A model generated the notes under the pieces. The model ran no database searches, was not told the DNA's origin, and saw only the letters and a list, made by a program, of their open reading frames with translations. 64,000 nucleotides of DNA from Sulfobacillus sp. (GTDB taxonomy: Bacteria; Bacillota; Sulfobacillia; Sulfobacillales; Sulfobacillaceae): positions 1 through 64,000 of the forward strand of contig DAIDDL010000011.1 in the NCBI GenBank assembly GCA_027309085.1, given 5' to 3'. Positions 1-64,000 of the stretch are shown here, one piece after another. A program made the translations under genes and the position numbers. The first letter of the stretch is position 1; each line of letters begins with the position of its first letter.

Positions 1-13
1 GGAACCAGGAACC

Positions 14-63
14 TCTCGGAGTGATCCGAGAAACCCCCACCTCAACCCGACAGGGTTAGGTGG
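14..63. repeat. two adjacent hairpins abutting the dapA-like fragment
   Basis: Two stem-loops follow each other. The first has a perfect 7-bp stem (14-20 with 25-31) closing a GTGA tetraloop. The second pairs 37-48 with 53-63 around a GACA loop, with one bulged C. They lie exactly where DapA homology begins, and the three upstream frames do not read as DapA. They may be the end of an inserted element or a rearrangement scar. Only the pairing is seen; the origin is unknown. Confidence 0.5.
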
Positions 64-254
64 CGGGAGAGTTCATTCAGGCGCTATTTTGGGAGACGAA
101 CCCGGGACCGCTGAAAACGGCGCTCTCCTTGATGGGAAAAATTGAGCCCGCCATCTGCCTGCCGCTCACTCTGATGGGCGAAGACAAAACGCAGGCCTTG
201 CGCCGTGTGCTGTCAAGCTACCGCCTGCTGCCAAACATGGAGGAACTTTCATGA
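60..254 (+). pseudogene. C-terminal remnant of a DapA-family aldolase
   Basis: The reading frame carries the C-terminal signature of dihydrodipicolinate synthase/N-acetylneuraminate lyase family enzymes: ALFWETNPGPLKTAL followed by CLPLTLM and a helical tail. Only about 60 residues remain of a family that is normally near 300 residues. An in-frame TAG at 57-59 closes the frame upstream, and the GTG at 60 falls inside a hairpin, so it is not a convincing start. The TGA stop overlaps the ATG of the next gene (ATGA), the normal coupling of an intact operon, so the gene was once the upstream partner of the hpaG-like gene. DapA-like proteins do occur in Gram-positive homoprotocatechuate clusters (family knowledge). 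It appears truncated and inactive. Confidence 0.65.
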
Positions 255-951
255 AGACCTTGCGGTTTGCGGCTTCGGGACGCATTTTTGAGGGAACTTG
301 GGAAGGCGGCCAGATTTTTGACAGCCAGCGCCGTCCGTGGGCTGGGGACGCCATCCAGTTTTTGCCCCCGATCGTCGCGCGCCAAGTCATTGGGCTCGCC
401 CTGAATTACCAGAGTCACGCGGCGGAACTGAATCTGGCCGAGCCCGAAGATCCCGTGCTGTTTTTCAAGCCCCTGACGACGCTCACCGGGCATGGCGGGA
501 ATATTGTGTACCCGCACGGAGCTCAATATTGTCACTACGAAACCGAACTGGCGGTGGTGATTGGCCGCGCGGGACGGAAAATTCGCGAGGACTCGGCGTG
601 GGACTACATCTTGGGATATACGGTGGCGAATGACTTAAAGCAAGGGGATTCGACACGTTTCTGCCTTTAGGACCCTGGCTGGTGAGTGCCGATGAAGTTT
701 CAGACCCCGGTCATCTCAACTTGCGCACAGAAGTCAACGGGCAGGTGCGCCAGGACGGCAACACCCAGTTTCTCACCTATTCCATTCCCCAGATCATTGC
801 CTACCTGTCGGACTTCATGACGCTGCAACCCTACGATGTCATTCTCACCGGCACTCCCACGGGAATTGCACCCGTGCATCCGGGGGATGTGATCCACTGC
901 ACAGTGGAGGGGATCGGCACGCTGGAAAATCAGGTGACGGCTGAGGACTAA
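251..951 (+). pseudogene. fumarylacetoacetate hydrolase family (HpaG-like), broken by an internal deletion
   Basis: The family catalyses decarboxylation or isomerisation of homoprotocatechuate ring-cleavage products. The N-terminal part (251 to about 640) shows ALNYQSHAAEL, the FFKP strand and the metal-site strand HYETELAVVIG. The C-terminal part lies in another frame and contains GFDTFLPLGPWLVSADE, NGQVRQDGNT and the closing ILTGTPTGIAP. The two halves meet near 636-645: the first frame ends at TAG 668-670, and the second resumes with GCA AGG GGA at 640. About 15-20 residues that normally lie between the VAND and GFDTF motifs are missing, so this is an out-of-frame deletion rather than a single-base slip. 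The RBS GGAGG sits before ATG 251. It is read as a pseudogene; an assembly error is the alternative. Confidence 0.75.
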
Positions 952-980
952 CAGGAACAGACCCAAGGAGGCAGACGACC

Positions 981-2474
981 GTGATAGAAGAACAGCACAC
1001 CGAAACCATTCCCGCCTTGATTTCCCATTTCATTCAGGGGGAGTTTGTCGAGTCACTGGGCGGCGGGCGTTTCGAGACATTGAATCCCGACACCAATGCC
1101 CCGCTGGCGATGGTTGCCTCGGGAGAGCCGGAGGATATTGACCGGGCCGTTGCCAGTGCCCATGAAGGATGGCAGAATTACTGGCGGGATATGGCGCCCA
1201 AGGAGCGCGCCCGCTACTTGAACCGCATAGCCGACGGACTCGAATCCGCGACTGACGTGATGGCGACGTGGGACTCGGTGGATACGGGGATTCCCATCCA
1301 TCAAACCCGCGGGCAGATCAGCCGGGCAGCGGACAATTTTCGGTTTTTTGCCGAGATGGCGACTCGGATGACCGGGGAATCTTTTCCCAATGCCCCGCAC
1401 TTTATGAATTATTCCGTACGCCAGCCCATCGGGGTGGCTGGCTTGATTACTCCCTGGAATACGCCCTTGATGCTGGAGACATGGAAAATCGCACCGTGCC
1501 TGGCGGCCGGAGACACGGCGGTGCTCAAGCCCGCCGAATGGTCTCCCCTCACCGCTTACCGCCTGGCGCGCATTATCCAGGAGGCGGATCTCCCACCCGG
1601 GGTCTTCAACATGGTGCAGGGATTTGGAGAGAGTGCCGGGGCGGCACTCGTGCGCCACCCCCGGGTGCCCCTCATTTCCTTCATCGGCGAGACCACGACG
1701 GGGCAAGAAATTATGCGCACCGGGTCCGATTTTCTCAAACGGTTTTCCATGGAACTGGGCGGGAAATCTCCGGTGGTGGTGTTTGGCGATGCGGACCTTG
1801 ACCGGGCACTGGATGCGGTGCTGTACGGCATTTACACTCTGAACGGCGAACGCTGCACCGCTGGCTCGCGGCTATTTGTGGAAGACCGGGTGTATGACCG
1901 GTTTGTCGCCGACCTCTCCCACCGCATCCAGCGCATCAAAGTCGGCCATCCCCTCGACCCCGAGACCGACATCGGCCAGCTGATCCATCCTGAGCACTGG
2001 GCCCGCGTGAAGTCGTATGTGGATTTAGCGCCTGTGGAAGGCTTTACGGTGGTGGCTGGGGGGCGGCGTCCTCCGGATTTCCCGCAGGGCAATTACCTCG
2101 AGCCCACATTGCTGACAGGGGTCCGCAATGACATGCGGGTGGCGCAGGAAGAAATTTTCGGTCCCGTGCTGACCGTCATGCCATTTCATACGGAAGAGGA
2201 GGCCATGCTGTGGGCCAATGATGTCCGCTATGGACTGGCCAGTTATGTGTGGACCGGCGATGTCGCCCGGTCTCAGCGATTTGCCCAGGGCATTGAAGCG
2301 GGTATGGTGTGGGTCAACTCGCAGAATGTCCGGGATCTTCGCACGCCCTTCGGAGGCTCAAAATGGTCAGGATTTGGCCGCGAGGGTGGACATTACTCGT
2401 TCGACTTCTATACAGAAACCAAGACAGTGCACGTCGCAGCTGGATCGCATCCGATTCCCCGTCTGGGGATATAG
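981..2474 (+). CDS. hpaE: 5-carboxymethyl-2-hydroxymuconate semialdehyde dehydrogenase (HpaE-like)
   Basis: This 497-residue NAD-dependent aldehyde dehydrogenase has the usual family length. Visible motifs are the PWNTPL nucleotide-binding strand (about 157), KPAEWSPLTA, the ELGGKSP motif with general base Glu near 258, the catalytic Cys near 292 in GERCTAGSR, and the EEIFGPVLTV motif near 390. The GTG start at 981 follows AAGGAGG at 965-971. It lies 29 bp after the hpaG-like gene and 16 bp before the flavin reductase. That gene order points to oxidation of 5-carboxymethyl-2-hydroxymuconate semialdehyde in 4-hydroxyphenylacetate/homoprotocatechuate breakdown. Substrate is inferred from neighbours; a betaine-aldehyde-type enzyme cannot be excluded. 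Confidence 0.85.
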   Translation: MIEEQHTETIPALISHFIQGEFVESLGGGRFETLNPDTNAPLAMVASGEPEDIDRAVASAHEGWQNYWRDMAPKERARYLNRIADGLESATDVMATWDSVDTGIPIHQTRGQISRAADNFRFFAEMATRMTGESFPNAPHFMNYSVRQPIGVAGLITPWNTPLMLETWKIAPCLAAGDTAVLKPAEWSPLTAYRLARIIQEADLPPGVFNMVQGFGESAGAALVRHPRVPLISFIGETTTGQEIMRTGSDFLKRFSMELGGKSPVVVFGDADLDRALDAVLYGIYTLNGERCTAGSRLFVEDRVYDRFVADLSHRIQRIKVGHPLDPETDIGQLIHPEHWARVKSYVDLAPVEGFTVVAGGRRPPDFPQGNYLEPTLLTGVRNDMRVAQEEIFGPVLTVMPFHTEEEAMLWANDVRYGLASYVWTGDVARSQRFAQGIEAGMVWVNSQNVRDLRTPFGGSKWSGFGREGGHYSFDFYTETKTVHVAAGSHPIPRLGI

Positions 2475-2490
2475 AGGAAAGGAGACCACC

Positions 2491-3036
2491 ATGTCCGAGG
2501 AAGAGGCAGCGCGGCAGCAATTGCGAGCTTTTCGGCAAGCTTGCGGACAATTCGTGACCGGGGTGACGGTGCTCACCGCCCAGGAAGGCGACCATGTGCA
2601 CGCCATGACAGCGAACGCTTTTATGTCCGTGTCCCTGGAGCCCCTCCTGGTGGCCACCGCCCTCAACCGGTCGGCAAAAATGCGCCAAGTTCTCCAACAC
2701 CAGCCAAACTTCGCCATCAGCATCCTCAATCATGACCAGCAGTACTGGTCTGACAAATTCGGAGGGCGTCCCGCGACTCAGGCTGAGCCAGTGCCTGTGC
2801 CCGTTCCTTTTCATGGCGTGGACGGCCGCTATGCCGTGGTGGACGAAGCGGCCGCATGGTTTTTGTGCACCGCCGTGCAGGAAGTGGAGGCAGGTGACCA
2901 CATCCTCATTATTGCCCGGGTTTCCCGGTTTGGAGTTGGCTACGACGGGCCCCAACCCTTAGTATTTTTCGGTGGCCGCTACTATCATCATCTCGATGAG
3001 GAACGGGAGACCGAATGGCTCGTGTTGGAGAGGTAG
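2491..3036 (+). CDS. hpaC: flavin reductase-like protein (HpaC-type)
   Basis: This 181-residue protein is of the flavin reductase-like FMN-binding split-barrel family. The opening FRQACGQFVTGVTVLTA and the following MTANAFMSVSLEPLLVA are the family's hallmark N-terminal strands, and FAISILN and VEAGDHILIIARV follow in order. Such proteins supply reduced FAD to a two-component 4-hydroxyphenylacetate 3-monooxygenase. The ATG at 2491 is preceded by GAGGAAAGGAG and lies 16 bp after hpaE; a longer reading frame upstream overlaps hpaE and is not used. It is the last gene before a strong terminator. The monooxygenase (HpaB) is not in the window. Confidence 0.85.
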   Translation: MSEEEAARQQLRAFRQACGQFVTGVTVLTAQEGDHVHAMTANAFMSVSLEPLLVATALNRSAKMRQVLQHQPNFAISILNHDQQYWSDKFGGRPATQAEPVPVPVPFHGVDGRYAVVDEAAAWFLCTAVQEVEAGDHILIIARVSRFGVGYDGPQPLVFFGGRYYHHLDEERETEWLVLER

Positions 3037-3072
3037 CAAATAGTTGGAACACGTTAGACCAGCGCAGTCAGC

Positions 3073-3117
3073 GGAGAGACGGCACAGAGTCATGTGGTGC
3101 CGCCTCTCCCCTTTTTT
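3073..3117 (+). terminator. rho-independent terminator of the hpa operon
   Basis: A 13-bp stem with one A/C mismatch (3073-3085 with 3097-3109) is followed by a run of six T at 3112-3117. It starts 36 bp after the flavin reductase stop. From here to about 3355 no convincing gene was seen. Confidence 0.85.
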
Positions 3118-3355
3118 GCCGTCTGCTGATTTCCCGCGATATTTGGGGAAGACAACTGGGGACGAATGGACATACGTTGTGCGGGCAAATAGGAATAGTA
3201 TCGTATCAGTAAATTTGTGCGAACACCTGCTTGGCTCTTGGGCTCGGGGCGGGGACCAGCCTGAAGTGGACCCGGGACAGCACGGTGGTAGGGTACATTG
3301 TGCACTCTTGCGGGGACAACCTGAGGGCTACACTGAGAATGAACGCATAGAGGAA

Positions 3356-3943
3356 TTGACACGGACATTGGGGAGCGGGGGGCTTCTGCAGCACTATGGG
3401 TCGGAACTTGCCTTGGCTTTACACGAATCGCGCATTACGCAGTTTTTCCACGGCATTTTGACGGTGGTTTTCCCTCTGTATTTGGCGGTATCGGGGTACA
3501 GCGCGGCTAAAATCGGTCTGGTGCTGTCGCTGACGAGGATTGTCAGCGTGGTGCTGCTGGCCACGGTGGGGGTGCTGGCTGACAGCGGGCGCAAGCGCTC
3601 ACTCATCGGTCTCGGCGTGCTAGCTGTGCTTGGCGGCTTGGCCATGGCCCTCTCCCCCGCCATGTGGGTAGTCGTACTGGCCTCCGGATTGGGTGGCGCG
3701 GGCAGCGGAGGGTCATGGGGCCCCTTTCTGCCCGCCGAACAACCGCTGCTGGCCGATTCTGTTACATCCGCAAACCGCACTAAGGTGTTTGGACAGATTT
3801 CTTTTGTCGGCGTGATCACGGGCGCCGCTGGATCCCTGGTCGCTGCCGTGCCGTCTGTCCTGCACAATCGGGGCTGGTCTTGGATTGCTGCAGTGGGCCA
3901 CCAAGTTGGGCAACACGCGGCGGCCAAATGCGCGCTAGCGTGA
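3356..3943 (+). pseudogene. truncated MFS transporter (N-terminal half only)
   Basis: The translation reads as the first half of a major facilitator permease: an amphipathic start, then about six hydrophobic segments, with the loop-2/3 motif GVLADSGRKRSLIGLG between helices 2 and 3, as in drug/sugar efflux MFS proteins. After SVLHNRGWSWIAA the frame passes into a short charged tail and stops. Six helices remain, against 12 in the family (about 400 residues). The start is uncertain: TTG 3356 with AGAGGA just upstream is a guess, and the open frame extends back to 3044 without a better start. No second half was found downstream. Probably inactive. Confidence 0.6.
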
Positions 3944-4050
3944 AAAATCCGGGCGCCACTGTGGATCTGTGCGCTGATTGCCGATAAAATGAGTCAAGAA
4001 CAAGTTGCGGGTGGCTATGGTCTGGGCGGTTTGGGAAGGGGGCGTAATTC

Positions 4051-4938
4051 GTGACATCTAAGAATCCTGAGGATATTTGGAATGCGGTTTGCGCCATGAA
4101 CCAGATGGCTGCGCCGGACAGTGTGGAAGGTGGGCGGATGGTCTGGACCGCGGCGACCACCCCAGGGCAGCTTCATGCACAGATTCCCCGTCTGCAGAAA
4201 ATGGTCAATGAGCTTTTGGCTCAGATGCCCTTGCCGGTTTACGCGGTGTTCGGGAACGCGGTTGCAGTGGATCTCCGCCCATCGGCAATTGCCCTGACAT
4301 GGGCCGGATTCGGAGTGTCGGTCCCCCATCCCCTCGGCGCACGACAGGATGCCGAGGATTTGCGGCGGACGATGTGGCAGAGCCCTTTTGAGTGGCGGTG
4401 GACCTGGCACTTTGATGATGCCCGCCACCTGCGGATGATTGGCATCACCGTGCAAGATGGCCGGTGTCACGTGTACCCTGTAGCTGACTGGACCCTGGGT
4501 GCAAATCCCGTGACCGTCTCAAGCCAGTGGTCGGACCAATGCGTCGACGACGTTGTTATAACCTCCGACCAGAGCAACCAGTGCCTGAGTGTTACGCTGA
4601 TACCCTTATTCGAATTGATCCTGGATTCACAAGACCAGTGGGTCAGTGGCCGCGAACAGCGCTTGATGGTCCGCCGCCTGGCGAATGCTGCGAGCCATGG
4701 ATGGCTTTACCGTTGGCCCGTGTTCTTCATCCCAGGCCTCTGGGTCCTCTTCATGGTGTTGATGCTAGTGGGGACTGACGCTGCGGCTTTGCCGAGGTGG
4801 ATGTGGCTGGCTCTAGCCACGGGCCCTGGCCTTCTGGGCGGGGTCAGCTATTCCCTACTCCAGACACATGCGTGGAGGCGCATCTGCCGAGGGGCGGGAA
4901 GGCCGTCAAGACACTTGCAGGGACATCTTTTCCGCTAA
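4051..4938 (+). CDS. hypothetical protein with two C-terminal membrane helices
   Basis: I do not recognise this 295-residue protein. The first 210 residues look soluble and rich in Trp; two hydrophobic segments near residues 222-240 and 250-270 would anchor the C-terminus, which ends in a basic Arg/His tail. The GTG start at 4051 follows GGGAAGGGGG at 4033-4042, spaced 8 bases. It lies about 100 bp after the MFS remnant, and its last 33 bp overlap the end of the convergent gene on the other strand. No enzyme motif was seen. Confidence 0.6.
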   Translation: MTSKNPEDIWNAVCAMNQMAAPDSVEGGRMVWTAATTPGQLHAQIPRLQKMVNELLAQMPLPVYAVFGNAVAVDLRPSAIALTWAGFGVSVPHPLGARQDAEDLRRTMWQSPFEWRWTWHFDDARHLRMIGITVQDGRCHVYPVADWTLGANPVTVSSQWSDQCVDDVVITSDQSNQCLSVTLIPLFELILDSQDQWVSGREQRLMVRRLANAASHGWLYRWPVFFIPGLWVLFMVLMLVGTDAAALPRWMWLALATGPGLLGGVSYSLLQTHAWRRICRGAGRPSRHLQGHLFR

Positions 4939-5235
4939 GGCTTGCGGCAGCTGAGAACGCGACCCATCCCATGGTGCTGATGCAGCGCTCACCCGCCACC
5001 CCTGAGCGGTCTCTTGGTAAAGAACCCACGCCGCGCCCTTTGCCTCCAGTTCCCGCTGATATCCAGTCCAGCGCCCCGCCTTCCAGTGAAAGCTGCTGTC
5101 CCATTCGGGATGGCGCTGGAGATACCGTGCGAGAGTATAGTAACTGGATGCATTCCGTATGCGGTAGAACACTACAGGAGCCATTCCGACGCGGCCCGTC
5201 CACAGTACCCCGTATTCAGGAAATTTGCTGGCCAT
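4906..5235 (-). CDS. hypothetical small protein, 109 residues
   Basis: This is a soluble-looking, aromatic-rich protein with no motif I recognise. It is judged real because it has a canonical AAGGAGGAG ribosome binding site nine bases before ATG (5235) and, upstream, a near-consensus sigma-A promoter (TTGACA, 17 bp, TACATT). The 3' end overlaps the convergent gene by 33 bp. A TGTGA-N6-TCACA palindrome abuts the -10 box, so transcription is probably controlled by a CRP/FNR-family regulator or another dyad-binding repressor. Confidence 0.65.
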   Translation of the reverse strand: MASKFPEYGVLWTGRVGMAPVVFYRIRNASSYYTLARYLQRHPEWDSSFHWKAGRWTGYQRELEAKGAAWVLYQETAQGWRVSAASAPWDGSRSQLPQALAEKMSLQVS

Positions 5236-5258
5236 GATAATTTCTCCTCCTTTTTGCT

Positions 5259-5274
5259 TGTGATTTCATTCACA
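5259..5274. promoter_or_regulatory. CRP/FNR-like palindrome TGTGA-N6-TCACA
   Basis: The 16-mer TGTGATTTCATTCACA has perfect TGTGA/TCACA arms with a 6-bp spacer, the classic CRP-family operator layout. It overlaps the last base of the -10 box of the minus-strand promoter and the expected transcription start, a position that suits repression. The regulator is not identified. Confidence 0.5.
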
Positions 5275-5302
5275 ATGTAACTCTTCTACCTCAATTTGTC
5301 AA
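5274..5302 (-). promoter_or_regulatory. sigma-A-type promoter of the 4906-5235 gene
   Basis: On the minus strand, TTGACA (5302-5297) is separated by exactly 17 bp from TACATT (5279-5274). The -35 is perfect and the -10 matches 5 of 6. It lies about 40 bp upstream of the ATG. Confidence 0.75.
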
Positions 5303-5627
5303 TAAGTCGGTGAGAATTTTGGTCTGTCCCAAGGATGAGCACTCTGTCTTTAGCGGGGAAACAGGCAGCATTTCACGAGATCGACTCCCCGGTCCGTCCC
5401 TGTGCCGGAAACCAGCCCACCGATGTGAAAAATCTGGAAACAAGTGGTAAGCTGAAAGAGTTCGCCGATGGTCAGGCCGCGCAGTCTGAGGGGATAATCA
5501 GGCGTTGCCGGAGGTTGCGATGCATCTGTCCGGCCCTCGAGACCCAACACCCGGCTTGATATCGCGGACAATTAGAAAGAAGGCAAGCGCCTTGCGGCGC
5601 GAATGACGCCCCTTACGGAGGGATACA
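5303..5627. other. intergenic region before the aminopeptidase gene
   Basis: About 325 bp without a supported gene. Short open frames on both strands lack ribosome binding sites and recognisable sequence. A small dyad GCAAG-CGC-CTTGC lies near 5584-5596, about 30 bp before the aminopeptidase start. No clear promoter was found. Confidence 0.5.
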
Positions 5628-8186
5628 ATGGCAGAACACGCCCCATACCGGCTGCCGCACACAGTGGTGCCCCGACGCTATGAGTTGGAAATTGCGCCAG
5701 ACTTGCCGGCTGCCGTGTTCACGGGAAGAGCTTCGGTGGAAATTCAGGTGGTGGACGGCGTCAGGGAGTTCATCCTCAATGCTGTCAATTTGACTCTGGA
5801 GGACGTCGTGCTCAGATCTGCGGGAGCCCGTGCGCTGTCCGGAAGGATATCGTACCGTGAGGCCGATGAGCAGGTCGTTCTTAGCTGGCCCGAGATGGTT
5901 AAGCCGGGCCTCTATACCCTGTCGCTGCGGTTTGATGGAAGGCTGGGCAGCGACCTGCGCGGATTTTATCGGACGACAGTGACCGATCCTGGCAAGACGC
6001 CTGTGACCATCGCGTCGACCCAGTGCGAGGCGACCGATGCGCGCCGGGTATTTCCCTGCTGGGATGAACCGGACTTCAAGGCGGTCTTTGCGGTCACCCT
6101 GGTGATCGACCCCGCACTGACCGGATTGTCCAATGCCCGCGAAGTCGCGAGCGAACTTGACGACGCAGGCAGGCGGCGGCTGACGTTCGCTGACACCATG
6201 CCGATGTCCACGTATCTGGTGGCGCTCGTGGTCGGGCCCTTTGAGCTGACTCCTCCTGTCATGATGGACCAGGTGCCCGTGAGGATCGCCGCCCGGGCTG
6301 CATTCCGGCACTTGACCGATTTCGCGGAAGAGACGGCGGTTGATACTCTCCGGTTTTTTCAAAACTACTTTGGAATTCCCTGCCCGGCCGATAAGATGGA
6401 CCATGTCGCCATCCCCGAATTCGCCGCTGGCGCTATGGAGAACTTAGGCTGCGTGACCTACCGCGAAGAGGCTCTGCTCATTGACCGGGACCACGCCTCG
6501 CAAATGGAGCTGCTGCAGGTGGCCGGGGTCATCGCCCATGAAACGGCTCACATGTGGTTTGGCGATCTGGTGACCATGCGGTGGTGGAACGGTCTGTGGC
6601 TGAATGAAGCGTTTGCCACATTCATGCAAATTTTGGCCAGTGATGCGCTGCATCCCGAGTGGGATGTGTGGACCTCCTTTGGTTCCGGGCGCGCCTATGC
6701 TTTGGCGGTAGATGGTTTGGCCTCCACCCGGCCCATTGAGTACCCAGTCGGCCCCCCCAGTGAGTCATGGGGAATGTTTGACGTACTGACCTATGAGAAA
6801 GGCGCCGCGGTCCTGCGGATGATGGAACAGTATTTGGGACCGGAAATTTTTCGGAACGGCATTCGGGAGTATCTTCAGCGCCACCGCTACGGCAACACCG
6901 AGACGGGTGACTTGTGGGACGCTCTAGAGGCGTCGTCTGGACAGCCCGTGCGGGAAGTGATGGATTCCTGGGTCCTGCAAGGCGGATATCCTTTGGTGCG
7001 GGCTGAGTGGAACATCCAGCGCCACGAAATTGAACTCAGCCAGAGGCCGTTCCGCTACCAGGGAGAAGGCAGCGGCAACTGGCAGGTACCCATCGTGCTA
7101 GGAGTCCGCAGGAACGGTGGGACCTCCGAATCGGTCCATGTCATGCTCGGCCAGCAGCCCCTCCGAATCTCAGTGCCCGCCGATACAGCATGGGTGACCG
7201 CTAACCAGGGAAGCTGGGGATTCTACCGTGTGGCTTATAGCCAGACTCTCTGGGACCGGCTGGTGGAGGCTCTGGGTGAGATGACTGCTCTCGAGCGTCT
7301 CGGTCTCGCGGAAGATGTGTGGGCGGCAGTGCTGGCCCGCGAAGCGCCACTAGCTATGGCCGTGGCTCTGTGGCGCACATTCGTCACGGAGCGCGACCCG
7401 GATGTGTGGAGCGCCGTGTCCCGCCACCTCGCCGTCATCGACAAGGTGGCGGACCCTCAAGGGCAAATTGCGCTGCAGGCCCTTATTCAGGAGATCGGGC
7501 GGCCTGTGTTCGATGCCGTGGGGTGGGAAGCGGTTCCCGGCGAAGATGGTCGGCAAGGCCGCTTGCGGGCCATTCTGGTGCGGCTGTTAGGAACAGCAGG
7601 AGCGGACCAAAAAGTGCGCCGGGAAGCTGGCGAGCGTTTTGCCGCCCATGTCAGCCATGGCGCTGCCATCGCCCCGGACCTCTTGACGGCGGTCGTAAGC
7701 GTGGTGGCGTCAACGGGATCCCTGGCGGAATGGGATATGATTTACCAGGAATTCAAGACAGCGTCAACGCCCCAGGACGAGAAGCGCTATCTGTATGCAC
7801 TGGCTGACTTTGTCACACCGGACCTGGTGGCCCGCACTTTAAAGCTCTACCGTTCGGATGAAGTAAGAATTCAGGACGGAACCTATGTGTTGGGACGGTG
7901 CCTGGCAAACCGCCATGCCGCTTCGGAGACATGGGCAATGATTGAGCGCGACTGGAATGAGATCCTCGAAAAGTATCCCCAGTTCATGATGCCGGCCCTA
8001 ATTGAGCCGGTCGCTACGATTGTCGAAGAGGCACTGGCCGACCGTACAGCATCGTGGCTGCAAGGGCACCCGATGGAGGACGTGGCGCGGCAGGTGGCGC
8101 AAACTTTAGAATTCCAGGCAATCCACCGGGGATTTGCTCATCGCGTTGCGGGCGACTTGAGCTCGGTGTTAGGCGGTGCCTCTTAA
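5628..8186 (+). CDS. M1 family zinc aminopeptidase
   Basis: This 852-residue protein matches the full length of M1 aminopeptidases with an ERAP1-like C-terminal helical domain. The substrate-binding GAMEN motif is near residue 268, and the zinc site HETAH is at about 304-308 with the third ligand Glu 18 residues later (LNEAF, about 327). The order is N-terminal beta domain (1-200), catalytic domain (200-450), small beta domain, then the helical domain (about 530-850). It removes N-terminal residues from peptides and is probably cytoplasmic, since no signal peptide is seen. The ATG follows an ACGGAGGG ribosome binding site. It stands alone and ends 21 bp before a strong hairpin. Confidence 0.93.
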   Translation: MAEHAPYRLPHTVVPRRYELEIAPDLPAAVFTGRASVEIQVVDGVREFILNAVNLTLEDVVLRSAGARALSGRISYREADEQVVLSWPEMVKPGLYTLSLRFDGRLGSDLRGFYRTTVTDPGKTPVTIASTQCEATDARRVFPCWDEPDFKAVFAVTLVIDPALTGLSNAREVASELDDAGRRRLTFADTMPMSTYLVALVVGPFELTPPVMMDQVPVRIAARAAFRHLTDFAEETAVDTLRFFQNYFGIPCPADKMDHVAIPEFAAGAMENLGCVTYREEALLIDRDHASQMELLQVAGVIAHETAHMWFGDLVTMRWWNGLWLNEAFATFMQILASDALHPEWDVWTSFGSGRAYALAVDGLASTRPIEYPVGPPSESWGMFDVLTYEKGAAVLRMMEQYLGPEIFRNGIREYLQRHRYGNTETGDLWDALEASSGQPVREVMDSWVLQGGYPLVRAEWNIQRHEIELSQRPFRYQGEGSGNWQVPIVLGVRRNGGTSESVHVMLGQQPLRISVPADTAWVTANQGSWGFYRVAYSQTLWDRLVEALGEMTALERLGLAEDVWAAVLAREAPLAMAVALWRTFVTERDPDVWSAVSRHLAVIDKVADPQGQIALQALIQEIGRPVFDAVGWEAVPGEDGRQGRLRAILVRLLGTAGADQKVRREAGERFAAHVSHGAAIAPDLLTAVVSVVASTGSLAEWDMIYQEFKTASTPQDEKRYLYALADFVTPDLVARTLKLYRSDEVRIQDGTYVLGRCLANRHAASETWAMIERDWNEILEKYPQFMMPALIEPVATIVEEALADRTASWLQGHPMEDVARQVAQTLEFQAIHRGFAHRVAGDLSSVLGGAS

Positions 8187-8207
8187 TCAACGAGGCTTAA
8201 GCTTAAC

Positions 8208-8239
8208 GAACGGCAGCCGCGCTCTCCGGGCTGCCGTTC
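8208..8239. terminator. hairpin between convergent aminopeptidase and GH76-like genes
   Basis: A perfect 11-bp GC-rich stem (8208-8218 with 8229-8239) lies between two convergent genes, 21 bp after one stop and 9 bp from the other. The flanking T-tracts are weak, so it is probably a bidirectional terminator. Confidence 0.7.
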
Positions 8240-8248
8240 TAGCTTTCG

Positions 8249-9292
8249 TCAGGCGGCGGAGTATATACGGTGGAGGAGAGCCAGGGTTTCGGCTGCTGCC
8301 GCCCTGTCACGGAGAAGGCTGTGGTGTTGTTCCGAGGAGCAGGGCAGCGCCAGACATTCCCCACTATCGGTAAAATTTTGCCAGGCGCGGTCCATCTCTC
8401 CGGCAAACGGGGCAATCAAGGGGGACACGTCAAAGCGCCTCATGGCCCGGGCCAGTGCCCGGAGCAGGACAACATTGAACCAGGGGGTGCACGGATAATG
8501 ACCATCGGAGAGGAATTGGGGCAGCGCGTCCAGGATGGACTGCGCCCGGCTTCTCCATACATCAGCGGGTGGGGCCCATTCGGCCAGCCGGACGTACACT
8601 TCGAGCGGGGTGCCAGCATTATAGGTATAGATGTGAGGGTCTACCAGGCCTGTGCGCAAGTCTTGATGGTCATGAAATAGCCCGCGGGAATTCCGCATAG
8701 CCCACAGCCATTCCTGCATAGCTGTTAGCTCGCCCGGCAGTGTTGTCTCCGAAGGCGCCTGCACCTCGAGGCCGAGCAGCAAGGTGGGACCCGTCGAGCA
8801 GACATTCACCGTGGCCTTGGGGTTATCTCTCCAGAACACGGCCCCGCTGTTGGGCTCCCAGCCCTTCGCCCGTATGCCGTCATAGAGGGACTGCGCCAGT
8901 GCCATCCACCGGTCTGTGCCGAGCCCCCGGGAAAGATCAACCGCAGCCAGCCCTACCCAGGCATTGTCATCGAAATAGACTCCTCCCGGGAATTGCGGGG
9001 AGAAGCGAGGGACGCTGTCCTGCAGTCCGGAATTGGTCTGGTATACGTGGGTTGCGGCCCACAAATCTTCTTCAAAGCGGCCGATCAGCGCCTTGGCATC
9101 CGGTAGCAGGGAAAACTTACCGGCGGCCGATAGCAGTGCGCCAAAACTCCAGTTGTAGGCCCAAAAAGGCCGGTGCCCAAGCTGCAGAGATTCCATAAAT
9201 CCCTGTTGGCCCGGAACCTTGTACCGCTCCCATAACCGGGTCCACACCGCGACCAGGGCTGCTGGCTCGAGCCATTCGTGCTGGAACGCCAT
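8249..9292 (-). CDS. GH76-like glycoside hydrolase (alpha-1,6-mannanase type)
   Basis: The 347-residue protein resembles family 76 (alpha/alpha)6-barrel enzymes. The most telling stretch is YFDDNAWVGLAAVDL (about residue 105), where GH76 enzymes carry a catalytic Asp-Asp pair, followed by the aromatic-rich GAVFWRDNP and a later HIYTYNAGTP. No signal peptide is visible, so it may act on imported oligosaccharides or be an N-acylglucosamine-epimerase-like relative. ATG 9292 follows AAGGAG. It is separated from the sugar ABC transporter by a methyltransferase gene on the same strand. Role in mannan or glycan use is inferred from context. Confidence 0.65.
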   Translation of the reverse strand: MAFQHEWLEPAALVAVWTRLWERYKVPGQQGFMESLQLGHRPFWAYNWSFGALLSAAGKFSLLPDAKALIGRFEEDLWAATHVYQTNSGLQDSVPRFSPQFPGGVYFDDNAWVGLAAVDLSRGLGTDRWMALAQSLYDGIRAKGWEPNSGAVFWRDNPKATVNVCSTGPTLLLGLEVQAPSETTLPGELTAMQEWLWAMRNSRGLFHDHQDLRTGLVDPHIYTYNAGTPLEVYVRLAEWAPPADVWRSRAQSILDALPQFLSDGHYPCTPWFNVVLLRALARAMRRFDVSPLIAPFAGEMDRAWQNFTDSGECLALPCSSEQHHSLLRDRAAAAETLALLHRIYSAA

Positions 9293-9525
9293 GACGTAGT
9301 CTCCTTTGCCAAGGATTTCTGCCTGTTGACAGTGCCTCTTCCCGCCCAGTATCCCTCATGCGCTGCCTATTATTATGACCAAGGCGAAGCGGGCTGTGGC
9401 CGCTTCGCCAAAAGCGCATCTACCTGGCCCATGGCGTCTCTCTCGCTTGTCCCCTTCGCAGTTGTGCAATGGCCCAGCGCTCTCTGGCAGGACTGCAGCG
9501 AAATGGCTGGGTTGCCACGAGGCCC

Positions 9526-10083
9526 TCAACGGGGCTTGATGGCATCGACAAGAAGGGACGTGTAGCCTAGGTCCCCAGTTCTGTTGCGGTGGTCAAACCG
9601 CAGCGAACGGTAGATGAGCCCTTGCTTCTCGTCCCACGGATTGGCGTGAAATGCGCCCGATTCATCACAGTACTCTAGGAGATTGACCGTAAATCCAGCC
9701 GTCTGAAACATCGCGGCAATGGTGTGGTAGTCAAAGACAAATTGGTGGCTGGCGGCTGGGTGGTCTTGGGGTCCGGGGCCGCCCACTTGGGCATCTCTCT
9801 GGTATGCCTCGCCCGGAAAGAACCCGTCAGGCACGGCACAGCGTATATACCCACCGGGCTCAAGAAAATCGAAGCATGTCTCCGCCGCGTGGAGGCCTTG
9901 CTCATAAGACAGGTGTTCCCATACGTGCTCAGCCAGAATAGCGGCAATGCTCGAGGGCCCGAAAGATCTTTGCCAGTCCTGCCTGTTCAGCAGATTTAAT
10001 TGGCTGGCCTGTGTTTGAATCCAGTCAGGGTTATTGTTGTAAGGGCCCGCGCCAATCACCACTCTTAAAGGCTTTTGATGCAT
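9526..10083 (-). CDS. SAM-dependent methyltransferase-like protein
   Basis: This approximately 185-residue protein resembles the small predicted methyltransferases of the COG4627 type. RVVIGAGPYNNNPDWIQT at the N-terminus fits motif I and the following acidic/aromatic strand; AILAEHVWEHLSYEQG resembles the motif-IV region; FLEPGGYIRCAVPDGFF is the family's LxPGGxxRxxxPD signature. The frame is open to 10299, but the upstream part is unlike a protein; ATG 10083 with a G-run just upstream is preferred. The methyl acceptor is unknown; relatives occur in polysaccharide clusters. Confidence 0.65.
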   Translation of the reverse strand: MHQKPLRVVIGAGPYNNNPDWIQTQASQLNLLNRQDWQRSFGPSSIAAILAEHVWEHLSYEQGLHAAETCFDFLEPGGYIRCAVPDGFFPGEAYQRDAQVGGPGPQDHPAASHQFVFDYHTIAAMFQTAGFTVNLLEYCDESGAFHANPWDEKQGLIYRSLRFDHRNRTGDLGYTSLLVDAIKPR

Positions 10084-10439
10084 ACGTGCCCCCCGTTTTG
10101 ATAGACTTGTCCATACGTGCTCAATACGGACGCAATCTGGGCCGCCTTCATGGTTCATCGCTCGACGGCGGTGGGGGGTTTCCCGCAAGGGCACCCGCCA
10201 CCCGAGTCTCGGCTGGGCTGAAGCCCGGTGTAGACTGGCGATGCCTCCATCGCCGAAGTTCTCCCGAAGATGCATCCCTGTACGGACAGCATATTCCAAG
10301 AAATTGCGGCGGAAGATGTCTCCAGGTATGGACGGGTATCACATCACTGTTGTTCCGCCAGGCTGAACCCTTCTTTGCTCGCAACCTCCGAGGGGTTTGA
10401 CGCTGATTGGCAATATCCGGAAGCGATTGGAACAGACCG
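10084..10439. other. intergenic region between methyltransferase and ABC permease genes
   Basis: About 355 bp with overlapping short open frames on both strands, none with a good ribosome binding site or recognisable motif. No T-tract terminator was seen after the permease gene. Confidence 0.4.
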
Positions 10440-11261
10440 CTACCCTTTCACGGATCCTGCCAACAGTCCCCGCACAAAATACTTGCCAAGGAAAATGTAC
10501 ACGACAAGGGTGGGAATGGATGCCATTAGGGCACTGGCCATCTGCACGTTCCACTGAATGGTCTGACTGCCGGCAATATTTACCACGGCCACCGTTACTG
10601 GCTGGTGAGGGGGAACCGTGATGGCCACGGCAAACAGAAAGTTATTCCAAATCTGCGTAAACTGCCAGATACCGGCTACCACAAATCCGGCCGCGGACAG
10701 GGGTAAGATAATTCTCCGAAAAATACCCCAATACCCGGCTCCGTCAATCTTGGCGGCTTCGATCATCTCGTCCGGAATCGCGGCGTAATAGTTGCGGAAA
10801 ATCAACGTGGTGATAGGGATGCCGTACACGACATTGACGAGAATCAGCCCCGGAATTGTCCCGTACAGACCGATCGTATCCAACACCCGGAGCACCGGAA
10901 TGAGCACGGCTTGATAAGGGATAAACATCCCCATAAGAATGAGAAAAAAGACGGCATTGGCTCCTTTAAACTTCCATTTGGAGAGGGAATAACCGTTAGC
11001 CGCCCCAATCAACGCTGAAAGAATTGTGGCGGGAACCGTCAGGTAGACGCTATTGAGAAAGTTGGGACCTAGTTTTTGCCACGAGGCAGCCAGACTGGAA
11101 AAACTGAACTGCGTGGGCAAATCCCACATCTGGGCCAAGTTGATGCTGGCCCCTGATTTCAGGCTCGTCGTCACCACCAGGTAAACCGGCATCAGGTACA
11201 GGCCGGCAAAAATGATTAACACCACATACAGCAATGACCGGTTAAGTTGTCTGAGGGCCAT
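10440..11261 (-). CDS. sugar ABC transporter permease (MalG family)
   Basis: A 273-residue membrane protein with six predicted helices. The cytoplasmic EAA loop, which docks the ATPase, is visible as MIEAAKIDGAGYWGIFRRIILP. The C-terminal QFTQIWNNFLFA and the final VRGLLAGSVKG are typical of the MalG/carbohydrate-uptake CUT1 group. Its ATG lies at the stop of the upstream permease, so the two are coupled. It forms the channel dimer with that partner. No ATPase gene is adjacent; CUT1 systems in Firmicutes often share a distant MsmX-type ATPase. Confidence 0.92.
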   Translation of the reverse strand: MALRQLNRSLLYVVLIIFAGLYLMPVYLVVTTSLKSGASINLAQMWDLPTQFSFSSLAASWQKLGPNFLNSVYLTVPATILSALIGAANGYSLSKWKFKGANAVFFLILMGMFIPYQAVLIPVLRVLDTIGLYGTIPGLILVNVVYGIPITTLIFRNYYAAIPDEMIEAAKIDGAGYWGIFRRIILPLSAAGFVVAGIWQFTQIWNNFLFAVAITVPPHQPVTVAVVNIAGSQTIQWNVQMASALMASIPTLVVYIFLGKYFVRGLLAGSVKG

Positions 11262-12256
11262 TATGAATTTTCCTCCCTGTTCTCGCCGCGCAAGACGGAT
11301 AGCAGATAAGGCACGCTGAATGCGGCCATCAGCAGGAACAAAATGGTGGCAATCGCGGCCCCTTCTGCAAATTGGCTGCCTTGGAAGGTGGTGTCAAACA
11401 TGTTCAGTGTGGGCATATCCGTTGTAAAGTCCTGACCGGGTCCTGTCATGGCGTACACCAAGCCAAAAACCTTCAGTGAAGCGGCCGTCAGAATAATCAC
11501 GGCAGTGACGGTGGAGGATTTCAACTGAGGATAGATGACTGACCAGAACAGGCGCCAGGCACCTGCACCGTCAATGCGCGCCGCCTCTTTGATTTCATCC
11601 GGCACAGCCCGCAGTCCAGCGAGGTAGATGGCCATGGCAAAACCGGACATCTGCCATACGGCAGCAATGGCCACGGCGACCAGGGCCAGCGGTATTCCGA
11701 CTTTGATCAGCCCCAGCCCAATGGACGGAATGATAATCGGGCTTAAAAACCAGGTCGGGGGATGGCTGTCTCCCAGCGCCCGCAAAATCAGATTGATTCC
11801 CGCATTAGGCTGTGGATTGAGAACCCATGACCAAATCACCCCAGTTGCCACAAAGGAGATCGCCATGGGGAATATGAAAATGCTGCGGAAAAAACTTTCA
11901 AAGCGGATTTTCTGATCGATCAGCACGGCCAAAAACAGACCTAAGCTGAGACAGCCTAGAATGAACAGTGCGGTGAACACAATGATATTCCGGATGTCCG
12001 CCTGAAACCGGAACGTTTCGAACACCGCGGCATAGTTTTTCAATCCAGCGAACGAAAAATTTGGAATGTAACTATTCCAATTGGTCAGCGAGATGTAGCC
12101 GTTCCAGAAAATGAACCCGTAAACGAAGATGCCCAAGGCTATTAGCGAAGGGATGAGCACCAGGACCGGGGAAGCCTTGTCCCACGAAAACCGCCACTTG
12201 GGGCGCCGCGCCATAAGTGGCGCCCGGTCAGGCTCTTTCACCGCGTTCTTAATCAA
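11261..12256 (-). CDS. sugar ABC transporter permease (MalF family)
   Basis: Six or seven hydrophobic helices follow a short basic N-terminus. The EAA loop reads EIKEAARIDGAGAWRLFWSV, matching CUT1 permeases. The frame is open to 12313, but a TTG at 12256 lies six bases after a perfect AAGGAGG, and that start is chosen (331 residues). It is preceded by the substrate-binding protein gene (57 bp gap) and overlaps the second permease by one base. Together they would import an oligosaccharide or sugar; the substrate is not determined by sequence. Confidence 0.9.
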   Translation of the reverse strand: MIKNAVKEPDRAPLMARRPKWRFSWDKASPVLVLIPSLIALGIFVYGFIFWNGYISLTNWNSYIPNFSFAGLKNYAAVFETFRFQADIRNIIVFTALFILGCLSLGLFLAVLIDQKIRFESFFRSIFIFPMAISFVATGVIWSWVLNPQPNAGINLILRALGDSHPPTWFLSPIIIPSIGLGLIKVGIPLALVAVAIAAVWQMSGFAMAIYLAGLRAVPDEIKEAARIDGAGAWRLFWSVIYPQLKSSTVTAVIILTAASLKVFGLVYAMTGPGQDFTTDMPTLNMFDTTFQGSQFAEGAAIATILFLLMAAFSVPYLLSVLRGENREENS

Positions 12257-12312
12257 ATCCGACCCTCCTTGAGAAAGAAGGCAGCAAGTGTGAAGACTTG
12301 CTGCCGTGTGCA

Positions 12313-13608
12313 TTACGACAAAGGACTAGACTGCGCTGCGCTTGCCACAGCGGTGACGAATTGGGATACGTTGTGATTGCTGATCAAGATGTCCATGGCG
12401 TTGTTCACGGCGGTAGTAAAGGCAGGATTCACAGCACCTTGACCGATGACCAAAACCAGTTGGTCCTTTTTATAGGACTGCATTGCCGAACGGGAGTAGG
12501 CGTCGTAATCGGCGGGATTTGCGTCCAGGCGCGGTGAGAATGTGCCTTTCAGCGGGTTGAAAATATCCTGGCCCTTCTTAGAACCCAGGACTTTAAGGTA
12601 GTCCAATGTGGCTGTCTGGTTCTTCAAATGTGAAGGCAGTCCGAAAACGTCTGATACCACGGCAAAGGTGCCGGCGCTGCCCGGAGTTGGAGCCCATCCG
12701 AATCCCGTGCCGGGAGTGAGGTGAAGGTCCGTGGTGAAGTAGCCCTGCGCCCAGTCCCCCATCACGTTCATCGCTGCGGACCCCTGTGCGACGAGTTGGT
12801 CAGCCTGCTGCCAGTGCAGTGCCGTGTAGTCGCTATTGGTATAGGCCAGCATTTTCACAAAGGTCTTGGTAGACTGAGTGACACCGGGAGCGCTCCAAGA
12901 GGTTTTACCCGTGAGGAGTGCATCATATTCCTGGGGGCCAACGGTGCCTAGCAGGACATCGCTCCACAGCAGGGTTGCCTCCCAGTCGCCATGGTTGGCT
13001 AGCGCGAGCGGCGTAATATTATGCGATTTGAGGACCGCAGCATCGCTGAAAAACTGGGAAAATGTCGTAGGAGCCGTCAAGTTGTATTTTTTAAATATCG
13101 TAGGATTGTACCACAGCACATTTCCCCGCTGCATGTCGACGGGAACCGCGTAGATTTTGCCGTTAAAAGTCAAAAGATTCAGTAATGATTGAGGATAGTC
13201 CTTGTACCATCCTTCTTCTTTATACAGCGAGTTCAGGGGAGCCATGTCGCTCGCCTGTACCCAGGAGTACAGCGACCCGCGTCCCGCATGCACTTGGAAC
13301 GTCCCGGGCGGATTGTTGGCTTCCATGCGGCTGGCCAACACCGCCTTGGCATTGGATCCCGCCCCTCCCGCCACCGCTTCGTTGATGACTTTAATACTGG
13401 GATATTCCTTGTTGAACTGTGCGTCCAAAGCCGCCAAAGCCTTGCTGCTGGCCACTCCAGTCCACCAACTGAATATTTGCAGCTGTTTTGGCGAGTTGTT
13501 TGACTTGGCTGGAGCCGCCGCGCTCTGCGTCCCGCACCCTGCCAGCGCCAAAGTACTAGCGGCAAGCAGCGTGGCAAATCCTATCCCTACACTACGCTTC
13601 ACCATCAT
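12313..13608 (-). CDS. sugar ABC transporter substrate-binding lipoprotein
   Basis: A 431-residue extracellular solute-binding protein of family 1. A signal sequence ends in the lipobox LALAGC (Cys near 25), so it is lipid-anchored outside the membrane. FSWWTGVASSKALAALDAQF is the typical first strand and helix of the mature domain; later motifs such as NVMGDWAQGYF and AVVSDVFGLP also fit the family. ATG 13608 follows GAGGAGGAT. First gene of the minus-strand transporter operon, divergent from a ROK regulator that probably controls it. Confidence 0.92.
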   Translation of the reverse strand: MMVKRSVGIGFATLLAASTLALAGCGTQSAAAPAKSNNSPKQLQIFSWWTGVASSKALAALDAQFNKEYPSIKVINEAVAGGAGSNAKAVLASRMEANNPPGTFQVHAGRGSLYSWVQASDMAPLNSLYKEEGWYKDYPQSLLNLLTFNGKIYAVPVDMQRGNVLWYNPTIFKKYNLTAPTTFSQFFSDAAVLKSHNITPLALANHGDWEATLLWSDVLLGTVGPQEYDALLTGKTSWSAPGVTQSTKTFVKMLAYTNSDYTALHWQQADQLVAQGSAAMNVMGDWAQGYFTTDLHLTPGTGFGWAPTPGSAGTFAVVSDVFGLPSHLKNQTATLDYLKVLGSKKGQDIFNPLKGTFSPRLDANPADYDAYSRSAMQSYKKDQLVLVIGQGAVNPAFTTAVNNAMDILISNHNVSQFVTAVASAAQSSPLS

Positions 13609-13835
13609 TTATCCTCCTCAAACTTGTCTGAATTAATGGTAAGTTCCACATGTTGACAACCGGTAAAATTTACTGCGGCTATAATGTAACAAATAAACAA
13701 AGGTAACACAACCCGTTCTGTAAATTCCTGAATAAGTGTATAACTGCAGAAAAAATCTGTTGCGCTGTGTTTTATTTCAGGATCTTAATTGATGTGTTAT
13801 ATTAACTTTATCCTATCAGCGATGGAGCGATACGT
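13609..13835. promoter_or_regulatory. divergent promoter region, transporter operon / ROK regulator
   Basis: This AT-rich 227-bp spacer separates the divergently read binding-protein and ROK genes. A TATATT box at 13798-13803 is a possible -10 for the ROK gene, with a poor -35. For the minus strand a TTGTGT/17 bp/TACATT arrangement can be read near 13675-13710. ROK repressors bind AT-rich inverted repeats in such spacers; I could not fix one operator with confidence. Confidence 0.4.
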
Positions 13836-15098
13836 GTGCGGACAAACATTGATGCCCAGACGATGCGCCAGCTTAACAAATACACGGTGTTGCAGTGGAT
13901 TTATGCGCACGAAAACGTGTCGCGTGCCGACATAGCCAAACTTACGGGACTGAACCGGGCGACGGTGTCTTCGTTGGTCGACGAATTGCTGTCCGAGGAT
14001 TACATTGTGGAGATAGGCCATGGCAGTTCGTCGGGTGGCAGACGGCCTATTATCCTGCAATTTAACGCGAGAACCGGTTTCAGTATTGGGGTGGATGTCC
14101 AGATCTCGGCCATCAAGACCCTGTTGACCGATGCCCGCGGCCAGGTGGTCGACCGCCGCTTTTCGTCTCTGCGGCCGGCTACTGACGGGGCGTTTCGTGA
14201 AATGATGCTGCAAGTCATCACCGAGCATGTTCGTGATATTTCCGCTTCATGCCCGCCCAGCACCCATGGAGTCTTTGGGGTCGGTATCGCTTTGCCGGGG
14301 ATGGTCAACTACCAGACGGGGCATGTGCACTACCTCCCCAATGTCGATGTGCAGGACTGGAACTTCACCCATGCCTTGGCCAGCCGGATTCAGTTGCCTG
14401 TGGTGATCGACAACGACGCCAACTGTGGAGCTTGGGCGGAATTTTTGCGGCGCCCTGTCGAGAGTCTGGTCTTTATCAATGCGGGCATAGGGGTGGGGGC
14501 CGGACTCATTTTGGGCGGCCAGCTGGTTCGGGGGCACCACGGACTGGCTGGCGAGTGGGGGCATACCACTATTGCGGCCATGGGGCTGCTCTGTGCCTGC
14601 GGCAATTACGGCTGTTGGGAATTATACGCCTCGGAACGCGCGCTGGCCCGCTATCTGCGTGAAGAGGGCATCGCGGGAGGCGATCCTTTTGCCCCCTCAT
14701 TCATGGATATCGCCATGCAGAACGCCCAAAGTGACCCGCGCTTTCAGCGCGCGTTTGCCCAAGTGGGATCCTATCTAGGGATTGGCATGGCTAATATTCT
14801 GAACGCGCTGAACCCCCGCTATATCATCGTAGGAGGGACAATCGCGCGGGGATCGCACTGGATTCTGCCGGAAATCGAGGTGGTGCTCCGGAAAAGGGCG
14901 ATAGGGGTGAACAAGAGCGTTGAAGTGTTTGCCGCGGACCCGGATATGGTCGCCATCGGTGCGGCGGGTCTGGCTTTGTCGAGGGCCCTGCCGCTTACCC
15001 CCTTGCCCGCCCTGAGCCGTCTGAGAGTCGACCCCGAGGATGGGCAGCGGCGGGCGCGCTCCCTGCATGATGCGCCGGCCCCACCGCTTGCGCCGTGA
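13836..15098 (+). CDS. ROK family transcriptional regulator (NagC/XylR type)
   Basis: This 420-residue protein has an N-terminal winged helix (ENVSRADIAKLTGLNRATVSS, about residues 29-49) and a C-terminal ROK sugar-kinase-like domain. The ROK signature is seen around GAGLILGGQLVRGHHGLAGE (about 214-235) with a zinc-site-like CACGNYGCWE (about 253-262). VIDNDANCGAWAE lies in the usual place before it. Such proteins repress sugar-uptake operons until a sugar ligand binds. It is read divergently from the ABC transporter, its likely target. GTG 13836 is the probable start (a second GTG lies 2 bases earlier in another frame). The last 40 residues are Arg/Pro-rich and probably disordered. Confidence 0.9.
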   Translation: MRTNIDAQTMRQLNKYTVLQWIYAHENVSRADIAKLTGLNRATVSSLVDELLSEDYIVEIGHGSSSGGRRPIILQFNARTGFSIGVDVQISAIKTLLTDARGQVVDRRFSSLRPATDGAFREMMLQVITEHVRDISASCPPSTHGVFGVGIALPGMVNYQTGHVHYLPNVDVQDWNFTHALASRIQLPVVIDNDANCGAWAEFLRRPVESLVFINAGIGVGAGLILGGQLVRGHHGLAGEWGHTTIAAMGLLCACGNYGCWELYASERALARYLREEGIAGGDPFAPSFMDIAMQNAQSDPRFQRAFAQVGSYLGIGMANILNALNPRYIIVGGTIARGSHWILPEIEVVLRKRAIGVNKSVEVFAADPDMVAIGAAGLALSRALPLTPLPALSRLRVDPEDGQRRARSLHDAPAPPLAP

Positions 15099-15522
15099 CA
15101 TTCTGACTCCCGCGGGTTCCGGGGGGCGGTGTCCTGTTGGCGCTCCTCTCTGGGGTTGTCTGCCCCACCCTGGACCTCACAAAACAGGCTAATCAAATGC
15201 TTGCCGTCCCGGCCACAGATGAGCCGCTCCGACCATCATGCGTTCTTGCGAGGCAAGACTCTCGGGGCTTCTGCGTGATTGCAGGACCGTGTGCAGAACA
15301 GGATCCCCTGCCGGTTTTGCAAAAAATACGGTTGGGCTCTTCAAGATTTTGGCTTGGGGCTATCGGGCTGATATTGTAAACGCTGGTGACTTTGGTAAAC
15401 TCAGGGCGGGCAGGTTTCCTGCGCTTTGTAGTCAGAATTATCGAATAGAAGTAATAATGATTGATATTTCTAATCCCTCCTTACATACTAGTATCTATTA
15501 AAGAGAAGAGGAGGAATAAGCC
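15099..15522. other. intergenic region after the ROK gene
   Basis: About 424 bp with only short, poorly supported open frames. The last 80 bp are AT-rich and probably hold the promoter of the zinc-ribbon gene, but no clear -35/-10 pair was fixed. Confidence 0.4.
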
Positions 15523-15741
15523 ATGACCCGTCGCCATTGTGCAAATTGCGGTCAGTGGATCAATGAACCTGAATGGACCCAAGCAGGACAAAAGACACCT
15601 GCGCCGTCTGTGTACTGGTGCAGTCCGTGCCGAATGCAGGTCCAGCAAGAGTGTCAGTTGCAATTGTGGGATCAGCTAGGGACGAATCGCTCAACGGATT
15701 CCCTGTTGCAGCATGTCGTGCGGGAATGGCTGATTTCCTGA
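15523..15741 (+). CDS. small zinc-ribbon-like protein, 72 residues
   Basis: Two CxxC knuckles are seen, CANC near residues 6-9 and CSPC near 33-36, followed by a further Cys at 44. Together they suggest a small zinc-binding ribbon and then a helical C-terminal half. The gene has a strong GAGGAGGAATAAGCC-ATG ribosome binding arrangement, which supports it as real. It is followed 32 bp later by a strong hairpin shared with the convergent aldo/keto reductase gene. No specific function is recognised. Confidence 0.7.
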   Translation: MTRRHCANCGQWINEPEWTQAGQKTPAPSVYWCSPCRMQVQQECQLQLWDQLGTNRSTDSLLQHVVREWLIS

Positions 15742-15773
15742 GACTGGGAGTATGAGGAACAGGGCATTTATTG

Positions 15774-15803
15774 GAGAACTGGCCGCAAGCAGGGCCAGTT
15801 CTC
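15774..15803. terminator. hairpin between convergent genes
   Basis: A perfect 11-bp stem (15774-15784 with 15793-15803) carries a GCAAGCAG loop. It lies between the zinc-ribbon stop and the aldo/keto reductase stop. The core CTGGCC-GCAAG-N3-GGCCAG recurs at 26209-26228. Confidence 0.65.
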
Positions 15804-15821
15804 ATGAATGTTCGGCGCTGA

Positions 15822-16811
15822 TTAATCCGGGGCCGCTTGGTTTTGAAGCCGGTACCAGCCGAACTTTTCCCCTGTGATAAATGCTTCGCTCACCTGATCC
15901 AGTTCCTGCATGCCGTCTTGTCTGACAGGGGTGTTCACCGCCCGCATATTGTCGAGCGCCTGCGTTACGGAAGTTGCTCCGACAATGGCGCTTGACACAC
16001 CCGGACGCTGTGTCAGCCACTGCAGAGAGAGGGCCGCTGGGGTGGCGCCATGCCGCATGGCTATATCTGAGACCTGTTCGGCGAGCGCCAGATACGATTT
16101 TTGCAAACGTGCGGCAAAGCGCCGGTCCCGGTCTGCCCGGGATCCGGCGGGTACTTCTCCCTTTAAGTACTTTCCTGAAAGAATTCCTCCGGCAATAGGG
16201 TAGTATGCCACCAGACCCACCCCTTGATCATGGCATAGGGGCAGCAATTCCGCTTCTGGGGTGCGGTCAGCCAGTGAGTACGATGTCTGAATGCCTGCGA
16301 AACGCACGAGACCTCTGAGTTCGCTGACATGCAGGGCTTTCATCAGTTCCCAGGCAAAATAATTAGAGGCTGCCACATAACGCACTTTTCCGGACTGCAC
16401 CATGTCATCAAGAGTACGCAGAGTTTCCTCCAGAGGGGTCGTCGGATCAAATGTATGCACGTAAAAGAGGTCGAGGTAATCTGTATTCAGCGCCGTTAAG
16501 CTTTTTTCCAACTGCTCTATCAGGTGGCGGCGGGAGGCTCCTTGCCCATATGGACCGGCAGCGACCGGAAGCCCAGCCTTGGTGGCTAGGACGGCTCCAG
16601 ATCTTCGTCCGCGAAGAGCCTCGCCCGTGATTTTTTCGGATTCCCCTGCGCAATACACATTAGCGGTGTCGATGAGAGTCACCCCCTCGTCAAGCGCTGT
16701 GTGAATGATACGAATGGAGGTCGACTTGTCAGCGCGGCCGCCAAAAGCGTTGGTTCCCAATCCCAGAACCGAGACTATTAATCCGCTGCGGCCAAGATGC
16801 CGGTATTCCAT
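15822..16811 (-). CDS. aldo/keto reductase
   Basis: This 329-residue NADPH-dependent oxidoreductase has the catalytic tetrad pattern of the family: Asp and Tyr in LIDTANVY (about residues 47-52), Lys in LATKAG (about 77) and His in LFYVHTFD (about 115). LGLGTNAFGG at the N-terminus and GATSVTQALDN near residue 280 (cofactor phosphate loop) are standard. ATG 16811 follows AAGGGGAC. It is a single gene facing the zinc-ribbon gene. The substrate is unknown; it is close to the YghZ/general stress GSP69 group by motif only. Confidence 0.9.
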   Translation of the reverse strand: MEYRHLGRSGLIVSVLGLGTNAFGGRADKSTSIRIIHTALDEGVTLIDTANVYCAGESEKITGEALRGRRSGAVLATKAGLPVAAGPYGQGASRRHLIEQLEKSLTALNTDYLDLFYVHTFDPTTPLEETLRTLDDMVQSGKVRYVAASNYFAWELMKALHVSELRGLVRFAGIQTSYSLADRTPEAELLPLCHDQGVGLVAYYPIAGGILSGKYLKGEVPAGSRADRDRRFAARLQKSYLALAEQVSDIAMRHGATPAALSLQWLTQRPGVSSAIVGATSVTQALDNMRAVNTPVRQDGMQELDQVSEAFITGEKFGWYRLQNQAAPD

Positions 16812-17336
16812 AGAGTGTCCCCTTTCTTTTTCTGATGGCCACTGCGTGGCACCTCAGTGCAGGCCTTTCCCACTATAGCGATCTAAACCGTTCTGCTTTT
16901 CAACCCGCATGCGGGATCATGCGACACTGGCGAAAATCCCCCGAAACTCTCATGACAGCGAAACCCGCTCACTTTAATTATGCGGTCAGCCCTATCATGA
17001 ATCAAGGGACGCACATGTCTAGCCGAAGAATGCGGCGAAAGTCCTCCTGACATATGGCAGTTCTTTGGCAGTTGCATCGTGTCCCGCTCTTGCGGGAAGC
17101 TGGCAAAGGTTGTCTTTACGAAGCTGGGGGCTACAGCCCGTAGAAAATTGCACACGATATGTTCCGTCTCTCATACTTGGACCCTTCTCAAGCTCATGCC
17201 TACCGCGTCCTCCCTGAACGTACTGCCGGTGGGATCGTGAAATGGGATCGAGCCGCAATAAGGTTATAGAAGTTATGCTCATTATCTTCCGGATCCAAAT
17301 TTATACCGCATGTGCGGCGGCGTGGAACACGGTGAG

Positions 17337-17366
17337 CGGACAAATTGCACGTCACTATGGTATAAT
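17337..17366 (+). promoter_or_regulatory. putative promoter upstream of the PAS-LuxR gene
   Basis: CGGACA (17337-17342) lies 18 bp before a perfect TATAAT (17361-17366). It points toward the regulator at 17561, leaving a leader of roughly 190 bp. The -35 matches 4 of 6. Confidence 0.45.
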
Positions 17367-17399
17367 TACTATAAGTATGGTTCGGTTTTAACAAATGCT

Positions 17400-17444
17400 G
17401 AACGGTTTCGCATATGAATAACTTCAATTAGGTTATAACCGTTC
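17400..17444. promoter_or_regulatory. inverted repeat GAACGGTT ... AACCGTTC
   Basis: Perfect 8-bp arms at 17400-17407 and 17437-17444 flank a 29-bp AT-rich centre. They lie just downstream of the TATAAT box and upstream of the PAS-LuxR gene, as a LuxR-type or autoregulatory operator might. Could also be a weak hairpin. Confidence 0.35.
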
Positions 17445-17560
17445 TTGGCTAACAGTCACGCGCCATTGTGCCTAACGTCTGCCAAGTGAATACCCGCTGT
17501 TGTTTCCATGCATGGCACGCCGTCGCGGCAATAACGTACAAGGTGGATAGAGGATAGATA

Positions 17561-18115
17561 ATGTGGAGTAACGGAGCCTGCTTTATAGTAAACAGCGAGT
17601 TGGTCATAGAGCATTGGAACCAATCCGTCAGTCAGATGACGGGCTTGGCTGAGGAGAAAGTTTTAGGCCGTCGCTGTTATGATGTGATTCGCGGCACACT
17701 TCTCGACGGCAGTCAGTTCTGTGACCCTTCATGCCGGCTTCTGCAGACAATTGATGGAACCCCGGCCAGCATTCTTATTCCAACCCGTTACACGGGTCAC
17801 CGCATTGCCCAACTGCACGTGACTTTGGTTGAGAACCCTGTGATGCTTGTCCATTGGCTTACTCTCTCCGACCAGACAGTATCTCCCACTTGGCATTTAA
17901 CGCCGCGCCAGCAAGCGATTTTTGCCTTGCGATCCCAAGGAATGTCGCGTGCGGCCATTGCCCGCAAACTGCACATTCAGTTGAGCACCGTGAATACCCA
18001 TATTAAACGGGTTCGAGAAATTCTTGGAGTACGCACAGAGCAGGAAGCCCTTGCCCAAATCGCGGAACGCTCTACCAGGCTGGCAGCGGTTGAAGACCGG
18101 ACTGCCGGGAACTAA
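17561..18115 (+). CDS. PAS-LuxR transcriptional regulator with C-x14-C-x3-C motif
   Basis: This 184-residue protein combines an N-terminal PAS-like sensor (about residues 5-90) and a C-terminal LuxR-type helix-turn-helix (about 114-165; LTPRQQAIFALRSQG then AAIARKLHIQLSTVNTHIKRV). Three cysteines, 39, 54 and 58, sit in CYDVIRGTLLDGSQFCDPSC. The same spacing occurs in the next two regulators. In known PAS-type sensors such clusters can hold a metal, haem or redox switch, but the ligand here is unknown. ATG 17561 follows AGAGGA. There is no phosphoreceiver domain, so it is a one-component regulator; nearby oxidase genes are possible targets. Confidence 0.75.
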   Translation: MWSNGACFIVNSELVIEHWNQSVSQMTGLAEEKVLGRRCYDVIRGTLLDGSQFCDPSCRLLQTIDGTPASILIPTRYTGHRIAQLHVTLVENPVMLVHWLTLSDQTVSPTWHLTPRQQAIFALRSQGMSRAAIARKLHIQLSTVNTHIKRVREILGVRTEQEALAQIAERSTRLAAVEDRTAGN

Positions 18116-18345
18116 ACAGCCTCTTAAAGCTTAACGTCCTATCGCGCACAGCGCTTAGGCCGATCCTATATGGCTCTGGCGGCGCAACAGGATTTTGGGT
18201 CTGCCGTGCGCTCACCCATATGCGTCGGACCGATTTGGTCTCTTGCTGGATACCATGATCCTGATCCTCTAAAAACTATCGCTGTCCGCGCCCACTCATT
18301 GCTGCTCGTGGCTGAATGCACACTGGTCCGGAATGTGCGTTGCCC

Positions 18346-18870
18346 TTATTTATGCTCCCGGTACCATGTCACTAGCTCCCGGTCCGAATGGCAGTCCAGC
18401 ATATAACGCATGCGCTTGAGGTGGGTTTCCACTGTGCTGGCGGCAATATGACACTGTTCGGCGATTTGGCCATGCGAGAATCCCCGCTCCAGCTTCGCAA
18501 TAATATCAGACTGCCGCCGCGTCAAAATGCTGTGAAATGATTCTTGCTCCTCTACGGGCGCCATGCTATGGAGGATGCGAAGGGGACGGTCCAAAATCGC
18601 ATAATGCACTTTGACACGCAACTCTTTGCGGGAGCACGGCCCTAACCGCACGACCGCATCCACTATCTCTTTATCAGCGAACGCTGCCAGCAAGGGACAC
18701 TCTGGACGACAAAAAGGTGAACCGTCAAGATTGTGGGCGTCTATGGCTTCATAGCAGAGTTGCTCCGTAGCATTTGGGACACTCATTCCGAGCCAATCCG
18801 CGATCTGCGTGTCGATACTGACGATCCGCCAGTCACTGCCGACAAGAAATGTCGGGAGATTGCTCCGCAC
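18346..18870 (-). CDS. PAS-LuxR transcriptional regulator, paralogue
   Basis: This protein of about 174 residues has the same architecture as the regulator at 17561: a PAS-like half opening with PTFLVGSDWRIVSIDTQI, the cysteine motif CYEAIDAHNLDGSPFCRPEC (again C-x14-C-x3-C), and a LuxR helix-turn-helix (LTRRQSDIIAKLERGFSHGQ, then STVETHLKRM). The frame is open to 18906; GTG 18870 directly after GGAGGTGGAGGACTG is preferred, since that purine block would otherwise be coding. Its 3' end faces the first regulator. Confidence 0.75.
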   Translation of the reverse strand: MRSNLPTFLVGSDWRIVSIDTQIADWLGMSVPNATEQLCYEAIDAHNLDGSPFCRPECPLLAAFADKEIVDAVVRLGPCSRKELRVKVHYAILDRPLRILHSMAPVEEQESFHSILTRRQSDIIAKLERGFSHGQIAEQCHIAASTVETHLKRMRYMLDCHSDRELVTWYREHK

Positions 18871-18996
18871 CAGTCCTCCACCTCCCCTTTCTGGTATGCA
18901 CCACATGCCCTATTCCCTGCTTGCCACAGCGTTAGGAGCGCTTGCATGTTCCTGACAGTTCTGGCCAACAACGTCAAGTCAGGGCCACCTGCAGGC

Positions 18997-20388
18997 TTAA
19001 ATCTCTCTGGTGCCGCTCGCCGGGACCGCTATGCCCTCCAACCAGTGCGTAATGGATCCCGACGCGCTATCCAACAGCATATGCAGCTTCACACGGTCGG
19101 TCTTGCCCAGTCCCTTCATTGTCAGCACTGGGACTCTCGCTCCCATACCCTCTTGGCGCACCGGGCACGGCGCAGCACAATAGGGCTTGCCGTTAAGCCG
19201 GTATGTCCGAACAATGTCAGAACATAATTGACCTTCCGCCTGGTCGCGACTCAGCCCGGTTAAATGAGAGAGCGAGTCGCTCCAATATTGAATATATCCG
19301 TTTTTTCCTACCACAAAACACGGCGAATTGCTTTGCGAGGCCCTGTGGAACGCCAGCCCATGCTGTGCCTTGCGGATAGCAAAACGGCGTCCAAAAGGCA
19401 AACCAGCATCACGGCGGGTCCAGTGGACAACTGCGCCGAGCTGAGAGGTGGCTTTAGCCCAGATCCACACGGCGTGCCATGGGACGGGCACCTCCCCGCT
19501 TTCAAAGGATTTTACCAAAAACAGCGGCCACTGTATAGATTTTGCGAGTTCGGCTGCGGTCCAACCCCGTCTTTCCCTCAGGTGTCGCAACCGGCTTGCC
19601 ACATCCTCGTGGCGTAGTTCTGGAGCTGATCCCAATTCATTGGATAGGGTTGCAAGATTGCCGAATGCGTCATTGATGGCATGCGACAGGCGTGGATGAT
19701 AGAACATGGCGTCCTTGACGGTAAAGCCATGGCTCAAATAGGTTATGACAAGAGCTTCAATTCTTTCCCGACTCCAGCGCTCTGCATGCGTGCGGTCGCT
19801 GCCGGTGGCGGCAGCGACCGCACTGCTCCATGATCCGAACTGTTCGCAAGCAGCCCGGTAAAGCGGTCGGTTCCAAAAGCGTGCGGAGCTGTCTTTGAGG
19901 TCAGCGCCCGAGGACTGGGCGTCGATGATGAGCGACAGCACACGTTCTTTGGTCCATGGAACGGAGGCGCGCACTGCATGGGGATTAAATCCAGCGGCTT
20001 CCAGTGCCCGGCTCCAGGAACCGAAATAATACGTTGCGGCAGACACCAGTTTGTTGTTTTGAGAGCGCATATGGTGAGCATACAAGGGCTCCGGGCCATC
20101 GGCGTATTCTTGGATCTCTTCAATGATGCGCTCGCGCGACCAGCGCTCCTGCTTGGAGGCCGCCTTGCGTCCGTCCTGGACGGTGAGGTGTGCGGCTTTT
20201 ACGGCATCAGCCCAGCTTCCGTAATAACGGCGTGCAGCTGCCCACAATGGCCCGTCTTCCAGCCGCACCTGTTCCGAGGAGATAGAGAGTCCCGCTTGGT
20301 GGCGACCGTTGATTTTCTGGACGACGATTTGCTCGTCCCACCGATTCTTGTTACTTCCGAGTGAGTCCACCGTGTTTTCCTGTTTCAT
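18997..20388 (-). CDS. HARE-repeat / XRE helix-turn-helix / PAS fusion regulator
   Basis: This 463-residue protein has an unusual layout. Residues 16-253 hold four tandem units of about 52 residues, each with W(S/T)xERI near the start, a central PLYxAA-type stretch and a YFGSWxxALxAAG-type end; the fourth is degenerate. These match what I know as homing-endonuclease-associated repeats (HARE, Pfam HNH_repeat). Residues 261-312 look like an XRE-type helix-turn-helix (LRHLRERRGWTAAELAKSI). Residues 355-440 look PAS-like (CFVVGKNGYIQYWSDSLSHL) and carry C-x14-C-x3-C. No HNH nuclease motif is seen, so DNA binding rather than cleavage is inferred. It lies between the two PAS-LuxR genes and the oxidase operon, on the oxidase strand. 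Confidence 0.7.
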   Translation of the reverse strand: MKQENTVDSLGSNKNRWDEQIVVQKINGRHQAGLSISSEQVRLEDGPLWAAARRYYGSWADAVKAAHLTVQDGRKAASKQERWSRERIIEEIQEYADGPEPLYAHHMRSQNNKLVSAATYYFGSWSRALEAAGFNPHAVRASVPWTKERVLSLIIDAQSSGADLKDSSARFWNRPLYRAACEQFGSWSSAVAAATGSDRTHAERWSRERIEALVITYLSHGFTVKDAMFYHPRLSHAINDAFGNLATLSNELGSAPELRHEDVASRLRHLRERRGWTAAELAKSIQWPLFLVKSFESGEVPVPWHAVWIWAKATSQLGAVVHWTRRDAGLPFGRRFAIRKAQHGLAFHRASQSNSPCFVVGKNGYIQYWSDSLSHLTGLSRDQAEGQLCSDIVRTYRLNGKPYCAAPCPVRQEGMGARVPVLTMKGLGKTDRVKLHMLLDSASGSITHWLEGIAVPASGTREI

Positions 20389-20417
20389 TGCGGATTTCTT
20401 CGATCCTCCCCATGATG

Positions 20418-20443
20418 AGCGGCATGCGTCGCCGCATGCCGCT
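20418..20443. terminator. strong hairpin between oxidase operon and HARE regulator
   Basis: A perfect 11-bp stem with a TCGC loop (20418-20428 with 20433-20443) lies between the end of the oxidase operon and the HARE gene start. On the minus strand no T-tract follows, so it may only attenuate read-through into the regulator gene. Confidence 0.5.
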
Positions 20444-20460
20444 CTCTTTGTGGTCTACCT

Positions 20461-20652
20461 TCAGCGGGGAGATTGCGGCGAACGTTTTTCCCCTCGCTCA
20501 CGGTCGATATCCAGTGCGACTTTGCGTAAGGTAATGAGTAATGTTGTCATCACGACAATTTGGAAAACCCACCACATGGGGTCCCACCAGTGAGCGATTC
20601 CCGGACTATAGGGGATGTTGAGAGGAAGGTGGGGCCAAAAATTATTCGCCAT
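20461..20652 (-). CDS. small single-helix membrane protein of the oxidase operon
   Basis: This 63-residue protein has a Trp/Pro-rich N-terminus, one transmembrane helix (about 28-45, WWVFQIVVMTTLLITL) and a charged C-terminal tail. AAGGAG precedes the ATG. It is the last gene of the oxidase operon, 24 bp after subunit III, so a subunit-IV-like accessory role is inferred. No sequence family is recognised. Confidence 0.65.
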   Translation of the reverse strand: MANNFWPHLPLNIPYSPGIAHWWDPMWWVFQIVVMTTLLITLRKVALDIDRERGEKRSPQSPR

Positions 20653-20676
20653 GATTATACGCGCTCCTTCATCATT

Positions 20677-21246
20677 TTATAGCAGGTAAAGAACTGCATA
20701 GGTGACGATCCAGATGACAGAGACTCCGGCCCATAACAGCGCGACGGCTTCCATGTGCCAATAGTTGTCACTCGAGGATTTCACAAGCCGGACGCGTGAG
20801 ATATACGATAAGAGTCCCACCAAGCCCACGATAAGATAAAACACGGCGAATCCCGTCATCGTATAGAACACCTCGCCATAGCGCGTGCCAGGCGACATGA
20901 ACCGGACGGACCACTGGTACAGGACACCCAGCAGGGCACCGGCGCCCAGCAGCACCATCCACTTCACCCGGGCTACCTGGTCACGTCCCTGGGTCGCCGA
21001 ATTGCGGACAGTCCACGCCATTGCCCCGCTGACGGCCATCAAGAGGGCCACGAAAAGGGCGACCGGTTGGTTGGCCTGTGCTGACACATAGCTGCCGACA
21101 AACAGGTAGCGTACATCAACGAGCACAACCACCGGCACAAGTTGACTGCAGATGAACATGATCATTCCAAACCGTCCCATCCGGCGGGCAGGGTCTGGCC
21201 TTCCCTTCCGGTTGGTTGTGCTCATGCTGACCGGTTGATTAGTCAT
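20677..21246 (-). CDS. cytochrome oxidase subunit III-like membrane protein
   Basis: A 189-residue protein with five predicted helices, starting FGMIMFICSQLVPVVVLVDV, as in short five-helix subunit III proteins. A soluble basic N-terminus of about 25 residues precedes the first helix. The ATG overlaps the subunit I stop by four bases, so the two are translationally coupled. Typical subunit III residues are poorly conserved, so the call rests mainly on gene order and topology. Confidence 0.7.
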   Translation of the reverse strand: MTNQPVSMSTTNRKGRPDPARRMGRFGMIMFICSQLVPVVVLVDVRYLFVGSYVSAQANQPVALFVALLMAVSGAMAWTVRNSATQGRDQVARVKWMVLLGAGALLGVLYQWSVRFMSPGTRYGEVFYTMTGFAVFYLIVGLVGLLSYISRVRLVKSSSDNYWHMEAVALLWAGVSVIWIVTYAVLYLL

Positions 21247-23162
21247 TGAACAGGTCCTCCTTCTCCGTCCGGATCCTTGGCTGCGGCTAATTCCTGTTCG
21301 GCAGGAAACTGGACCGACACCGGCTGAGAAGATCCATAGATATAAAGACTTGAAACGATCTCGGGTTCAACTGGGAAGTTGTTGCGAGGAGGCGGCGATG
21401 TGGTAAACCACTCGGGGGTGCGGGCATTCCATGGATTTTCTGACGCTTTCGGACCTTTTGCCCAAGCCCAGAATATGTGAATGAAATGGCCCAGAAAAGA
21501 AGCACCGAGAAAGAAGGCAAAAATCGACACCTCGAAGTTCATGGGTTGCAGGTACTGGGGATACGCTGGCACCCACCGGTTCATGCCGTGCAGACCCAAC
21601 AGAAAGAATTGACTGAACGTGATGTTAAAGGTCAAAAACAAGACAATGGACAAGAACTTCCCCCAGAATTCATTGTACATGCGCCCAGACATTTTAGGCA
21701 GCCAGTAATAGACCCCAGCCAGCCCAGTAAACACGAGACTGCCGATCACCGTGTAGTGAAAGTGTCCAACCACATAAAATGTGTCGTGCAGTTGGAGGTT
21801 CACCATGGGATCGGCCAACAGTACTCCCGTTAAACCTCCGATAAGAAAATTGAACATGCTCATTAAGATTAAGAGCATGGGGGTATTCAGCCGGATCTTG
21901 CCCTTCCACATCGTGCCGATCCCAGCCATGTAAGCAAACCCGGTCGGGATGGAAATCATTTCGGTGAAAAAGGAAAAGGGTAGCAACTCGCTGTTCCGGA
22001 TGTTGGTGAACATGTGATGCGCCCAGACTAGGCCGCTGAGCATCATAACGAACACCAGGCCAATGACGGCCCAGTCGCGCGCAAATAGAGACTTTTGGGA
22101 CATAACGGGTATGATTTCATTCCACAGCGCAAATGCCGGAACAGCAATCATGTACACTTCTGGATGGCCGAACAGCCAGAATAATTCCAAGTAGCTCATA
22201 ACACTGCCGGTGGCTGCAAAGAAATTGAACGGAATGAGTTTTTCCAGCAGTGCCAGCACAAACGTGGTTTGAATTTCCGGAATCCAGATGAGGACGAGCA
22301 GGCCGACGGTCAACTGTCCCCATGCGAACAGCGGCAACCGGTTCCACGTCATTCCGCGGGCGCGCCTAAACATTATTGTGGTCACCATATTCAGAGCCAC
22401 GATAAATGTGGACATGGTCAGTGCGGCCACTCCCAAATAGTAGAACAGAATGCCGTTGGCATCCTGGCTGGCCAGCGGTTCATAGCCTCGCCACCCCGTA
22501 GTCCACGCGCCCAGCAGAGGGCTAAACAAAACGGTCAGGATGCCAGCTGGCACCAGCCACACGCTGATCCCAGAGAGTTTAGGGAAGGCCGTGCCCCGCG
22601 AGCCAATCATCATGGGCACCATGTAGTTGCCAAAACCGCCCAACAAGGCAACGTTGGCGACCGAGAACATCATAATGGTTCCATGGATGCCTACCGCCGT
22701 CAGGTAATTGGTGGGATAGCGGAAGATCGTCAGGTGATTGCTCATCAGTTGAACACGCATGAGCATGGCCACTGCCCCCGCGATTAAAAATCCTCCCATC
22801 GCAGATCCTAAATACTGCAGCCCGATCACTTTGTGGTCCGTGCTGTATTCAAAGTAACGGCGCCATCCTGCGGACTTCTCGCGCCACGTGTCGGGATACC
22901 CGAACAGCGGCAGTGCCACTGACTCCCAAACACCTACCCCGAGCAGCCAGCCAATAACGGCTGCAACCCAGCCAAACGTGGCTGACGGGCCCGTTACAAA
23001 GGGGTGGCCGCGAAAAGGGTCTACGACGTCGACAAACGTATTGACCACCACAAAGGCGATCCCTGACCATAAAAATGCTCGCAGTACCGGCGGCATGACC
23101 CTGCGTTTTCCCCCTTGGGCAGCGCGGGTTGATGTCGGCGCCACATTAGTTTGTGCCATCAT
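21243..23162 (-). CDS. heme-copper oxidase subunit I
   Basis: This 639-residue catalytic subunit has about 13-14 helices. The haem and copper ligands are visible: VGIHGTIMMF (haem His), FGHPEVY (Cu-B His plus the cross-linked Tyr), WAHHMFT (Cu-B His pair) and LHDTFYVVGHFHY (haem a3 and haem a His). Usual proton-channel residues are altered: the D-channel Asp position reads IGSRGTAFP, and the K-channel Lys position reads PTGFAYM. The Glu of GHPEV remains. An N-terminal extension carries two extra helices. Similar losses are known in Acidianus-type oxidases. It reduces O2 to water in the membrane. It lies between subunit II and subunit III genes. Confidence 0.93.
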   Translation of the reverse strand: MMAQTNVAPTSTRAAQGGKRRVMPPVLRAFLWSGIAFVVVNTFVDVVDPFRGHPFVTGPSATFGWVAAVIGWLLGVGVWESVALPLFGYPDTWREKSAGWRRYFEYSTDHKVIGLQYLGSAMGGFLIAGAVAMLMRVQLMSNHLTIFRYPTNYLTAVGIHGTIMMFSVANVALLGGFGNYMVPMMIGSRGTAFPKLSGISVWLVPAGILTVLFSPLLGAWTTGWRGYEPLASQDANGILFYYLGVAALTMSTFIVALNMVTTIMFRRARGMTWNRLPLFAWGQLTVGLLVLIWIPEIQTTFVLALLEKLIPFNFFAATGSVMSYLELFWLFGHPEVYMIAVPAFALWNEIIPVMSQKSLFARDWAVIGLVFVMMLSGLVWAHHMFTNIRNSELLPFSFFTEMISIPTGFAYMAGIGTMWKGKIRLNTPMLLILMSMFNFLIGGLTGVLLADPMVNLQLHDTFYVVGHFHYTVIGSLVFTGLAGVYYWLPKMSGRMYNEFWGKFLSIVLFLTFNITFSQFFLLGLHGMNRWVPAYPQYLQPMNFEVSIFAFFLGASFLGHFIHIFWAWAKGPKASENPWNARTPEWFTTSPPPRNNFPVEPEIVSSLYIYGSSQPVSVQFPAEQELAAAKDPDGEGGPVQ

Positions 23163-23223
23163 AATCCCTCCTTACGTCACTTACGTCGCTTCTGCCATCT
23201 GTGGTACACCAGGAAAGAGCCAC

Positions 23224-24051
23224 TTAGCTTAATCCATTTTGGAGATTCTTCTGGTATTGAATCCATTTCTGAAATTGCCCCGTTGAAACGACATTGAGGG
23301 GAGCTTCCATCCATGGGTGTCCCGGGCCGCATACTTCAGCGCACTGAACTCGGGACATGGGATTTTGGGCAAACGAGGTGAGCTTGGTGGGAGTAATGTA
23401 AATGGACCGAATTTCTCCCGGAATGACGTCTTCTTTGATTCCCCATGACGGCACCCAAAAACTGTGAATCACGTCAACATATTGGTCGTAGGTATGATAC
23501 GGATCATACGAGCGCAGGACGAATTTGACTGAACGGCCTACGGGGAGCTCCAATTGGTCCTGTCCGTTGGCATTCAGTGTTTCCTTCAAACCATACTGCG
23601 GGTAGCTGAAAATCCATTCCCACTGCCGCGCTGTGACGTCGACTATGACCGCCTGCTGGTTTTGAGGGGATTGAGGATTTTCCATCGCAAAAAACTGTTC
23701 CGTAGCTGACGCCGTAGGATGTAAAAAAAAGAGCAAATTAATGGCTATGCTCCCTATTACCCAGCTTCCGACAAACCACTTATTGTTCCGGACGAATTTT
23801 TCGGGCAGTATCGGATTTTCTCCCCGTTTGACACGGAACCGGATCATGGACCAAATCAGAGTCAGTCCCACAAAAATAAAAATGGGAACCAGCACCACCA
23901 AGAGAAAATCCATAGCGTTTTCTACCATCAATCCAATATTTGACGCTGTATAGTAGAGCGGATCATTGTGGATGATGACCCTAACACCTAGTTCTCCTAA
24001 AATGGACAGCACGACCCACAGTATTCCAAAACCGACGACATCCATGGACAT
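23224..24051 (-). CDS. heme-copper oxidase subunit II with CuA site
   Basis: About 275 residues. Three hydrophobic segments at the N-terminal side precede a periplasmic cupredoxin domain. The CuA ligands are all visible: His in IHSFWVPSWGIKED and the block CAEVCGPGHPWM with two Cys, His and Met. ARQWEWIFSYP is the usual Trp-rich electron-entry strand. A CuA site implies that electrons come from a soluble or anchored redox protein, probably the cupredoxin encoded just upstream, rather than from quinol. The frame is open to 24156; ATG 24051 (or 24045) after AAGGGAGGAG is chosen. Confidence 0.92.
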   Translation of the reverse strand: MSMDVVGFGILWVVLSILGELGVRVIIHNDPLYYTASNIGLMVENAMDFLLVVLVPIFIFVGLTLIWSMIRFRVKRGENPILPEKFVRNNKWFVGSWVIGSIAINLLFFLHPTASATEQFFAMENPQSPQNQQAVIVDVTARQWEWIFSYPQYGLKETLNANGQDQLELPVGRSVKFVLRSYDPYHTYDQYVDVIHSFWVPSWGIKEDVIPGEIRSIYITPTKLTSFAQNPMSRVQCAEVCGPGHPWMEAPLNVVSTGQFQKWIQYQKNLQNGLS

Positions 24052-24074
24052 TCTCCTCCCTTCCACCTTGCCCT

Positions 24075-24713
24075 TTAGGACGGCAAAATCATTAGTTTGC
24101 CCCGCATGCCGGTACGGTAGTGGATGTACTGTTGCACAAAACACCCGTAATCCCACAAACCTGGCTTGTTCGGGACCTGAAACGAGAGTGTGAGGCTGCC
24201 GCCTGGTTTGAGCGTCGGACTGAAGTCGCCGCCGCTTTCGATGTTGAACTGATATTTCGGACCGTCATAAGTCACGATCGCCTTGTTAGGCACAAAGTTG
24301 TCAATGTTGTACGGATTGCTCAATGTTACTGGGACATTGTCCCAGAAGTCCGTCTGCCATGCGTCGGCGCTCATTTCGCCAAAGGCCTGGAAATACGCTT
24401 CATTCACGTGGCGTCCTATAGTCCATTCGTGCCAGTGCGTATGACTTTGGTTTTGAAAGGTCACCCGCATGTAATCCCCTACGCGCCATGTCATATAGTT
24501 GGGGACGAAATAATAATCATAGGCGTAAAACTTAATACTTCCGGAATCGACTGGTGAACCAAAGATTCCCCGCGCTGCGGTGACGATATCGCGACGCCCG
24601 AACAAAGTGACGGCGCCGGCCGCGGCAATCCCGCCCACACCCCACAGAAACTGCCGTCTGCTCCACGTCGATTCTTCAGACAATTCTGGTTCTTCAGCCG
24701 TCTTGTGATCCAT
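24075..24713 (-). CDS. Tat-exported cupredoxin
   Basis: About 212 residues. The N-terminus has a twin-arginine signal (WSRRQFLWGVGG) and a hydrophobic helix, so the protein is exported folded and may stay anchored. The mature domain shows type-1 copper ligands: His in SHTHWHEW near residue 92, then Cys, His and Met in GCFVQQYIHYRTGM close to the C-terminus. ATG 24713 follows AAGGAGGTGGAACG; the open frame upstream runs through that ribosome binding site. First gene of the oxidase operon, it is a likely electron donor to CuA. Confidence 0.82.
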   Translation of the reverse strand: MDHKTAEEPELSEESTWSRRQFLWGVGGIAAAGAVTLFGRRDIVTAARGIFGSPVDSGSIKFYAYDYYFVPNYMTWRVGDYMRVTFQNQSHTHWHEWTIGRHVNEAYFQAFGEMSADAWQTDFWDNVPVTLSNPYNIDNFVPNKAIVTYDGPKYQFNIESGGDFSPTLKPGGSLTLSFQVPNKPGLWDYGCFVQQYIHYRTGMRGKLMILPS

Positions 24714-25006
24714 CGTTCCACCTCCTTCGGTGCATTCGGGCAACTGTTGTTTCCCTACCAGTTCCTATCGGACTAGTGCTTTCAACAGGCGCCAATTTGT
24801 ACTGACAATGCTTAAAGTAATAAAAAAGACTAGGTGCGACAATCCTTTAGAAAGGGGGAATTTGTCCCCTCCTTTGGTACCCCTTCAAATAGACTGCCTA
24901 TAAGGGATGGCATTAAAGATCACGGACGTCGGCTCGTACGAACTGGCGGGAGCGTCGTGTTGCGTCTGGAAATTGGATGAGAGACCAGTTTTGCGGCCGC
25001 TGCATG
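24714..25006. promoter_or_regulatory. upstream region of the oxidase operon
   Basis: On the minus strand, TTGTCG (24842-24837) lies 17 bp before TACTTT (24819-24814), a moderate promoter. Just upstream is the inverted repeat AGGGG-N8-CCCCT (24853-24870). A close copy of its core, GGGG-N2-ATTTGTCCC, is found at 25621-25635 upstream of the next gene. Confidence 0.4.
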
Positions 25007-25486
25007 CTAAAGCGAGTTCGGAGGATGCGCGGGCGGCTGGTGCAGACTGTTGTGGCGGTGAATCAACTGCCATAAACTGCTTTGCTTGCCGGTCTTCAAG
25101 ATTCCTTGAGGGTTGCCGTAGGGAATACGGAGGGAAACAGCGCTGGTAAAAAGGACGAACGTAACCACCGTAAGAAACACGTGCGCACCTAGAAAACGCA
25201 GCGGAAGGCGGCGTCCCCTGAGGTCGAAACGTAAGAAAAATGCCAGTCCCAGAATAAACGTCAACATGTAAGTCAGCACTGTCCATCCGAGGATGCTCGC
25301 AATTCGGGTGTGCTGGATGCCGAACGCTATCAACAAGATCAGCATGGTGGCCGTGGCGAGGACAAGATGCCCGATAAGGGTCGTCAGGGGAAACCTCTTT
25401 CCGGGCAAAACGTACACAAAAAACAAAATACCGCCACCTATCGATGTGGCTAAAAACATCAGATAGGCCCATGTCATTAGAGTCAT
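25007..25486 (-). CDS. four-helix membrane protein of unknown function
   Basis: The 159-residue protein has four predicted helices and a hydrophilic His/Pro-rich tail. Histidines in or near the helices (HLVLATAT, IQHTRI, GAHVFLTVV) could bind haem, but this is speculation. The RBS GGAGG lies seven bases before ATG 25486; the open frame continues to 25531 without a better start. It is 293 bp upstream of the cupredoxin gene on the same strand and may share regulation with it. No family is recognised with confidence. Confidence 0.6.
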   Translation of the reverse strand: MTLMTWAYLMFLATSIGGGILFFVYVLPGKRFPLTTLIGHLVLATATMLILLIAFGIQHTRIASILGWTVLTYMLTFILGLAFFLRFDLRGRRLPLRFLGAHVFLTVVTFVLFTSAVSLRIPYGNPQGILKTGKQSSLWQLIHRHNSLHQPPAHPPNSL

Positions 25487-25800
25487 GATTATCCTCCGCG
25501 CGTCCGAAAATCTTACCAAATATGTGACCACTTAACCGTAGTTATTAAGAAGCGTCAATTACTGTACCGATCCCTGGTTAACTATAAAGTAAGGGAAGAT
25601 CGCCGGCCATACTTTACGCAGGGGTTATTTGTCCCTGCTTTTGTCCCCCGTCGGCAAACGTTTTGCCGCGAGACGGTGGCCTGTGGGAGTATCTTATCTA
25701 AAAGGGGAGCGGGAAAGACTGAATGGCCCAGCAAAAGGTGGGAGCCAGCCCTAATCCGTTATGGGCACGGGCAAGTCGCGGCGTCTGCTAACCTCACGGA
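25487..25800. promoter_or_regulatory. intergenic region with putative minus-strand promoter and GC-rich palindrome
   Basis: A TTGACG (25558-25553) / 17 bp / TTAAGT (25535-25530) arrangement could drive the 25007-25486 gene. The palindrome GCAGGG-N9-CCCTGC lies at 25618-25638 and resembles the repeat at 24853-24870. The rest shows no gene. Confidence 0.4.
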
Positions 25801-26058
25801 CTAGAGTTTAATTTGACCCCGGAGCGCTATGCCTAATATGACAAACAAAAACCAAAGGGCGTAATGCACCCATATAGGAACACTGCGCCGACTGAGTTCG
25901 ATGGCTCGGTCGAGCTTTTGGTCCATATTGGCGATTAGTTGTTTGGTGTCTTTAATGTCCATCTGCAATGCCTGAATCCTCTTATCCAGACTGTCCGAGC
26001 GTTCCTCAAGTCTGGCTACCCGGACATCGACAGATTCCTTTGTATCTCCCAATGTCAC
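25801..26058 (-). CDS. small coiled-coil membrane protein (XhlA-like topology)
   Basis: This 85-residue protein has an N-terminal coiled coil (about residues 10-58, with heptads such as VARLEERSDSLDKRIQALQ) and a C-terminal membrane helix (about 61-79, WVHYALWFLFVILGIAL). This topology resembles haemolysin-XhlA-like small proteins, but similarity is structural only. The GTG start at 26058 follows AAGGGGG. It is followed upstream by two hairpins and stands alone. Confidence 0.55.
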   Translation of the reverse strand: MTLGDTKESVDVRVARLEERSDSLDKRIQALQMDIKDTKQLIANMDQKLDRAIELSRRSVPIWVHYALWFLFVILGIALRGQIKL

Positions 26059-26208
26059 CGCCCCCTTACCAAAACAACCCTGTTAAGGAATACTATGGAA
26101 TTTGTTGGACGATCGTTCCTCAGTGCGTTGCGCTTTTGCGAGATCTGGAGTTTGGGAGTTCCAAGAGGCTGCAAACCGACGGTACTGTCCTGATATTCAC
26201 TCAGCGGG

Positions 26209-26228
26209 CTGGCCGCAAGAATGGCCAG
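26209..26228. repeat. hairpin sharing its loop with the one at 15774-15803
   Basis: CTGGCC (26209-26214) pairs with GGCCAG (26223-26228) around GCAAGAAT. The core matches the terminator-like hairpin near 15779-15798 in both stem and the GCAAG part of the loop. Confidence 0.5.
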
Positions 26229-26246
26229 TTTCATCATAAAACAATT

Positions 26247-26270
26247 TGGGCTCCCCTTTAGGGGAGCCCA
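26247..26270 (-). terminator. rho-independent terminator of the grpE-hsp70-J operon
   Basis: A perfect 10-bp stem (26247-26256 with 26261-26270) has a 4-base loop. On the minus strand it is followed by AAATTGTTTT. It lies 28 bp after the J-like gene stop. Confidence 0.7.
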
Positions 26271-26297
26271 GCGCGGACAGTCGGCATACTGGCGGGC

Positions 26298-27539
26298 CTA
26301 GCGGGGCGCAGACTCCGAAGGCCACCGGATGAGGTCGGGCTGCAACGCCCGGTAAAGCCTTGGGTACTGATTTTCCATGTATTTTACAACCTCATGGCTG
26401 CCTAATGGGAAAGGGGCATCAGGCCGTTCCTGCAATACTTCATCAAGGGCGGCAGAGCTCAGATTGGCGTGAAGTTTTCCGTAATTCTCAGTGAGGTATG
26501 ATACAAAAGCATTGGACAGAGAGAAATCAGAAAGGGCACCAACCAGCTGCCGGAGAATGATGGCGCCGTCCATGTACCGCCGCCGGGCTGTCCGCAATGC
26601 GTGGTTTGACGGATCGAGAGTTAGCAGCAGGTCTGTGTAGGTGACAGCATCGGGCCAGTCTTTGCGTGTGGTTGCCTCATTGCGCCGCAAGTCCAGTTCG
26701 GCCGTGACCTCCGCCATATAGGGTTGGCCGGATGAGCGGAGCAAGGCTGGCTTCACTCTCTTGGCGATCGTTGTGGACAGTTCAGCGTCGAGGCCCGCAT
26801 ACATCATCGCATCGATCCACTGCAGGTACACCTCCCAGTCATGTCGCGTGGGGATTTTCCGGCGGGAGATCAAGCGGCTGAAGGATTTCATCGCATCTTT
26901 GGGGCGGTCCACGTCAAGGTAGAGATCAAACAGTTCCTGCGCGATCGCGGTCGATTTAATGGCGGAATAGTCCTGAGCAATCTCCTCAATTTGCCGGATG
27001 CACTCATAGAGATCTGGTGTGGAATAGGCGTGGTTGATCAGCAGTTCTATTTTTTTTGCGTCGTCCGGAGCTAGTTCCAAGGCCATGGCGAAGGCTGTAT
27101 CAGACGCTTCCACATGGCCTAACTGGCTGTGTGCCTGAGCAATTTTAAGGTAGGTAGCGGCAGACGGCTGGATTGCTGAAATTTTCTCCAAGATGGATAG
27201 CGCGTCCTGCACGCGCTCTTTGGCCATCAGCATCTGCGCTTGAGCAGACAGGTCCTGCAGTGAGGCTCCATAAAATCTTTCCAAGTCATATTGGCGGCGT
27301 GTTTGCGCATTGCTTAAGACCTCGTAGGCACCCCGGATGACTTGGAACTTCTCCGGCTCTCCTTCCGGGGAAAATAGCTTGACCAGATCTAAATAGCGCT
27401 GGCGAATCGTCTCGGCATCAGCCTTGACATCCACTCCAAGCACCTGATAGTGGGTGCTCGCCTTCACAGGCGCTGGCGGGTTTGAAGGGCGGCGCTGCGG
27501 TTTTTTGGTCTTGTGGTGCTGTTTTGGTTTTTTGGCCAT
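26298..27539 (-). CDS. J-domain-like protein with degenerate HPD and TPR-like repeats
   Basis: About 413 residues. A Lys-rich N-terminus (about 30 residues) leads into a J domain (HYQVLGVDVKADAETIRQRY ... AYEVLSNAQTRRQYD, about 31-90). The HPD tripeptide that activates Hsp70 is replaced: helix II is followed by LFSPEGEP. The rest is helical with TPR-like pairs (about 100-250) and no zinc fingers, so it is not a classical DnaJ. ATG 27539 follows GGAGG; the frame is open to 27605. It is the third gene after grpE-like and hsp70-like genes, so it probably works with that Hsp70 despite the missing HPD. Confidence 0.75.
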   Translation of the reverse strand: MAKKPKQHHKTKKPQRRPSNPPAPVKASTHYQVLGVDVKADAETIRQRYLDLVKLFSPEGEPEKFQVIRGAYEVLSNAQTRRQYDLERFYGASLQDLSAQAQMLMAKERVQDALSILEKISAIQPSAATYLKIAQAHSQLGHVEASDTAFAMALELAPDDAKKIELLINHAYSTPDLYECIRQIEEIAQDYSAIKSTAIAQELFDLYLDVDRPKDAMKSFSRLISRRKIPTRHDWEVYLQWIDAMMYAGLDAELSTTIAKRVKPALLRSSGQPYMAEVTAELDLRRNEATTRKDWPDAVTYTDLLLTLDPSNHALRTARRRYMDGAIILRQLVGALSDFSLSNAFVSYLTENYGKLHANLSSAALDEVLQERPDAPFPLGSHEVVKYMENQYPRLYRALQPDLIRWPSESAPR

Positions 27540-27586
27540 CAGGGAACGTCCTCCATTTACACGGGATTTGTGGACGGATGCAGCAA

Positions 27587-29464
27587 TCAAAACGAAGCTT
27601 CCCACTCAAAGAGCAGATCCGTCGCCTCGTCCAAGGCGTCTTGCAGCGCTGCCAAGTTGCCTTGGTTGGCTGCTGCCTCGAGATTCTTGACTAGGAGTTT
27701 AGCCTTGCCTGATATTTTTGGGGATCGATGCGACAAGTACGGTGCCAGGTCGGCCAGCGTAATTTCTGCTTCTTGGTGAAGGTCATTCGCCGCATCAGAC
27801 TGGTTTCCCGCTGGGACGACGCCTGCCAGCATATCGCCTTCCCCACCGAATTCATCCTCCATGGTGTCGAATGCGTCCAGCGCGTCCTCTTGTTCGGTGA
27901 CTTCTGGACCGTGTGCCCACAGGCTCTCGAGCCGGGCCTGGCTGGCTTGGAAACTTGCCGCAGATTGCCTCTCAAGGCCATCGTGCACCACAATTTTCTG
28001 GGTTTTCTTGGTCGAAATGATTTGTGCGGAGGCCTCTAAAATCCCATTGAGATTATATCGGAATGTGACTTGAATAGGTTCTTCACCGGCCATGGCCGGT
28101 GGGATCCCCGTCAGGCGAAAAGAACCGAGCGCAAAGTTGTTGGCGACCATGCGGTCTTCTCCCTGAAATACTTCAACTTCCACTTCGGTTTGACCGTTGT
28201 CCACCGTCGTCACCGTTGTGGTGCGGGTACAGGGAATCGTGGTGTTGCGTGAAATTATCGGGCTGAAAAAGCCGGGGCCCCAGCGGCCGGCCGATAAGGG
28301 TTCGGCTACCGCAATTCCCATGGAAAATGGGGCGACGTCGGTCACCACCAGCCCTGATTCCGACAGGGCTCCCGATTTGAGGCCGGCCTCTACAGCGGCA
28401 CCGAGGGCTACCGCCAAATCCGGGTCAATTTCACTGTGAACCGTCTGCTGGAAATATTCAGAAATCATTGACTGGACTTGGGGAATACGGGTTGAGCCGC
28501 CGACCATGAGGATATCGTGTATGTCTTGCGGGGTCAGGTTGGCCTGGCTCAGAACATCCGACACCAACGCCATCGTCTCGTTGAGCCAAGGCTGAATCAG
28601 TTGGACGAATTCCTTGCGGGTGATCTCAGTGCTCAGCATGATGGGTGTGCCGTTATCTACAAGCAGGACCGGAGATTCCACGGTGGCGGTATTTTCCGAT
28701 GACAGGGTCCATTTAATATGTTCTGCCAGGTCTTTGAGCAGAGCCCGCGCGCGCAGGTTGTCCCTAGGGTCTACCCCAAACTGGGACTGCACGCGCTCAG
28801 CCATCCAGTCGACGAGGCGCCAATCAAAATCCTCACCGCCTAGCTGGCGGTTGCCGTTTGAAGACCGGACTTCCAGAACCCCCTGGTCCACCGTCACCAC
28901 CGATACATCGAAAGTGCCACCGCCAAGATCATAGACCAGGATATTTTTGTGCCCTTGACTATGATTCAACCCATAGGCCAGAGCCGCTGCTGTCGGTTCA
29001 TTGATGATGCGCTCCACAATAAATCCGGCAAGCTCCCCGGCCCGCTTGGTCGCCCGCCTCTGAGCATCGCTGAAATAGGCCGGGACCGTAATGACGGCCT
29101 CTATATCTTCCTCACCGAATATGGGAATCAGATATGAGCGCAGTTCTTTGAGAATCAAGGCGGAAATTTCTTCTGGCAAGAATTTTTTGCCAGCCAGCGT
29201 GACCGGAGCGGTACTACCCATGCTCCGCTTGATAGCCGCTACTGAGCGGTCGGGCATCGCCACCAAACCGTCACGCGCATGTTTACCTATAATCACCCGG
29301 TCTTGAGTGTCAATGAGTACGCATGACGGAAGGAGAACATCGCCCTCAGGAGAGGGGATGACATAGGGAGTTCCTTCCCGGATATATGCGACTGAGGAAT
29401 TGGTCGTGCCTAAATCAATTCCGACGACTGGGCGAAAGCCTGCGCCTTCGGCATCTTTACTCAT
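27587..29464 (-). CDS. Hsp70 (DnaK-family) chaperone
   Basis: About 625 residues. The nucleotide-binding domain is complete: GIDLGTTNSSVA (phosphate 1), VYDLGGGTFDVSVV (phosphate 2) and ILMVGGSTRIPQVQ (adenosine), with NEPTAAALAYG between. The beta substrate-binding domain follows (about 395-510), then a helical lid with an acidic linker; the C-terminal EEVD-like tail is absent. The ATG at 29464 overlaps the grpE-like stop by eight bases. With the grpE-like and J-like genes it forms a self-contained set, possibly separate from the housekeeping DnaK. Confidence 0.92.
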   Translation of the reverse strand: MSKDAEGAGFRPVVGIDLGTTNSSVAYIREGTPYVIPSPEGDVLLPSCVLIDTQDRVIIGKHARDGLVAMPDRSVAAIKRSMGSTAPVTLAGKKFLPEEISALILKELRSYLIPIFGEEDIEAVITVPAYFSDAQRRATKRAGELAGFIVERIINEPTAAALAYGLNHSQGHKNILVYDLGGGTFDVSVVTVDQGVLEVRSSNGNRQLGGEDFDWRLVDWMAERVQSQFGVDPRDNLRARALLKDLAEHIKWTLSSENTATVESPVLLVDNGTPIMLSTEITRKEFVQLIQPWLNETMALVSDVLSQANLTPQDIHDILMVGGSTRIPQVQSMISEYFQQTVHSEIDPDLAVALGAAVEAGLKSGALSESGLVVTDVAPFSMGIAVAEPLSAGRWGPGFFSPIISRNTTIPCTRTTTVTTVDNGQTEVEVEVFQGEDRMVANNFALGSFRLTGIPPAMAGEEPIQVTFRYNLNGILEASAQIISTKKTQKIVVHDGLERQSAASFQASQARLESLWAHGPEVTEQEDALDAFDTMEDEFGGEGDMLAGVVPAGNQSDAANDLHQEAEITLADLAPYLSHRSPKISGKAKLLVKNLEAAANQGNLAALQDALDEATDLLFEWEASF

Positions 29465-30035
29465 TCTCCTCGCCCTCCTTGTAGACAATGACCTGGGCTT
29501 TGCGGTAGAGTCGGCCGTCCTTCGTCAATCCACGTCGGAGAAGGCGGACAACCTGATAAGGGGCAGGGTGACTGCCCGTACGGTCGCACTCGTGGGTGGT
29601 CCCCAAGGCTTCCGCTTGCCGGGGGTCATAGATTTTTCCTAAAATGTCCATATCGTGAAACCCGTATTGTGATAGCGCATCTTGAAGGTTGCCGGCCCAC
29701 TTGCTGAACAGCGAGCTCCACTCTGCCGGTGGTCCCGCCGGGGTTGCACAGAGGGCGTCAAGGTCATCGAGCCAGGCGATAAGCCGCAAGGCCGTGTTGT
29801 CGGACTGTTGCGCCGCAACTTCCCTCTGCCTTTCCGCTTCGCTGCTGACGTTAGCCAAGCCCTGCTCAATATTATGAAGCGACTCTGCCAATGTCTTTTG
29901 ATTGCGGTAGCTCCAGCGGATGAATTTACTTAGTTGCTCGGTCAGTGCCGACAAGGATGCGCCCGCATCGCTTGTCTCTGCAGACGGGTTGTCCGGCGCG
30001 GCACTCCCTTGTTTTCGAAAATGGAACGGCCACAT
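29457..30035 (-). CDS. GrpE-like nucleotide exchange factor
   Basis: About 192 residues. A coiled-coil N-terminal region (roughly residues 25-80) precedes a small beta domain. The C-terminus reads RLLRRGLTKDGRLYRKAQVI, equivalent to the conserved end of GrpE. An insertion-rich middle makes it divergent. ATG 30035 follows AAGGGAG; the open frame extends to 30086. It promotes ADP release from the Hsp70 encoded by the overlapping next gene. The region upstream shows no CIRCE element. Confidence 0.75.
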   Translation of the reverse strand: MWPFHFRKQGSAAPDNPSAETSDAGASLSALTEQLSKFIRWSYRNQKTLAESLHNIEQGLANVSSEAERQREVAAQQSDNTALRLIAWLDDLDALCATPAGPPAEWSSLFSKWAGNLQDALSQYGFHDMDILGKIYDPRQAEALGTTHECDRTGSHPAPYQVVRLLRRGLTKDGRLYRKAQVIVYKEGEENE

Positions 30036-30463
30036 ACAGCAAACTCCCTTTAAAAATCGCATGATGAATCGTAAGCATTTTACCATGAGCAGATTTTTTT
30101 TGTGTAAATTTTTGGTGATGCAAGGTCAGCGATACCGACTTTCGACACCGCAAGGCAGTACCGGTGTCATGAGGGAAGATACAGCCAGAGTCTGCCCTGC
30201 CAGGTGGACATGCATCCCCAGATCCATCCCCTCAGGTGAGACTGCGCGCGGAGCAAAAAAGAGTAAAACTGGTGGATACAGCTCGATAATGCGCCAAAAC
30301 TCACAGGAAGTACCGTCGCGTTTTTTTTGCTGGAGGGTAAGAATCCGGCAATGACGGGTTTCCGGATGCTTACCCTCTGGGCCGTAGTACAGCTCCCAGT
30401 GTACTACGGCGCCCGATTGACTGACGCTCTCCCCAGAAGGTTTTCTTCTCAAACGCGCGAGCA
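30036..30463. repeat. intergenic region with two tandem hairpins, likely left end of the TnpB element
   Basis: A 14-base arm at 30335-30348 pairs with 30362-30375 with one mismatch. Immediately after it, a perfect 11-bp stem is formed by 30381-30391 and 30400-30410 around an 8-base loop. Both lie just before the decayed TnpB gene; IS200/IS605 elements carry subterminal hairpins. A T8 run precedes the first stem. No gene is supported here. Confidence 0.5.
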
Positions 30464-31195
30464 ATGCGCCAGTATGCAAAGACTCTCTACAATGTCGGAT
30501 GGTATTCGATTCGGCCATACCATTTTCTCGAAGGCCGGTACTTGCGCTACGAATCTAACTATCACACCGTCAAGGTCAGCAAATTCTCAAAATCGTGGAT
30601 CGTGCATTTCGGTCACGATTCTATGATGTGAAAGTTCCTCACTACATGGAGAAGGCTGCAGTCTTTCGACGAATGCTATTGTGCATGAAGGATGAGTGCT
30701 TGCCGATTCGCCTGTCGAACGCATCAAAGTGGCTTTCCGACACGACTGCGGGACAAGGCATTAAAGAAGTGCGCATCATCAACCAAGGAACGTGCGCGGT
30801 TCTTCACCGTGCAATTGCCAGCAAAGAGCTGCAGGTGGTGTCGCAAGAATCTGCCTTGGGAATTGATCTCAGACTCGGTAATTTGGCGATGTGCGTCAAT
30901 AGTACAGAGGGGGGCCATCTCTTCTGGACGGAGAACTTAATCATCAACGGGCACCTGGCGCAGTGCAATCGGTCTTGGATCTTAAAAAATGGCGCGAATC
31001 ACGATGAGCCGTAATCACCGCGAGCACGACCCCCGGATGAAGGCCGCGCGATACCTCATCCACTATTGCCTGGGGCACCGCAGCGGGACCGTCATTGTCG
31101 CGAGAACGCCGACTGGAAGCAGCACATCCGTCCGGGAACGCGCAACACCCAAGGAGCGAATCGTGCCTGGTCTCTCTTTGTATCTTTGCGTGGCG
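30464..31195 (+). pseudogene. decayed IS605/IS1341-type TnpB (OrfB) gene
   Basis: TnpB sequence is spread over several frames. The frame starting at 30464 gives YAKTLYNVGWYSIRPYHFLE, LRYESNYHTVK and then TGA at 30629. A second frame (to TAG/TAA near 31014) gives IKEVRII and the RuvC-I motif ALGIDLRLGNLAMCVN. Further pieces, RYLIHYCLGHRSGTVIVA and ENADWKQHIRPGTRN, lie in two frames near 31040-31130 and correspond to the RuvC-II side. At least three frameshifts or stops are needed, the zinc finger is not recognisable, and no TnpA was found. The element is inactive; its right end is probably lost under the neighbouring gene. Confidence 0.75.
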
Positions 31196-32656
31196 TCAAG
31201 AATCGGCAGCTCCAGACTCGAGGTCGGTTGTGCCAAGCAGGTAATCAACGACGTTGCGCGCCGAAAAACGTTGGCCGAAACGCTCCAGAAGCGGCAAGAG
31301 TTCTTCAAGCGCATCGCCGCTGGTTACGACCGGGGGCTCAACGTAGCCTCCGTGTTGAATCTGAGCGTAGCCTGATGCCGACATCAGGCCGTTGCACAGG
31401 CACAGGCGCCTATAGGTATCTTCCAGCTTCCCGCCGTGCGCAATGTAATCGTCCATGGGTCCCGCCGCGCACCGCTGCTGAATATGGCCCCGGCTGTCCT
31501 GATAGGATTCGCGCAGGTAGCCCAGATCGCAAATGCGCGGCCGATTGTGATAGATGTTCTTCTCCGACAAGGTGCCGGGCACACTGACCACCTTAAACGG
31601 AAATCCCGTGGGAGATGCGAGGGGATCCGTGTACACGGATGCTGTGCCGTCTTCCAGCGTGCTGAACACCCGCTGCCTAAGTTCGGGAATCAGTCCTGAT
31701 TCTTCGCAGTAGGCAAAGAGCGTGCCCACCTGAATGCCATTGGCCCCCTGCTCCCATGCCGAACGGAGCCCGGAACGTGATCCAAACCCGCCCGCCAGCC
31801 AAAAAGGATACCCTAATTTGGCGATAGCTGTGACGTTCGCTGTATCGCGGGGATGGTACACAGGCTGCCCTATCGCGTCATACTCCATCACCCCGCGCGG
31901 AGGCGCATTGTGCCCCCCGGCACGGGCGCCCTCGACAATAAAGCCGTCTACGGCTCCTGTAGCTTTCTTGATCAGCATGACAGCCAGAGTGGCCGCGGAG
32001 ATGATGGGAAAGAACCCAGGGCGGTGAAGACGGCTGCTTGGCGCTGACTCTGCGTAATCGGCGGGATTGAAGCGAATGACAGAATTGCCGGCAGAGGGCG
32101 CGTCACTCACCGTGTAGCGCATGGCAACTTCCTCATGTTCTGCAAGACGGTCCAGCACTCCGGGGATCTCGCGCGGGATTCCTGCACCCATTAGCACGGC
32201 ATCGACCCCAGCTTGCATGGCTCCATAGAGAATAGGCAGATTCGGCAGCTCGACTTTGGTCAGCAGGTTGATTCCCACCGTTCCCGCCTGCCCTGCTTTG
32301 GCCAGCCAGACTTCTGCGAATCCCCCCAGCATAGCCAGTGAGGTTCTCCACCGGTTGGGTGACAGTGTCCAGAGCGGGATGCGGGCATAGGGCTGATTCG
32401 CTTTTCTGCCATGCGGCTGAAAAAATCTTTCAATCACATCTGCGGCCATCTGCGGCCAGGGACTGGCCTTCAGGGCCCTGCGCATGTGGCCTCCGGGATC
32501 TCCGTCCTGCAGGCGCCTGAGCAGCACCATGTCAATTGCTGTCCCTGACACCACTCCCAGTTGCCCGGCCGACGAGACCGCACGGGCCAGAGGCCAGTGT
32601 GATACCGCGATTCCCATGCCTCCTTGAATAATGGCAGGCCACTTCCGATCTGTCAT
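31196..32656 (-). CDS. nitronate monooxygenase / 2-nitropropane dioxygenase-like FMN enzyme
   Basis: About 486 residues, longer than typical nitronate monooxygenases (about 320-380). The TIM-barrel FMN features are visible: IIQGGMGIAVSHWPLARAVS at the N-terminus, GFIVEGARAGGHN (phosphate/FMN region with His), PFWLAGGFGSRSGL, and NGIQVGTLFAYCEES. The C-terminal 150 residues contain a Cys-rich segment and have no assigned role. ATG 32656 is chosen over 32698 because GGAAGG lies suitably upstream. It is followed by the TnpB relic. The substrate is unknown; PfaD-like enoyl reductases share this fold and length. Confidence 0.75.
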   Translation of the reverse strand: MTDRKWPAIIQGGMGIAVSHWPLARAVSSAGQLGVVSGTAIDMVLLRRLQDGDPGGHMRRALKASPWPQMAADVIERFFQPHGRKANQPYARIPLWTLSPNRWRTSLAMLGGFAEVWLAKAGQAGTVGINLLTKVELPNLPILYGAMQAGVDAVLMGAGIPREIPGVLDRLAEHEEVAMRYTVSDAPSAGNSVIRFNPADYAESAPSSRLHRPGFFPIISAATLAVMLIKKATGAVDGFIVEGARAGGHNAPPRGVMEYDAIGQPVYHPRDTANVTAIAKLGYPFWLAGGFGSRSGLRSAWEQGANGIQVGTLFAYCEESGLIPELRQRVFSTLEDGTASVYTDPLASPTGFPFKVVSVPGTLSEKNIYHNRPRICDLGYLRESYQDSRGHIQQRCAAGPMDDYIAHGGKLEDTYRRLCLCNGLMSASGYAQIQHGGYVEPPVVTSGDALEELLPLLERFGQRFSARNVVDYLLGTTDLESGAADS

Positions 32657-33028
32657 CCACTTGTCCGTCCTTCCGGTGTGCTGCTGCCCATCGTACAATA
32701 TTAAGGCTCTTTCTATGTTATCATGCCCACCAAGCCATGGAGAGCGTCTGCGCCTAAATAGTTCTTTGGATGTGACAATAATGAGTCCGGCAGATAGCCG
32801 CGCGAAAAACGCACGGTCCTAATGGCCTAGAGCGCCAGCGCTAATCCAGGGGCGCTGGGCCTCTGGCCGAGCCGATTCTGTGTCGAAAAGGACTATACCA
32901 AAGTTTCACGGCGGCGGCAATCAGCAGATGACGGTGCGGGCGGGTGGATATTGGCCGGGCGCCGGCACATACTAGGATGTCGGTTGCGCCTAGTGGTTAT
33001 GATGAGTGCTAGCCCGACTCGGAGGGGG
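32657..33028. other. divergent spacer with a long imperfect hairpin
   Basis: About 370 bp between divergent genes. An imperfect GC-rich stem-loop spans 32824-32867, with inner arms CCAGCGC and GCGCTGG. AT-rich sequence near 32695-32720 probably holds the promoter for the minus-strand gene. The plus-strand frame is open from 32951 but reads unlike a protein before 33029. Confidence 0.4.
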
Positions 33029-34225
33029 ATGCCTGAATCCATGGCGACACGGCAGGCAGTGGTGCTTGGCGCCCGGTTTGGAGGGTTGGCGGTGGTCACC
33101 TGGCTGCGCAGGGTCTATAGCCCCCAGACCCTCGACATTGTGGTCATCGACCGGTGGGAAGAGACCATTTACCGTCCCGGTCTGGTGCACGCCATGACGG
33201 TAGAGCCACTGCAGGTGGTCCCCCCTGTCCGCATGGCCATGGCAGCCTTTTGGAAGCGCCACCACGTGCAGTTTATTCACGATACAATTACCGGTCTGGA
33301 CCCCCAACGGCGGCAGATCTACACCGTCTCCCACCCGCCCATTTCCTATGCCGCGCTGTTCGTGGCGACAGGGAGCGACCCAGGCTGGGACACTGTGGAT
33401 GGGCTGGGCCCTCACAGGGGAGGCATCTGCGAAGGGTATCTGGCCCGGCAGACGGCGTCAAACTTGACGCCACGCCCCCCCAGACGGATGGTCTTCGCAG
33501 CCGGGATGATTCACGGCAATCCTGCGTGGACTCCCCAAATTTCTGTGGGCTGCGAGTGTCCCCTACTCGAATCAGCACTCTTGTGGGAGGACCGCCTGAG
33601 GCGCAGCGGCCTGCGCGAAGACGCAGACATTGTGGTGCTGACTCCGGCTGCGACCATTGCCGAAAGCGCTGGGCCACAGGCCCAACAGTGGCTTCGCCAA
33701 GCCTTTTCCCGCCGCGGCATCCGGGTGATTACGGGGGCCTCCTATAAAAAAGTGACGGACAGCGAAGTGATTCTTGCGGATCGGCGCATTGATTATAACG
33801 GCAGTCTGTGGATTCCCCCTTATATCGGAGCATCTTGGCTCCGCGGGAGCGCCATCGAAGACGGATATGGGTGGATTCCTACAGACGGTTACCTGAACCA
33901 TCCGGATTACCCTGACATCTATGCCGTGGGGGACGTTGCGAGCCACCCGTGGCCCAAAATGGGTCACAGCGCTATGGTTCAAGCGCGCATCGCAGTGCGC
34001 CACTGGTACGGGGTCCAAACCCACCGCCCGCTTCCTAGGCCCTATCACCCCGAGCTTCTGTGGGCCATGGACACAGGAGGGGGGCGGGGGCTGTTTGTGC
34101 AAAGTGATGTGTTTTATGGCGGAACGCGCGAGATTGTCCATTCCGGATATTGGCCCTGGGCTGCCAAGCAAATCTTCCAAAAAACCTATGTGTCACTGCG
34201 GGGGGCGCTCCCCTTGATGCCCTGA
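33029..34225 (+). CDS. FAD-dependent oxidoreductase, SQR/NDH-2-like
   Basis: About 398 residues. The N-terminal FAD-binding strand reads AVVLGARFGGLAVV, the second dinucleotide fold lies around 130-170, and the conserved YAVGDVASHPWPKMGH near residue 315 binds FAD. The overall pattern resembles sulfide:quinone oxidoreductase and type-2 NADH dehydrogenase. A CEC pair near residue 175 is reminiscent of one SQR cysteine, but the distal C-terminal Cys of SQR is not seen, so sulfide oxidation is only a possibility. ATG 33029 (or 33041) follows GGAGGG. The C-terminus has an amphipathic WPWAAKQIFQK stretch that could touch the membrane. Confidence 0.7.
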   Translation: MPESMATRQAVVLGARFGGLAVVTWLRRVYSPQTLDIVVIDRWEETIYRPGLVHAMTVEPLQVVPPVRMAMAAFWKRHHVQFIHDTITGLDPQRRQIYTVSHPPISYAALFVATGSDPGWDTVDGLGPHRGGICEGYLARQTASNLTPRPPRRMVFAAGMIHGNPAWTPQISVGCECPLLESALLWEDRLRRSGLREDADIVVLTPAATIAESAGPQAQQWLRQAFSRRGIRVITGASYKKVTDSEVILADRRIDYNGSLWIPPYIGASWLRGSAIEDGYGWIPTDGYLNHPDYPDIYAVGDVASHPWPKMGHSAMVQARIAVRHWYGVQTHRPLPRPYHPELLWAMDTGGGRGLFVQSDVFYGGTREIVHSGYWPWAAKQIFQKTYVSLRGALPLMP

Positions 34226-34261
34226 TGGCAGTGCGGGAAGCACTGTCCTGCTACGCGCCAA

Positions 34262-34298
34262 AAGGATCCGGGTGGCTATTGGGGTCAGCCGGATCCTT
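34262..34298 (-). terminator. hairpin after the enolase gene
   Basis: AAGGATCC arms (34262-34269 with 34291-34298) extend with inner GGCT/AGCC pairs. On the minus strand a TTTT follows. It probably ends the pyruvate kinase-enolase transcript and may serve the convergent gene too. Confidence 0.55.
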
Positions 34299-34368
34299 AG
34301 GGTGAAGCGATGTTGCAATTCTAATCCTGCTGTCTTTTCTGAAATCGATCTTCCCGCCCCATCTCCGC

Positions 34369-35667
34369 CTAAAACCTGATGGGCCGGCAAAATGCGTCTG
34401 TGCCGGCGTAGGCTGCGGCAGGTCCCAGGCTTTCTTCAATACGCAGCAGCTGATTATACTTTTCTACCCGCTCGCCCCTGGTCGGCGCGCCGGATTTCAG
34501 GTGCCCGGTGTCCAGAGCCACGGTGAGGTCGGCAATAAAGCTGTCGATAGTTTCCCCGGAACGGTGGGACACAAAAGCTCCCCACCCGTGGAACTGCGCT
34601 AGGCGTGTGGCGGCAATCGTCTCGGTCAGCGTGCCGATCTGGTTCAGTTTGATCAAAGAGGCGTTGGCCACGTTTTCCTCGATGGCCCGCGCAATGATGG
34701 CGGGATTCGTGCAGAAGATGTCATCGCCTACCAGTTCGATAAGCCCGCCAAGACGCTGATTGAGCACCTTCCAGCCCGTCCAGTCGTCTTGAGCCATCCC
34801 GTCTTCAAGCAGGCAGAAGGGGTAATTTTGCACCAGCCGCTCGTAGTAGTCAATGAGCTCATGGCTGGTCAGGTCCTTCTTTTCCGTGCGCAGGTGGTAT
34901 TTGCCGTCCTGGTAGAATTCGCTGGACGCAGCGTCGATAGCCACACCGACTTCTTGTCCAGGCTTGAGGCCTGCCTTTTCAATTGCGGCCACAATCAGGT
35001 CCAGCGGTTCGCGGTTTGAGGAGACAATGGGCGCGAAGCCGCCCTCGTCTCCTACCCCGACCGACAGCCCTTTGGACAGCAGTTCAGACTGGAGTGCGTG
35101 GTAAATTTCCGCGCCCCAGCGCAGGGCTTCGCGGAACGTGGCAGCGCCATAAGGAGCGATCATGAATTCCTGGACGTCGGCCCCCTGCCAGTGGGCGTGC
35201 ACCCCGCCGTTCATGATGTTCATCATCGGCACCGGGAGCCGCGTCGATCCGGGACCGCCGAGGTAGCGGAAGAGAGGCAGCCCGCTGAGTTCAGCGGCAG
35301 CCCGGGCGCACGCCATGGATACGCCCAGCAGGGCATTAGCTCCGAGACGCGACTTGTTTGGGGTGCCGTCGAGCGCAATCATGGTATCGTCAATCAGCTT
35401 CTGGTCGCGCACATCCAGCGATATGACTGCGGGCGCAATCACTTCTTTGATGTTGTCGACGGCGTGGAGCACGCCTTTGCCGCCAAATCGCTTCGGGTCG
35501 CCGTCGCGCAATTCCACAGCTTCCCGGCTGCCCGTGGAGGCCCCCGAAGGGACAGCGGCGCGGGCGTGCACCCCGCTACCCAGTGTGACTTCCACCTCCA
35601 CGGTGGGATTTCCCCGTGAGTCCAGAATTTCCCGGGCAGTCAGTTTGACAATTTGATGATCCATCAT
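34369..35667 (-). CDS. eno: enolase
   Basis: This 432-residue protein has the usual length. Visible sites are the N-terminal AREILDSRGNPTVEVEV, the flexible loop GAST near residue 40, the Mg ligands in VAIDAASSEF, LLEDGM and LVGDDIF, and the signature IKLNQIGTLTET with SHRSGET. The ATG follows GGGGAGGA. It converts 2-phosphoglycerate to phosphoenolpyruvate and lies 102 bp after pyruvate kinase on the same strand, the next glycolytic enzyme. Small change: SHRSGETID where most enolases have SHRSGETED. Confidence 0.97.
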   Translation of the reverse strand: MMDHQIVKLTAREILDSRGNPTVEVEVTLGSGVHARAAVPSGASTGSREAVELRDGDPKRFGGKGVLHAVDNIKEVIAPAVISLDVRDQKLIDDTMIALDGTPNKSRLGANALLGVSMACARAAAELSGLPLFRYLGGPGSTRLPVPMMNIMNGGVHAHWQGADVQEFMIAPYGAATFREALRWGAEIYHALQSELLSKGLSVGVGDEGGFAPIVSSNREPLDLIVAAIEKAGLKPGQEVGVAIDAASSEFYQDGKYHLRTEKKDLTSHELIDYYERLVQNYPFCLLEDGMAQDDWTGWKVLNQRLGGLIELVGDDIFCTNPAIIARAIEENVANASLIKLNQIGTLTETIAATRLAQFHGWGAFVSHRSGETIDSFIADLTVALDTGHLKSGAPTRGERVEKYNQLLRIEESLGPAAAYAGTDAFCRPIRF

Positions 35668-35769
35668 CTATTCCTCCCCTTGGTGCAGTAAGATTCAGAA
35701 GTTGCCTCACCGGTGAATAGGCGAGTGAACTCTCGCGTTTCGTGCAAATTTTTTGGACCGTATCCGCCG

Positions 35770-37200
35770 TTACAGGTCCCCGGACTGCTCAAGACGAATG
35801 ATCAACAGACGGTTGGTGCCGCCTGGCGGTCCCTGGTCCGGCCCTTGGGTCAGGATAACGACGCCCTTCTCAATGCCCCTAGCCCCCAGCCAATCGCGCG
35901 CGGCTACTTCCCATGCCGTGTCGGTCGGGGCCATCGTCACCGCATGGACCCCGTAGGAAAAGGCTAGCCGCTGGCAGACTTCATCGTGAGCGCTCATGGC
36001 CAGAATCCAGGAGGGCAGGCGGAAGCTGGCCACGCGTTTTGCGGTAGCCCCGCTTTGGGTTGGGGTGACAATGCATACAGGGTGCAAGCGCTCGCTCGCT
36101 TGCAGGACGTCGTTGGCAATGACTGAGTCAATGCTGGGAACACCATGCTCCTTCTCTGCCATGGGAGGCAGAGGCTGTTCGTGGCGGGCGCGCTCTGTCA
36201 CCTGGGCTATTCGGCCCAGCATGCGGACAGCATCCACGGGATACTCCCCCACCGCTGATTCCTCGGACAGCATCACGCAGTCAGTGCCATCGAGAATAGC
36301 GTTGGCCACGTCGGTCACTTCGGCTCGGGTGGGCCGGGGGTTGCTGACCATGGACTCGAGCATTTGGGTTGCGGTGATGACGGGTTTGTGGGCTTCGCGT
36401 GCTTTTCGGATGAGGCGTTTCTGGATCAAGGCGATATCCTCGATGGGAACTTCCACCCCCAGGTCACCGCGGGCCACCATAATCCCGTCAGCCGATTCCA
36501 GAATGGCATCGATCTGGTGCCAGGCGCCCTTGCGCTCTATCTTGGCAATGAGAAAGGGAGAATACCCCATTTCTGAAGCCGCCTGCCGCGCCGTCTGTAC
36601 GTCCGCCGCACTGTCCACAAAAGATATTCCCAGCGCATCGACCCCGAGGTCCAGGGCAAATGCCATGAGTTCTTTATCATGGGCGGTGATGGCCCCGCCC
36701 GCAACCCCGGCTGTCGGGAGATTGACCCCTTTGTGGGATACCAGGGTCCCCCCCACCTTTACCTGGCAGTGGATGCCCTGGTCATCCACTGACTCCACCT
36801 GAAGGGCGATGAATCCGTCGTTTAAAAAGACGGGGTCCCCGTGCTTCAAAGGATGCACCAGTTCCGGAATATCCAGAGGGATTGCGTCGTCTTGGGCTGC
36901 TGCGAGGTGAGCTAGGCGGACGTGCTGCCCTTTAGTCAGTGTTAGCGGGGCGGGCAGAATGCCTATGCGGAGCTTGGGACCCGGAAGGTCGGCCAAAATG
37001 GTAACCCGGCCCGTTGAGGCTGCGGCCGCGGCGCGAATGCGCAAAATGCGCCCCCGCTGTTCCGTGAGGCTGCCGTGTGCCAGATTGATGCGGGCGACAT
37101 TCATGCCGCTGCGCAGAAGCTGTTCCAGCACCTCGGGTGAATCGGACGCGGGCCCAATCGTGCACACAATTTTGGTCTGGTGGGAGGGGAGATGAATCAT
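35770..37200 (-). CDS. pyk: pyruvate kinase
   Basis: A 476-residue protein with the complete A/B/C domain order. TKIVCTIGPAS opens the barrel; MNVARINLAHG carries the K/Mg site with Ala in place of the usual Ser; the catalytic Lys region is FLIAKIERKGA, followed by GIMVARGDLGVEVP and KPVITATQMLESM. The allosteric C-domain ends the protein, and the extra PEP-utiliser domain of some Bacillus enzymes is absent. GAGGAGGTG precedes the ATG. It makes ATP and pyruvate from PEP; PEP synthase, encoded at 41417, does the reverse. Confidence 0.97.
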   Translation of the reverse strand: MIHLPSHQTKIVCTIGPASDSPEVLEQLLRSGMNVARINLAHGSLTEQRGRILRIRAAAAASTGRVTILADLPGPKLRIGILPAPLTLTKGQHVRLAHLAAAQDDAIPLDIPELVHPLKHGDPVFLNDGFIALQVESVDDQGIHCQVKVGGTLVSHKGVNLPTAGVAGGAITAHDKELMAFALDLGVDALGISFVDSAADVQTARQAASEMGYSPFLIAKIERKGAWHQIDAILESADGIMVARGDLGVEVPIEDIALIQKRLIRKAREAHKPVITATQMLESMVSNPRPTRAEVTDVANAILDGTDCVMLSEESAVGEYPVDAVRMLGRIAQVTERARHEQPLPPMAEKEHGVPSIDSVIANDVLQASERLHPVCIVTPTQSGATAKRVASFRLPSWILAMSAHDEVCQRLAFSYGVHAVTMAPTDTAWEVAARDWLGARGIEKGVVILTQGPDQGPPGGTNRLLIIRLEQSGDL

Positions 37201-37671
37201 AAGCGCACCTCCTCTATTGTCCTGCTTTTAACGAATCGCCTGCTCCTTGAATCCCCCGCACCACTCTCTGAGCTTCTTGTTCGGAAATGCACGGCGGTGC
37301 CCGCTTCAATGCGCCCTGGCTGCGTGTTCAAGCTACCCCTCTTTTCATACCCCATTTGAGAATACCACCTTACCAATTACCAGTGACTTCATAGTGGACG
37401 CCGCTGCCATGTCTTGTCAATACGCTGATGGCGGTCCTCTTGGAGAGCATATGAACGCGGACGAGATCGCTGCAAGCAGAGCAGCCGCCACCGCTTTGAT
37501 GCATGTGCCCGGGGAATCCTTGAACTGGGGGCCAGATGGCGCTAGCCGCTAACAAACCGCTTACGGTAGAATAGAACAAGACGGGTGACCACTGGCCTTC
37601 CGGGTTATGACCGCCAGTCTACACTGGGTAGCGCGGAAGATGCGGAAACAACAGAGAGGGGCGGCACACTC
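37201..37671. other. intergenic region between pyk and the AhpD-like gene
   Basis: About 470 bp. A 33-codon frame at 37451-37552 starts with ATG after TTGGAGAG but has no recognisable content. A TAGAAT box near 37567 could be the -10 of the AhpD-like gene. Nothing else is supported. Confidence 0.35.
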
Positions 37672-38028
37672 ATGGGACAAATGAATGACCGTATTCAGCA
37701 GGTTTCTGGACTGATTCAGCGCTTGCAACAGAAATATCCTACCGAAATCGAGGCCTTTTTAACTTTTTCGGGCAAGACTGAAGCCACCGGCGCACTGAGC
37801 GCCCAAGCTAAAAGTCTGATTAATGTCGCGCTGGCTGTCGCCGCGCAATGTGAATGGTGCATTGCTTTGCATGTTCAGGCCGCGATTCATGCGGGGGCGA
37901 CACAGGACGAAATTATCGAGGCGGGATTTATGGCCGTGATGATGCACGGGGGCCCCGCACTGATGTACTTAACCCCGCTGCTGCAGTCTTTGGATGAGTT
38001 TTTGCCTGGCGCGGACCCGCGGGCATAA
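37672..38028 (+). CDS. AhpD-like / carboxymuconolactone decarboxylase family protein
   Basis: This 118-residue all-helical protein has the AhpD active-site block CEWCIALHVQAAIHAG (CxxC followed by His, near residues 60-75), which reduces peroxidase partners or acts as a thiol peroxidase. Length and motif fit the family. ATG 37672 is used because AGAGAGGGGCGG lies just upstream; the frame is open to 37585. It is followed after 148 bp by the proton ATPase gene. No AhpC is adjacent. Partner and physiological role are inferred only. Confidence 0.8.
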   Translation: MGQMNDRIQQVSGLIQRLQQKYPTEIEAFLTFSGKTEATGALSAQAKSLINVALAVAAQCEWCIALHVQAAIHAGATQDEIIEAGFMAVMMHGGPALMYLTPLLQSLDEFLPGADPRA

Positions 38029-38176
38029 TCCGGTGCTTGTTAATTCCGCTACGTCCAGTGAATTAGCCTGAGCGGCATCCACATAAGAGGGTGCCAACAA
38101 CGGGAGACCTCCAGCGTTATATCGAGTCAGGGATAGAAGCCGATGTTGATCTTAACTTTCCACTAAGGAGAACAAT

Positions 38177-40690
38177 ATGTCACAGAATCTCTCAGAACCG
38201 CCGCCCAAGCCTACTATCTCTGAAACTATGGCACAACTGCAGACAACACCTCAGGGACTGACTGCAGAGGAGGCCCAAAAGCGCATTCAGCAGTGGGGTC
38301 CTAATGCCCTGAAAGAGACCAGAGTCAGTCCTGTTATGCGCTTCCTGCATTATCTGTGGGGACCTATTCCGTGGATGATTGAATTGGCGGCCCTCCTCTC
38401 CGGGATAGTAAGGCACTGGGCAGATTTTATCATTATTATGTTGCTTTTGATTTTCAATGCTGTAATTGGGTTCTGGCAGGAATACCAAGCGGCCAGCGCT
38501 GTCGAAGCGTTGAAAAATCAGTTGGCATTAAAATCCCGAATCTTGCGAGATGGACAATGGCAGGAAGTTCCTGCGGCTGATCTGGTGCCTGGCGATATCA
38601 TACGGATCCGTCTTGGTGACATCATCCCTGCGGATGTGCAGTTGCTCAGTGGCGATTATCTCAGCATCGACCAGTCTGCCTTAACGGGCGAGTCTCTGCC
38701 AGTGAGTAAGAAAATAGGCGATGCAGCCTATTCGGGCACCGTCGTCAAACAAGGCGAGATGCAAGCAGTGGTCACAGCTACCGGAATGCATACCTTTTTC
38801 GGGCGGACGGCAGGTTTGGTGCAGAAGGCCGGTGCCGTGTCCCATTTTCAGAAAGCCGTTCTGCGGATAGGGGATTATCTCATTTATCTCGCCCTGGGGT
38901 TAGTGGCCATACTCGTTACGGTCCAACTTTTCCGCGGCGCCCCATTCGTGCAGCTCCTCCAGTTTGCGTTGATCCTGACCGTGGCCTCTATTCCGGTTGC
39001 AATGCCGGCAGTGCTCTCCGTGACGATGGCATTAGGGGCTTTGAAATTGTCCCGTATGCGTGCTATCGTGACGCGTCTGGAATCCATTGAAGAGATGGCG
39101 GGAGTTGAAATCCTATGTTCAGATAAGACGGGAACCCTCACACAGAACATTCTTACCCTGGGCACGCCGCAGGCCTTTGGCAAGGCAGTGGATGAGGACA
39201 CTTTAGTTCTTATGGGAGCCCTTGCCTCCAAGGCGGAAGACAACGATAGTATCGACATGGCCATTTTAGCGGGTGTTAAAGATAACTCTCGTCTCGCTGC
39301 CTATCAGGAGGAAAAATTCACTCCGTTTGACCCGGTTTCTAAACGCACGGAAGCGGTGGTGCGTGATGCTGACGGTGTGGTTTGGACCGTCACCAAAGGC
39401 GCGCCTCAGGTGATCATGACTCTCTGCGCGCCTGGCCCTGAACTTCAGAAGCAAGCCCAAGATGCGGTGGAGCAACTCGCTGGCAAAGGGTACCGCACAC
39501 TGGGTGTGGCGCGACGCCAGGGAGACGGAGCATGGACCCTTCTCGGCATTCTGCCGCTGTTTGATCCGCCTCGAGAGGATTCCCGCGATACCATCGCCCG
39601 GGCCGAGGCCCATGGCATTCAGGTTAAAATGGTGACCGGCGACAACGTGGCCATCGCCCGGGAAATTGCTGGGCAACTAGGTCTGGGCACAAATATTCAG
39701 CCAGCCGACCAATTATTTTTGAAAAATGTAGACATCAATCACCTGGATGCGGCGGCGGAGGAGAAAATCGAAGCGGCGGATGGTTTTGCGCAGGTGTTTC
39801 CCGAGCATAAATATGGCATTGTCAAGGCTTTGCAGCAGCGCGGGCATCTTGTGGCCATGACTGGTGACGGTGTTAACGATGCGCCTGCGTTGAAGCAGGC
39901 CGATGTGGGCATTGCCGTCTCAGGTGCGACGGACGCAGCCAGGGCTGCGTCAGCCCTGGTGCTGGTGGCTCCCGGCCTGATTGTAATCATCAAAGCTATA
40001 GAAGAGGCTCGGCGTATTTTTGAACGCATGAATAGCTACGCAATCTACCGGATCACCGAGACCATTCGGATAATGTTTTTCGTCGTGCTGGCAATGCTGG
40101 TTTTTGATTTTTACCCGATCACGGCTATGCTGATTATTCTACTGGCCTTCTTTAATGACTTGCCAATCATGGCCATCGCTACAGACAATACATGGCTGGA
40201 TCCTAAACCAGTACGGTGGGACATGCATCGGGTATTGACCGTCTCGACGGTTTTAGGTCTGATTGGCGTCGTCGAAACGTTCGGGATGCTCTTGATTGCG
40301 AAAGACTATTTTCACATGGCCATCCCTCAAATCCAAACACTCATTTTTCTTAAGCTTGCTATTGCGGGCCATTTAACACTCTTCATTGCGCGGACCCGCA
40401 AGCCCTTTTTACAAAAACCATACCCGTCACCCGCTCTTCTCTGGTCGGCCATCGGAACAAAAGTCGCTGCTACTCTTTTGGTCATTTATCCCATGGGTTT
40501 AATCGCGCACATCACCTTGCTACAAGCTGCGATTGTATGGGCATATTGCATTGTCTGGATTTTTGTGGAAGACCGTGCAAAGTTGGCCGTTTATAAGCAT
40601 TTGGAGACCGACACGCCAAGACACTACCCATTTTTAGATCTCCTGCACATGCCCTTAATGGCGGGCAAGAGGGAGAACAGAGCACGGTAA
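38177..40690 (+). CDS. plasma-membrane-type (P3A) P-type H+-ATPase
   Basis: This 837-residue pump has the P-type core: the TGES actuator motif near 174, phosphorylated Asp near 316 in SDKTGTLTQN, KGAP in the nucleotide domain, and MTGDGVNDAPALKQADVGIAV in the hinge. The length, the TM1 region (WGPIPWMIELAALLS) and the ASIPVAMPAVLSV helix 4 match fungal/plant PMA-type proton ATPases rather than Ca or heavy-metal pumps; no CPC or GMTBD is present. ATG 38177 follows AAGGAG. It would extrude protons from the cytoplasm, which fits an acidophile. Confidence 0.9.
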   Translation: MSQNLSEPPPKPTISETMAQLQTTPQGLTAEEAQKRIQQWGPNALKETRVSPVMRFLHYLWGPIPWMIELAALLSGIVRHWADFIIIMLLLIFNAVIGFWQEYQAASAVEALKNQLALKSRILRDGQWQEVPAADLVPGDIIRIRLGDIIPADVQLLSGDYLSIDQSALTGESLPVSKKIGDAAYSGTVVKQGEMQAVVTATGMHTFFGRTAGLVQKAGAVSHFQKAVLRIGDYLIYLALGLVAILVTVQLFRGAPFVQLLQFALILTVASIPVAMPAVLSVTMALGALKLSRMRAIVTRLESIEEMAGVEILCSDKTGTLTQNILTLGTPQAFGKAVDEDTLVLMGALASKAEDNDSIDMAILAGVKDNSRLAAYQEEKFTPFDPVSKRTEAVVRDADGVVWTVTKGAPQVIMTLCAPGPELQKQAQDAVEQLAGKGYRTLGVARRQGDGAWTLLGILPLFDPPREDSRDTIARAEAHGIQVKMVTGDNVAIAREIAGQLGLGTNIQPADQLFLKNVDINHLDAAAEEKIEAADGFAQVFPEHKYGIVKALQQRGHLVAMTGDGVNDAPALKQADVGIAVSGATDAARAASALVLVAPGLIVIIKAIEEARRIFERMNSYAIYRITETIRIMFFVVLAMLVFDFYPITAMLIILLAFFNDLPIMAIATDNTWLDPKPVRWDMHRVLTVSTVLGLIGVVETFGMLLIAKDYFHMAIPQIQTLIFLKLAIAGHLTLFIARTRKPFLQKPYPSPALLWSAIGTKVAATLLVIYPMGLIAHITLLQAAIVWAYCIVWIFVEDRAKLAVYKHLETDTPRHYPFLDLLHMPLMAGKRENRAR

Positions 40691-41416
40691 TTGGGCCGAA
40701 TCATGTCTGGTTGCCCACCGGCGGTTCAAATACGATACTCGGCGATTTGCGTTTCGGCCCCCCGGCGCATGGATTAGCCCCGGCGAGTACGCGGTCGAAG
40801 GGAGGATGAGTCACCGCAAGAAGTTGTCCTGCCATTGAAGCCGGGGCGGTGGGTACTTGATTATCGTCTGTCAAGCTCACTGGACACGCTTTGGCTGTGA
40901 GTGGTTAGTTCGCCGGGTCTGGCTGCGCCATGGCTGGTGGTGCTCAATCACGAACACCAGTCCCCCGAAAAAGGACTGGTTCAAGACTTGTTGGCTATCC
41001 CCCAGGTCTTTCGGCAACCACTTCAGAAGGCCCTTGGATGCCGCCGTTAGCAACCTGATGCCTGAGCCAGTGACCTAGTTTAAGCGAGCGTGCGGCACGA
41101 TCAGTTTTATTTGGAACGGTCCGTGCCGCATTCACTCGGGCGCTCACAGCCAGCCGTTCACTGGGAGCATTGGTGACCTGCCATGCGGGTCAATGGTTTC
41201 TCTCCATGCAGGTGGAGGTGCTGAATACGCTATATTAATCGCCCTCGCTCGGATCGCCAACGACCACCTGATTTATATCAGGCCTTATAGCAGATCCTGT
41301 CGGCGTTCGTCCTTCCTGCAATGCGTGTTCTTGCCCGAAATGCACAACAAAGAGGCTCGGCAAAATCTCCGGTCTCTTTGTTGTGGGCAGCATGTTCCGG
41401 GCCACTTGTCCCGATA
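40691..41416. other. long intergenic region with two hairpins
   Basis: About 725 bp without a supported gene. A 9-bp stem pairs 41091-41099 with 41122-41130, and a perfect 12-bp stem pairs 41343-41354 with 41374-41385, 31 bp beyond the PEP synthase stop. A frame around 40920-41050 reads APWLVVLNHEHQSPEKGL and might be a gene relic, but I cannot assign it. Confidence 0.45.
41343..41385 (-). terminator. 12-bp perfect hairpin downstream of PEP synthase
   Basis: CACAACAAAGAG pairs perfectly with CTCTTTGTTGTG around a 19-base loop. It lies just after the PEP synthase stop on the minus strand. No strong T-tract follows, so terminator function is tentative. Confidence 0.45.
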
Positions 41417-43843
41417 TTATTTTCCTGATGTTCGGGACTTCAGGTTTTTCTCCACCTCCAGCACATGCAGTGTGGTGGCCAGCACAGTGTCAGGGTCCAG
41501 GCTCATGGAGTCGATGCCGATTTCCACCAGAAATTCCGCCATTTCGGGGTAGTCGGACGGCGCCTGGCCGCACAGGCCGGAATGCCGGTGATTGCGGCGG
41601 CACCCGTCGACAGCCAGCCGGATCATCTCTTTCACGCCCGGGTCGCGCTCATCGTAATCACACGCGACGATAGAGGAATCCCGGTCCACACCTAGGGTCA
41701 ACTGGGTCAGGTCATTGGATCCAATCGAAAATCCGTCAAATTGCTGCGCGAACCGGTCGATCTGGATGACGTTGTTCGGGATCTCGCACATGACATAGAT
41801 TTCGAGCCCGTTGTCCCCCCGCTTGAGTCCGAGTTCGGCCATGCGCGCCAGCACCTGCTCAGCCTCTTCAACACGCCGGCAAAAGGGGATCATCAACAGC
41901 ACATTGCTCAGTCCCATGGTTTCCCGCACCCGCTTCATGGCGGCGCACTCCAGCGCAAAGCCGTCCGCATAGGCGGGATGCGTATACCGCGAGGCACCCC
42001 GGAATCCCAGCATGGGGTTGTCTTCTTGCGGTTCAAACCACCTCCCCCCCAACAGCGAGGCGTATTCATTGGTCTTGAAATCGGACATTCTGACAATCAC
42101 GGGCTTGGGGTAAAACGCTGCGGCGATTGTCCCCACCCCTTCAGCCAGACGGGTGATGAAAAAGTCGCTGGGCGATGCGTACGTTTCGGTCCGCTTCGCG
42201 ATCTCCGCGCGTTCATGACCGTCTGCCACTTTTTCGGGATGGATCAGGGCCATGGGATGAATCTGGATGGATTCGTTGATGATGAATTCCATGCGGGCCA
42301 ACCCTACCCCGTCATTGGGCAGAAAGCTGCTGGCAAATGCCGTATCAGGATTGCCGATATTCATCATGATTTTGGTAGCGGGCCGCGCAATGGTTGACAG
42401 ATCGGTGTGCCGGACTTCGAAAGGAATGGTGCCCGCATAGACATGCCCCACGTCGCCTTCCGCACAGGACACAGTGACCGCCTCTTGGTCCTTTAAAACG
42501 GTCGTGGCATTATCCGCCCCCACTACCGCGGGAATACCCAATTCCCGGGCAATAATCGCAGCATGGCAGGTCCTGCCGCCGCGGTTGGTTACAATCGCGG
42601 CCGCCTTCTTCATAATGGGCTCCCAGTCTGGGGTTGTGGTGTCGGCCACCAAGACCTCCCCTTCGTGGAACTCTCCCACATGTGCGCTGCTGGTAATCAC
42701 ATGCACCGCAGCGGATGCAATCTTGCTGCCCACCGCCCTGCCGGTCGCCAAAATGGGGCCGGGCGCCGAAAGCCGGTACTCTTCAAGCACCTGGCCCTTC
42801 TTTTGGGACGCCACAGTTTCCGGCCGCGCCTGGACCATGTAGACCTGCCCGTCTTCGCCATCTTTCGCCCACTCCATATCCATGGGTTCGGCGGAGCCGC
42901 GGATGCGGCTGTAGTGCTGTTCGACTTTGATGGCATAATCCGCCAGTGTCAGCACATCGTCATCGGTAAGGGAAAACCGTTCGCGGCTGGCGCGCGGCGT
43001 CGGGATGTTCCGTGTGGTCAGCCCATTGCGCCCTTTGGCGTAGACCATGGTAATCTTCTTGGATCCTAGCGTGCGCCTCAGCACAGCACGGTGCCCCTGC
43101 AGAAAAGTCGGCTTGAACACGTAGAATTCATCAGGATCCACCGCGCCTTGCACCACATTCTCGCCCAGCCCGTAGGAAGCCGTGATGAACACCGCGTCGC
43201 GGAAGCCGGTTTCGGTATCGAGAGAAAACATCACACCGCTGCTCGCCAAATCGGAACGCACCATCTTCATGATGCCAATCGAAAGGGCCACTTTGAAGTG
43301 GTCGAATCCTTCGTCGAAGCGGTAGTGAATGGCGCGGTCGGTGAACAGGCTGGCGAAACAGCGGCGGCACGAATCAAGCAGCATGGCGTCCCCCGCGATA
43401 TTCAGATACGTGTCCTGCTGCCCAGCAAAACTGGCCGTGGGCAAGTCCTCGGCGGTCGCTGAAGAGCGGACGGCCACTGACAGGGTCTCGCCGTATTCTT
43501 CGCGCAGCGCGTGATAAGCGGACAGAATTTCCGCCTGCAGGTCATCGGGCAGCGGACAGCTATACACAAGATCCCGGGCCTGCTGCCCCCGGGCGGCTAA
43601 GTCGTTCATATCATTCGGATTGCAGGTATCAAGAATCGCATGCAAGGGATCCCAAGCTTTTGCTGCCGTCAGCACATAACGGTAAGCCTCTGCTGTGACT
43701 GCAAATCCGTTGGGCACCTTCACGCCTTCCGGCAGCAAGTTCTGGTACAATTCCCCCAAAGAGGCGTTCTTACCACCTACCAAAGGGACATCGCCCATCC
43801 CGATTTCGTTGAAAAAACGAATATATTGATATGCCATCGCCAT
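41417..43843 (-). CDS. ppsA: phosphoenolpyruvate synthase
   Basis: This 808-residue protein has three domains: N-terminal ATP-binding (VGGKNASLGEL at 23, VAVRSSATAEDLPTASFAG near 125), the swivelling phosphohistidine domain with GGRTCHAAIIARELGIPAVV (His near 427), and the C-terminal PEP/pyruvate barrel (GVGLARMEFII, FSIGSNDLTQL, GLCGQAPSD with catalytic Cys). Size and motifs match PpsA rather than pyruvate phosphate dikinase (about 870-900 residues). It makes PEP from pyruvate and ATP for gluconeogenesis. ATG follows AAGGATGACTG. Confidence 0.95.
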   Translation of the reverse strand: MAMAYQYIRFFNEIGMGDVPLVGGKNASLGELYQNLLPEGVKVPNGFAVTAEAYRYVLTAAKAWDPLHAILDTCNPNDMNDLAARGQQARDLVYSCPLPDDLQAEILSAYHALREEYGETLSVAVRSSATAEDLPTASFAGQQDTYLNIAGDAMLLDSCRRCFASLFTDRAIHYRFDEGFDHFKVALSIGIMKMVRSDLASSGVMFSLDTETGFRDAVFITASYGLGENVVQGAVDPDEFYVFKPTFLQGHRAVLRRTLGSKKITMVYAKGRNGLTTRNIPTPRASRERFSLTDDDVLTLADYAIKVEQHYSRIRGSAEPMDMEWAKDGEDGQVYMVQARPETVASQKKGQVLEEYRLSAPGPILATGRAVGSKIASAAVHVITSSAHVGEFHEGEVLVADTTTPDWEPIMKKAAAIVTNRGGRTCHAAIIARELGIPAVVGADNATTVLKDQEAVTVSCAEGDVGHVYAGTIPFEVRHTDLSTIARPATKIMMNIGNPDTAFASSFLPNDGVGLARMEFIINESIQIHPMALIHPEKVADGHERAEIAKRTETYASPSDFFITRLAEGVGTIAAAFYPKPVIVRMSDFKTNEYASLLGGRWFEPQEDNPMLGFRGASRYTHPAYADGFALECAAMKRVRETMGLSNVLLMIPFCRRVEEAEQVLARMAELGLKRGDNGLEIYVMCEIPNNVIQIDRFAQQFDGFSIGSNDLTQLTLGVDRDSSIVACDYDERDPGVKEMIRLAVDGCRRNHRHSGLCGQAPSDYPEMAEFLVEIGIDSMSLDPDTVLATTLHVLEVEKNLKSRTSGK

Positions 43844-44416
43844 CAGTCATCCTTTCTGAGACTATTCCTTGTTGTACCAACGATCTTTCAGCCCATGTAG
43901 CACAGCCAACAGCTGTGGGGTCCGAATCCAATCCGGTTCAGTGGGGAACCGGTCGAATCTTCATTCTGTTTCCAGGATAAGCTTTGGACGTGACACGCTA
44001 TCAGGGCCAAAAGACCATGTTTTCCCGGAACTTTGGGTACTATTTCAGGACATGCATCGTTATTCAGTGGGCGTTTGCGGCACAGCAGCGTGGGCGACGG
44101 AAGGTTAAGGGGTTGTTCAGACAGGAAGACTGTTCACGTCCCAGCAAAGGTTGTGCCTGCTGGCACGGCAGTGCGGCTGTCCCCTGCCCCGATTCGCAGG
44201 ACCGGCAAGTGATGAGAACTAGTTCACATTTTAATCCAGATCGCCCCCCGTTAAAAATGGCTTTCCGGAAGTTTCTCCCCGCACGGTTTTATAGTATGGT
44301 TAAAAGGGAAAGGCGCCATGGTGGCCGGTTGCTGTGGTTTGAATCGGCCGCTTACATTCCCTCGTGGCGCTGGCAAGTTCTTCTTGACCTCACGGGTTTG
44401 GTAGAAAGGAGGGTGA
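43844..44416. other. intergenic region between ppsA and the cytochrome b operon
   Basis: About 570 bp. A small dyad CACAGC-CAACA-GCTGTG lies about 58 bp before the ppsA start. An AT-rich stretch TTTTATAGTATGG near 44288-44300 may hold a plus-strand -10 for the cytochrome operon. No gene is supported; the 154-codon frame from 43984 is not protein-like. Confidence 0.4.
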
Positions 44417-44506
44417 ATGACAACATCTACGGGCAATTATCTTGTTGAAGTGCTGTTCCTTGCGGTGTTCGCTGCAGGCATTCTATGGCCTGCGCGCAAA
44501 CGCTAG
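44417..44506 (+). CDS. 29-residue single-helix membrane peptide
   Basis: ATG 44417 follows a near-perfect GAAAGGAGGGTGA and opens a 30-codon gene ending in TAG at 44504-44506. The product has a short polar start (MTTSTGNYL), one hydrophobic helix (VEVLFLAVFAAGILW) and a basic end (PARKR), so it is a membrane peptide with the C-terminus in the cytoplasm by the positive-inside rule. It lies 44 bp before the b6-like cytochrome gene. Tiny single-helix subunits of this size (PetG, PetL, PetN) occur in cytochrome b6f complexes; homology is not shown. Confidence 0.6.
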   Translation: MTTSTGNYLVEVLFLAVFAAGILWPARKR

Positions 44507-44550
44507 ACGACTGACTATGGCAAATGCTAATTCACCGAGGAGATGACGTC

Positions 44551-45174
44551 ATGGCAAACTGGACATCGGCATCACGCCAGGCTCTTGCGGATCTATTGTC
44601 CGTGGACACATGGCTGCCGGAAACGATGCCGGAATATGCTCAGGGTTTCATGTATATGCTGGGGTCTCTCACGGCTTCAAGCTTCGTGGTTCTGGTTCTC
44701 TCGGGAGTGGTGCTGGCTGCCAACGGTCCGGCCAGCTGGTCCTACAACGGGGCAGACCGGTTTGCGGCGGCGGTGCATTTTTGGGCCGTCCAGGCCTTTT
44801 TCTTCTTTATGATGCTGCATCTCTGGCGGGTCTTCTTTACAGGCGCCTGGCGCGGCGGCCGCAAGGAAACCTGGCTGCTGGGCGCTTTGGCCTTTCTCAT
44901 CGCTATCCCCACCGCGTTTACCGGATATCTGATTAATGGGGATTTCTATTCGCAATGGAATGCGGTGCAGGCTAAAGATGGTCTCAACGCATTGGGTTTG
45001 GCTTGGGTGAACCTGCCGAATGCGGGCCAGATGTTTGGCATGCACGTGGTGGTGCTGCCCCTGACCCTGTCCGCGCTGATCTTTGGCCACATCGCGCGGG
45101 TCCGCTTGAAAGGGGTCGTGCCGCCTTATCCAGCGGCGCAGGTCCAGACTCATACATCGAAGGAGGGACAGTAG
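44551..45174 (+). CDS. cytochrome b6-like membrane protein
   Basis: About 207 residues with four main helices. Haem ligands appear as two His pairs: HFWAVQAFFFFMMLH (13 residues between) and HVVVLPLTLSALIFGH (14 between). The 13/14 pattern is that of b6 in b6f and Firmicute complexes; bc1 has 13/13. TAFTGYLINGDFYSQW is the usual Qo-side segment. ATG 44551 follows GAGGAG; the frame is open to 44524. It ends two bases before the next gene. A quinol-oxidising role is inferred; no Rieske gene lies nearby. Confidence 0.85.
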   Translation: MANWTSASRQALADLLSVDTWLPETMPEYAQGFMYMLGSLTASSFVVLVLSGVVLAANGPASWSYNGADRFAAAVHFWAVQAFFFFMMLHLWRVFFTGAWRGGRKETWLLGALAFLIAIPTAFTGYLINGDFYSQWNAVQAKDGLNALGLAWVNLPNAGQMFGMHVVVLPLTLSALIFGHIARVRLKGVVPPYPAAQVQTHTSKEGQ

Positions 45175-45176
45175 CG

Positions 45177-46142
45177 ATGGCCGCGCAGGGACAGGAGGAC
45201 ATGGTCACCCAGTACCAGTATGTGCCGGAAGATTTCATGAAGCACCTGATGGGGACGCTCGGAATTGTGTCGGTTCTGGTACTGGTCTTGGCCATTTGGT
45301 TTGGGGTTCCGGAGGAGGCTCCGCTGACCATTCAGAAAGACGCGCTCCAAAATCCCGTGGCGTTTGAGGCAATGACCACCCGGGACCTCAACGGACAGGG
45401 ACGGATGGCCAGCTACGGCCCTCCCTACAATGACGGCACCGGTAATTTGGAATCAGTAGTGCAAAAGTGGGTGGGCATCCTGCACCCGCTGAACGCCGAA
45501 GACGATTTCATTGTTAAGCCGCTAGAGATGGCGGCGACGGTGAATCCGGCGATTACCCCCGTGCTTAACCGGTTTGAAAGCGCCTCTCCTGCCCAGAAAG
45601 TACTATGGGCAAACAATTATGAAACGGCCTTGGCGAGAGGCACGGTGAAGAATGGGCTGGTCGTGGTTCCCTCCGGCGATTATGGACCGGTTTCCACGTT
45701 GATGAATGATACGTTGAAACTGGGAGAGAGCGGGTTGATGTCGGGGGCCCTAATGCGGAATCCCAACGTGGTTACGCGATTTAACAACCAGAACTACGAA
45801 CTGTTCTTGGAGGGCGACCCTCTGCACACTGCGGCCGCGCCGCTGCAGCTGAAAGGCACCCAGTGGGGCATCATCCATTCGGCAGTGCCAGGATACCCCG
45901 GGGCCTGGTGGATGACCATTCCCTCCTGGATTTACCAGTGGCCGTTTGTAGCCAATTCCCCCGCTAATGACGGCATTGCCCTCGGTCTCGGATTTGTCGT
46001 GTGGGTCCTATTGGCGGTGACCCCCTGTATTCCCGGGTGGAACCGGGTGCCGCGGCTGCTCGGCGTCTACCGGCTGATCTGGAAGGACTACTACCACCAG
46101 CACACCGCAGACCCGGCTGTTCCGCCGGAAAACCTGCCATGA
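45177..46142 (+). CDS. two-TM protein with large extracytoplasmic domain, cytochrome b partner
   Basis: About 321 residues. One helix near 27-45, a loop of about 220 residues rich in Asn/Pro, then a second helix near 269-288 and a short cytoplasmic tail (RLIWKDYYHQH). The ATG follows AGGAGGG, two bases after the b6-like stop, so they are co-translated. It occupies the place of subunit IV, but its large loop is unlike the three-helix subunit IV. No haem CxxCH and no Rieske CxH motif is seen. Function unknown; partner of the cytochrome is inferred from gene order. Confidence 0.65.
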   Translation: MAAQGQEDMVTQYQYVPEDFMKHLMGTLGIVSVLVLVLAIWFGVPEEAPLTIQKDALQNPVAFEAMTTRDLNGQGRMASYGPPYNDGTGNLESVVQKWVGILHPLNAEDDFIVKPLEMAATVNPAITPVLNRFESASPAQKVLWANNYETALARGTVKNGLVVVPSGDYGPVSTLMNDTLKLGESGLMSGALMRNPNVVTRFNNQNYELFLEGDPLHTAAAPLQLKGTQWGIIHSAVPGYPGAWWMTIPSWIYQWPFVANSPANDGIALGLGFVVWVLLAVTPCIPGWNRVPRLLGVYRLIWKDYYHQHTADPAVPPENLP

Positions 46143-46390
46143 CCCCCAAACATCGTCTCAAGCAGGCGTTCGGGATACTCCGTCTAGCTCTCGGCAGCAT
46201 CTTGGGCATCGTGGGGTTCGGGACGATAAGCTTGGGCCTGCTGCCCTTTAAAGCGTCGGCTTTGGGAGCCGGGGTCGGCGAGCTGGCGGTCGGCACTGTG
46301 CTCGCGCTGGGGGTACTTACCCCCATGCGTGGCCGGCGGCCATCTCCCCCGCCGCAAGGGGGCCTGGACGAAAAGTCTCCGGAAAAATGA
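46139..46390 (+). CDS. small two-helix membrane protein
   Basis: An 83-residue protein with two hydrophobic segments (about 12-35 and 41-62) and a Pro-rich tail. Its ATG overlaps the previous stop in ATGA, so it depends on read-through translation of the upstream gene, and it is followed directly by the operon terminator. No family is recognised; it is probably an accessory of the cytochrome complex. Confidence 0.65.
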   Translation: MTPKHRLKQAFGILRLALGSILGIVGFGTISLGLLPFKASALGAGVGELAVGTVLALGVLTPMRGRRPSPPPQGGLDEKSPEK

Positions 46391-46396
46391 CAGCGG

Positions 46397-46426
46397 GAGG
46401 GCGCGCCCAAGCTGCGCCCTCTTTTT
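46397..46426 (+). terminator. rho-independent terminator of the cytochrome b operon
   Basis: A perfect 8-bp stem GAGGGCGC (46397-46404) with GCGCCCTC (46414-46421) is followed by five T. It lies seven bases after the last stop and also faces the convergent SNF2 gene. Confidence 0.85.
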
Positions 46427-46438
46427 ACGCATGCGGCG

Positions 46439-49400
46439 CTATAAGGACAGCAGTTCCCTCACGTCATCTTCTGTCAGGGCGGACAAGCCTTCGTCATTGG
46501 CCTGCACGACCTGGTCAATCAGGTGGCGCTTCTTCTGCTGCAGCTCGTAAATCTTCTCCTCAATGGTGCCCTTGGTGATGAGCCGGATCACTTGCACGGA
46601 CCGTTTTTGCCCGATGCGGTGGGCCCGGTCGGCAGCCTGTTCCTCGACGGCGGGATTCCACCACAGATCGTACAGAATGACCGTATCTGCTCCGGTCAGA
46701 TTTAGGCCAGTCCCCCCCGCCTTTAGGGAAATCAAAAAGATTGGGCGCTTCCCATCATTGAACCGGTTGCAAAGGTCCAGCCGGTCAGCCACGGGGGTGC
46801 TGCCGTCGAGGTAAAAGTAGCTGATTCCCCGCTGGTCCAGTTCGGACCGGATGATGGCCAGCATGGATGTAAACTGGGAGAAAATGAGCATGCGCTTGTC
46901 GGCGCCCATCCCTTCGTCAATGATCTCGAGGAGCTGGTCGAGTTTGCCTGACTCTCCTTGATAGTTTTCCACAAAGAGTCCTGGGTGGCAGCATATCTGC
47001 CGCAACCGTGTGAGTCCAGCCAATATTTTGAACCGGCTCTTGTGAAAGGTCTCGACAGACAGGTCGCGGGCGGTTTCTTTACGCAACTGGGCCAGGTATG
47101 CCAAATAGATCTTCTTCTGCTCCACCGCCAAGTCTGTCGTGTTCACTGTCTCAATTTTTTCAGGGAGCTCCTTCAGCACATCCTTCTTGAGACGCCGCAA
47201 CAGAAAGGGGCGGACGCGCCGGGCTACAATCTCGGGCGGGAGCTGCGAGAATTCTTCCCGACCACCAAACAGCGCAGGGAATACCGCATGAAAAATTGAC
47301 CAGAGGTCGTCGAGGGAATTTTCCACCGGAGTGCCCGTCAGCGCAAAGCGCTGGTCACTCTTCAGGTCGAAAATGGCCTGGGCTGTTTGCGTCGCATGGT
47401 TTTTGATGGCCTGGGCCTCGTCCAGAATGAGCGTGTGGAAACGCTGTGAGGAATACGTCTGCAGGTCCCGGCGAAGCAACGGATATGAGGTAATCAGCAC
47501 ATCATACTCCCGGGACCGCTCCAAGAGAGCCGCCCGTTGGCTGCGGGTGCCTGCGATGACAGCAGACTTCAAGCTAGGAGCAAACTTGTGAATCTCACTC
47601 TCCCAGTTGTAAACCAGGGACGCTGGGCAGATAATCAGCACGGGGTGCTGGAACGGGCCACCCTCCCGTTCCGAGAGCAAAAATGCGATGCTTTGCAACG
47701 TCTTCCCCAGACCCATATCGTCTGCTAAAATACCTCCGAAGCCGTAATGGGCAAGCGTTTTCATCCACTGAAATCCGTAGCGCTGATAGTCGCGCAGCAC
47801 ATGGCCCAGAGTTTCAGGCGCCTGAAAGTCCAAATTGTCCGGATTGCGCAGATTGTCAAGCCAGCGGCGCAGAGACTTTCCTAGTTTAACCGCCATCTGC
47901 CGGTCGTCGTGTTCGATGAGGGCCAGCGCCCGGTGCCCAGGAAGCTTTAGGGAGCCGCCTTCCAGCTCCTTGCTGTTCAGGCCCATGTCTGCCATCAGCT
48001 CGCCAATCTGCTGAAACGCCTCATCACTGAGGGGGACGAAGGCCCCGTCCGGCAGACGGTGGTAGGGACGCTTCTCAATGATGGCTGCCAGTACTTGCTG
48101 TATGTCAGAAGGACTCAGGTCGCCAAAATCGAAAGAGACGTCCAGCCACCCGGTTCTCTCATCAATCTCCAGTCTGGCTTTTGGCTGGTAGCTGGAAGGT
48201 CCCACCATAGAGTGCACGGCCTGCGTCACAAACACCTCGGCCGACTGCTCAAGAAGGGGTAGGACATTGAAGAGAAATTGGTATAATTGCCTTTCTCCCT
48301 CCAGATACAAAACTTGACCCCTCGCAGTGAATCCCGCCTGCAGGAGCGCGGACAGGATGCGTTCCTCCCCTTCGGAATCGCGCAGCAGAATGAGTCCTTC
48401 TTCACCGCGCCGGTCCGCCGGGGCCAGCGCGTCCAGAATGCTCTCGCCGTAGACGTAGCGAACCTTCACACTGAGCTCGTCTTCGTCCCGGTCAAGATAT
48501 AGGCGCACAATAAGCGGGTGATCGGCAATGCGGTTGGTTACCTCCTTTGCGATGCGCACCGCCGCGAACGATCTCAGGTCGGGAATGACCGTGTCCATTA
48601 CCGCTTCGAGATCGGATCCCGACATCTCTATGGGTTCGTGAGAGGATGCCATAACCACTGTCTTCAGTTCAGCGATTCTCGCCAGGTGGATCTCGTCGAG
48701 GGGGTAAATGCTTCCCTCAGCCAGGGCGCAACGGTAAGCCTCCATGATCATCAGCCGGTCCAGCCCCTCAATCTGCAGGGCGTATTGCCCGCCCGGGGTG
48801 CTCTTCACTACGGCGGTCATGGGAAGACCGGCAGGATCTGGGTCAAGGGCCCACTCGCCCCCGTGTTCGTAAGCCACAATTGTGTTGGCTCCGCGCAGAA
48901 GGGAAATTAACGATTCCCAGGCGAACGGGGGAATGTACAATCTGCGGCTGTTCGTGCCGCCGTATCCAGAATACCCGCTGTAGCCCCGGGAGCCGTAGGG
49001 GTTGAAAGTCTTTTGGTAGAAGCTGTCCTGGCGCCTTACGTCCTGCAGTGCTTCGACGACTGCCAAATCCTTGGGTTCGAAGGCATGAAGCGTTGGGTCA
49101 AAGGTGAACCGCTTGCTGAATACGTGAGGTTGCCCATTCGAAGTCTTCTGTAAAAACTCCTCAATGTTTTGCACCACGTACAAGCGGTCTAAGCCAACTT
49201 TCATTTCAATGAGAAAAATTCCAGACCGGTAGTAGGTTGCCGACGGGCGCAGAATGAATTGCGCCTGCAGGCGCGGTTGGCCAGGCCGAATTGCCAGCGG
49301 TGGCTGCAAACGTGAGGTCCGGGCGGTGTTGCGGTAAATAGCCAGCAGACGCTGTGCCGCCGAGGGTGCCGCGGGTTTGACTGGGACCACCGGTGCCGCG

Positions 49401-49750
49401 GGCACCGGTGGTTTAACGGCCGGGGCAGGCTTTGGCGCCGGTGTCACGGCTGGCGGCTTGGGATGACCGATATTGGGCCTGACGAGATTGAGCAGCACCG
49501 CCACGATGTGCTTGCACCACGAACCCGTTACAAAAGCTGGACATTCACACGCGGCGTCGATCTCTCCGTTGGGGAGAGCCACAATATCAACGGTGTACAG
49601 GACCCGGCCTTGCACTTTGCCAATCCAGTGCGAGCTGTCCTGTTCATCTTGCTGGCATGACGTAACGCGCTGCTGCTGGTAGTAGGCCTGCCCCCTTTGA
49701 AAGTACGTGTTGCCTGCTCGGCGTTTAATGACTTCAGGTGTTAATACCAT
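46439..49750 (-). CDS. SWIM zinc-finger SNF2-family helicase
   Basis: This 1103-residue protein begins with a SWIM zinc finger (CECPAFVTGSWCKH, about residues 69-82), then a Pro/Ala linker, and a middle domain of about 450 residues with a GYSGYSGYGG-rich loop. The SF2 motor follows: Walker A ADDMGLGKT near 678, DEAQ in motif II, LTGTPVENSLDDLW in motif III, and GGTGLNLTGADTVI ... QAADRAHRIGQ in motifs V-VI. SNF2 ATPases move along or remodel protein-DNA complexes. The layout resembles bacterial SWIM/SNF2 helicases (HepA/RapA class). It is the last gene of the minus-strand module, 177 bp after the ATPase at 49928. Confidence 0.93.
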   Translation of the reverse strand: MVLTPEVIKRRAGNTYFQRGQAYYQQQRVTSCQQDEQDSSHWIGKVQGRVLYTVDIVALPNGEIDAACECPAFVTGSWCKHIVAVLLNLVRPNIGHPKPPAVTPAPKPAPAVKPPVPAAPVVPVKPAAPSAAQRLLAIYRNTARTSRLQPPLAIRPGQPRLQAQFILRPSATYYRSGIFLIEMKVGLDRLYVVQNIEEFLQKTSNGQPHVFSKRFTFDPTLHAFEPKDLAVVEALQDVRRQDSFYQKTFNPYGSRGYSGYSGYGGTNSRRLYIPPFAWESLISLLRGANTIVAYEHGGEWALDPDPAGLPMTAVVKSTPGGQYALQIEGLDRLMIMEAYRCALAEGSIYPLDEIHLARIAELKTVVMASSHEPIEMSGSDLEAVMDTVIPDLRSFAAVRIAKEVTNRIADHPLIVRLYLDRDEDELSVKVRYVYGESILDALAPADRRGEEGLILLRDSEGEERILSALLQAGFTARGQVLYLEGERQLYQFLFNVLPLLEQSAEVFVTQAVHSMVGPSSYQPKARLEIDERTGWLDVSFDFGDLSPSDIQQVLAAIIEKRPYHRLPDGAFVPLSDEAFQQIGELMADMGLNSKELEGGSLKLPGHRALALIEHDDRQMAVKLGKSLRRWLDNLRNPDNLDFQAPETLGHVLRDYQRYGFQWMKTLAHYGFGGILADDMGLGKTLQSIAFLLSEREGGPFQHPVLIICPASLVYNWESEIHKFAPSLKSAVIAGTRSQRAALLERSREYDVLITSYPLLRRDLQTYSSQRFHTLILDEAQAIKNHATQTAQAIFDLKSDQRFALTGTPVENSLDDLWSIFHAVFPALFGGREEFSQLPPEIVARRVRPFLLRRLKKDVLKELPEKIETVNTTDLAVEQKKIYLAYLAQLRKETARDLSVETFHKSRFKILAGLTRLRQICCHPGLFVENYQGESGKLDQLLEIIDEGMGADKRMLIFSQFTSMLAIIRSELDQRGISYFYLDGSTPVADRLDLCNRFNDGKRPIFLISLKAGGTGLNLTGADTVILYDLWWNPAVEEQAADRAHRIGQKRSVQVIRLITKGTIEEKIYELQQKKRHLIDQVVQANDEGLSALTEDDVRELLSL

Positions 49751-49925
49751 GCGGCTCCCTCACTCCTTGATTTACACGGAATCCTATAAAATGAGCAACA
49801 ACCCATGGAACGATTTCTGTAAGACCTGCGTGAAGGCAGCAGGTCATCTCCGCTATTCCCCCTGCGGGGTCCATGCCGGCGTTGCGTTGCCGGAAGATCT
49901 CAACCCATGGCTGCAAGCTCGCCAC
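49734..49925 (-). CDS. possible small ORF between ATPase and SNF2 genes
   Basis: A 63-codon frame with GTG at 49925, two bases after the stop of the upstream ATPase gene, ends 17 bases inside the SNF2 gene, so it fills the gap exactly. It shows no recognised motif, and the ribosome binding site is weak. It may be a coincidental open frame. Confidence 0.25.
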   Translation of the reverse strand: MASLQPWVEIFRQRNAGMDPAGGIAEMTCCLHAGLTEIVPWVVAHFIGFRVNQGVREPHGINT

Positions 49926-49927
49926 CT

Positions 49928-51196
49928 TTATTCCAGAAAGTCTGCGCGGTATACATTGCCCGAACCTGGGGCGTTGCCGTCCACGTGCGCACCCTCAGTC
50001 GGGCCCGTCTTCCCCTGGTCTTCTGCCAGGTCTTCGTCTTCTACCTGCCCGATGCTTAAAGACGGGTCGACTCCGTATTGGAACCAGGTATCCAGAATTG
50101 TCAAGCTCAGGCGGACTACCGTGCGCAGGCGGGTATCTTGGGCTGGAGCCAAATTGCGGATCAGGCGGATTAGGTCCAGCGGCTCTTGTGGCGGCTGCCA
50201 CGAATAGGCATCACGGTGAAAACTGTAGATTTGCATAATCAACTGGTCCACCTGGTCCCGCGACAGCGGCTCAAGGGATTTGGCTTCGACTAGAGCTCCA
50301 ATTCCCTCTTGGCAAAAGGCGGCGAGATGCTGCTCTTTCGGGCGGGACTGCAGCCAACTGGGGGCAGCAGCCTGGTCATTGCGCTGATAAATGACATCCG
50401 TGAGAAAGTTGGACGCTAGCGCCCACACGGTCAGGAGGTGCGGGGTGGCTAGGTTGAGGAGGCGGCCAATCGAGGCGTAGGCCCGACTTCTGGCGCCCCG
50501 CCCAAACTTGCCAATCAGTTCCACCTCGTCAAACAGAATCAGCCACCCCTGGTAGCCAGCGCGGTGGATCAGCCAGTCGACAAGGCGCAGATATTCAAAC
50601 GCTTCCTCCCGCATCACCGTCCGTTCGAGCTTCAACGCCCGCGAAAAATTGCCGCGGTAAATCCGCTTCAGTTCAGCGGCGGTGAGAAATGTGCCGGAAA
50701 TATCCTGTATCAGCTCGGGATATCCTTCGTTATGGGCCACCAAATTGTCCAAAATGGTCATGACCCGCGCCGAAAATTCCATGGCGCGCGCCTCCGCTAA
50801 AATTTGGGGAGCTTTCAAGCCCTCGTCGACAATCGACTCAATCCCTGCCAGCTTCCCGCCTGGCACGAAGGTGCTGTCAATAATTTTGGGATAAATCTGG
50901 TCTAATCGGTCCAACGGCGTTTCCTTGCTGAGACTGATATAACTGACCACCCAGTTGCGATCGGCGGCCGAGCCCCAAAACGACTGGAGAAGATGCGTTT
51001 TACCCTCGCCGTAGTGGGCCCGGATCACCATGGCGGGAAATTTTGGACGACGAGCGTCCTCAGTTTGCTCCATGAGCCGGTTCAATTGGGTGATCTGGCT
51101 TTCACGCCCGAACACGATCGCTTGGGCCATTTCCTGATACGGGATGCCAGACCGCAGTCCTTCCACGACGCGCCGGAGCCGCTGTGGGTCGTCCAT
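49928..51196 (-). CDS. P-loop ATPase, BREX BrxC/BrxD-like (DUF2791 type)
   Basis: This 422-residue protein has Walker A in RAHYGEGKTHLLQ (about residues 59-71), preceded by FGRESQITQLNRLM, and a Walker B-like GWLILFDEVELIG near 220. That combination, with the HYGEGKTH version of the P-loop, is what I know from the BREX ATP-binding proteins BrxD/BrxC (DUF2791). The C-terminal 60 residues are acidic and low complexity. It starts directly at the stop of the upstream ATPase gene (TAA then ATG) with a GGAGGGGGACAAC ribosome binding site inside that gene. Function within the module is unknown. Confidence 0.75.
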   Translation of the reverse strand: MDDPQRLRRVVEGLRSGIPYQEMAQAIVFGRESQITQLNRLMEQTEDARRPKFPAMVIRAHYGEGKTHLLQSFWGSAADRNWVVSYISLSKETPLDRLDQIYPKIIDSTFVPGGKLAGIESIVDEGLKAPQILAEARAMEFSARVMTILDNLVAHNEGYPELIQDISGTFLTAAELKRIYRGNFSRALKLERTVMREEAFEYLRLVDWLIHRAGYQGWLILFDEVELIGKFGRGARSRAYASIGRLLNLATPHLLTVWALASNFLTDVIYQRNDQAAAPSWLQSRPKEQHLAAFCQEGIGALVEAKSLEPLSRDQVDQLIMQIYSFHRDAYSWQPPQEPLDLIRLIRNLAPAQDTRLRTVVRLSLTILDTWFQYGVDPSLSIGQVEDEDLAEDQGKTGPTEGAHVDGNAPGSGNVYRADFLE

Positions 51197-52387
51197 TTAG
51201 TTGTCCCCCTCCAATGCGTCTTTCAGTTGCCGTGCGATGCGGCGGCGGACCGGCGACCAGTCCAGTTCCACGCTGCGGGGCACCACGTCCGCCTCGCCAG
51301 TCCGCACTCCTTGAAAATGCCGGGCGGCCCAGACTCTCTCCACGGTGTCCAAATCTTCATGATTGACGGACCACAGGCGGTCCCAGTCGATTAAGTCATT
51401 GAAGCGGTTAATCTGTGTCATAAAGATTTCAGACTGAATCCGGGACCACAGAGCCGGGTAGGAGGGGAATCCCAGACGGCCGTCCTCGAACAGCTCAGGA
51501 GAAGCGGCCAGCATCACAAACAAGTAGGCGGCGTGGTGGCTGTCATCGATCAGTTCCCGCCACATTTCATAAGCTTGATCGCGGGCGGTCCGGGTGTAAT
51601 AGGGCACATCATCCCGGCGCTGGCGGGTGGCCATCACCTGGCCATTGTCAATGAGCACAGCCAGGCCATGGTAACCTGCCGCATGACAGAACACAGCCAG
51701 GGAGAACAGCATGGCCCGGGCGTTGCGGCGGTCAATCACGCCTGGCACCCCCAGAGACTTTTTCTCGGCGGCGGTAATCCGCTCGCCCATCAGCCAGCGT
51801 TCGGTCACGGGGTTCTCGCTGCCTTCCGGTTCCATGGCCCGCAGCATCCACTGCCGCATCACTCCCCCCCACTGGGCGTCGAGGCCTTGCCGGCCAATCC
51901 AGCGGTCTGACGCGTCCCGCACATCGCTGTGCAAAATCGAGGCGTTGCGTCCCCTGGACTGTTGCGCCCACCCCCAAAATTCCCTCGGGCTGCCAGGGAA
52001 GTCGTGATAACCGAGCTCGTCCTGGATCATGCGCACTGCAGCTCTCCCAACCAGGTCGCTCCAGGCTATATGCTGCGCCACCACCTTATACAGTTCGTCG
52101 ATGGCAGCCAGACGGGTGTGAGTGCCGTCGATGAGAACCGCCTGGTAATCCAGATCGCCGAGGGTCAAGGCCAGATGCCGCAGAAAGTGGGTTTTCCCCG
52201 ATCCGGGCCGTCCTTGAACGAATTTGAGTTTGCCTGCCCCCTGGTCAACAAATCCCGCCAAATACCATTTTTGGATGAAGGCCTCCATTCCTGCCGGATC
52301 TACGTACGTATCGCGAATGGCCGCGTCATCCAGCATTTCGGATGACGGGTCGTTGGCAAATTGCCACAGGGTTTCATTGAGATTCAT
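51197..52387 (-). CDS. second P-loop ATPase of the module
   Basis: About 396 residues. Walker A is GRPGSGKTHFLRHLA near residue 60, and GLAVLIDNGQVM near 240 fits a Walker B strand with a non-standard acidic pair. The fold order resembles its neighbour at 49928, so the two may form a hetero-oligomer. ATG 52387 follows AAGGAG; the frame is open to 52426 but the upstream part lies inside the preceding gene. It overlaps that gene by 14 bases and abuts the next. Confidence 0.7.
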   Translation of the reverse strand: MNLNETLWQFANDPSSEMLDDAAIRDTYVDPAGMEAFIQKWYLAGFVDQGAGKLKFVQGRPGSGKTHFLRHLALTLGDLDYQAVLIDGTHTRLAAIDELYKVVAQHIAWSDLVGRAAVRMIQDELGYHDFPGSPREFWGWAQQSRGRNASILHSDVRDASDRWIGRQGLDAQWGGVMRQWMLRAMEPEGSENPVTERWLMGERITAAEKKSLGVPGVIDRRNARAMLFSLAVFCHAAGYHGLAVLIDNGQVMATRQRRDDVPYYTRTARDQAYEMWRELIDDSHHAAYLFVMLAASPELFEDGRLGFPSYPALWSRIQSEIFMTQINRFNDLIDWDRLWSVNHEDLDTVERVWAARHFQGVRTGEADVVPRSVELDWSPVRRRIARQLKDALEGDN

Positions 52388-53216
52388 CAGCGGTCTCTCC
52401 TTCGGGCACGAGTTCCAACGACCCAAAGGCCGTTTTAGTTCCCCCGGGGACGGGAATCGTGACGGCGTCCGCGGCCCGCCGGCCTTCCCCTAAAACCAGG
52501 TGATACCCTCCATAATGGAGGGTCTGGAGGCGCACCCGGTAGAGGTCAAAGGCAAACTGGCTGAGACTGTAGCCCCCGGGTCCAGTCCGGATGGTCATCA
52601 CCTCATAAATCTGCTTGAGCGGCAGGGCGCGGATCAGCGCCTGGTTGGGGTGTTCGGCCTGCCATTCATGGAGGACGATGTGATAGGCCCGCACCAGGGC
52701 TTTGAGGAATTGGTTGGCATTGAACCGTTCCCGGTACAGCTTGTCAATTTGTCCCAAGACTTGCAGGGCGGCGGCTTTCGGGTCCAGCGCCCGGACGGTC
52801 CGGTTGTTGATTAAGACCAGGTCATGGGCAAAGTCGACTTTCACCTCCAAGGGAAACACCCGAAACGATGGAAATTCGCCATCCACCGCGTGGCCGCCTT
52901 TCTGGCACTCCCGGATAAAGACTGCGCTCCATGCCACGCTGTCCGTTTCGTATCGGCCCAGTTGAAAGGCCTCAAGACTCTTGGCTATCTCGGCGCCCAG
53001 CGAGAGGGCCTGGGCATTTTCGCCAAGCAGTTCCTCCACCTGCTTGCGAAGCTCGGTCAGATTGAGCAGTCCGGCTTGTTTGGCCAGCTTTTTGGATCGT
53101 CCCATGCGCTCAGCCAGCTTGGCGAGCTCTTCAATTTGCGGTTCAATATTCTCAGTGAACTGATCCCAACTGTTTTTCACGCCGCTATTCTCTTGGCGCT
53201 CTCCGACTGATTCCAT
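52374..53216 (-). CDS. unknown module protein with coiled-coil N-terminus
   Basis: A 280-residue protein that I cannot assign. The first 90 residues are helical and charged (EPQIEELAKLAERMGRSKKL and LRKQVEELLG), suggesting a coiled coil; the remainder is mixed alpha/beta. No nuclease, methyltransferase or Walker motif is seen. ATG 53216 follows GGAAGGAGAC. It is 56 bp after the YhaN-like gene and overlaps the ATPase gene, so it is probably an adaptor or specificity factor for the ATPases. Confidence 0.65.
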   Translation of the reverse strand: MESVGERQENSGVKNSWDQFTENIEPQIEELAKLAERMGRSKKLAKQAGLLNLTELRKQVEELLGENAQALSLGAEIAKSLEAFQLGRYETDSVAWSAVFIRECQKGGHAVDGEFPSFRVFPLEVKVDFAHDLVLINNRTVRALDPKAAALQVLGQIDKLYRERFNANQFLKALVRAYHIVLHEWQAEHPNQALIRALPLKQIYEVMTIRTGPGGYSLSQFAFDLYRVRLQTLHYGGYHLVLGEGRRAADAVTIPVPGGTKTAFGSLELVPEGETADESQ

Positions 53217-53272
53217 ATATTGTCTCCTTCCATTGCCTGTTAGTGGATTGTTCAGGGTGGCAGTCCCCTCAT

Positions 53273-56200
53273 TTAAGTCCTGACAGGCTGCTGCGGTCCC
53301 AGATAATGCACGTGCAGATGGTCATGCGCCGCAAGCTGTTGAGCTTGGTCGACTACCGACTGGTGGTGAGTAAAATACAGGATCTGTGTCTGCTCACCCA
53401 GTTCGTGCAGAACTTCCAAGGTGGCCTGGGTCCTGGCGTCATCAAAGTGCACAAGAATATCATCCATTACCAGGGGCAGAGGCTCAGAACCCGCCAGATG
53501 CTGTTCGACAAAAGCCAGGCGCAAGGACAAGAAGAGTTGGTCGCGGGTGCCGTCGCTGAGCTGGAATACACGGCGCCTGCTGCCGTCTGCATGAACAGCA
53601 AGCAGATACGGCGCGCTGCCATCGTATTCCACCAGCAGTTCTTCGTACTGGCGCAGGGTCATCCGCCGGAACAACTGTCCCGCACGGTGTAAAATGGCGG
53701 ATTCATTGCGCTCGCGGAACTCCTCGATGGAACGCTCAAGCAGCCGTCGAGCCAATTCGACCCGGAGGTACTCGTTCCACAGCCGGTCCACCTCAGCCAA
53801 ATGCTGCTGCCCCTGCTGTGCGAATGCGGCGGCCGCTTCATGGGTTTCATTAATGTGCGCGAAGGCCGTCTGCAGCGTCTGCAGGTGGTCCTTTTCCCGC
53901 TCAATGTCTCCCCTGATGCCATCCTGCCTCCCTTCGAGCACGCTCTTTTGCGACTCTAAAGTGTCTGGATCTCCCAGCTCTTCCAGGGATTGGGCAATGG
54001 CGTCCACGCTCATGCCGTCAGCGGCCTGCCGGATTCTGCGTTCCTGGGAGAGTTTCTCCTCAGCGAGCTTGCGCCGCTGGCGCGATATTTCAACGTGGGC
54101 GCTCAATTGGGCAAGGTCCGCGGCATGACACTGCGCTTGGTAGTGCTGCAGCTGTTGCGCGATCAGTCCCGCTTCTGCCCCGTGCTGGTCCGCTTCACTG
54201 AGCAGGCGCGCCTGCTCAGCTTCGATACTATGCAAGAGTTGCTCCGTCTCCCTCGCATTGTGCATGCGCTGGCGGGCTTGGCGCACCCACGACTCCACAG
54301 AGGCAGCCTCGGCCAGGTTCTCACCGAGCTGCTCGGCGACGGCTAGGGCCTGCCGTTCAAATTGGTGGCAGATCTCTTCGCTGGTGCGGATAGCCGTCTC
54401 CATCTGCTCTATCTCTTGCACTCCGCGAAGCAGCTCCCTGAGGTGCTGGGAGTAGTGCAAGGCGTCCTGCGGCCTTGGGGGCAGAGATGGATAGGCGCGG
54501 ATCACGGACTCCCACTCTTCGTCTTGAAGCTGCAATTGCTGCTCCCACTTGGTTAGAGACTGGGTCCGGGCGTGGATCTTTGTTTCGAGCACGCGCCTTT
54601 GATCCCAGAGCGTGCGGCGTTTCAGATCCCGCTCGCCCATCATCCGCGCGTAGTTCTCGCACTGTTCGAGCGCGTCGTTCAGGGTGAGCGCGTCCCCCAC
54701 TTGACAGTGTGCCTCTTGGGCCGCGGTGGCTAGGGCCTGCCGCAATTGGGCCTGGTGCTGGGTCAATTCGGCCCTATCCGCCTCGCTGGCGTCCAGTTCC
54801 CCGAGCATCAACACCAAGGGGGCATGAAAGGCGCTCATCCATTCCCGCATTTCTCCCGGGCTTTTGGGGAGGATTCCGCACGGCTGCCATTCCCCTGCCC
54901 ATAACGTCTCAAGCTGTGAGAACTGGATGTCAAGGGATTGGCGCCTCTTGGCATTGTCTGCCAGAGCCTGCCTGGTCTGGTCCTGTTTCATCAGCAACAA
55001 GGCCCGGTTGGCTGAGCGGTCGGCTTCCCGCCGCATAGCGTCCACCACCTGGTCAGCGTTCGCCAAGCACTGGGCAAAGTCGTCAGCTAAATCCTGCGGG
55101 GCGACCCCCTCAGGCAGCACGTGGTGCAGCCACGACTGTTTGACGCGGGTCCAAGCATCTTCTCTCAGGGACCGGGCCTCAAGCAGGTCTGATGGCACCG
55201 GCACCTCCCCCTGCAGTTCCAACACCTCTAAATCATTCGCCAAAGACACCGCTGCCGCTCTCAGAGTCTGATGGTCGCGGCGGGCTTCACTCCGTTCCTG
55301 TTCCAGGCTTGCCCACTGGCCAGCATAACGTTCTACCGTGTCGTGAAGCGGCAACGGCAACATCTTAAGACCGCGAAGGGAGCCTGCATACAGTGTTTGT
55401 TGGCGAAGCCGCTGGTCTATTGCCTGCTGTTTGAGCTCAATGTCCCGGTCGGCCTGGGCGATCTTCCCCTGAACATTGCCCTCCTCACGGATTGTTCGGA
55501 TCAGCCCGCTGAGATGCGACACGTCATAAATGGGCCCGAGAGCCTCTAAGTCCTTCTCCACCTTGGCAGAGTCCTCGATGAGCTCTTCGCACTGCGCCTG
55601 TTCCAAGGCGTAATTCGCACGGGCGCCAGCGATTTCCTCGGCGAGGGTGTCAATGCGGTTGAGTGCCGTCAGAGGCAGTCGGAGCTGGTCGATCTGCGGC
55701 CAGAAAGTGCCTGGCGACAACTCCTGAAGGCGCTGTTCAGTTTCGGCCTTGCGCTTTTGCCTCTGTTCCCGGGCTGCCGGGAGATCGGTGTCCCGCAGGG
55801 ACAGAAACTGCATAAGTCCTTCGCTCAGCCTCTCAATCGAATCGGCCAGGGACGTTGCCTGGGGATCTGGATGGAGTGCATGAGCCCGTTCTGCCTGCCT
55901 CCGGCACTCATCCTCTGCGCGCGCCTGGCTCTGCGTGTTTTCTCCGTGCTTTTTGAGCAGTGTCAGAATGTTTTCCTCGTCATGCGGCGAGACAGTGGCC
56001 GGCCCCAACTCCTCAAGCTCTTGCTTCATGGCCTGCCATTCGCTAATCATCGGGCGCACCCGCAAGAGGCGGGTCACCTTCTGCCAGGCGGCGTCTACGT
56101 CGGCTAGTTGGCGTTCTAACTGTTCGGCGCGCTGCTCGCTCAGAAAAATCTCCTGCCGCTGCCGGTGCCATTCCTCCGCCCGCAGGCTGGACTGCTTGAG

Positions 56201-56788
56201 GCTTTTTTGGGTGTCAATAAAGGATCGCCACTGCTTATTCAGCTCTTTGGCAGAGCGCGCATTAAAGCTCGGGTCGAGGAGCTGCGCGGAGCGGTCTGCC
56301 AGACTGCCCAGCAGTTTGGTCAGGTACTGGACGCCCCCCCCGGCTTCAAAGAGAGAAATACCAGCCTGGCCCTGCGAGTCGAGCAGGCTCTGGCCGCCTG
56401 CCCGCAGGCGCTCGTGGTCAAACCCAAACAGCAGCGCAAACGGCTCGCGGGTATATCCTCCAAGATATCGCGCCAGCGCGTCTTCCGACAATTCCGGGTG
56501 GTCAGCGTCTGTGAGGACCAGCCGGTTGTAGCGGCGTTTGCGCTCAATGCGGTACACGGCCCGGTCCGAGCGCTCGATGACCCCCTCGATTCGGGAGCGG
56601 CTGTCGTAATGGTCGCGGAAGGATTCTGCAATGGTCCCCCCAAACAGCAAGTCCATGATGAGGGTCAGCAGGGTGGATTTTCCCGTCTCGTTGGGTCCGT
56701 GCAAGATGTGCAGCCCGCCGTGATCCAAGTTCAGCTGGAAGGCTTCATAATGCAGCACCTGGCGGACAGCAATGCTCCGTATTTTCAC
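53273..56788 (-). CDS. YhaN/SbcC-like SMC-type ATPase
   Basis: This 1171-residue protein has an ABC head split by long coiled coils. Walker A is HGPNETGKSTLL (about residues 33-44); the C-terminal head shows the signature FQLSDGTRDQLFLSL and Walker B LPLVMDDILVHFDD, followed by the His switch ILYFTHHQSV. The central coiled coil contains no CxxC zinc hook, which separates it from SbcC/Rad50 and favours the YhaN type. The GTG start overlaps the nuclease stop in GTGA, so both subunits are made together. It probably couples ATP hydrolysis to DNA-end processing by the nuclease. Confidence 0.88.
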   Translation of the reverse strand: MKIRSIAVRQVLHYEAFQLNLDHGGLHILHGPNETGKSTLLTLIMDLLFGGTIAESFRDHYDSRSRIEGVIERSDRAVYRIERKRRYNRLVLTDADHPELSEDALARYLGGYTREPFALLFGFDHERLRAGGQSLLDSQGQAGISLFEAGGGVQYLTKLLGSLADRSAQLLDPSFNARSAKELNKQWRSFIDTQKSLKQSSLRAEEWHRQRQEIFLSEQRAEQLERQLADVDAAWQKVTRLLRVRPMISEWQAMKQELEELGPATVSPHDEENILTLLKKHGENTQSQARAEDECRRQAERAHALHPDPQATSLADSIERLSEGLMQFLSLRDTDLPAAREQRQKRKAETEQRLQELSPGTFWPQIDQLRLPLTALNRIDTLAEEIAGARANYALEQAQCEELIEDSAKVEKDLEALGPIYDVSHLSGLIRTIREEGNVQGKIAQADRDIELKQQAIDQRLRQQTLYAGSLRGLKMLPLPLHDTVERYAGQWASLEQERSEARRDHQTLRAAAVSLANDLEVLELQGEVPVPSDLLEARSLREDAWTRVKQSWLHHVLPEGVAPQDLADDFAQCLANADQVVDAMRREADRSANRALLLMKQDQTRQALADNAKRRQSLDIQFSQLETLWAGEWQPCGILPKSPGEMREWMSAFHAPLVLMLGELDASEADRAELTQHQAQLRQALATAAQEAHCQVGDALTLNDALEQCENYARMMGERDLKRRTLWDQRRVLETKIHARTQSLTKWEQQLQLQDEEWESVIRAYPSLPPRPQDALHYSQHLRELLRGVQEIEQMETAIRTSEEICHQFERQALAVAEQLGENLAEAASVESWVRQARQRMHNARETEQLLHSIEAEQARLLSEADQHGAEAGLIAQQLQHYQAQCHAADLAQLSAHVEISRQRRKLAEEKLSQERRIRQAADGMSVDAIAQSLEELGDPDTLESQKSVLEGRQDGIRGDIEREKDHLQTLQTAFAHINETHEAAAAFAQQGQQHLAEVDRLWNEYLRVELARRLLERSIEEFRERNESAILHRAGQLFRRMTLRQYEELLVEYDGSAPYLLAVHADGSRRRVFQLSDGTRDQLFLSLRLAFVEQHLAGSEPLPLVMDDILVHFDDARTQATLEVLHELGEQTQILYFTHHQSVVDQAQQLAAHDHLHVHYLGPQQPVRT

Positions 56789-58047
56789 GGCTGGCCCCCT
56801 CCTCTTGCCAGCATCGCCACCAGCACATCGCGGGCATCGGACACCAAGTCCCTGACCTCCTCGGCAGATGCGATGACGGTGGAGCCTTCGGAGCGGAGGT
56901 AATCCGGCATGCGCATCTGGATTGTCTGCATCTCGCTGGCGAAAAGCTCAAGAAACTCGGGACGGACTTCTGTCTGCTGAATAATGCGGTCCAGTTCCGA
57001 AATGGCGTCTGTGCGGTCAGGCAAAGACTGGCCGGTCTCTTCGCCTTGGGTATCAAATATCACTTTTTCCACCCAAATTCTGTCGATGGCACTTTGCTGG
57101 GCGGCATTTACAATCTCATTGAGGTAATATTCCGATTCGGCCAAGAGGGAGCCGTGCAGGGCGGTTTGGCCGGTCAGCCGGATGCGGAGGGCCAAAGGGT
57201 AGCCGGGGTTGGCGGCGGTGGTTTGTTGGAACACAGACATCACGCGGCCAACCACATCCTCCGCACGGAGGGTCCCCGTCAAGTCCACCTCACACAGAGC
57301 CCAGCGCAAGACGTCAAGAGAGCGGTGCTGCAAATCAATACGGCCGGAATCGACCGTGACCAGAGTGCATCCCTTGTCCCCGGTTTCACGGATGTGCCGC
57401 CCCTGAAGGTTGCCTGGATACACAATGCACGGACTGGTGTCCCGAATCACCTGCCTTTTGTGCACGTGCCCCAGGGCCCAGTAATCGTATCCCTTGGCAG
57501 TCAGGTCGTGGACTGTACAGGGGGCGTAGGTCTCATGTCCTTCGTGTCCCTCGAGGGACGTGTGCAGCACGCCAATATTGAAATACCCCGGCACTGGCAA
57601 CGGGTACTGGGGAACCAGGTTTTGCGTCACTATGCGGTCCTTGAATCCCTGACCGTGCAGCGCCACCTGGAGGTCGTCGATGACGAAGGTCTCGGGCTGG
57701 TCACTAGAAAAGCGGTGCACGCCACTCGGCAGCAGCAGTTTGCGGCTGATGGTGCTGGCGGCGTCGTGATTGCCGCTCACTATATAGACCCTGATATCGT
57801 GGGCGGTCAGCCGCGTCATGCAGGCATTGAAAAATAGTCCGGTGGAATAGTCCTGCCAATCGCCGTCAAATACGTCGCCAGCGATCACGAGAAACCGCAC
57901 GTGTTCCTCGATACACAGCTCCACCAGGTTGTCGAGGGCGCGCCGGGTGGCAGAACGGATGGCCTCTGCCGGAGCGTCCTCGCGTAAGGACAGTCCGCGA
58001 AGCGGGCTGTCTAGATGCAGGTCAGCGCAGTGAACAAATTTAAACAT
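56785..58047 (-). CDS. YhaO/SbcD-like DNA exonuclease (metallophosphoesterase)
   Basis: About 420 residues. All five phosphoesterase motifs are in order: CADLHLD, AGDVFD, SGNHDA, the IGVLHTS strand with His, and GHVHKR. The first 240 residues form the catalytic domain, followed by a capping region, as in SbcD/Mre11/YhaO. ATG 58047 with GGGGAGG upstream is chosen; the frame is open to 58062. It is the first gene of the minus-strand module. Partner is the overlapping YhaN-like ATPase; together they resemble the Bacillus yhaO-yhaN pair. Confidence 0.9.
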   Translation of the reverse strand: MFKFVHCADLHLDSPLRGLSLREDAPAEAIRSATRRALDNLVELCIEEHVRFLVIAGDVFDGDWQDYSTGLFFNACMTRLTAHDIRVYIVSGNHDAASTISRKLLLPSGVHRFSSDQPETFVIDDLQVALHGQGFKDRIVTQNLVPQYPLPVPGYFNIGVLHTSLEGHEGHETYAPCTVHDLTAKGYDYWALGHVHKRQVIRDTSPCIVYPGNLQGRHIRETGDKGCTLVTVDSGRIDLQHRSLDVLRWALCEVDLTGTLRAEDVVGRVMSVFQQTTAANPGYPLALRIRLTGQTALHGSLLAESEYYLNEIVNAAQQSAIDRIWVEKVIFDTQGEETGQSLPDRTDAISELDRIIQQTEVRPEFLELFASEMQTIQMRMPDYLRSEGSTVIASAEEVRDLVSDARDVLVAMLARGGGQP

Positions 58048-58180
58048 CAAATACCTCCCCATCCGTCAAAATCCGGGAAAATCTTCTCCAATTATAGCAG
58101 GACGCGCTGTTTTAGAGGAAAGGGGTAAAGCTTGTGGGCGGCGTAAAACAAAATGACTACAGAAAAACCACGAAATCCCC

Positions 58181-58196
58181 TTTACGTAAACGGAAA
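58181..58196. promoter_or_regulatory. LiuR-like MerR operator TTTNCGTNNACGNAAA
   Basis: TTTACGTAAACGGAAA is an imperfect palindrome with the arms TTT-CGT/ACG-AAA. It is close to the sites bound by MerR-family regulators of fatty- and branched-chain acid breakdown (LiuR type). It lies 49 bp before the MerR start, so autoregulation is likely. It could also influence the divergent nuclease gene. Confidence 0.5.
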
Positions 58197-58245
58197 ATGT
58201 CTGTATTTTTAGGAAAGAACAACAGTCAGGCAGCGAGGCGAAACG

Positions 58246-58665
58246 ATGTCATCCCAATCCATCCCACAACCAGAAGAGCTTTTTACCATTACGGGAGTCA
58301 CCGCTGAATTTGATGTCACCGCGCGCACCTTGCGGCACTACGAAGAAATCGGCCTGATCTCACCCCTTAGGCGGGGCAGCCAGCGCTTGTACACCGCCCG
58401 CGACCGGGTGCGCATCCGGCTTATCCTCCGCGGGCGCCGCCTGGGATTTGCGTTGGGGGAGATTCATGAGATGCTCGACCTGTACGATGCGGATCCGACG
58501 GAGGTGACCCAACTCCGTGAAGTCATCCAACGCGGTGACGATAAGTTGCAGGAGCTGTACACGCAGGTCGCCGAGCTGCAGGAAGTGATCACGGAACTGG
58601 TGGAACTGCGCGCTAGGATGAAAATTCGGCTTGATGCAATTACCGCAGAGGGGGAACCATTGTGA
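58246..58665 (+). CDS. MerR-family transcriptional regulator
   Basis: This 139-residue protein has the MerR winged-helix opening (FTITGVTAEFDVTARTLRHY, about 12-31, then LISPLRRGSQRLYTARDRVR) followed by a dimerisation coiled coil. There are no conserved Cys, so it is not a metal sensor. Size and position match LiuR/AcdR-like regulators of acyl-CoA catabolism. The stop overlaps the acyl-CoA dehydrogenase start in GTGA. It probably controls its own operon through the operator at 58181-58196. Confidence 0.88.
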   Translation: MSSQSIPQPEELFTITGVTAEFDVTARTLRHYEEIGLISPLRRGSQRLYTARDRVRIRLILRGRRLGFALGEIHEMLDLYDADPTEVTQLREVIQRGDDKLQELYTQVAELQEVITELVELRARMKIRLDAITAEGEPL

Positions 58666-60275
58666 ACAATATTTCCTATGCCTACGGCACCAATCATTTT
58701 GATGACGACGTCGATATTCAGGCGGTTCTTCGTCATTTTTGGCCCGGCCACGAGACGCACTGGTCACGTCTCCAAGAATTTGGAGCGTTTGCGGGTCGCG
58801 ATGTCTATGAGGCGGTATACCATATTGATCATGAAGCGCGCCCAGTACTGACGGCCCATGACCTTGACGGCAACCGGATCGACCGGGTGCGGCTCAGTCC
58901 TACCGAGAAGCGCGTGCTCAGCGAGACCGCGTGGATTAACCGGGCCCCCTATGAGGGCCAGGGCTGGCCCTATCACTACGCCCTCCTCTATCTTTTGGGT
59001 GACCCGGGCTTGGGATGCGTCCTGACAATCACAGGCCAGACGGTGTATGCCCTTTACAAATACGCTGGCGCCGGCATTGCCAACCGGGCCCAAATCACAG
59101 AGGACTTGCTGGCAGGGCAGGCTTACGGCGCGACCTGGATGACCGAGTCTCAGGGCGGCAGCGACCTGGGCGCCAATGAGGCCGCCGCCAAGCCAGCGGG
59201 AGACGTCTGGCTGTTGACCGGAGACAAGTACTTTGCGAGCGGCGCCGGGCTGACCGATTATGCCATCACCACCGCGCGTCCCGACGGGGCGGCTGCCGGA
59301 CCCAAGGGCCTGGCTCTGTTCCTCCTGCCCCGGATTAACAGAGCTGGCCACCTGAATTTCCATGTGCGCCGCCTCAAGGACAAAAGCGCGACCCGCGCTG
59401 TGCCTTCCGGCGAGGTGGAACTGAATCAGAGCGAGGCCTACCTTATCGGCAGGGCTGACGAAGGCATCTACTACACTCTGGAGAATTTAACGGTCTCCCG
59501 GCTGGCCAATGCTGTCGTGGCGATGGCCACCGGCAAAAAGGCGCATCTGGAAGTGCTGCAGAGGGTCACCCGGCGCCGGAGCTTCGGCCAGGTGCTGCAG
59601 GACCACCCTCTCATCCGGCGCGACTTGACCGACTTGGCGGTGCGCTCTGCTGCTGGCCTTGCTTTGGCATTTTACAGCGTGCAGAAATTCAATGAGGCTT
59701 GGGAGGACCGCCCTCCCTATACTCCCCGCTATCATATGGCGCGCTTTGTCACGCATTTGGCCAAGAACCGCACAGCGGAGCACGCCGCGGCTATGACGCA
59801 GTCAGCCATGGAACTGTTTGGAGGTCTGGGCTTTTTGGAGGAGTACGCCGTAGCCCGCTGGCACCGGGAGGCGCTGATCACCCCTATTTGGGAGGGGCCC
59901 AGCAATATTCAGGCGCTCGACTTTCTGGAGACGGTCACGAAGCAGAAGGCTCACCGCACATTTTTATCTGAAATGATTCCTATTCTGGAGGGTTTCGGAA
60001 CACCCAACGCCAGCCGTGCTCAAACTGTGATGGAGCAGGCTTTAAGCCGCCTGGAACATCTGTCGGGCCGCGAAGCTCAGTGGTATGCCAAACACGATCT
60101 GCAGCGGGTCGCAGACGCCACCCAGGTGGGGCTGCTGTACCAAATGGCCGAGGACCAAGGCTCCCGGTACGAGAAACTGGCGGACCTCTATGTTGCGCGT
60201 TTTCTGGATCATGACGAGTATCCCAGTTGGGTGGATGGAGATCCCAGCATTTGGGGAGGACCGGACCATGCGTAA
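58662..60275 (+). CDS. acyl-CoA dehydrogenase (AidB-like group)
   Basis: The 537-residue flavoprotein carries the FAD/substrate loop ATWMTESQGGSDLGANE (about residue 150), the LTGDKYFASGAGLTDYAI strand, and the C-terminal PIWEGPSNIQALDFLE, whose Glu lies where AidB/long-chain types place the catalytic base. The long form with an N-terminal helical extension is like AidB. GTG 58662 is within the MerR stop. It would oxidise an acyl-CoA formed by the ligase encoded next, passing electrons to ETF. The chain length is unknown. Confidence 0.88.
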   Translation: MNNISYAYGTNHFDDDVDIQAVLRHFWPGHETHWSRLQEFGAFAGRDVYEAVYHIDHEARPVLTAHDLDGNRIDRVRLSPTEKRVLSETAWINRAPYEGQGWPYHYALLYLLGDPGLGCVLTITGQTVYALYKYAGAGIANRAQITEDLLAGQAYGATWMTESQGGSDLGANEAAAKPAGDVWLLTGDKYFASGAGLTDYAITTARPDGAAAGPKGLALFLLPRINRAGHLNFHVRRLKDKSATRAVPSGEVELNQSEAYLIGRADEGIYYTLENLTVSRLANAVVAMATGKKAHLEVLQRVTRRRSFGQVLQDHPLIRRDLTDLAVRSAAGLALAFYSVQKFNEAWEDRPPYTPRYHMARFVTHLAKNRTAEHAAAMTQSAMELFGGLGFLEEYAVARWHREALITPIWEGPSNIQALDFLETVTKQKAHRTFLSEMIPILEGFGTPNASRAQTVMEQALSRLEHLSGREAQWYAKHDLQRVADATQVGLLYQMAEDQGSRYEKLADLYVARFLDHDEYPSWVDGDPSIWGGPDHA

Positions 60276-61836
60276 ATGGGTTGTTCACGAAGTGCTGGCT
60301 GACGCCGCCTACCAGTATGGCTCCATCCCTGTGATCAGCGGCGCGCGCCGCCTCACCTATGCCGCGGTGTACGAGCGCAGCGTCCGCCTGGCCAACAAGA
60401 TGGAGCAGCTCGGCATCGGGCCGGGCACGGTCGTGGGGGTCATGGACGTGAACAGCCACCGCTACCTGGAGCTCAAATACGCCCTGTCGATGACGGGAGC
60501 CGTCATCCACACCATCAATTTCCGCTTGCCCGCCGCAGACATGGCTTTTACCATCCACCATGCCCATGACGAGTGGCTGTTCGTGTGGGGCGGGTTTGGC
60601 GAAATGGGCGCCCAGATGGCGTCATTGGTTTCACAAGTCGTCTGGCTGGAAGGACAACCAGACGCGCCGGGGAGGTCGTACGAGGAACTCATTGCGGGCG
60701 GGAGGCTCGAACTGCCCGCCCAGGCTGAGCGCGTAAGAGAGGACGACACCTACTCGCTATTTTATACCACCGGAACCACCAGACGCCCCAAGGGGCTACG
60801 CTACAGCCACCGCGAGATGCTCGCAGCTTCGTTTCAAATCGCTCATGATTTGGGTTTGCACGATACCGGAGCGGGTCTGCGCGCGGATGACGTCCTGATG
60901 CCGTTGATTCCATTTTTTCATATCCACGGGTGGGGTGTGCCGTTTATCGCGCCCTACCTGGGCTCGGCTTTAGTCCTGCCGGAAAAGGCCGGACCGGGAG
61001 AGCAAGTGCAGTTGATTCGCGAAAACCGGGTGACGTGGAGCAACATGGTTCCCACGCAGCTGTTCATGCTTTTGCAGGAGTCTGGCAAGGACCGCGGCGC
61101 CGTTCTGGGGCTCAAGGTTCTGACGGGAGGCAGTCCCCTGTCGCGGGGACTGGCAGAGAAAGCTGCGGAGCTTGGGGTGCAGTTTTCCTTGATCTATGGA
61201 GGGTCCGACCAGTTGGGCAGCGCTATTTCCACGGCGGCGGGGCTCGCGGGAGAGGAGCGGCTGGAGCGCTTGTCGACCCGCATGACTCCTTTCCCGATGG
61301 TGCGTGTGGAAATTCGTGACGGGGCAGGCGCGCATGCCGCATCCGACGGCGCAACCCTTGGTGAAGTGTGGGTGCAAAGCCCGTGGATTCCTCAAGGCTA
61401 TGTGGACGACTTTGATGAGTCGCGCTATGCATTTCAATCGGGGTGGTTCCGCACAGGGGACCTGGCCGTCAGGTATCCCGACGGCAGTTTTCAGGTGATG
61501 GACCGCCTCAAGGATGCCATTAAGAGCGGCGGGGAATGGATTGCCGGCAGCGTCATCGAATCGGTCATATCGGAAGTGCCGGGAGTCGAGGCCGTGGCTG
61601 TGATAGGGCAGCCCGATGCGCAGTGGGGCGAGCGTCCCGTCGCGGTGGTTCAGGCCGCACAAGATCTCACAGCCGGGATCATCCAAGAGTACCTGCGCCA
61701 GGCCGTCAGCCAAGGGCGCATCGCCAAATTCTGGCTGCCCGACCGTATTCACTTTATCGGCGCCATGCCCATGACCAGTGCCGGGAAACTGCACAAGGCC
61801 GCGCTGCGCCGCCCGGGGGCGCTCTCCCCTTCTTGA
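60268..61836 (+). CDS. AMP-forming acyl-CoA synthetase
   Basis: About 522 residues. The adenylate motif reads YTTGTTRRPKGLRYSH (usual G before PKG is replaced by R). GGSDQLGS, RTGDLAVRYPDGSFQV, and the C-terminal GKLHKAALR with the adenylating Lys complete the ANL enzyme set. HTINFRLPAADMAF is typical of medium/long-chain ligases. ATG 60268 with GGGGAGGACC upstream overlaps the dehydrogenase stop by eight bases; a longer open frame upstream lies inside that gene. It activates a carboxylic acid to its CoA ester for the neighbouring dehydrogenase. Confidence 0.9.
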   Translation: MRKWVVHEVLADAAYQYGSIPVISGARRLTYAAVYERSVRLANKMEQLGIGPGTVVGVMDVNSHRYLELKYALSMTGAVIHTINFRLPAADMAFTIHHAHDEWLFVWGGFGEMGAQMASLVSQVVWLEGQPDAPGRSYEELIAGGRLELPAQAERVREDDTYSLFYTTGTTRRPKGLRYSHREMLAASFQIAHDLGLHDTGAGLRADDVLMPLIPFFHIHGWGVPFIAPYLGSALVLPEKAGPGEQVQLIRENRVTWSNMVPTQLFMLLQESGKDRGAVLGLKVLTGGSPLSRGLAEKAAELGVQFSLIYGGSDQLGSAISTAAGLAGEERLERLSTRMTPFPMVRVEIRDGAGAHAASDGATLGEVWVQSPWIPQGYVDDFDESRYAFQSGWFRTGDLAVRYPDGSFQVMDRLKDAIKSGGEWIAGSVIESVISEVPGVEAVAVIGQPDAQWGERPVAVVQAAQDLTAGIIQEYLRQAVSQGRIAKFWLPDRIHFIGAMPMTSAGKLHKAALRRPGALSPS

Positions 61837-61863
61837 GTCTGTTCCTCTTGCGCCGGGGCGGCA

Positions 61864-61892
61864 GAGGCCTGGGACTTCGTGTCCCGGGCCTC
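61864..61892 (+). terminator. terminator of the acyl-CoA operon
   Basis: A 12-bp stem with one G/T wobble (61864-61875 with 61881-61892) and a TTCGT loop is followed by TTTC, 27 bp after the ligase stop. Confidence 0.7.
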
Positions 61893-61980
61893 TTTCCTGC
61901 TGCGAAGTCCTTCTCGTCGGGGTAACCGTGGGATTAGTATGAGGGCAGGCTGTCAATTCGCCACTGATATCCTGACCGCC

Positions 61981-62411
61981 CTACATAATTGAGGGGCGGG
62001 GTCTGGCAATGGGAAAACTTTTCACTCCCATCGCGTAGCCATGCCTCCACACAAGAAACTCAAACGTGTAAGAATTAACCTGCTTGACACCAATGATCTC
62101 ATATCCCTGATGAGACGGGTTTGAGGAAGAAAAATATTTGCGGTCCGACTCCGCAACCCCTCCCGTGTCACGCGTGGGGACGTGATGGGCAGCGTGCGGG
62201 GTCAACAGTTTAACGCCGTCCACGGCATCAAGTCCAGCCAGTCGCTGAGAAATCTGTCAGCGGTGCGGAGTGCGGGGTAATATCCGGCAGTGATTTTTCC
62301 GAGGGGACGGTACGCGGCCCTTTTGGCGTCTGTGGGCAGGAAGTGTGCCCCGCATCCCGCCAAGAGCGCCGATCCGGCCACTGCCACGGTCATAGCACTG
62401 AGAAGGCGCAT
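61981..62411 (-). pseudogene. frameshifted YhcN/YlaJ-like spore lipoprotein
   Basis: The upstream frame gives a lipoprotein signal ending ALLAGC and continues to ALRTADRF, then runs to a stop at 62202. The second frame continues the sense: read with a one-base shift near 62245-62262 it gives ISQRLAGLDAVDGVKLLTPH and a C-terminal beta-rich part. The ADRI-x-xx-L-x-x-LDAV-x-x pattern is what I know from YhcN/YlaJ spore lipoproteins. A sequencing error is possible. It is the only direct hint of sporulation in the window. Confidence 0.55.
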
Positions 62412-62557
62412 CTGTCAGTCCTCTCACTTTCCCCTGATAACACCATAACGCCCCGCGGACTCTACTTACGGCACTCTGGCCGGACGAACTAGCGGCGGCG
62501 CCAGCGCACTTCCCGTTTTGGGGGTCTGAATTTGTCCTTACTGACCCGGCCCGGGCC

Positions 62558-63022
62558 CTACCAGCCTTTGCCTGACGAGGCAGCGCTGGGGCTCCCGGAG
62601 CCGGCAGGCGACGCGGCTGATCCTTTGGTGGTGAAAGTGACTGTGCGCACGGTCCCTTTATAGGGAGTCATGGTGTTCGTGACCAGTTCAATTTTCAAGG
62701 TGTGCGGGCCAGGCTTCAAATGGGTGAAGGTGTAGTGGCGGTGGTAGGTCATGACCACGGGCCGCTGGTCCAGATATAAGTGCACATGCCCCTCCCCTTG
62801 CGCATTGGCAGGATGTGTTGCGGGGTTCACTAAGTGGATATCGCGGGTGGTGAGTGACACCGCAAACGATGAGGAATTGACAGTCTCGCCTGTCCGGGGC
62901 GCATTGACAGTGAGTTGCGGGATTGCAGCGCGCACAGGTGACGCGTTGGTCGACTGGACTGTTCCGCACCCCGCCAGCAGCAGCGCCAGTCCCAGGGAGG
63001 CAGCCAAAATTGACGAACGCAT
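62558..63022 (-). CDS. putative lipoprotein with GHVHLYLD motif
   Basis: About 154 residues. The signal peptide ends in the lipobox LLLAGC (about 15-20), so it is anchored outside the membrane. The mature part reads like an Ig-like beta domain, with GEGHVHLYLDQRPV near residue 77, HYTFTHLKPGPHTLKIEL and a Ser/Gly-rich tail. Such HVHLYLD strands occur in small extracytoplasmic domains; a metal role is possible but not shown. ATG 63022 follows AAAAGGAGGGG. Confidence 0.65.
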   Translation of the reverse strand: MRSSILAASLGLALLLAGCGTVQSTNASPVRAAIPQLTVNAPRTGETVNSSSFAVSLTTRDIHLVNPATHPANAQGEGHVHLYLDQRPVVMTYHRHYTFTHLKPGPHTLKIELVTNTMTPYKGTVRTVTFTTKGSAASPAGSGSPSAASSGKGW

Positions 63023-63097
63023 GAAAACCCCTCCTTTTCTCGGGAAATCAATCGGCCAACGGGCTACCACCGGATCGTCCCGTCCGGCCTGCCCCTG

Positions 63098-63742
63098 TTA
63101 TCTCTGCGGGTGCCAGGCAGGGCTGGGCGGGAGGTCCTGCTCGGCCAGTTCCCTTGCCCTGCGCCAGGAACCGAAGACTTTCTGGGCCGCGCCATAGAGG
63201 GCCCGGTGGTGCTGGCGGACGGCCGTGTCACGCAAGTCTTCCCCATTCCTCATCGCGTCCTGAATAGCCGCCAACACCTGATGGGGGGTGCGCCTCACTG
63301 TCCTCCGAATTTTGAGAGAATCGAAGCCCGCTTCGGCCAGGGCTGCGGTCCATGACCCGAAATAGTATACGGCCGCCGCCACCAGCCTGTTGTTCCTCTG
63401 CTGCATTCCGTGCGAATCCAGCCGCCATCCTTGGCGCTCAGCCTCGCGGATCTGGGTGAGAATTTTCTCCCGGCTCCAATATCCCCGCTCATGCCGCCCC
63501 TGCACCAAGCGCTGGGGATTGAGTCCGCAAGACACCACTGCTGCTCTCCAGTTGCCAAAATAGCGGCGCGCGGCCGCCCACAGAGCGGAGTCCTGGTCCA
63601 TGACAGCTTGGGAGTTGATGGGCAGTCCCTGCTGGTGGCGCGCGTCAATTTCTTGGATGACCCGCTTGGCCGACCACTGTCTCCGGCACTTGGACATAGA
63701 CACATTCGGCGCCGGATTGGGTCCGGCTTTCCCTTCAGACAT
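63098..63742 (-). CDS. HARE-repeat protein, three units
   Basis: About 214 residues made almost wholly of three tandem units of about 52 residues, each with a WS-x-(E/K)-x-(I/V)-type start, a middle ALWAAARRYFGNW or RLVAAAVYYFGSW-type end and a helix closing in AEAGF. The first two units align with units one and two of the 463-residue regulator at 18997. Neither the helix-turn-helix, PAS nor an HNH nuclease motif is present. ATG 63742 follows GGGAGGGGG. It is probably a DNA-binding protein; function unknown. Confidence 0.7.
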   Translation of the reverse strand: MSEGKAGPNPAPNVSMSKCRRQWSAKRVIQEIDARHQQGLPINSQAVMDQDSALWAAARRYFGNWRAAVVSCGLNPQRLVQGRHERGYWSREKILTQIREAERQGWRLDSHGMQQRNNRLVAAAVYYFGSWTAALAEAGFDSLKIRRTVRRTPHQVLAAIQDAMRNGEDLRDTAVRQHHRALYGAAQKVFGSWRRARELAEQDLPPSPAWHPQR

Positions 63743-63789
63743 CAACTCAGTTCCCCCTCCCGCAATCGTTCGCTTACACGTGTGGCCTC

Positions 63790-63999
63790 TTAGCTCCGGC
63801 GGATGCGCCCCTTGAGCACAATATGCCCCGGTGCCTGCTGTGAAGTGATGCGGCTGATGGATACCACGACACTGGACGGACCTCCGAGCGCTGGGAGGCT
63901 ATGCCAAATGACGCCGTAGCCGTGGCCCGCCGGTGTCAGATGCCCGAGCAGAAGGGCACGCGCGCGGGGACGCTTCAGCCATAGGGTATACTGTTCGGC
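63790..63999 (-). CDS. C-terminal part of a possible RskA-like anti-sigma factor (partial)
   Basis: The frame enters from beyond the right edge and ends in TAA at 63790-63792, giving 69 residues. YTLWLKRPRARALLLGHLTP, then SLPALGGPSSVVVSISR and GHIVLKGRIRRS, resembles the extracytoplasmic end of RskA-type anti-sigma factors. The N-terminus, membrane helix and zinc-finger part would lie outside the window, so the call is tentative. Confidence 0.4.
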   Translation of the reverse strand, partial: AEQYTLWLKRPRARALLLGHLTPAGHGYGVIWHSLPALGGPSSVVVSISRITSQQAPGHIVLKGRIRRS

Positions 64000-64000
64000 A

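What the first reader, a model, noticed from the sequence alone, without database searches (positions are those of the whole stretch)
46439..58047. Compact module: YhaO/YhaN-type nuclease-SMC pair + unknown protein + two BREX-like ATPases + SWIM-SNF2 helicase
Six same-strand genes are packed with GTGA, TAA-ATG and 8-14-bp overlaps, except for the last 177-bp gap. The set pairs a DNA-end nuclease complex with DUF2791/BrxD-like P-loop ATPases and a SNF2 motor. It lacks a PglX methyltransferase, PglZ phosphatase, DISARM DrmA/B or topoisomerase subunit, so it does not match BREX, DISARM or Wadjet. I infer a DNA-processing or anti-phage/anti-plasmid system not named in my knowledge.
Basis: partly seen in the sequence, partly recalled or inferred. 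Interest (0 to 1): 0.8.

Follow-up and report, generated by a model that had tools for sequence, protein, structure and literature searches.

The report
Mobile ORC-like ATPase trio plus helicase
Three of the six genes form a widespread, apparently undescribed gene set (two AAA+ ATPases related to the replication factor ORC/Cdc6, plus a protein of unknown family) that in other bacteria sits directly beside DNA motors of phage-defence systems, while the neighbouring repair-type nuclease pair is an unrelated resident.

Summary
The six genes exist as described, but they are not one module. YhaO-YhaN is a vertically inherited pair; in the nearest relative it abuts the cytochrome gene directly and the other four genes (about 7.0 kb) are absent. 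The real unit is a trio: P280 (no known family), A396 (BrxD-like, degenerate ATPase) and A422 (BrxD-like, intact ATPase). It keeps gene order and strand in 77 of 77 loci from about ten phyla. Directly beside it lies an exchangeable DNA motor: BrxL (17 loci), a SNF2-Mrr helicase-nuclease (16), Shango genes (5) or another SF2 helicase (4). SF2 helicases make up 25 of 127 large genes within two positions of the trio and 0 of 215 further away. The window copy lacks BrxL and has a SWIM-SNF2 helicase in the motor slot, a pairing seen only here. A422 models as ORC/Cdc6; A396 lacks the catalytic Walker-B glutamate in 79 of 80 sequences. I infer an ORC-like loader or switch, one ATPase live and one dead, that puts a motor on foreign DNA: defence related to BREX and Shango but a member of neither. 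No function has been tested, and I found no published description.

The parts
52374..53216 (-). P280: first gene of the conserved trio, 280 aa, no known family; predicted N-terminal coiled-coil hairpin (17-83) and an alpha/beta C-terminal domain
   Evidence: no Pfam/NCBIfam/PADLOC match; 15-member alignment; model pLDDT 84.9; always directly upstream of A396
51197..52387 (-). A396: BrxD-like AAA+ protein, degenerate partner (Walker A GRPGSGKT kept here, Walker B DN instead of DE)
   Evidence: PF10923 93 bits; Walker-B glutamate in 1 of 80, Walker A in 49 of 80 family members
49928..51196 (-). A422: BrxD-like AAA+ ATPase with intact Walker A (GEGKTH) and Walker B (LFDEVE); ORC/Cdc6-like predicted fold
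   Evidence: PF10923 82 bits; motifs kept in 80-81 of 81; model pLDDT 84.0 and best matches archaeal ORC2 and Cdc6/Orc1, Z 16.4-14.3
46439..49750 (-). SWIM + SNF2_assoc + SNF2 helicase in the motor slot, 177 bp downstream of A422; probable but unproven partner
   Evidence: Pfam; SF2 helicases enriched next to the trio elsewhere; does not group with SNF2 of its own genus; pairing with the trio seen only in this genome
46264..53299 (.). segment of about 7.0 kb (trio + SNF2) absent from the corresponding site in G004; gained here or lost there
   Evidence: homology with L172 stops at window 53300 and resumes at 46263; no flanking repeats
53273..58062 (-). YhaO (56785-58062) and YhaN (53273-56788), nuclease-SMC pair; a resident neighbour, not part of the trio system
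   Evidence: present across the genus without the trio; vertical tree; no association

Best explanation
P280-A396-A422 is a mobile three-gene, ORC/Cdc6-like AAA+ module that works with a DNA motor encoded next to it. A422 is the ATP-hydrolysing subunit, A396 a degenerate partner that completes an asymmetric complex (as ORC, RFC and the BREX pair BrxC/BrxB combine active and inactive AAA+ subunits), and P280 a coiled-coil adaptor. I propose that the complex assembles on incoming DNA and loads or switches on the motor: MCM-like BrxL in the sister lineages, SNF2-Mrr or a Shango helicase elsewhere, and the SWIM-SNF2 translocase in this genome. The motor then blocks replication of phage or plasmid DNA or, where a nuclease is fused, cuts it. 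Shown: the conserved trio, its adjacent exchangeable motors, intact versus degenerate ATPase sites, the ORC-like predicted fold of A422, the separate history of YhaON. Inferred: complex formation, the loader role, the defence function, and SNF2 as partner here (about 0.6). How self is told from non-self is unknown; no methyltransferase is in the locus.
For: Order and strand conserved in 77 of 77 complete trios in about ten phyla. BrxL directly downstream in 17 loci; SNF2-Mrr in 16 and Shango-type genes in 5, SngB E=8e-123 and SngC E=1e-168 in L095. SF2 helicases 25/127 near versus 0/215 far, p=3e-12. Patchy distribution: 2 of 8 genomes of the genus, 18 of 398 of the phylum. A422 intact, A396 degenerate. 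ORC/Cdc6 fold of A422. BrxL resembles MCM and may need a loader; BrxC, BrxB and BrxD are of the ORC clade (PMC10164562). BrxD is proposed to load BrxHI (PMC12839542). Shango protects against phages (PMC10250203).
Against: No functional data. The window locus is not in a defence island (neighbours are metabolic genes). About half of the trios have no recognised motor beside them, some because contigs end. The A422 protein was not found in phage or plasmid collections. Some trios lie near repair genes (RecD2, RmuC, SbcCD). The SWIM-SNF2 partner rests on one genome. A loader role for A422 rests on a predicted fold only.
Confidence: 0.55

Rival explanations
1. The trio is a DNA-repair or replication-restart accessory: an ORC-like loader for helicases at breaks or stalled forks that serves chromosome upkeep, not defence.
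For: RecD2 near the L082 trio, RmuC near L088, SbcCD upstream of L105, YhaON in the window; window locus has no defence neighbours.
Against: Each repair neighbour is seen once, while BrxL, SNF2-Mrr and Shango genes recur; the distribution is patchy and 27 of 41 relatives or more do without it (15 of 41 have it).
Confidence: 0.2
2. The window copy is a trio that lost its motor: BrxL was the ancestral partner, and SNF2 is only a neighbour. The trio here is decaying or acts with a motor encoded elsewhere.
For: Sister lineages have BrxL; this genome has none; related SNF2 genes stand beside YhaN without the trio in G013 and G016; SNF2 and trio do not co-occur beyond chance in the family (p=0.65).
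Against: All three ORFs and the A422 motifs are intact; SNF2 is co-oriented 177 bp downstream, does not group with the SNF2 of its genus, and is missing together with the trio at the G004 site. It does not contradict a defence role of the family, so its probability overlaps with the main explanation.
Confidence: 0.4
3. All six genes form one operon-like system in which YhaON supplies the nuclease.
For: Same strand and short gaps; one other locus has SbcCD upstream of a trio on the same strand (L105).
Against: YhaON is inherited with the genus and sits at the same site in G004 without the other four genes; no YhaN hit and one weak YhaO hit in 80 trio loci; no association.
Confidence: 0.07

Closest known systems
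BREX (BrxD of types 2 and 6, BrxC/BrxB, BrxL)
   Same: ORC-clade AAA+ ATPases of the BrxC_BrxD family, and BrxL directly downstream of the trio in 17 relatives
   Different: Two BrxD-like ATPases, one degenerate, plus P280; no PglX, PglZ or BrxC in the locus; both ATPases score 55-70 bits against the BrxD equivalog cut-off of 350
Shango (SngA, SngB, SngC)
   Same: A BrxD-type ATPase beside an SF2 helicase; five relatives have Shango-type genes directly upstream of the trio
   Different: The trio in those loci is additional to SngB; window ATPases score 34 and 62 bits with SngB against 409 for the true one; no SngA or SngC in the window cluster
Zorya ZorD and other SNF2-Mrr defence helicases
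   Same: SNF2-Mrr helicase-nuclease next to the trio in 16 loci; the window SNF2 shares the motor domain
   Different: No ZorA/ZorB; the window SNF2 has no Mrr nuclease domain
Orc1/Cdc6-MCM replication licensing
   Same: A422 folds like archaeal ORC2 and Cdc6/Orc1; BrxL is structurally MCM-like (PMC10164562)
   Different: Analogy only; no replication role shown, and sequence similarity is not detectable
YhaO-YhaN / SbcCD / Mre11-Rad50
   Same: The neighbouring pair 53273-58062 is of this kind
   Different: Not a component of the trio system on the evidence here

Membership tests
BREX | PglX/BrxX methyltransferase in the locus | tested here: not met
   No such domain in any of the six genes
BREX | PglZ in the locus | tested here: not met
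   None in the six genes; the genome's PglZ genes are on other contigs
BREX | BrxD at the level of the equivalog model | tested here: not met
   55 and 70 bits against a cut-off of 350; family-level PF10923 is met
BREX | BrxL | tested here: not met
   Absent from this genome, controls positive; present directly after the trio in 17 related loci
Shango | SngB ATPase | tested here: not met
   34 and 62 bits only, against 409 bits for the SngB of L095
Shango | SngA (TerB-like) and SngC helicase | tested here: not met
   P280 matches no PADLOC family; neither SngA nor SngC is among the listed matches of the six genes (for the SNF2 gene only the best 25 of 42 are shown)
Zorya / DISARM / Wadjet | ZorAB, DrmA/DrmB or JetABCD components | tested here: not met
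   Only the shared SNF2 or SMC-type ATPase domains match
ORC/Cdc6-type AAA+ ATPases | ORC-type AAA+ fold with intact Walker motifs (A422) | tested here: met
   Five best structural matches are archaeal ORC/Cdc6, Z 16.4-14.3, 243-252 residues, rmsd 3.3-4.2; motifs
Anti-phage defence system | Protection against phage or plasmid | not testable with these tools
   Needs an experiment; only genomic association is available here

The most novel reading that the evidence does not exclude
A widespread bacterial defence family in which an ORC/Cdc6-like heteromer (one live and one dead AAA+ subunit, plus P280) loads interchangeable motors (MCM-like BrxL, SNF2, SNF2-Mrr, Shango SngC) onto invading DNA: a defence analogue of replication licensing that needs no DNA-modification enzyme.
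Probability: 0.35. Interest if true: 0.85.

Novelty: new variant of a known kind. Interest (0 to 1): 0.66.

Why it matters
It separates a portable ATPase core from the motors beside which it appears: the same trio occurs next to BrxL, Shango genes, SNF2-Mrr and other helicases. That would link BREX and Shango by one shared logic (ORC-clade ATPases serving a DNA motor) and would provide a four-gene system, without methyltransferase or PglZ, in which the open question of what loads BrxL onto DNA can be tested directly.

Tried and rejected
Canonical BREX, DISARM, Wadjet, Zorya or Shango membership of the window cluster: tested with Pfam, NCBIfam and PADLOC and rejected. YhaON as a component: rejected by synteny, tree and co-occurrence. 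The trio as a remnant of this genome's own BREX: that system lies on another contig with its own BrxC, PglX, PglZ and helicase. Single-sequence scans with P280 (viral contigs) and A422 (genome contigs) found nothing; the A422 alignment gave 133 matches, 80 kept. tblastn of A422 against plasmids and phages: none. No flanking repeats at the segment edges and no promoter or terminator beyond chance. Literature: no paper found that describes the trio; the library is open-access only. Genes next to several distant trios proved ordinary and unlike one another.

Full report
1. The observation. The six minus-strand ORFs are present and intact. Pfam identifies YhaO (Metallophos), YhaN (AAA_27), two BrxC_BrxD ATPases (PF10923, 82 and 93 bits against a cut-off of 22.2) and a SWIM + SNF2_assoc + SNF2 helicase. 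The 280-residue protein (P280) matches nothing in Pfam, PADLOC or NCBIfam and nothing meaningful in PHROGs. Gaps are -4, +56, -14, 0 and +177 bp, slightly looser than reported. The genome is a draft of 4.49 Mb in 172 contigs. Its relatives correspond to records titled Bacillota, and a Sulfobacillus genome is among the trio's hits, so a Sulfobacillus-like member of the Bacillota is inferred.

2. It is not one module. P280, A396 and A422 stay together: all 14 relatives read with context have them in this order on one strand, and so do 77 of 77 complete trios among 80 loci from a scan of 84,980 species genomes, mostly overlapping or within 30 bp. By record titles these include Bacillota, Cyanobacteria, Chloroflexi, Acidobacteria, Actinomycetota, Gemmatimonadetes, Armatimonadetes, Atribacteria, Coprothermobacterota, Thermodesulfovibrionia and Syntrophobacterales. 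The loci were found through A422, so the conservation is conditional on A422 being present. The trio is patchy: 15 of 41 relatives, 2 of 8 genomes of the own genus, 18 of 398 genomes of the phylum. YhaO-YhaN, in contrast, is in nearly all genomes of the genus whether or not they have the trio, shows no association with it (p=1.0), and its tree follows the genus. In G004, the closest YhaN relative, YhaN is followed directly by the cytochrome gene that in the window lies beyond SNF2. Homology stops at window 53300 and resumes at 46263, so trio and SNF2 together are a segment of about 7.0 kb gained here or lost in G004. No repeats mark its ends.

3. The trio's neighbours. Clustering of neighbouring genes and family searches show one motor slot with exchangeable occupants. 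BrxL is directly downstream in 17 loci. A SNF2-Mrr helicase-nuclease is adjacent or one gene away in 16, in 13 of which a gene of about 187 aa and no known family lies between. Shango-type genes lie directly upstream in five loci; in L095 the ATPase is SngB (E=8e-123) and the helicase SngC (E=1e-168), while the gene at the SngA position has only a weak SngA match (E=3e-5, in L094). ResIII-type helicases occur in four. Among genes of 300 aa or more, SF2 helicases are 25 of 127 within two positions of the trio and 0 of 215 further out (p=3e-12). Caveat: the helicase profiles were built mostly from clusters that recur near the trio, which favours near hits. In the family, BrxL occurs in 7 of 15 trio genomes, adjacent to the trio or, in G009, at contig ends consistent with adjacency, and in 1 of 20 others, where it lies close to PglZ (p=0.011).

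4. The window copy. In the concatenated tree its sister lineages (L070, L071, L073) carry BrxL; this genome has no BrxL at all, with positive controls. Its motor slot holds the SWIM-SNF2 gene on the same strand, 177 bp downstream. This SNF2 does not group with the SNF2 genes of its own genus and is absent together with the trio from the G004 site, which fits joint arrival. Against this, related SNF2 genes stand tail-to-tail with YhaN, without the trio, in G013 and G016; SNF2 and trio do not co-occur beyond chance in the family (p=0.65); and the pairing was seen nowhere else. I put the chance that SNF2 is the working partner at about 0.6.

5. Mechanism. A422 keeps Walker A in 80 of 81 sequences and the Walker-B DE in all 81; A396 has the Walker-B glutamate in 1 of 80 and a Walker A in 49 of 80. 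The A422 model (pLDDT 84.0) matches archaeal ORC2 and Cdc6/Orc1 best (Z 16.4-14.3), then eukaryotic ORC, TnsC and RFC. P280 is predicted with good confidence (pLDDT 84.9) as a coiled-coil hairpin plus an alpha/beta domain; its PDB matches cover only the coiled coil. BrxL forms rings on DNA and resembles MCM, and its authors suggested that other factors, perhaps BREX components, load it; they also placed BrxC, BrxB and BrxD in the ORC clade, with BrxB lacking the Walker residues (PMC10164562). BrxD has been proposed to load BrxHI (PMC12839542). I therefore propose that the trio is an ORC-like loader or switch with one live and one dead ATPase that serves the adjacent motor against foreign DNA. 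Adjacency, conservation and motif states are shown; the fold is predicted; complex formation, loading and the defence role are inferred. Self/non-self discrimination is unexplained.

6. Comparison and novelty. The window locus is not BREX (no PglX, PglZ or BrxC; far below the BrxD equivalog cut-off), not Shango (no SngA or SngC; weak SngB similarity), not Zorya or DISARM. It works, I think, like the ATPase-plus-motor part of those systems. No paper in the searched library describes the trio; subscription papers and the newest defence catalogues could not be checked. Verdict: new variant of a known kind, with one unassigned protein family (P280).

7. Rivals. A DNA-repair role is kept at 0.2, because RecD2, RmuC and SbcCD occur near single trios. 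That this particular copy lost its motor is kept at 0.4; that reading is compatible with a defence role of the family, so the figures are not mutually exclusive.

Noticed in passing
L207 (G000:C82:45001-65000), 668-13426: The same genome holds a separate BREX-type cluster on another contig: BrxC, PglX, PglZ and a DrmD/BrxH-like SNF2 helicase, followed by two OLD/GajA-like ATPase genes. No BrxL in the genome.
   Followed up: partly
L091, L093, L094, L095 (and broken in L090), upstream of the trio: Shango-type genes (SngB- and SngC-like, weak SngA-like) directly upstream of P280 on the same strand, giving loci with three BrxD-like ATPases.
   Followed up: partly
L125 11276-11836 and equivalents in 12 further loci: A gene of about 187 aa without any Pfam or PADLOC match lies between A422 and the SNF2-Mrr gene in 13 loci of several phyla; probably a further subunit.
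   Followed up: no
L082 4681-6903; L088 11766-13265; L105 2083-5831: Trios without a recognised motor lie near RecD2, RmuC or SbcCD genes, one case each. Chance, or a link to DNA-end processing.
   Followed up: no
L169 5478-12530; L170 1252-4548: In two other genera a SWIM-type SNF2 gene stands tail-to-tail with YhaN without the trio; G013 holds three such SNF2 copies.
   Followed up: partly
window 52374-53216 to 46439 versus G009:C163 and G009:C218: In G009 the trio ends at a contig end inside the start of BrxL, and BrxL lies at the end of contig C218, so trio-BrxL linkage is split by the assembly.
   Followed up: no
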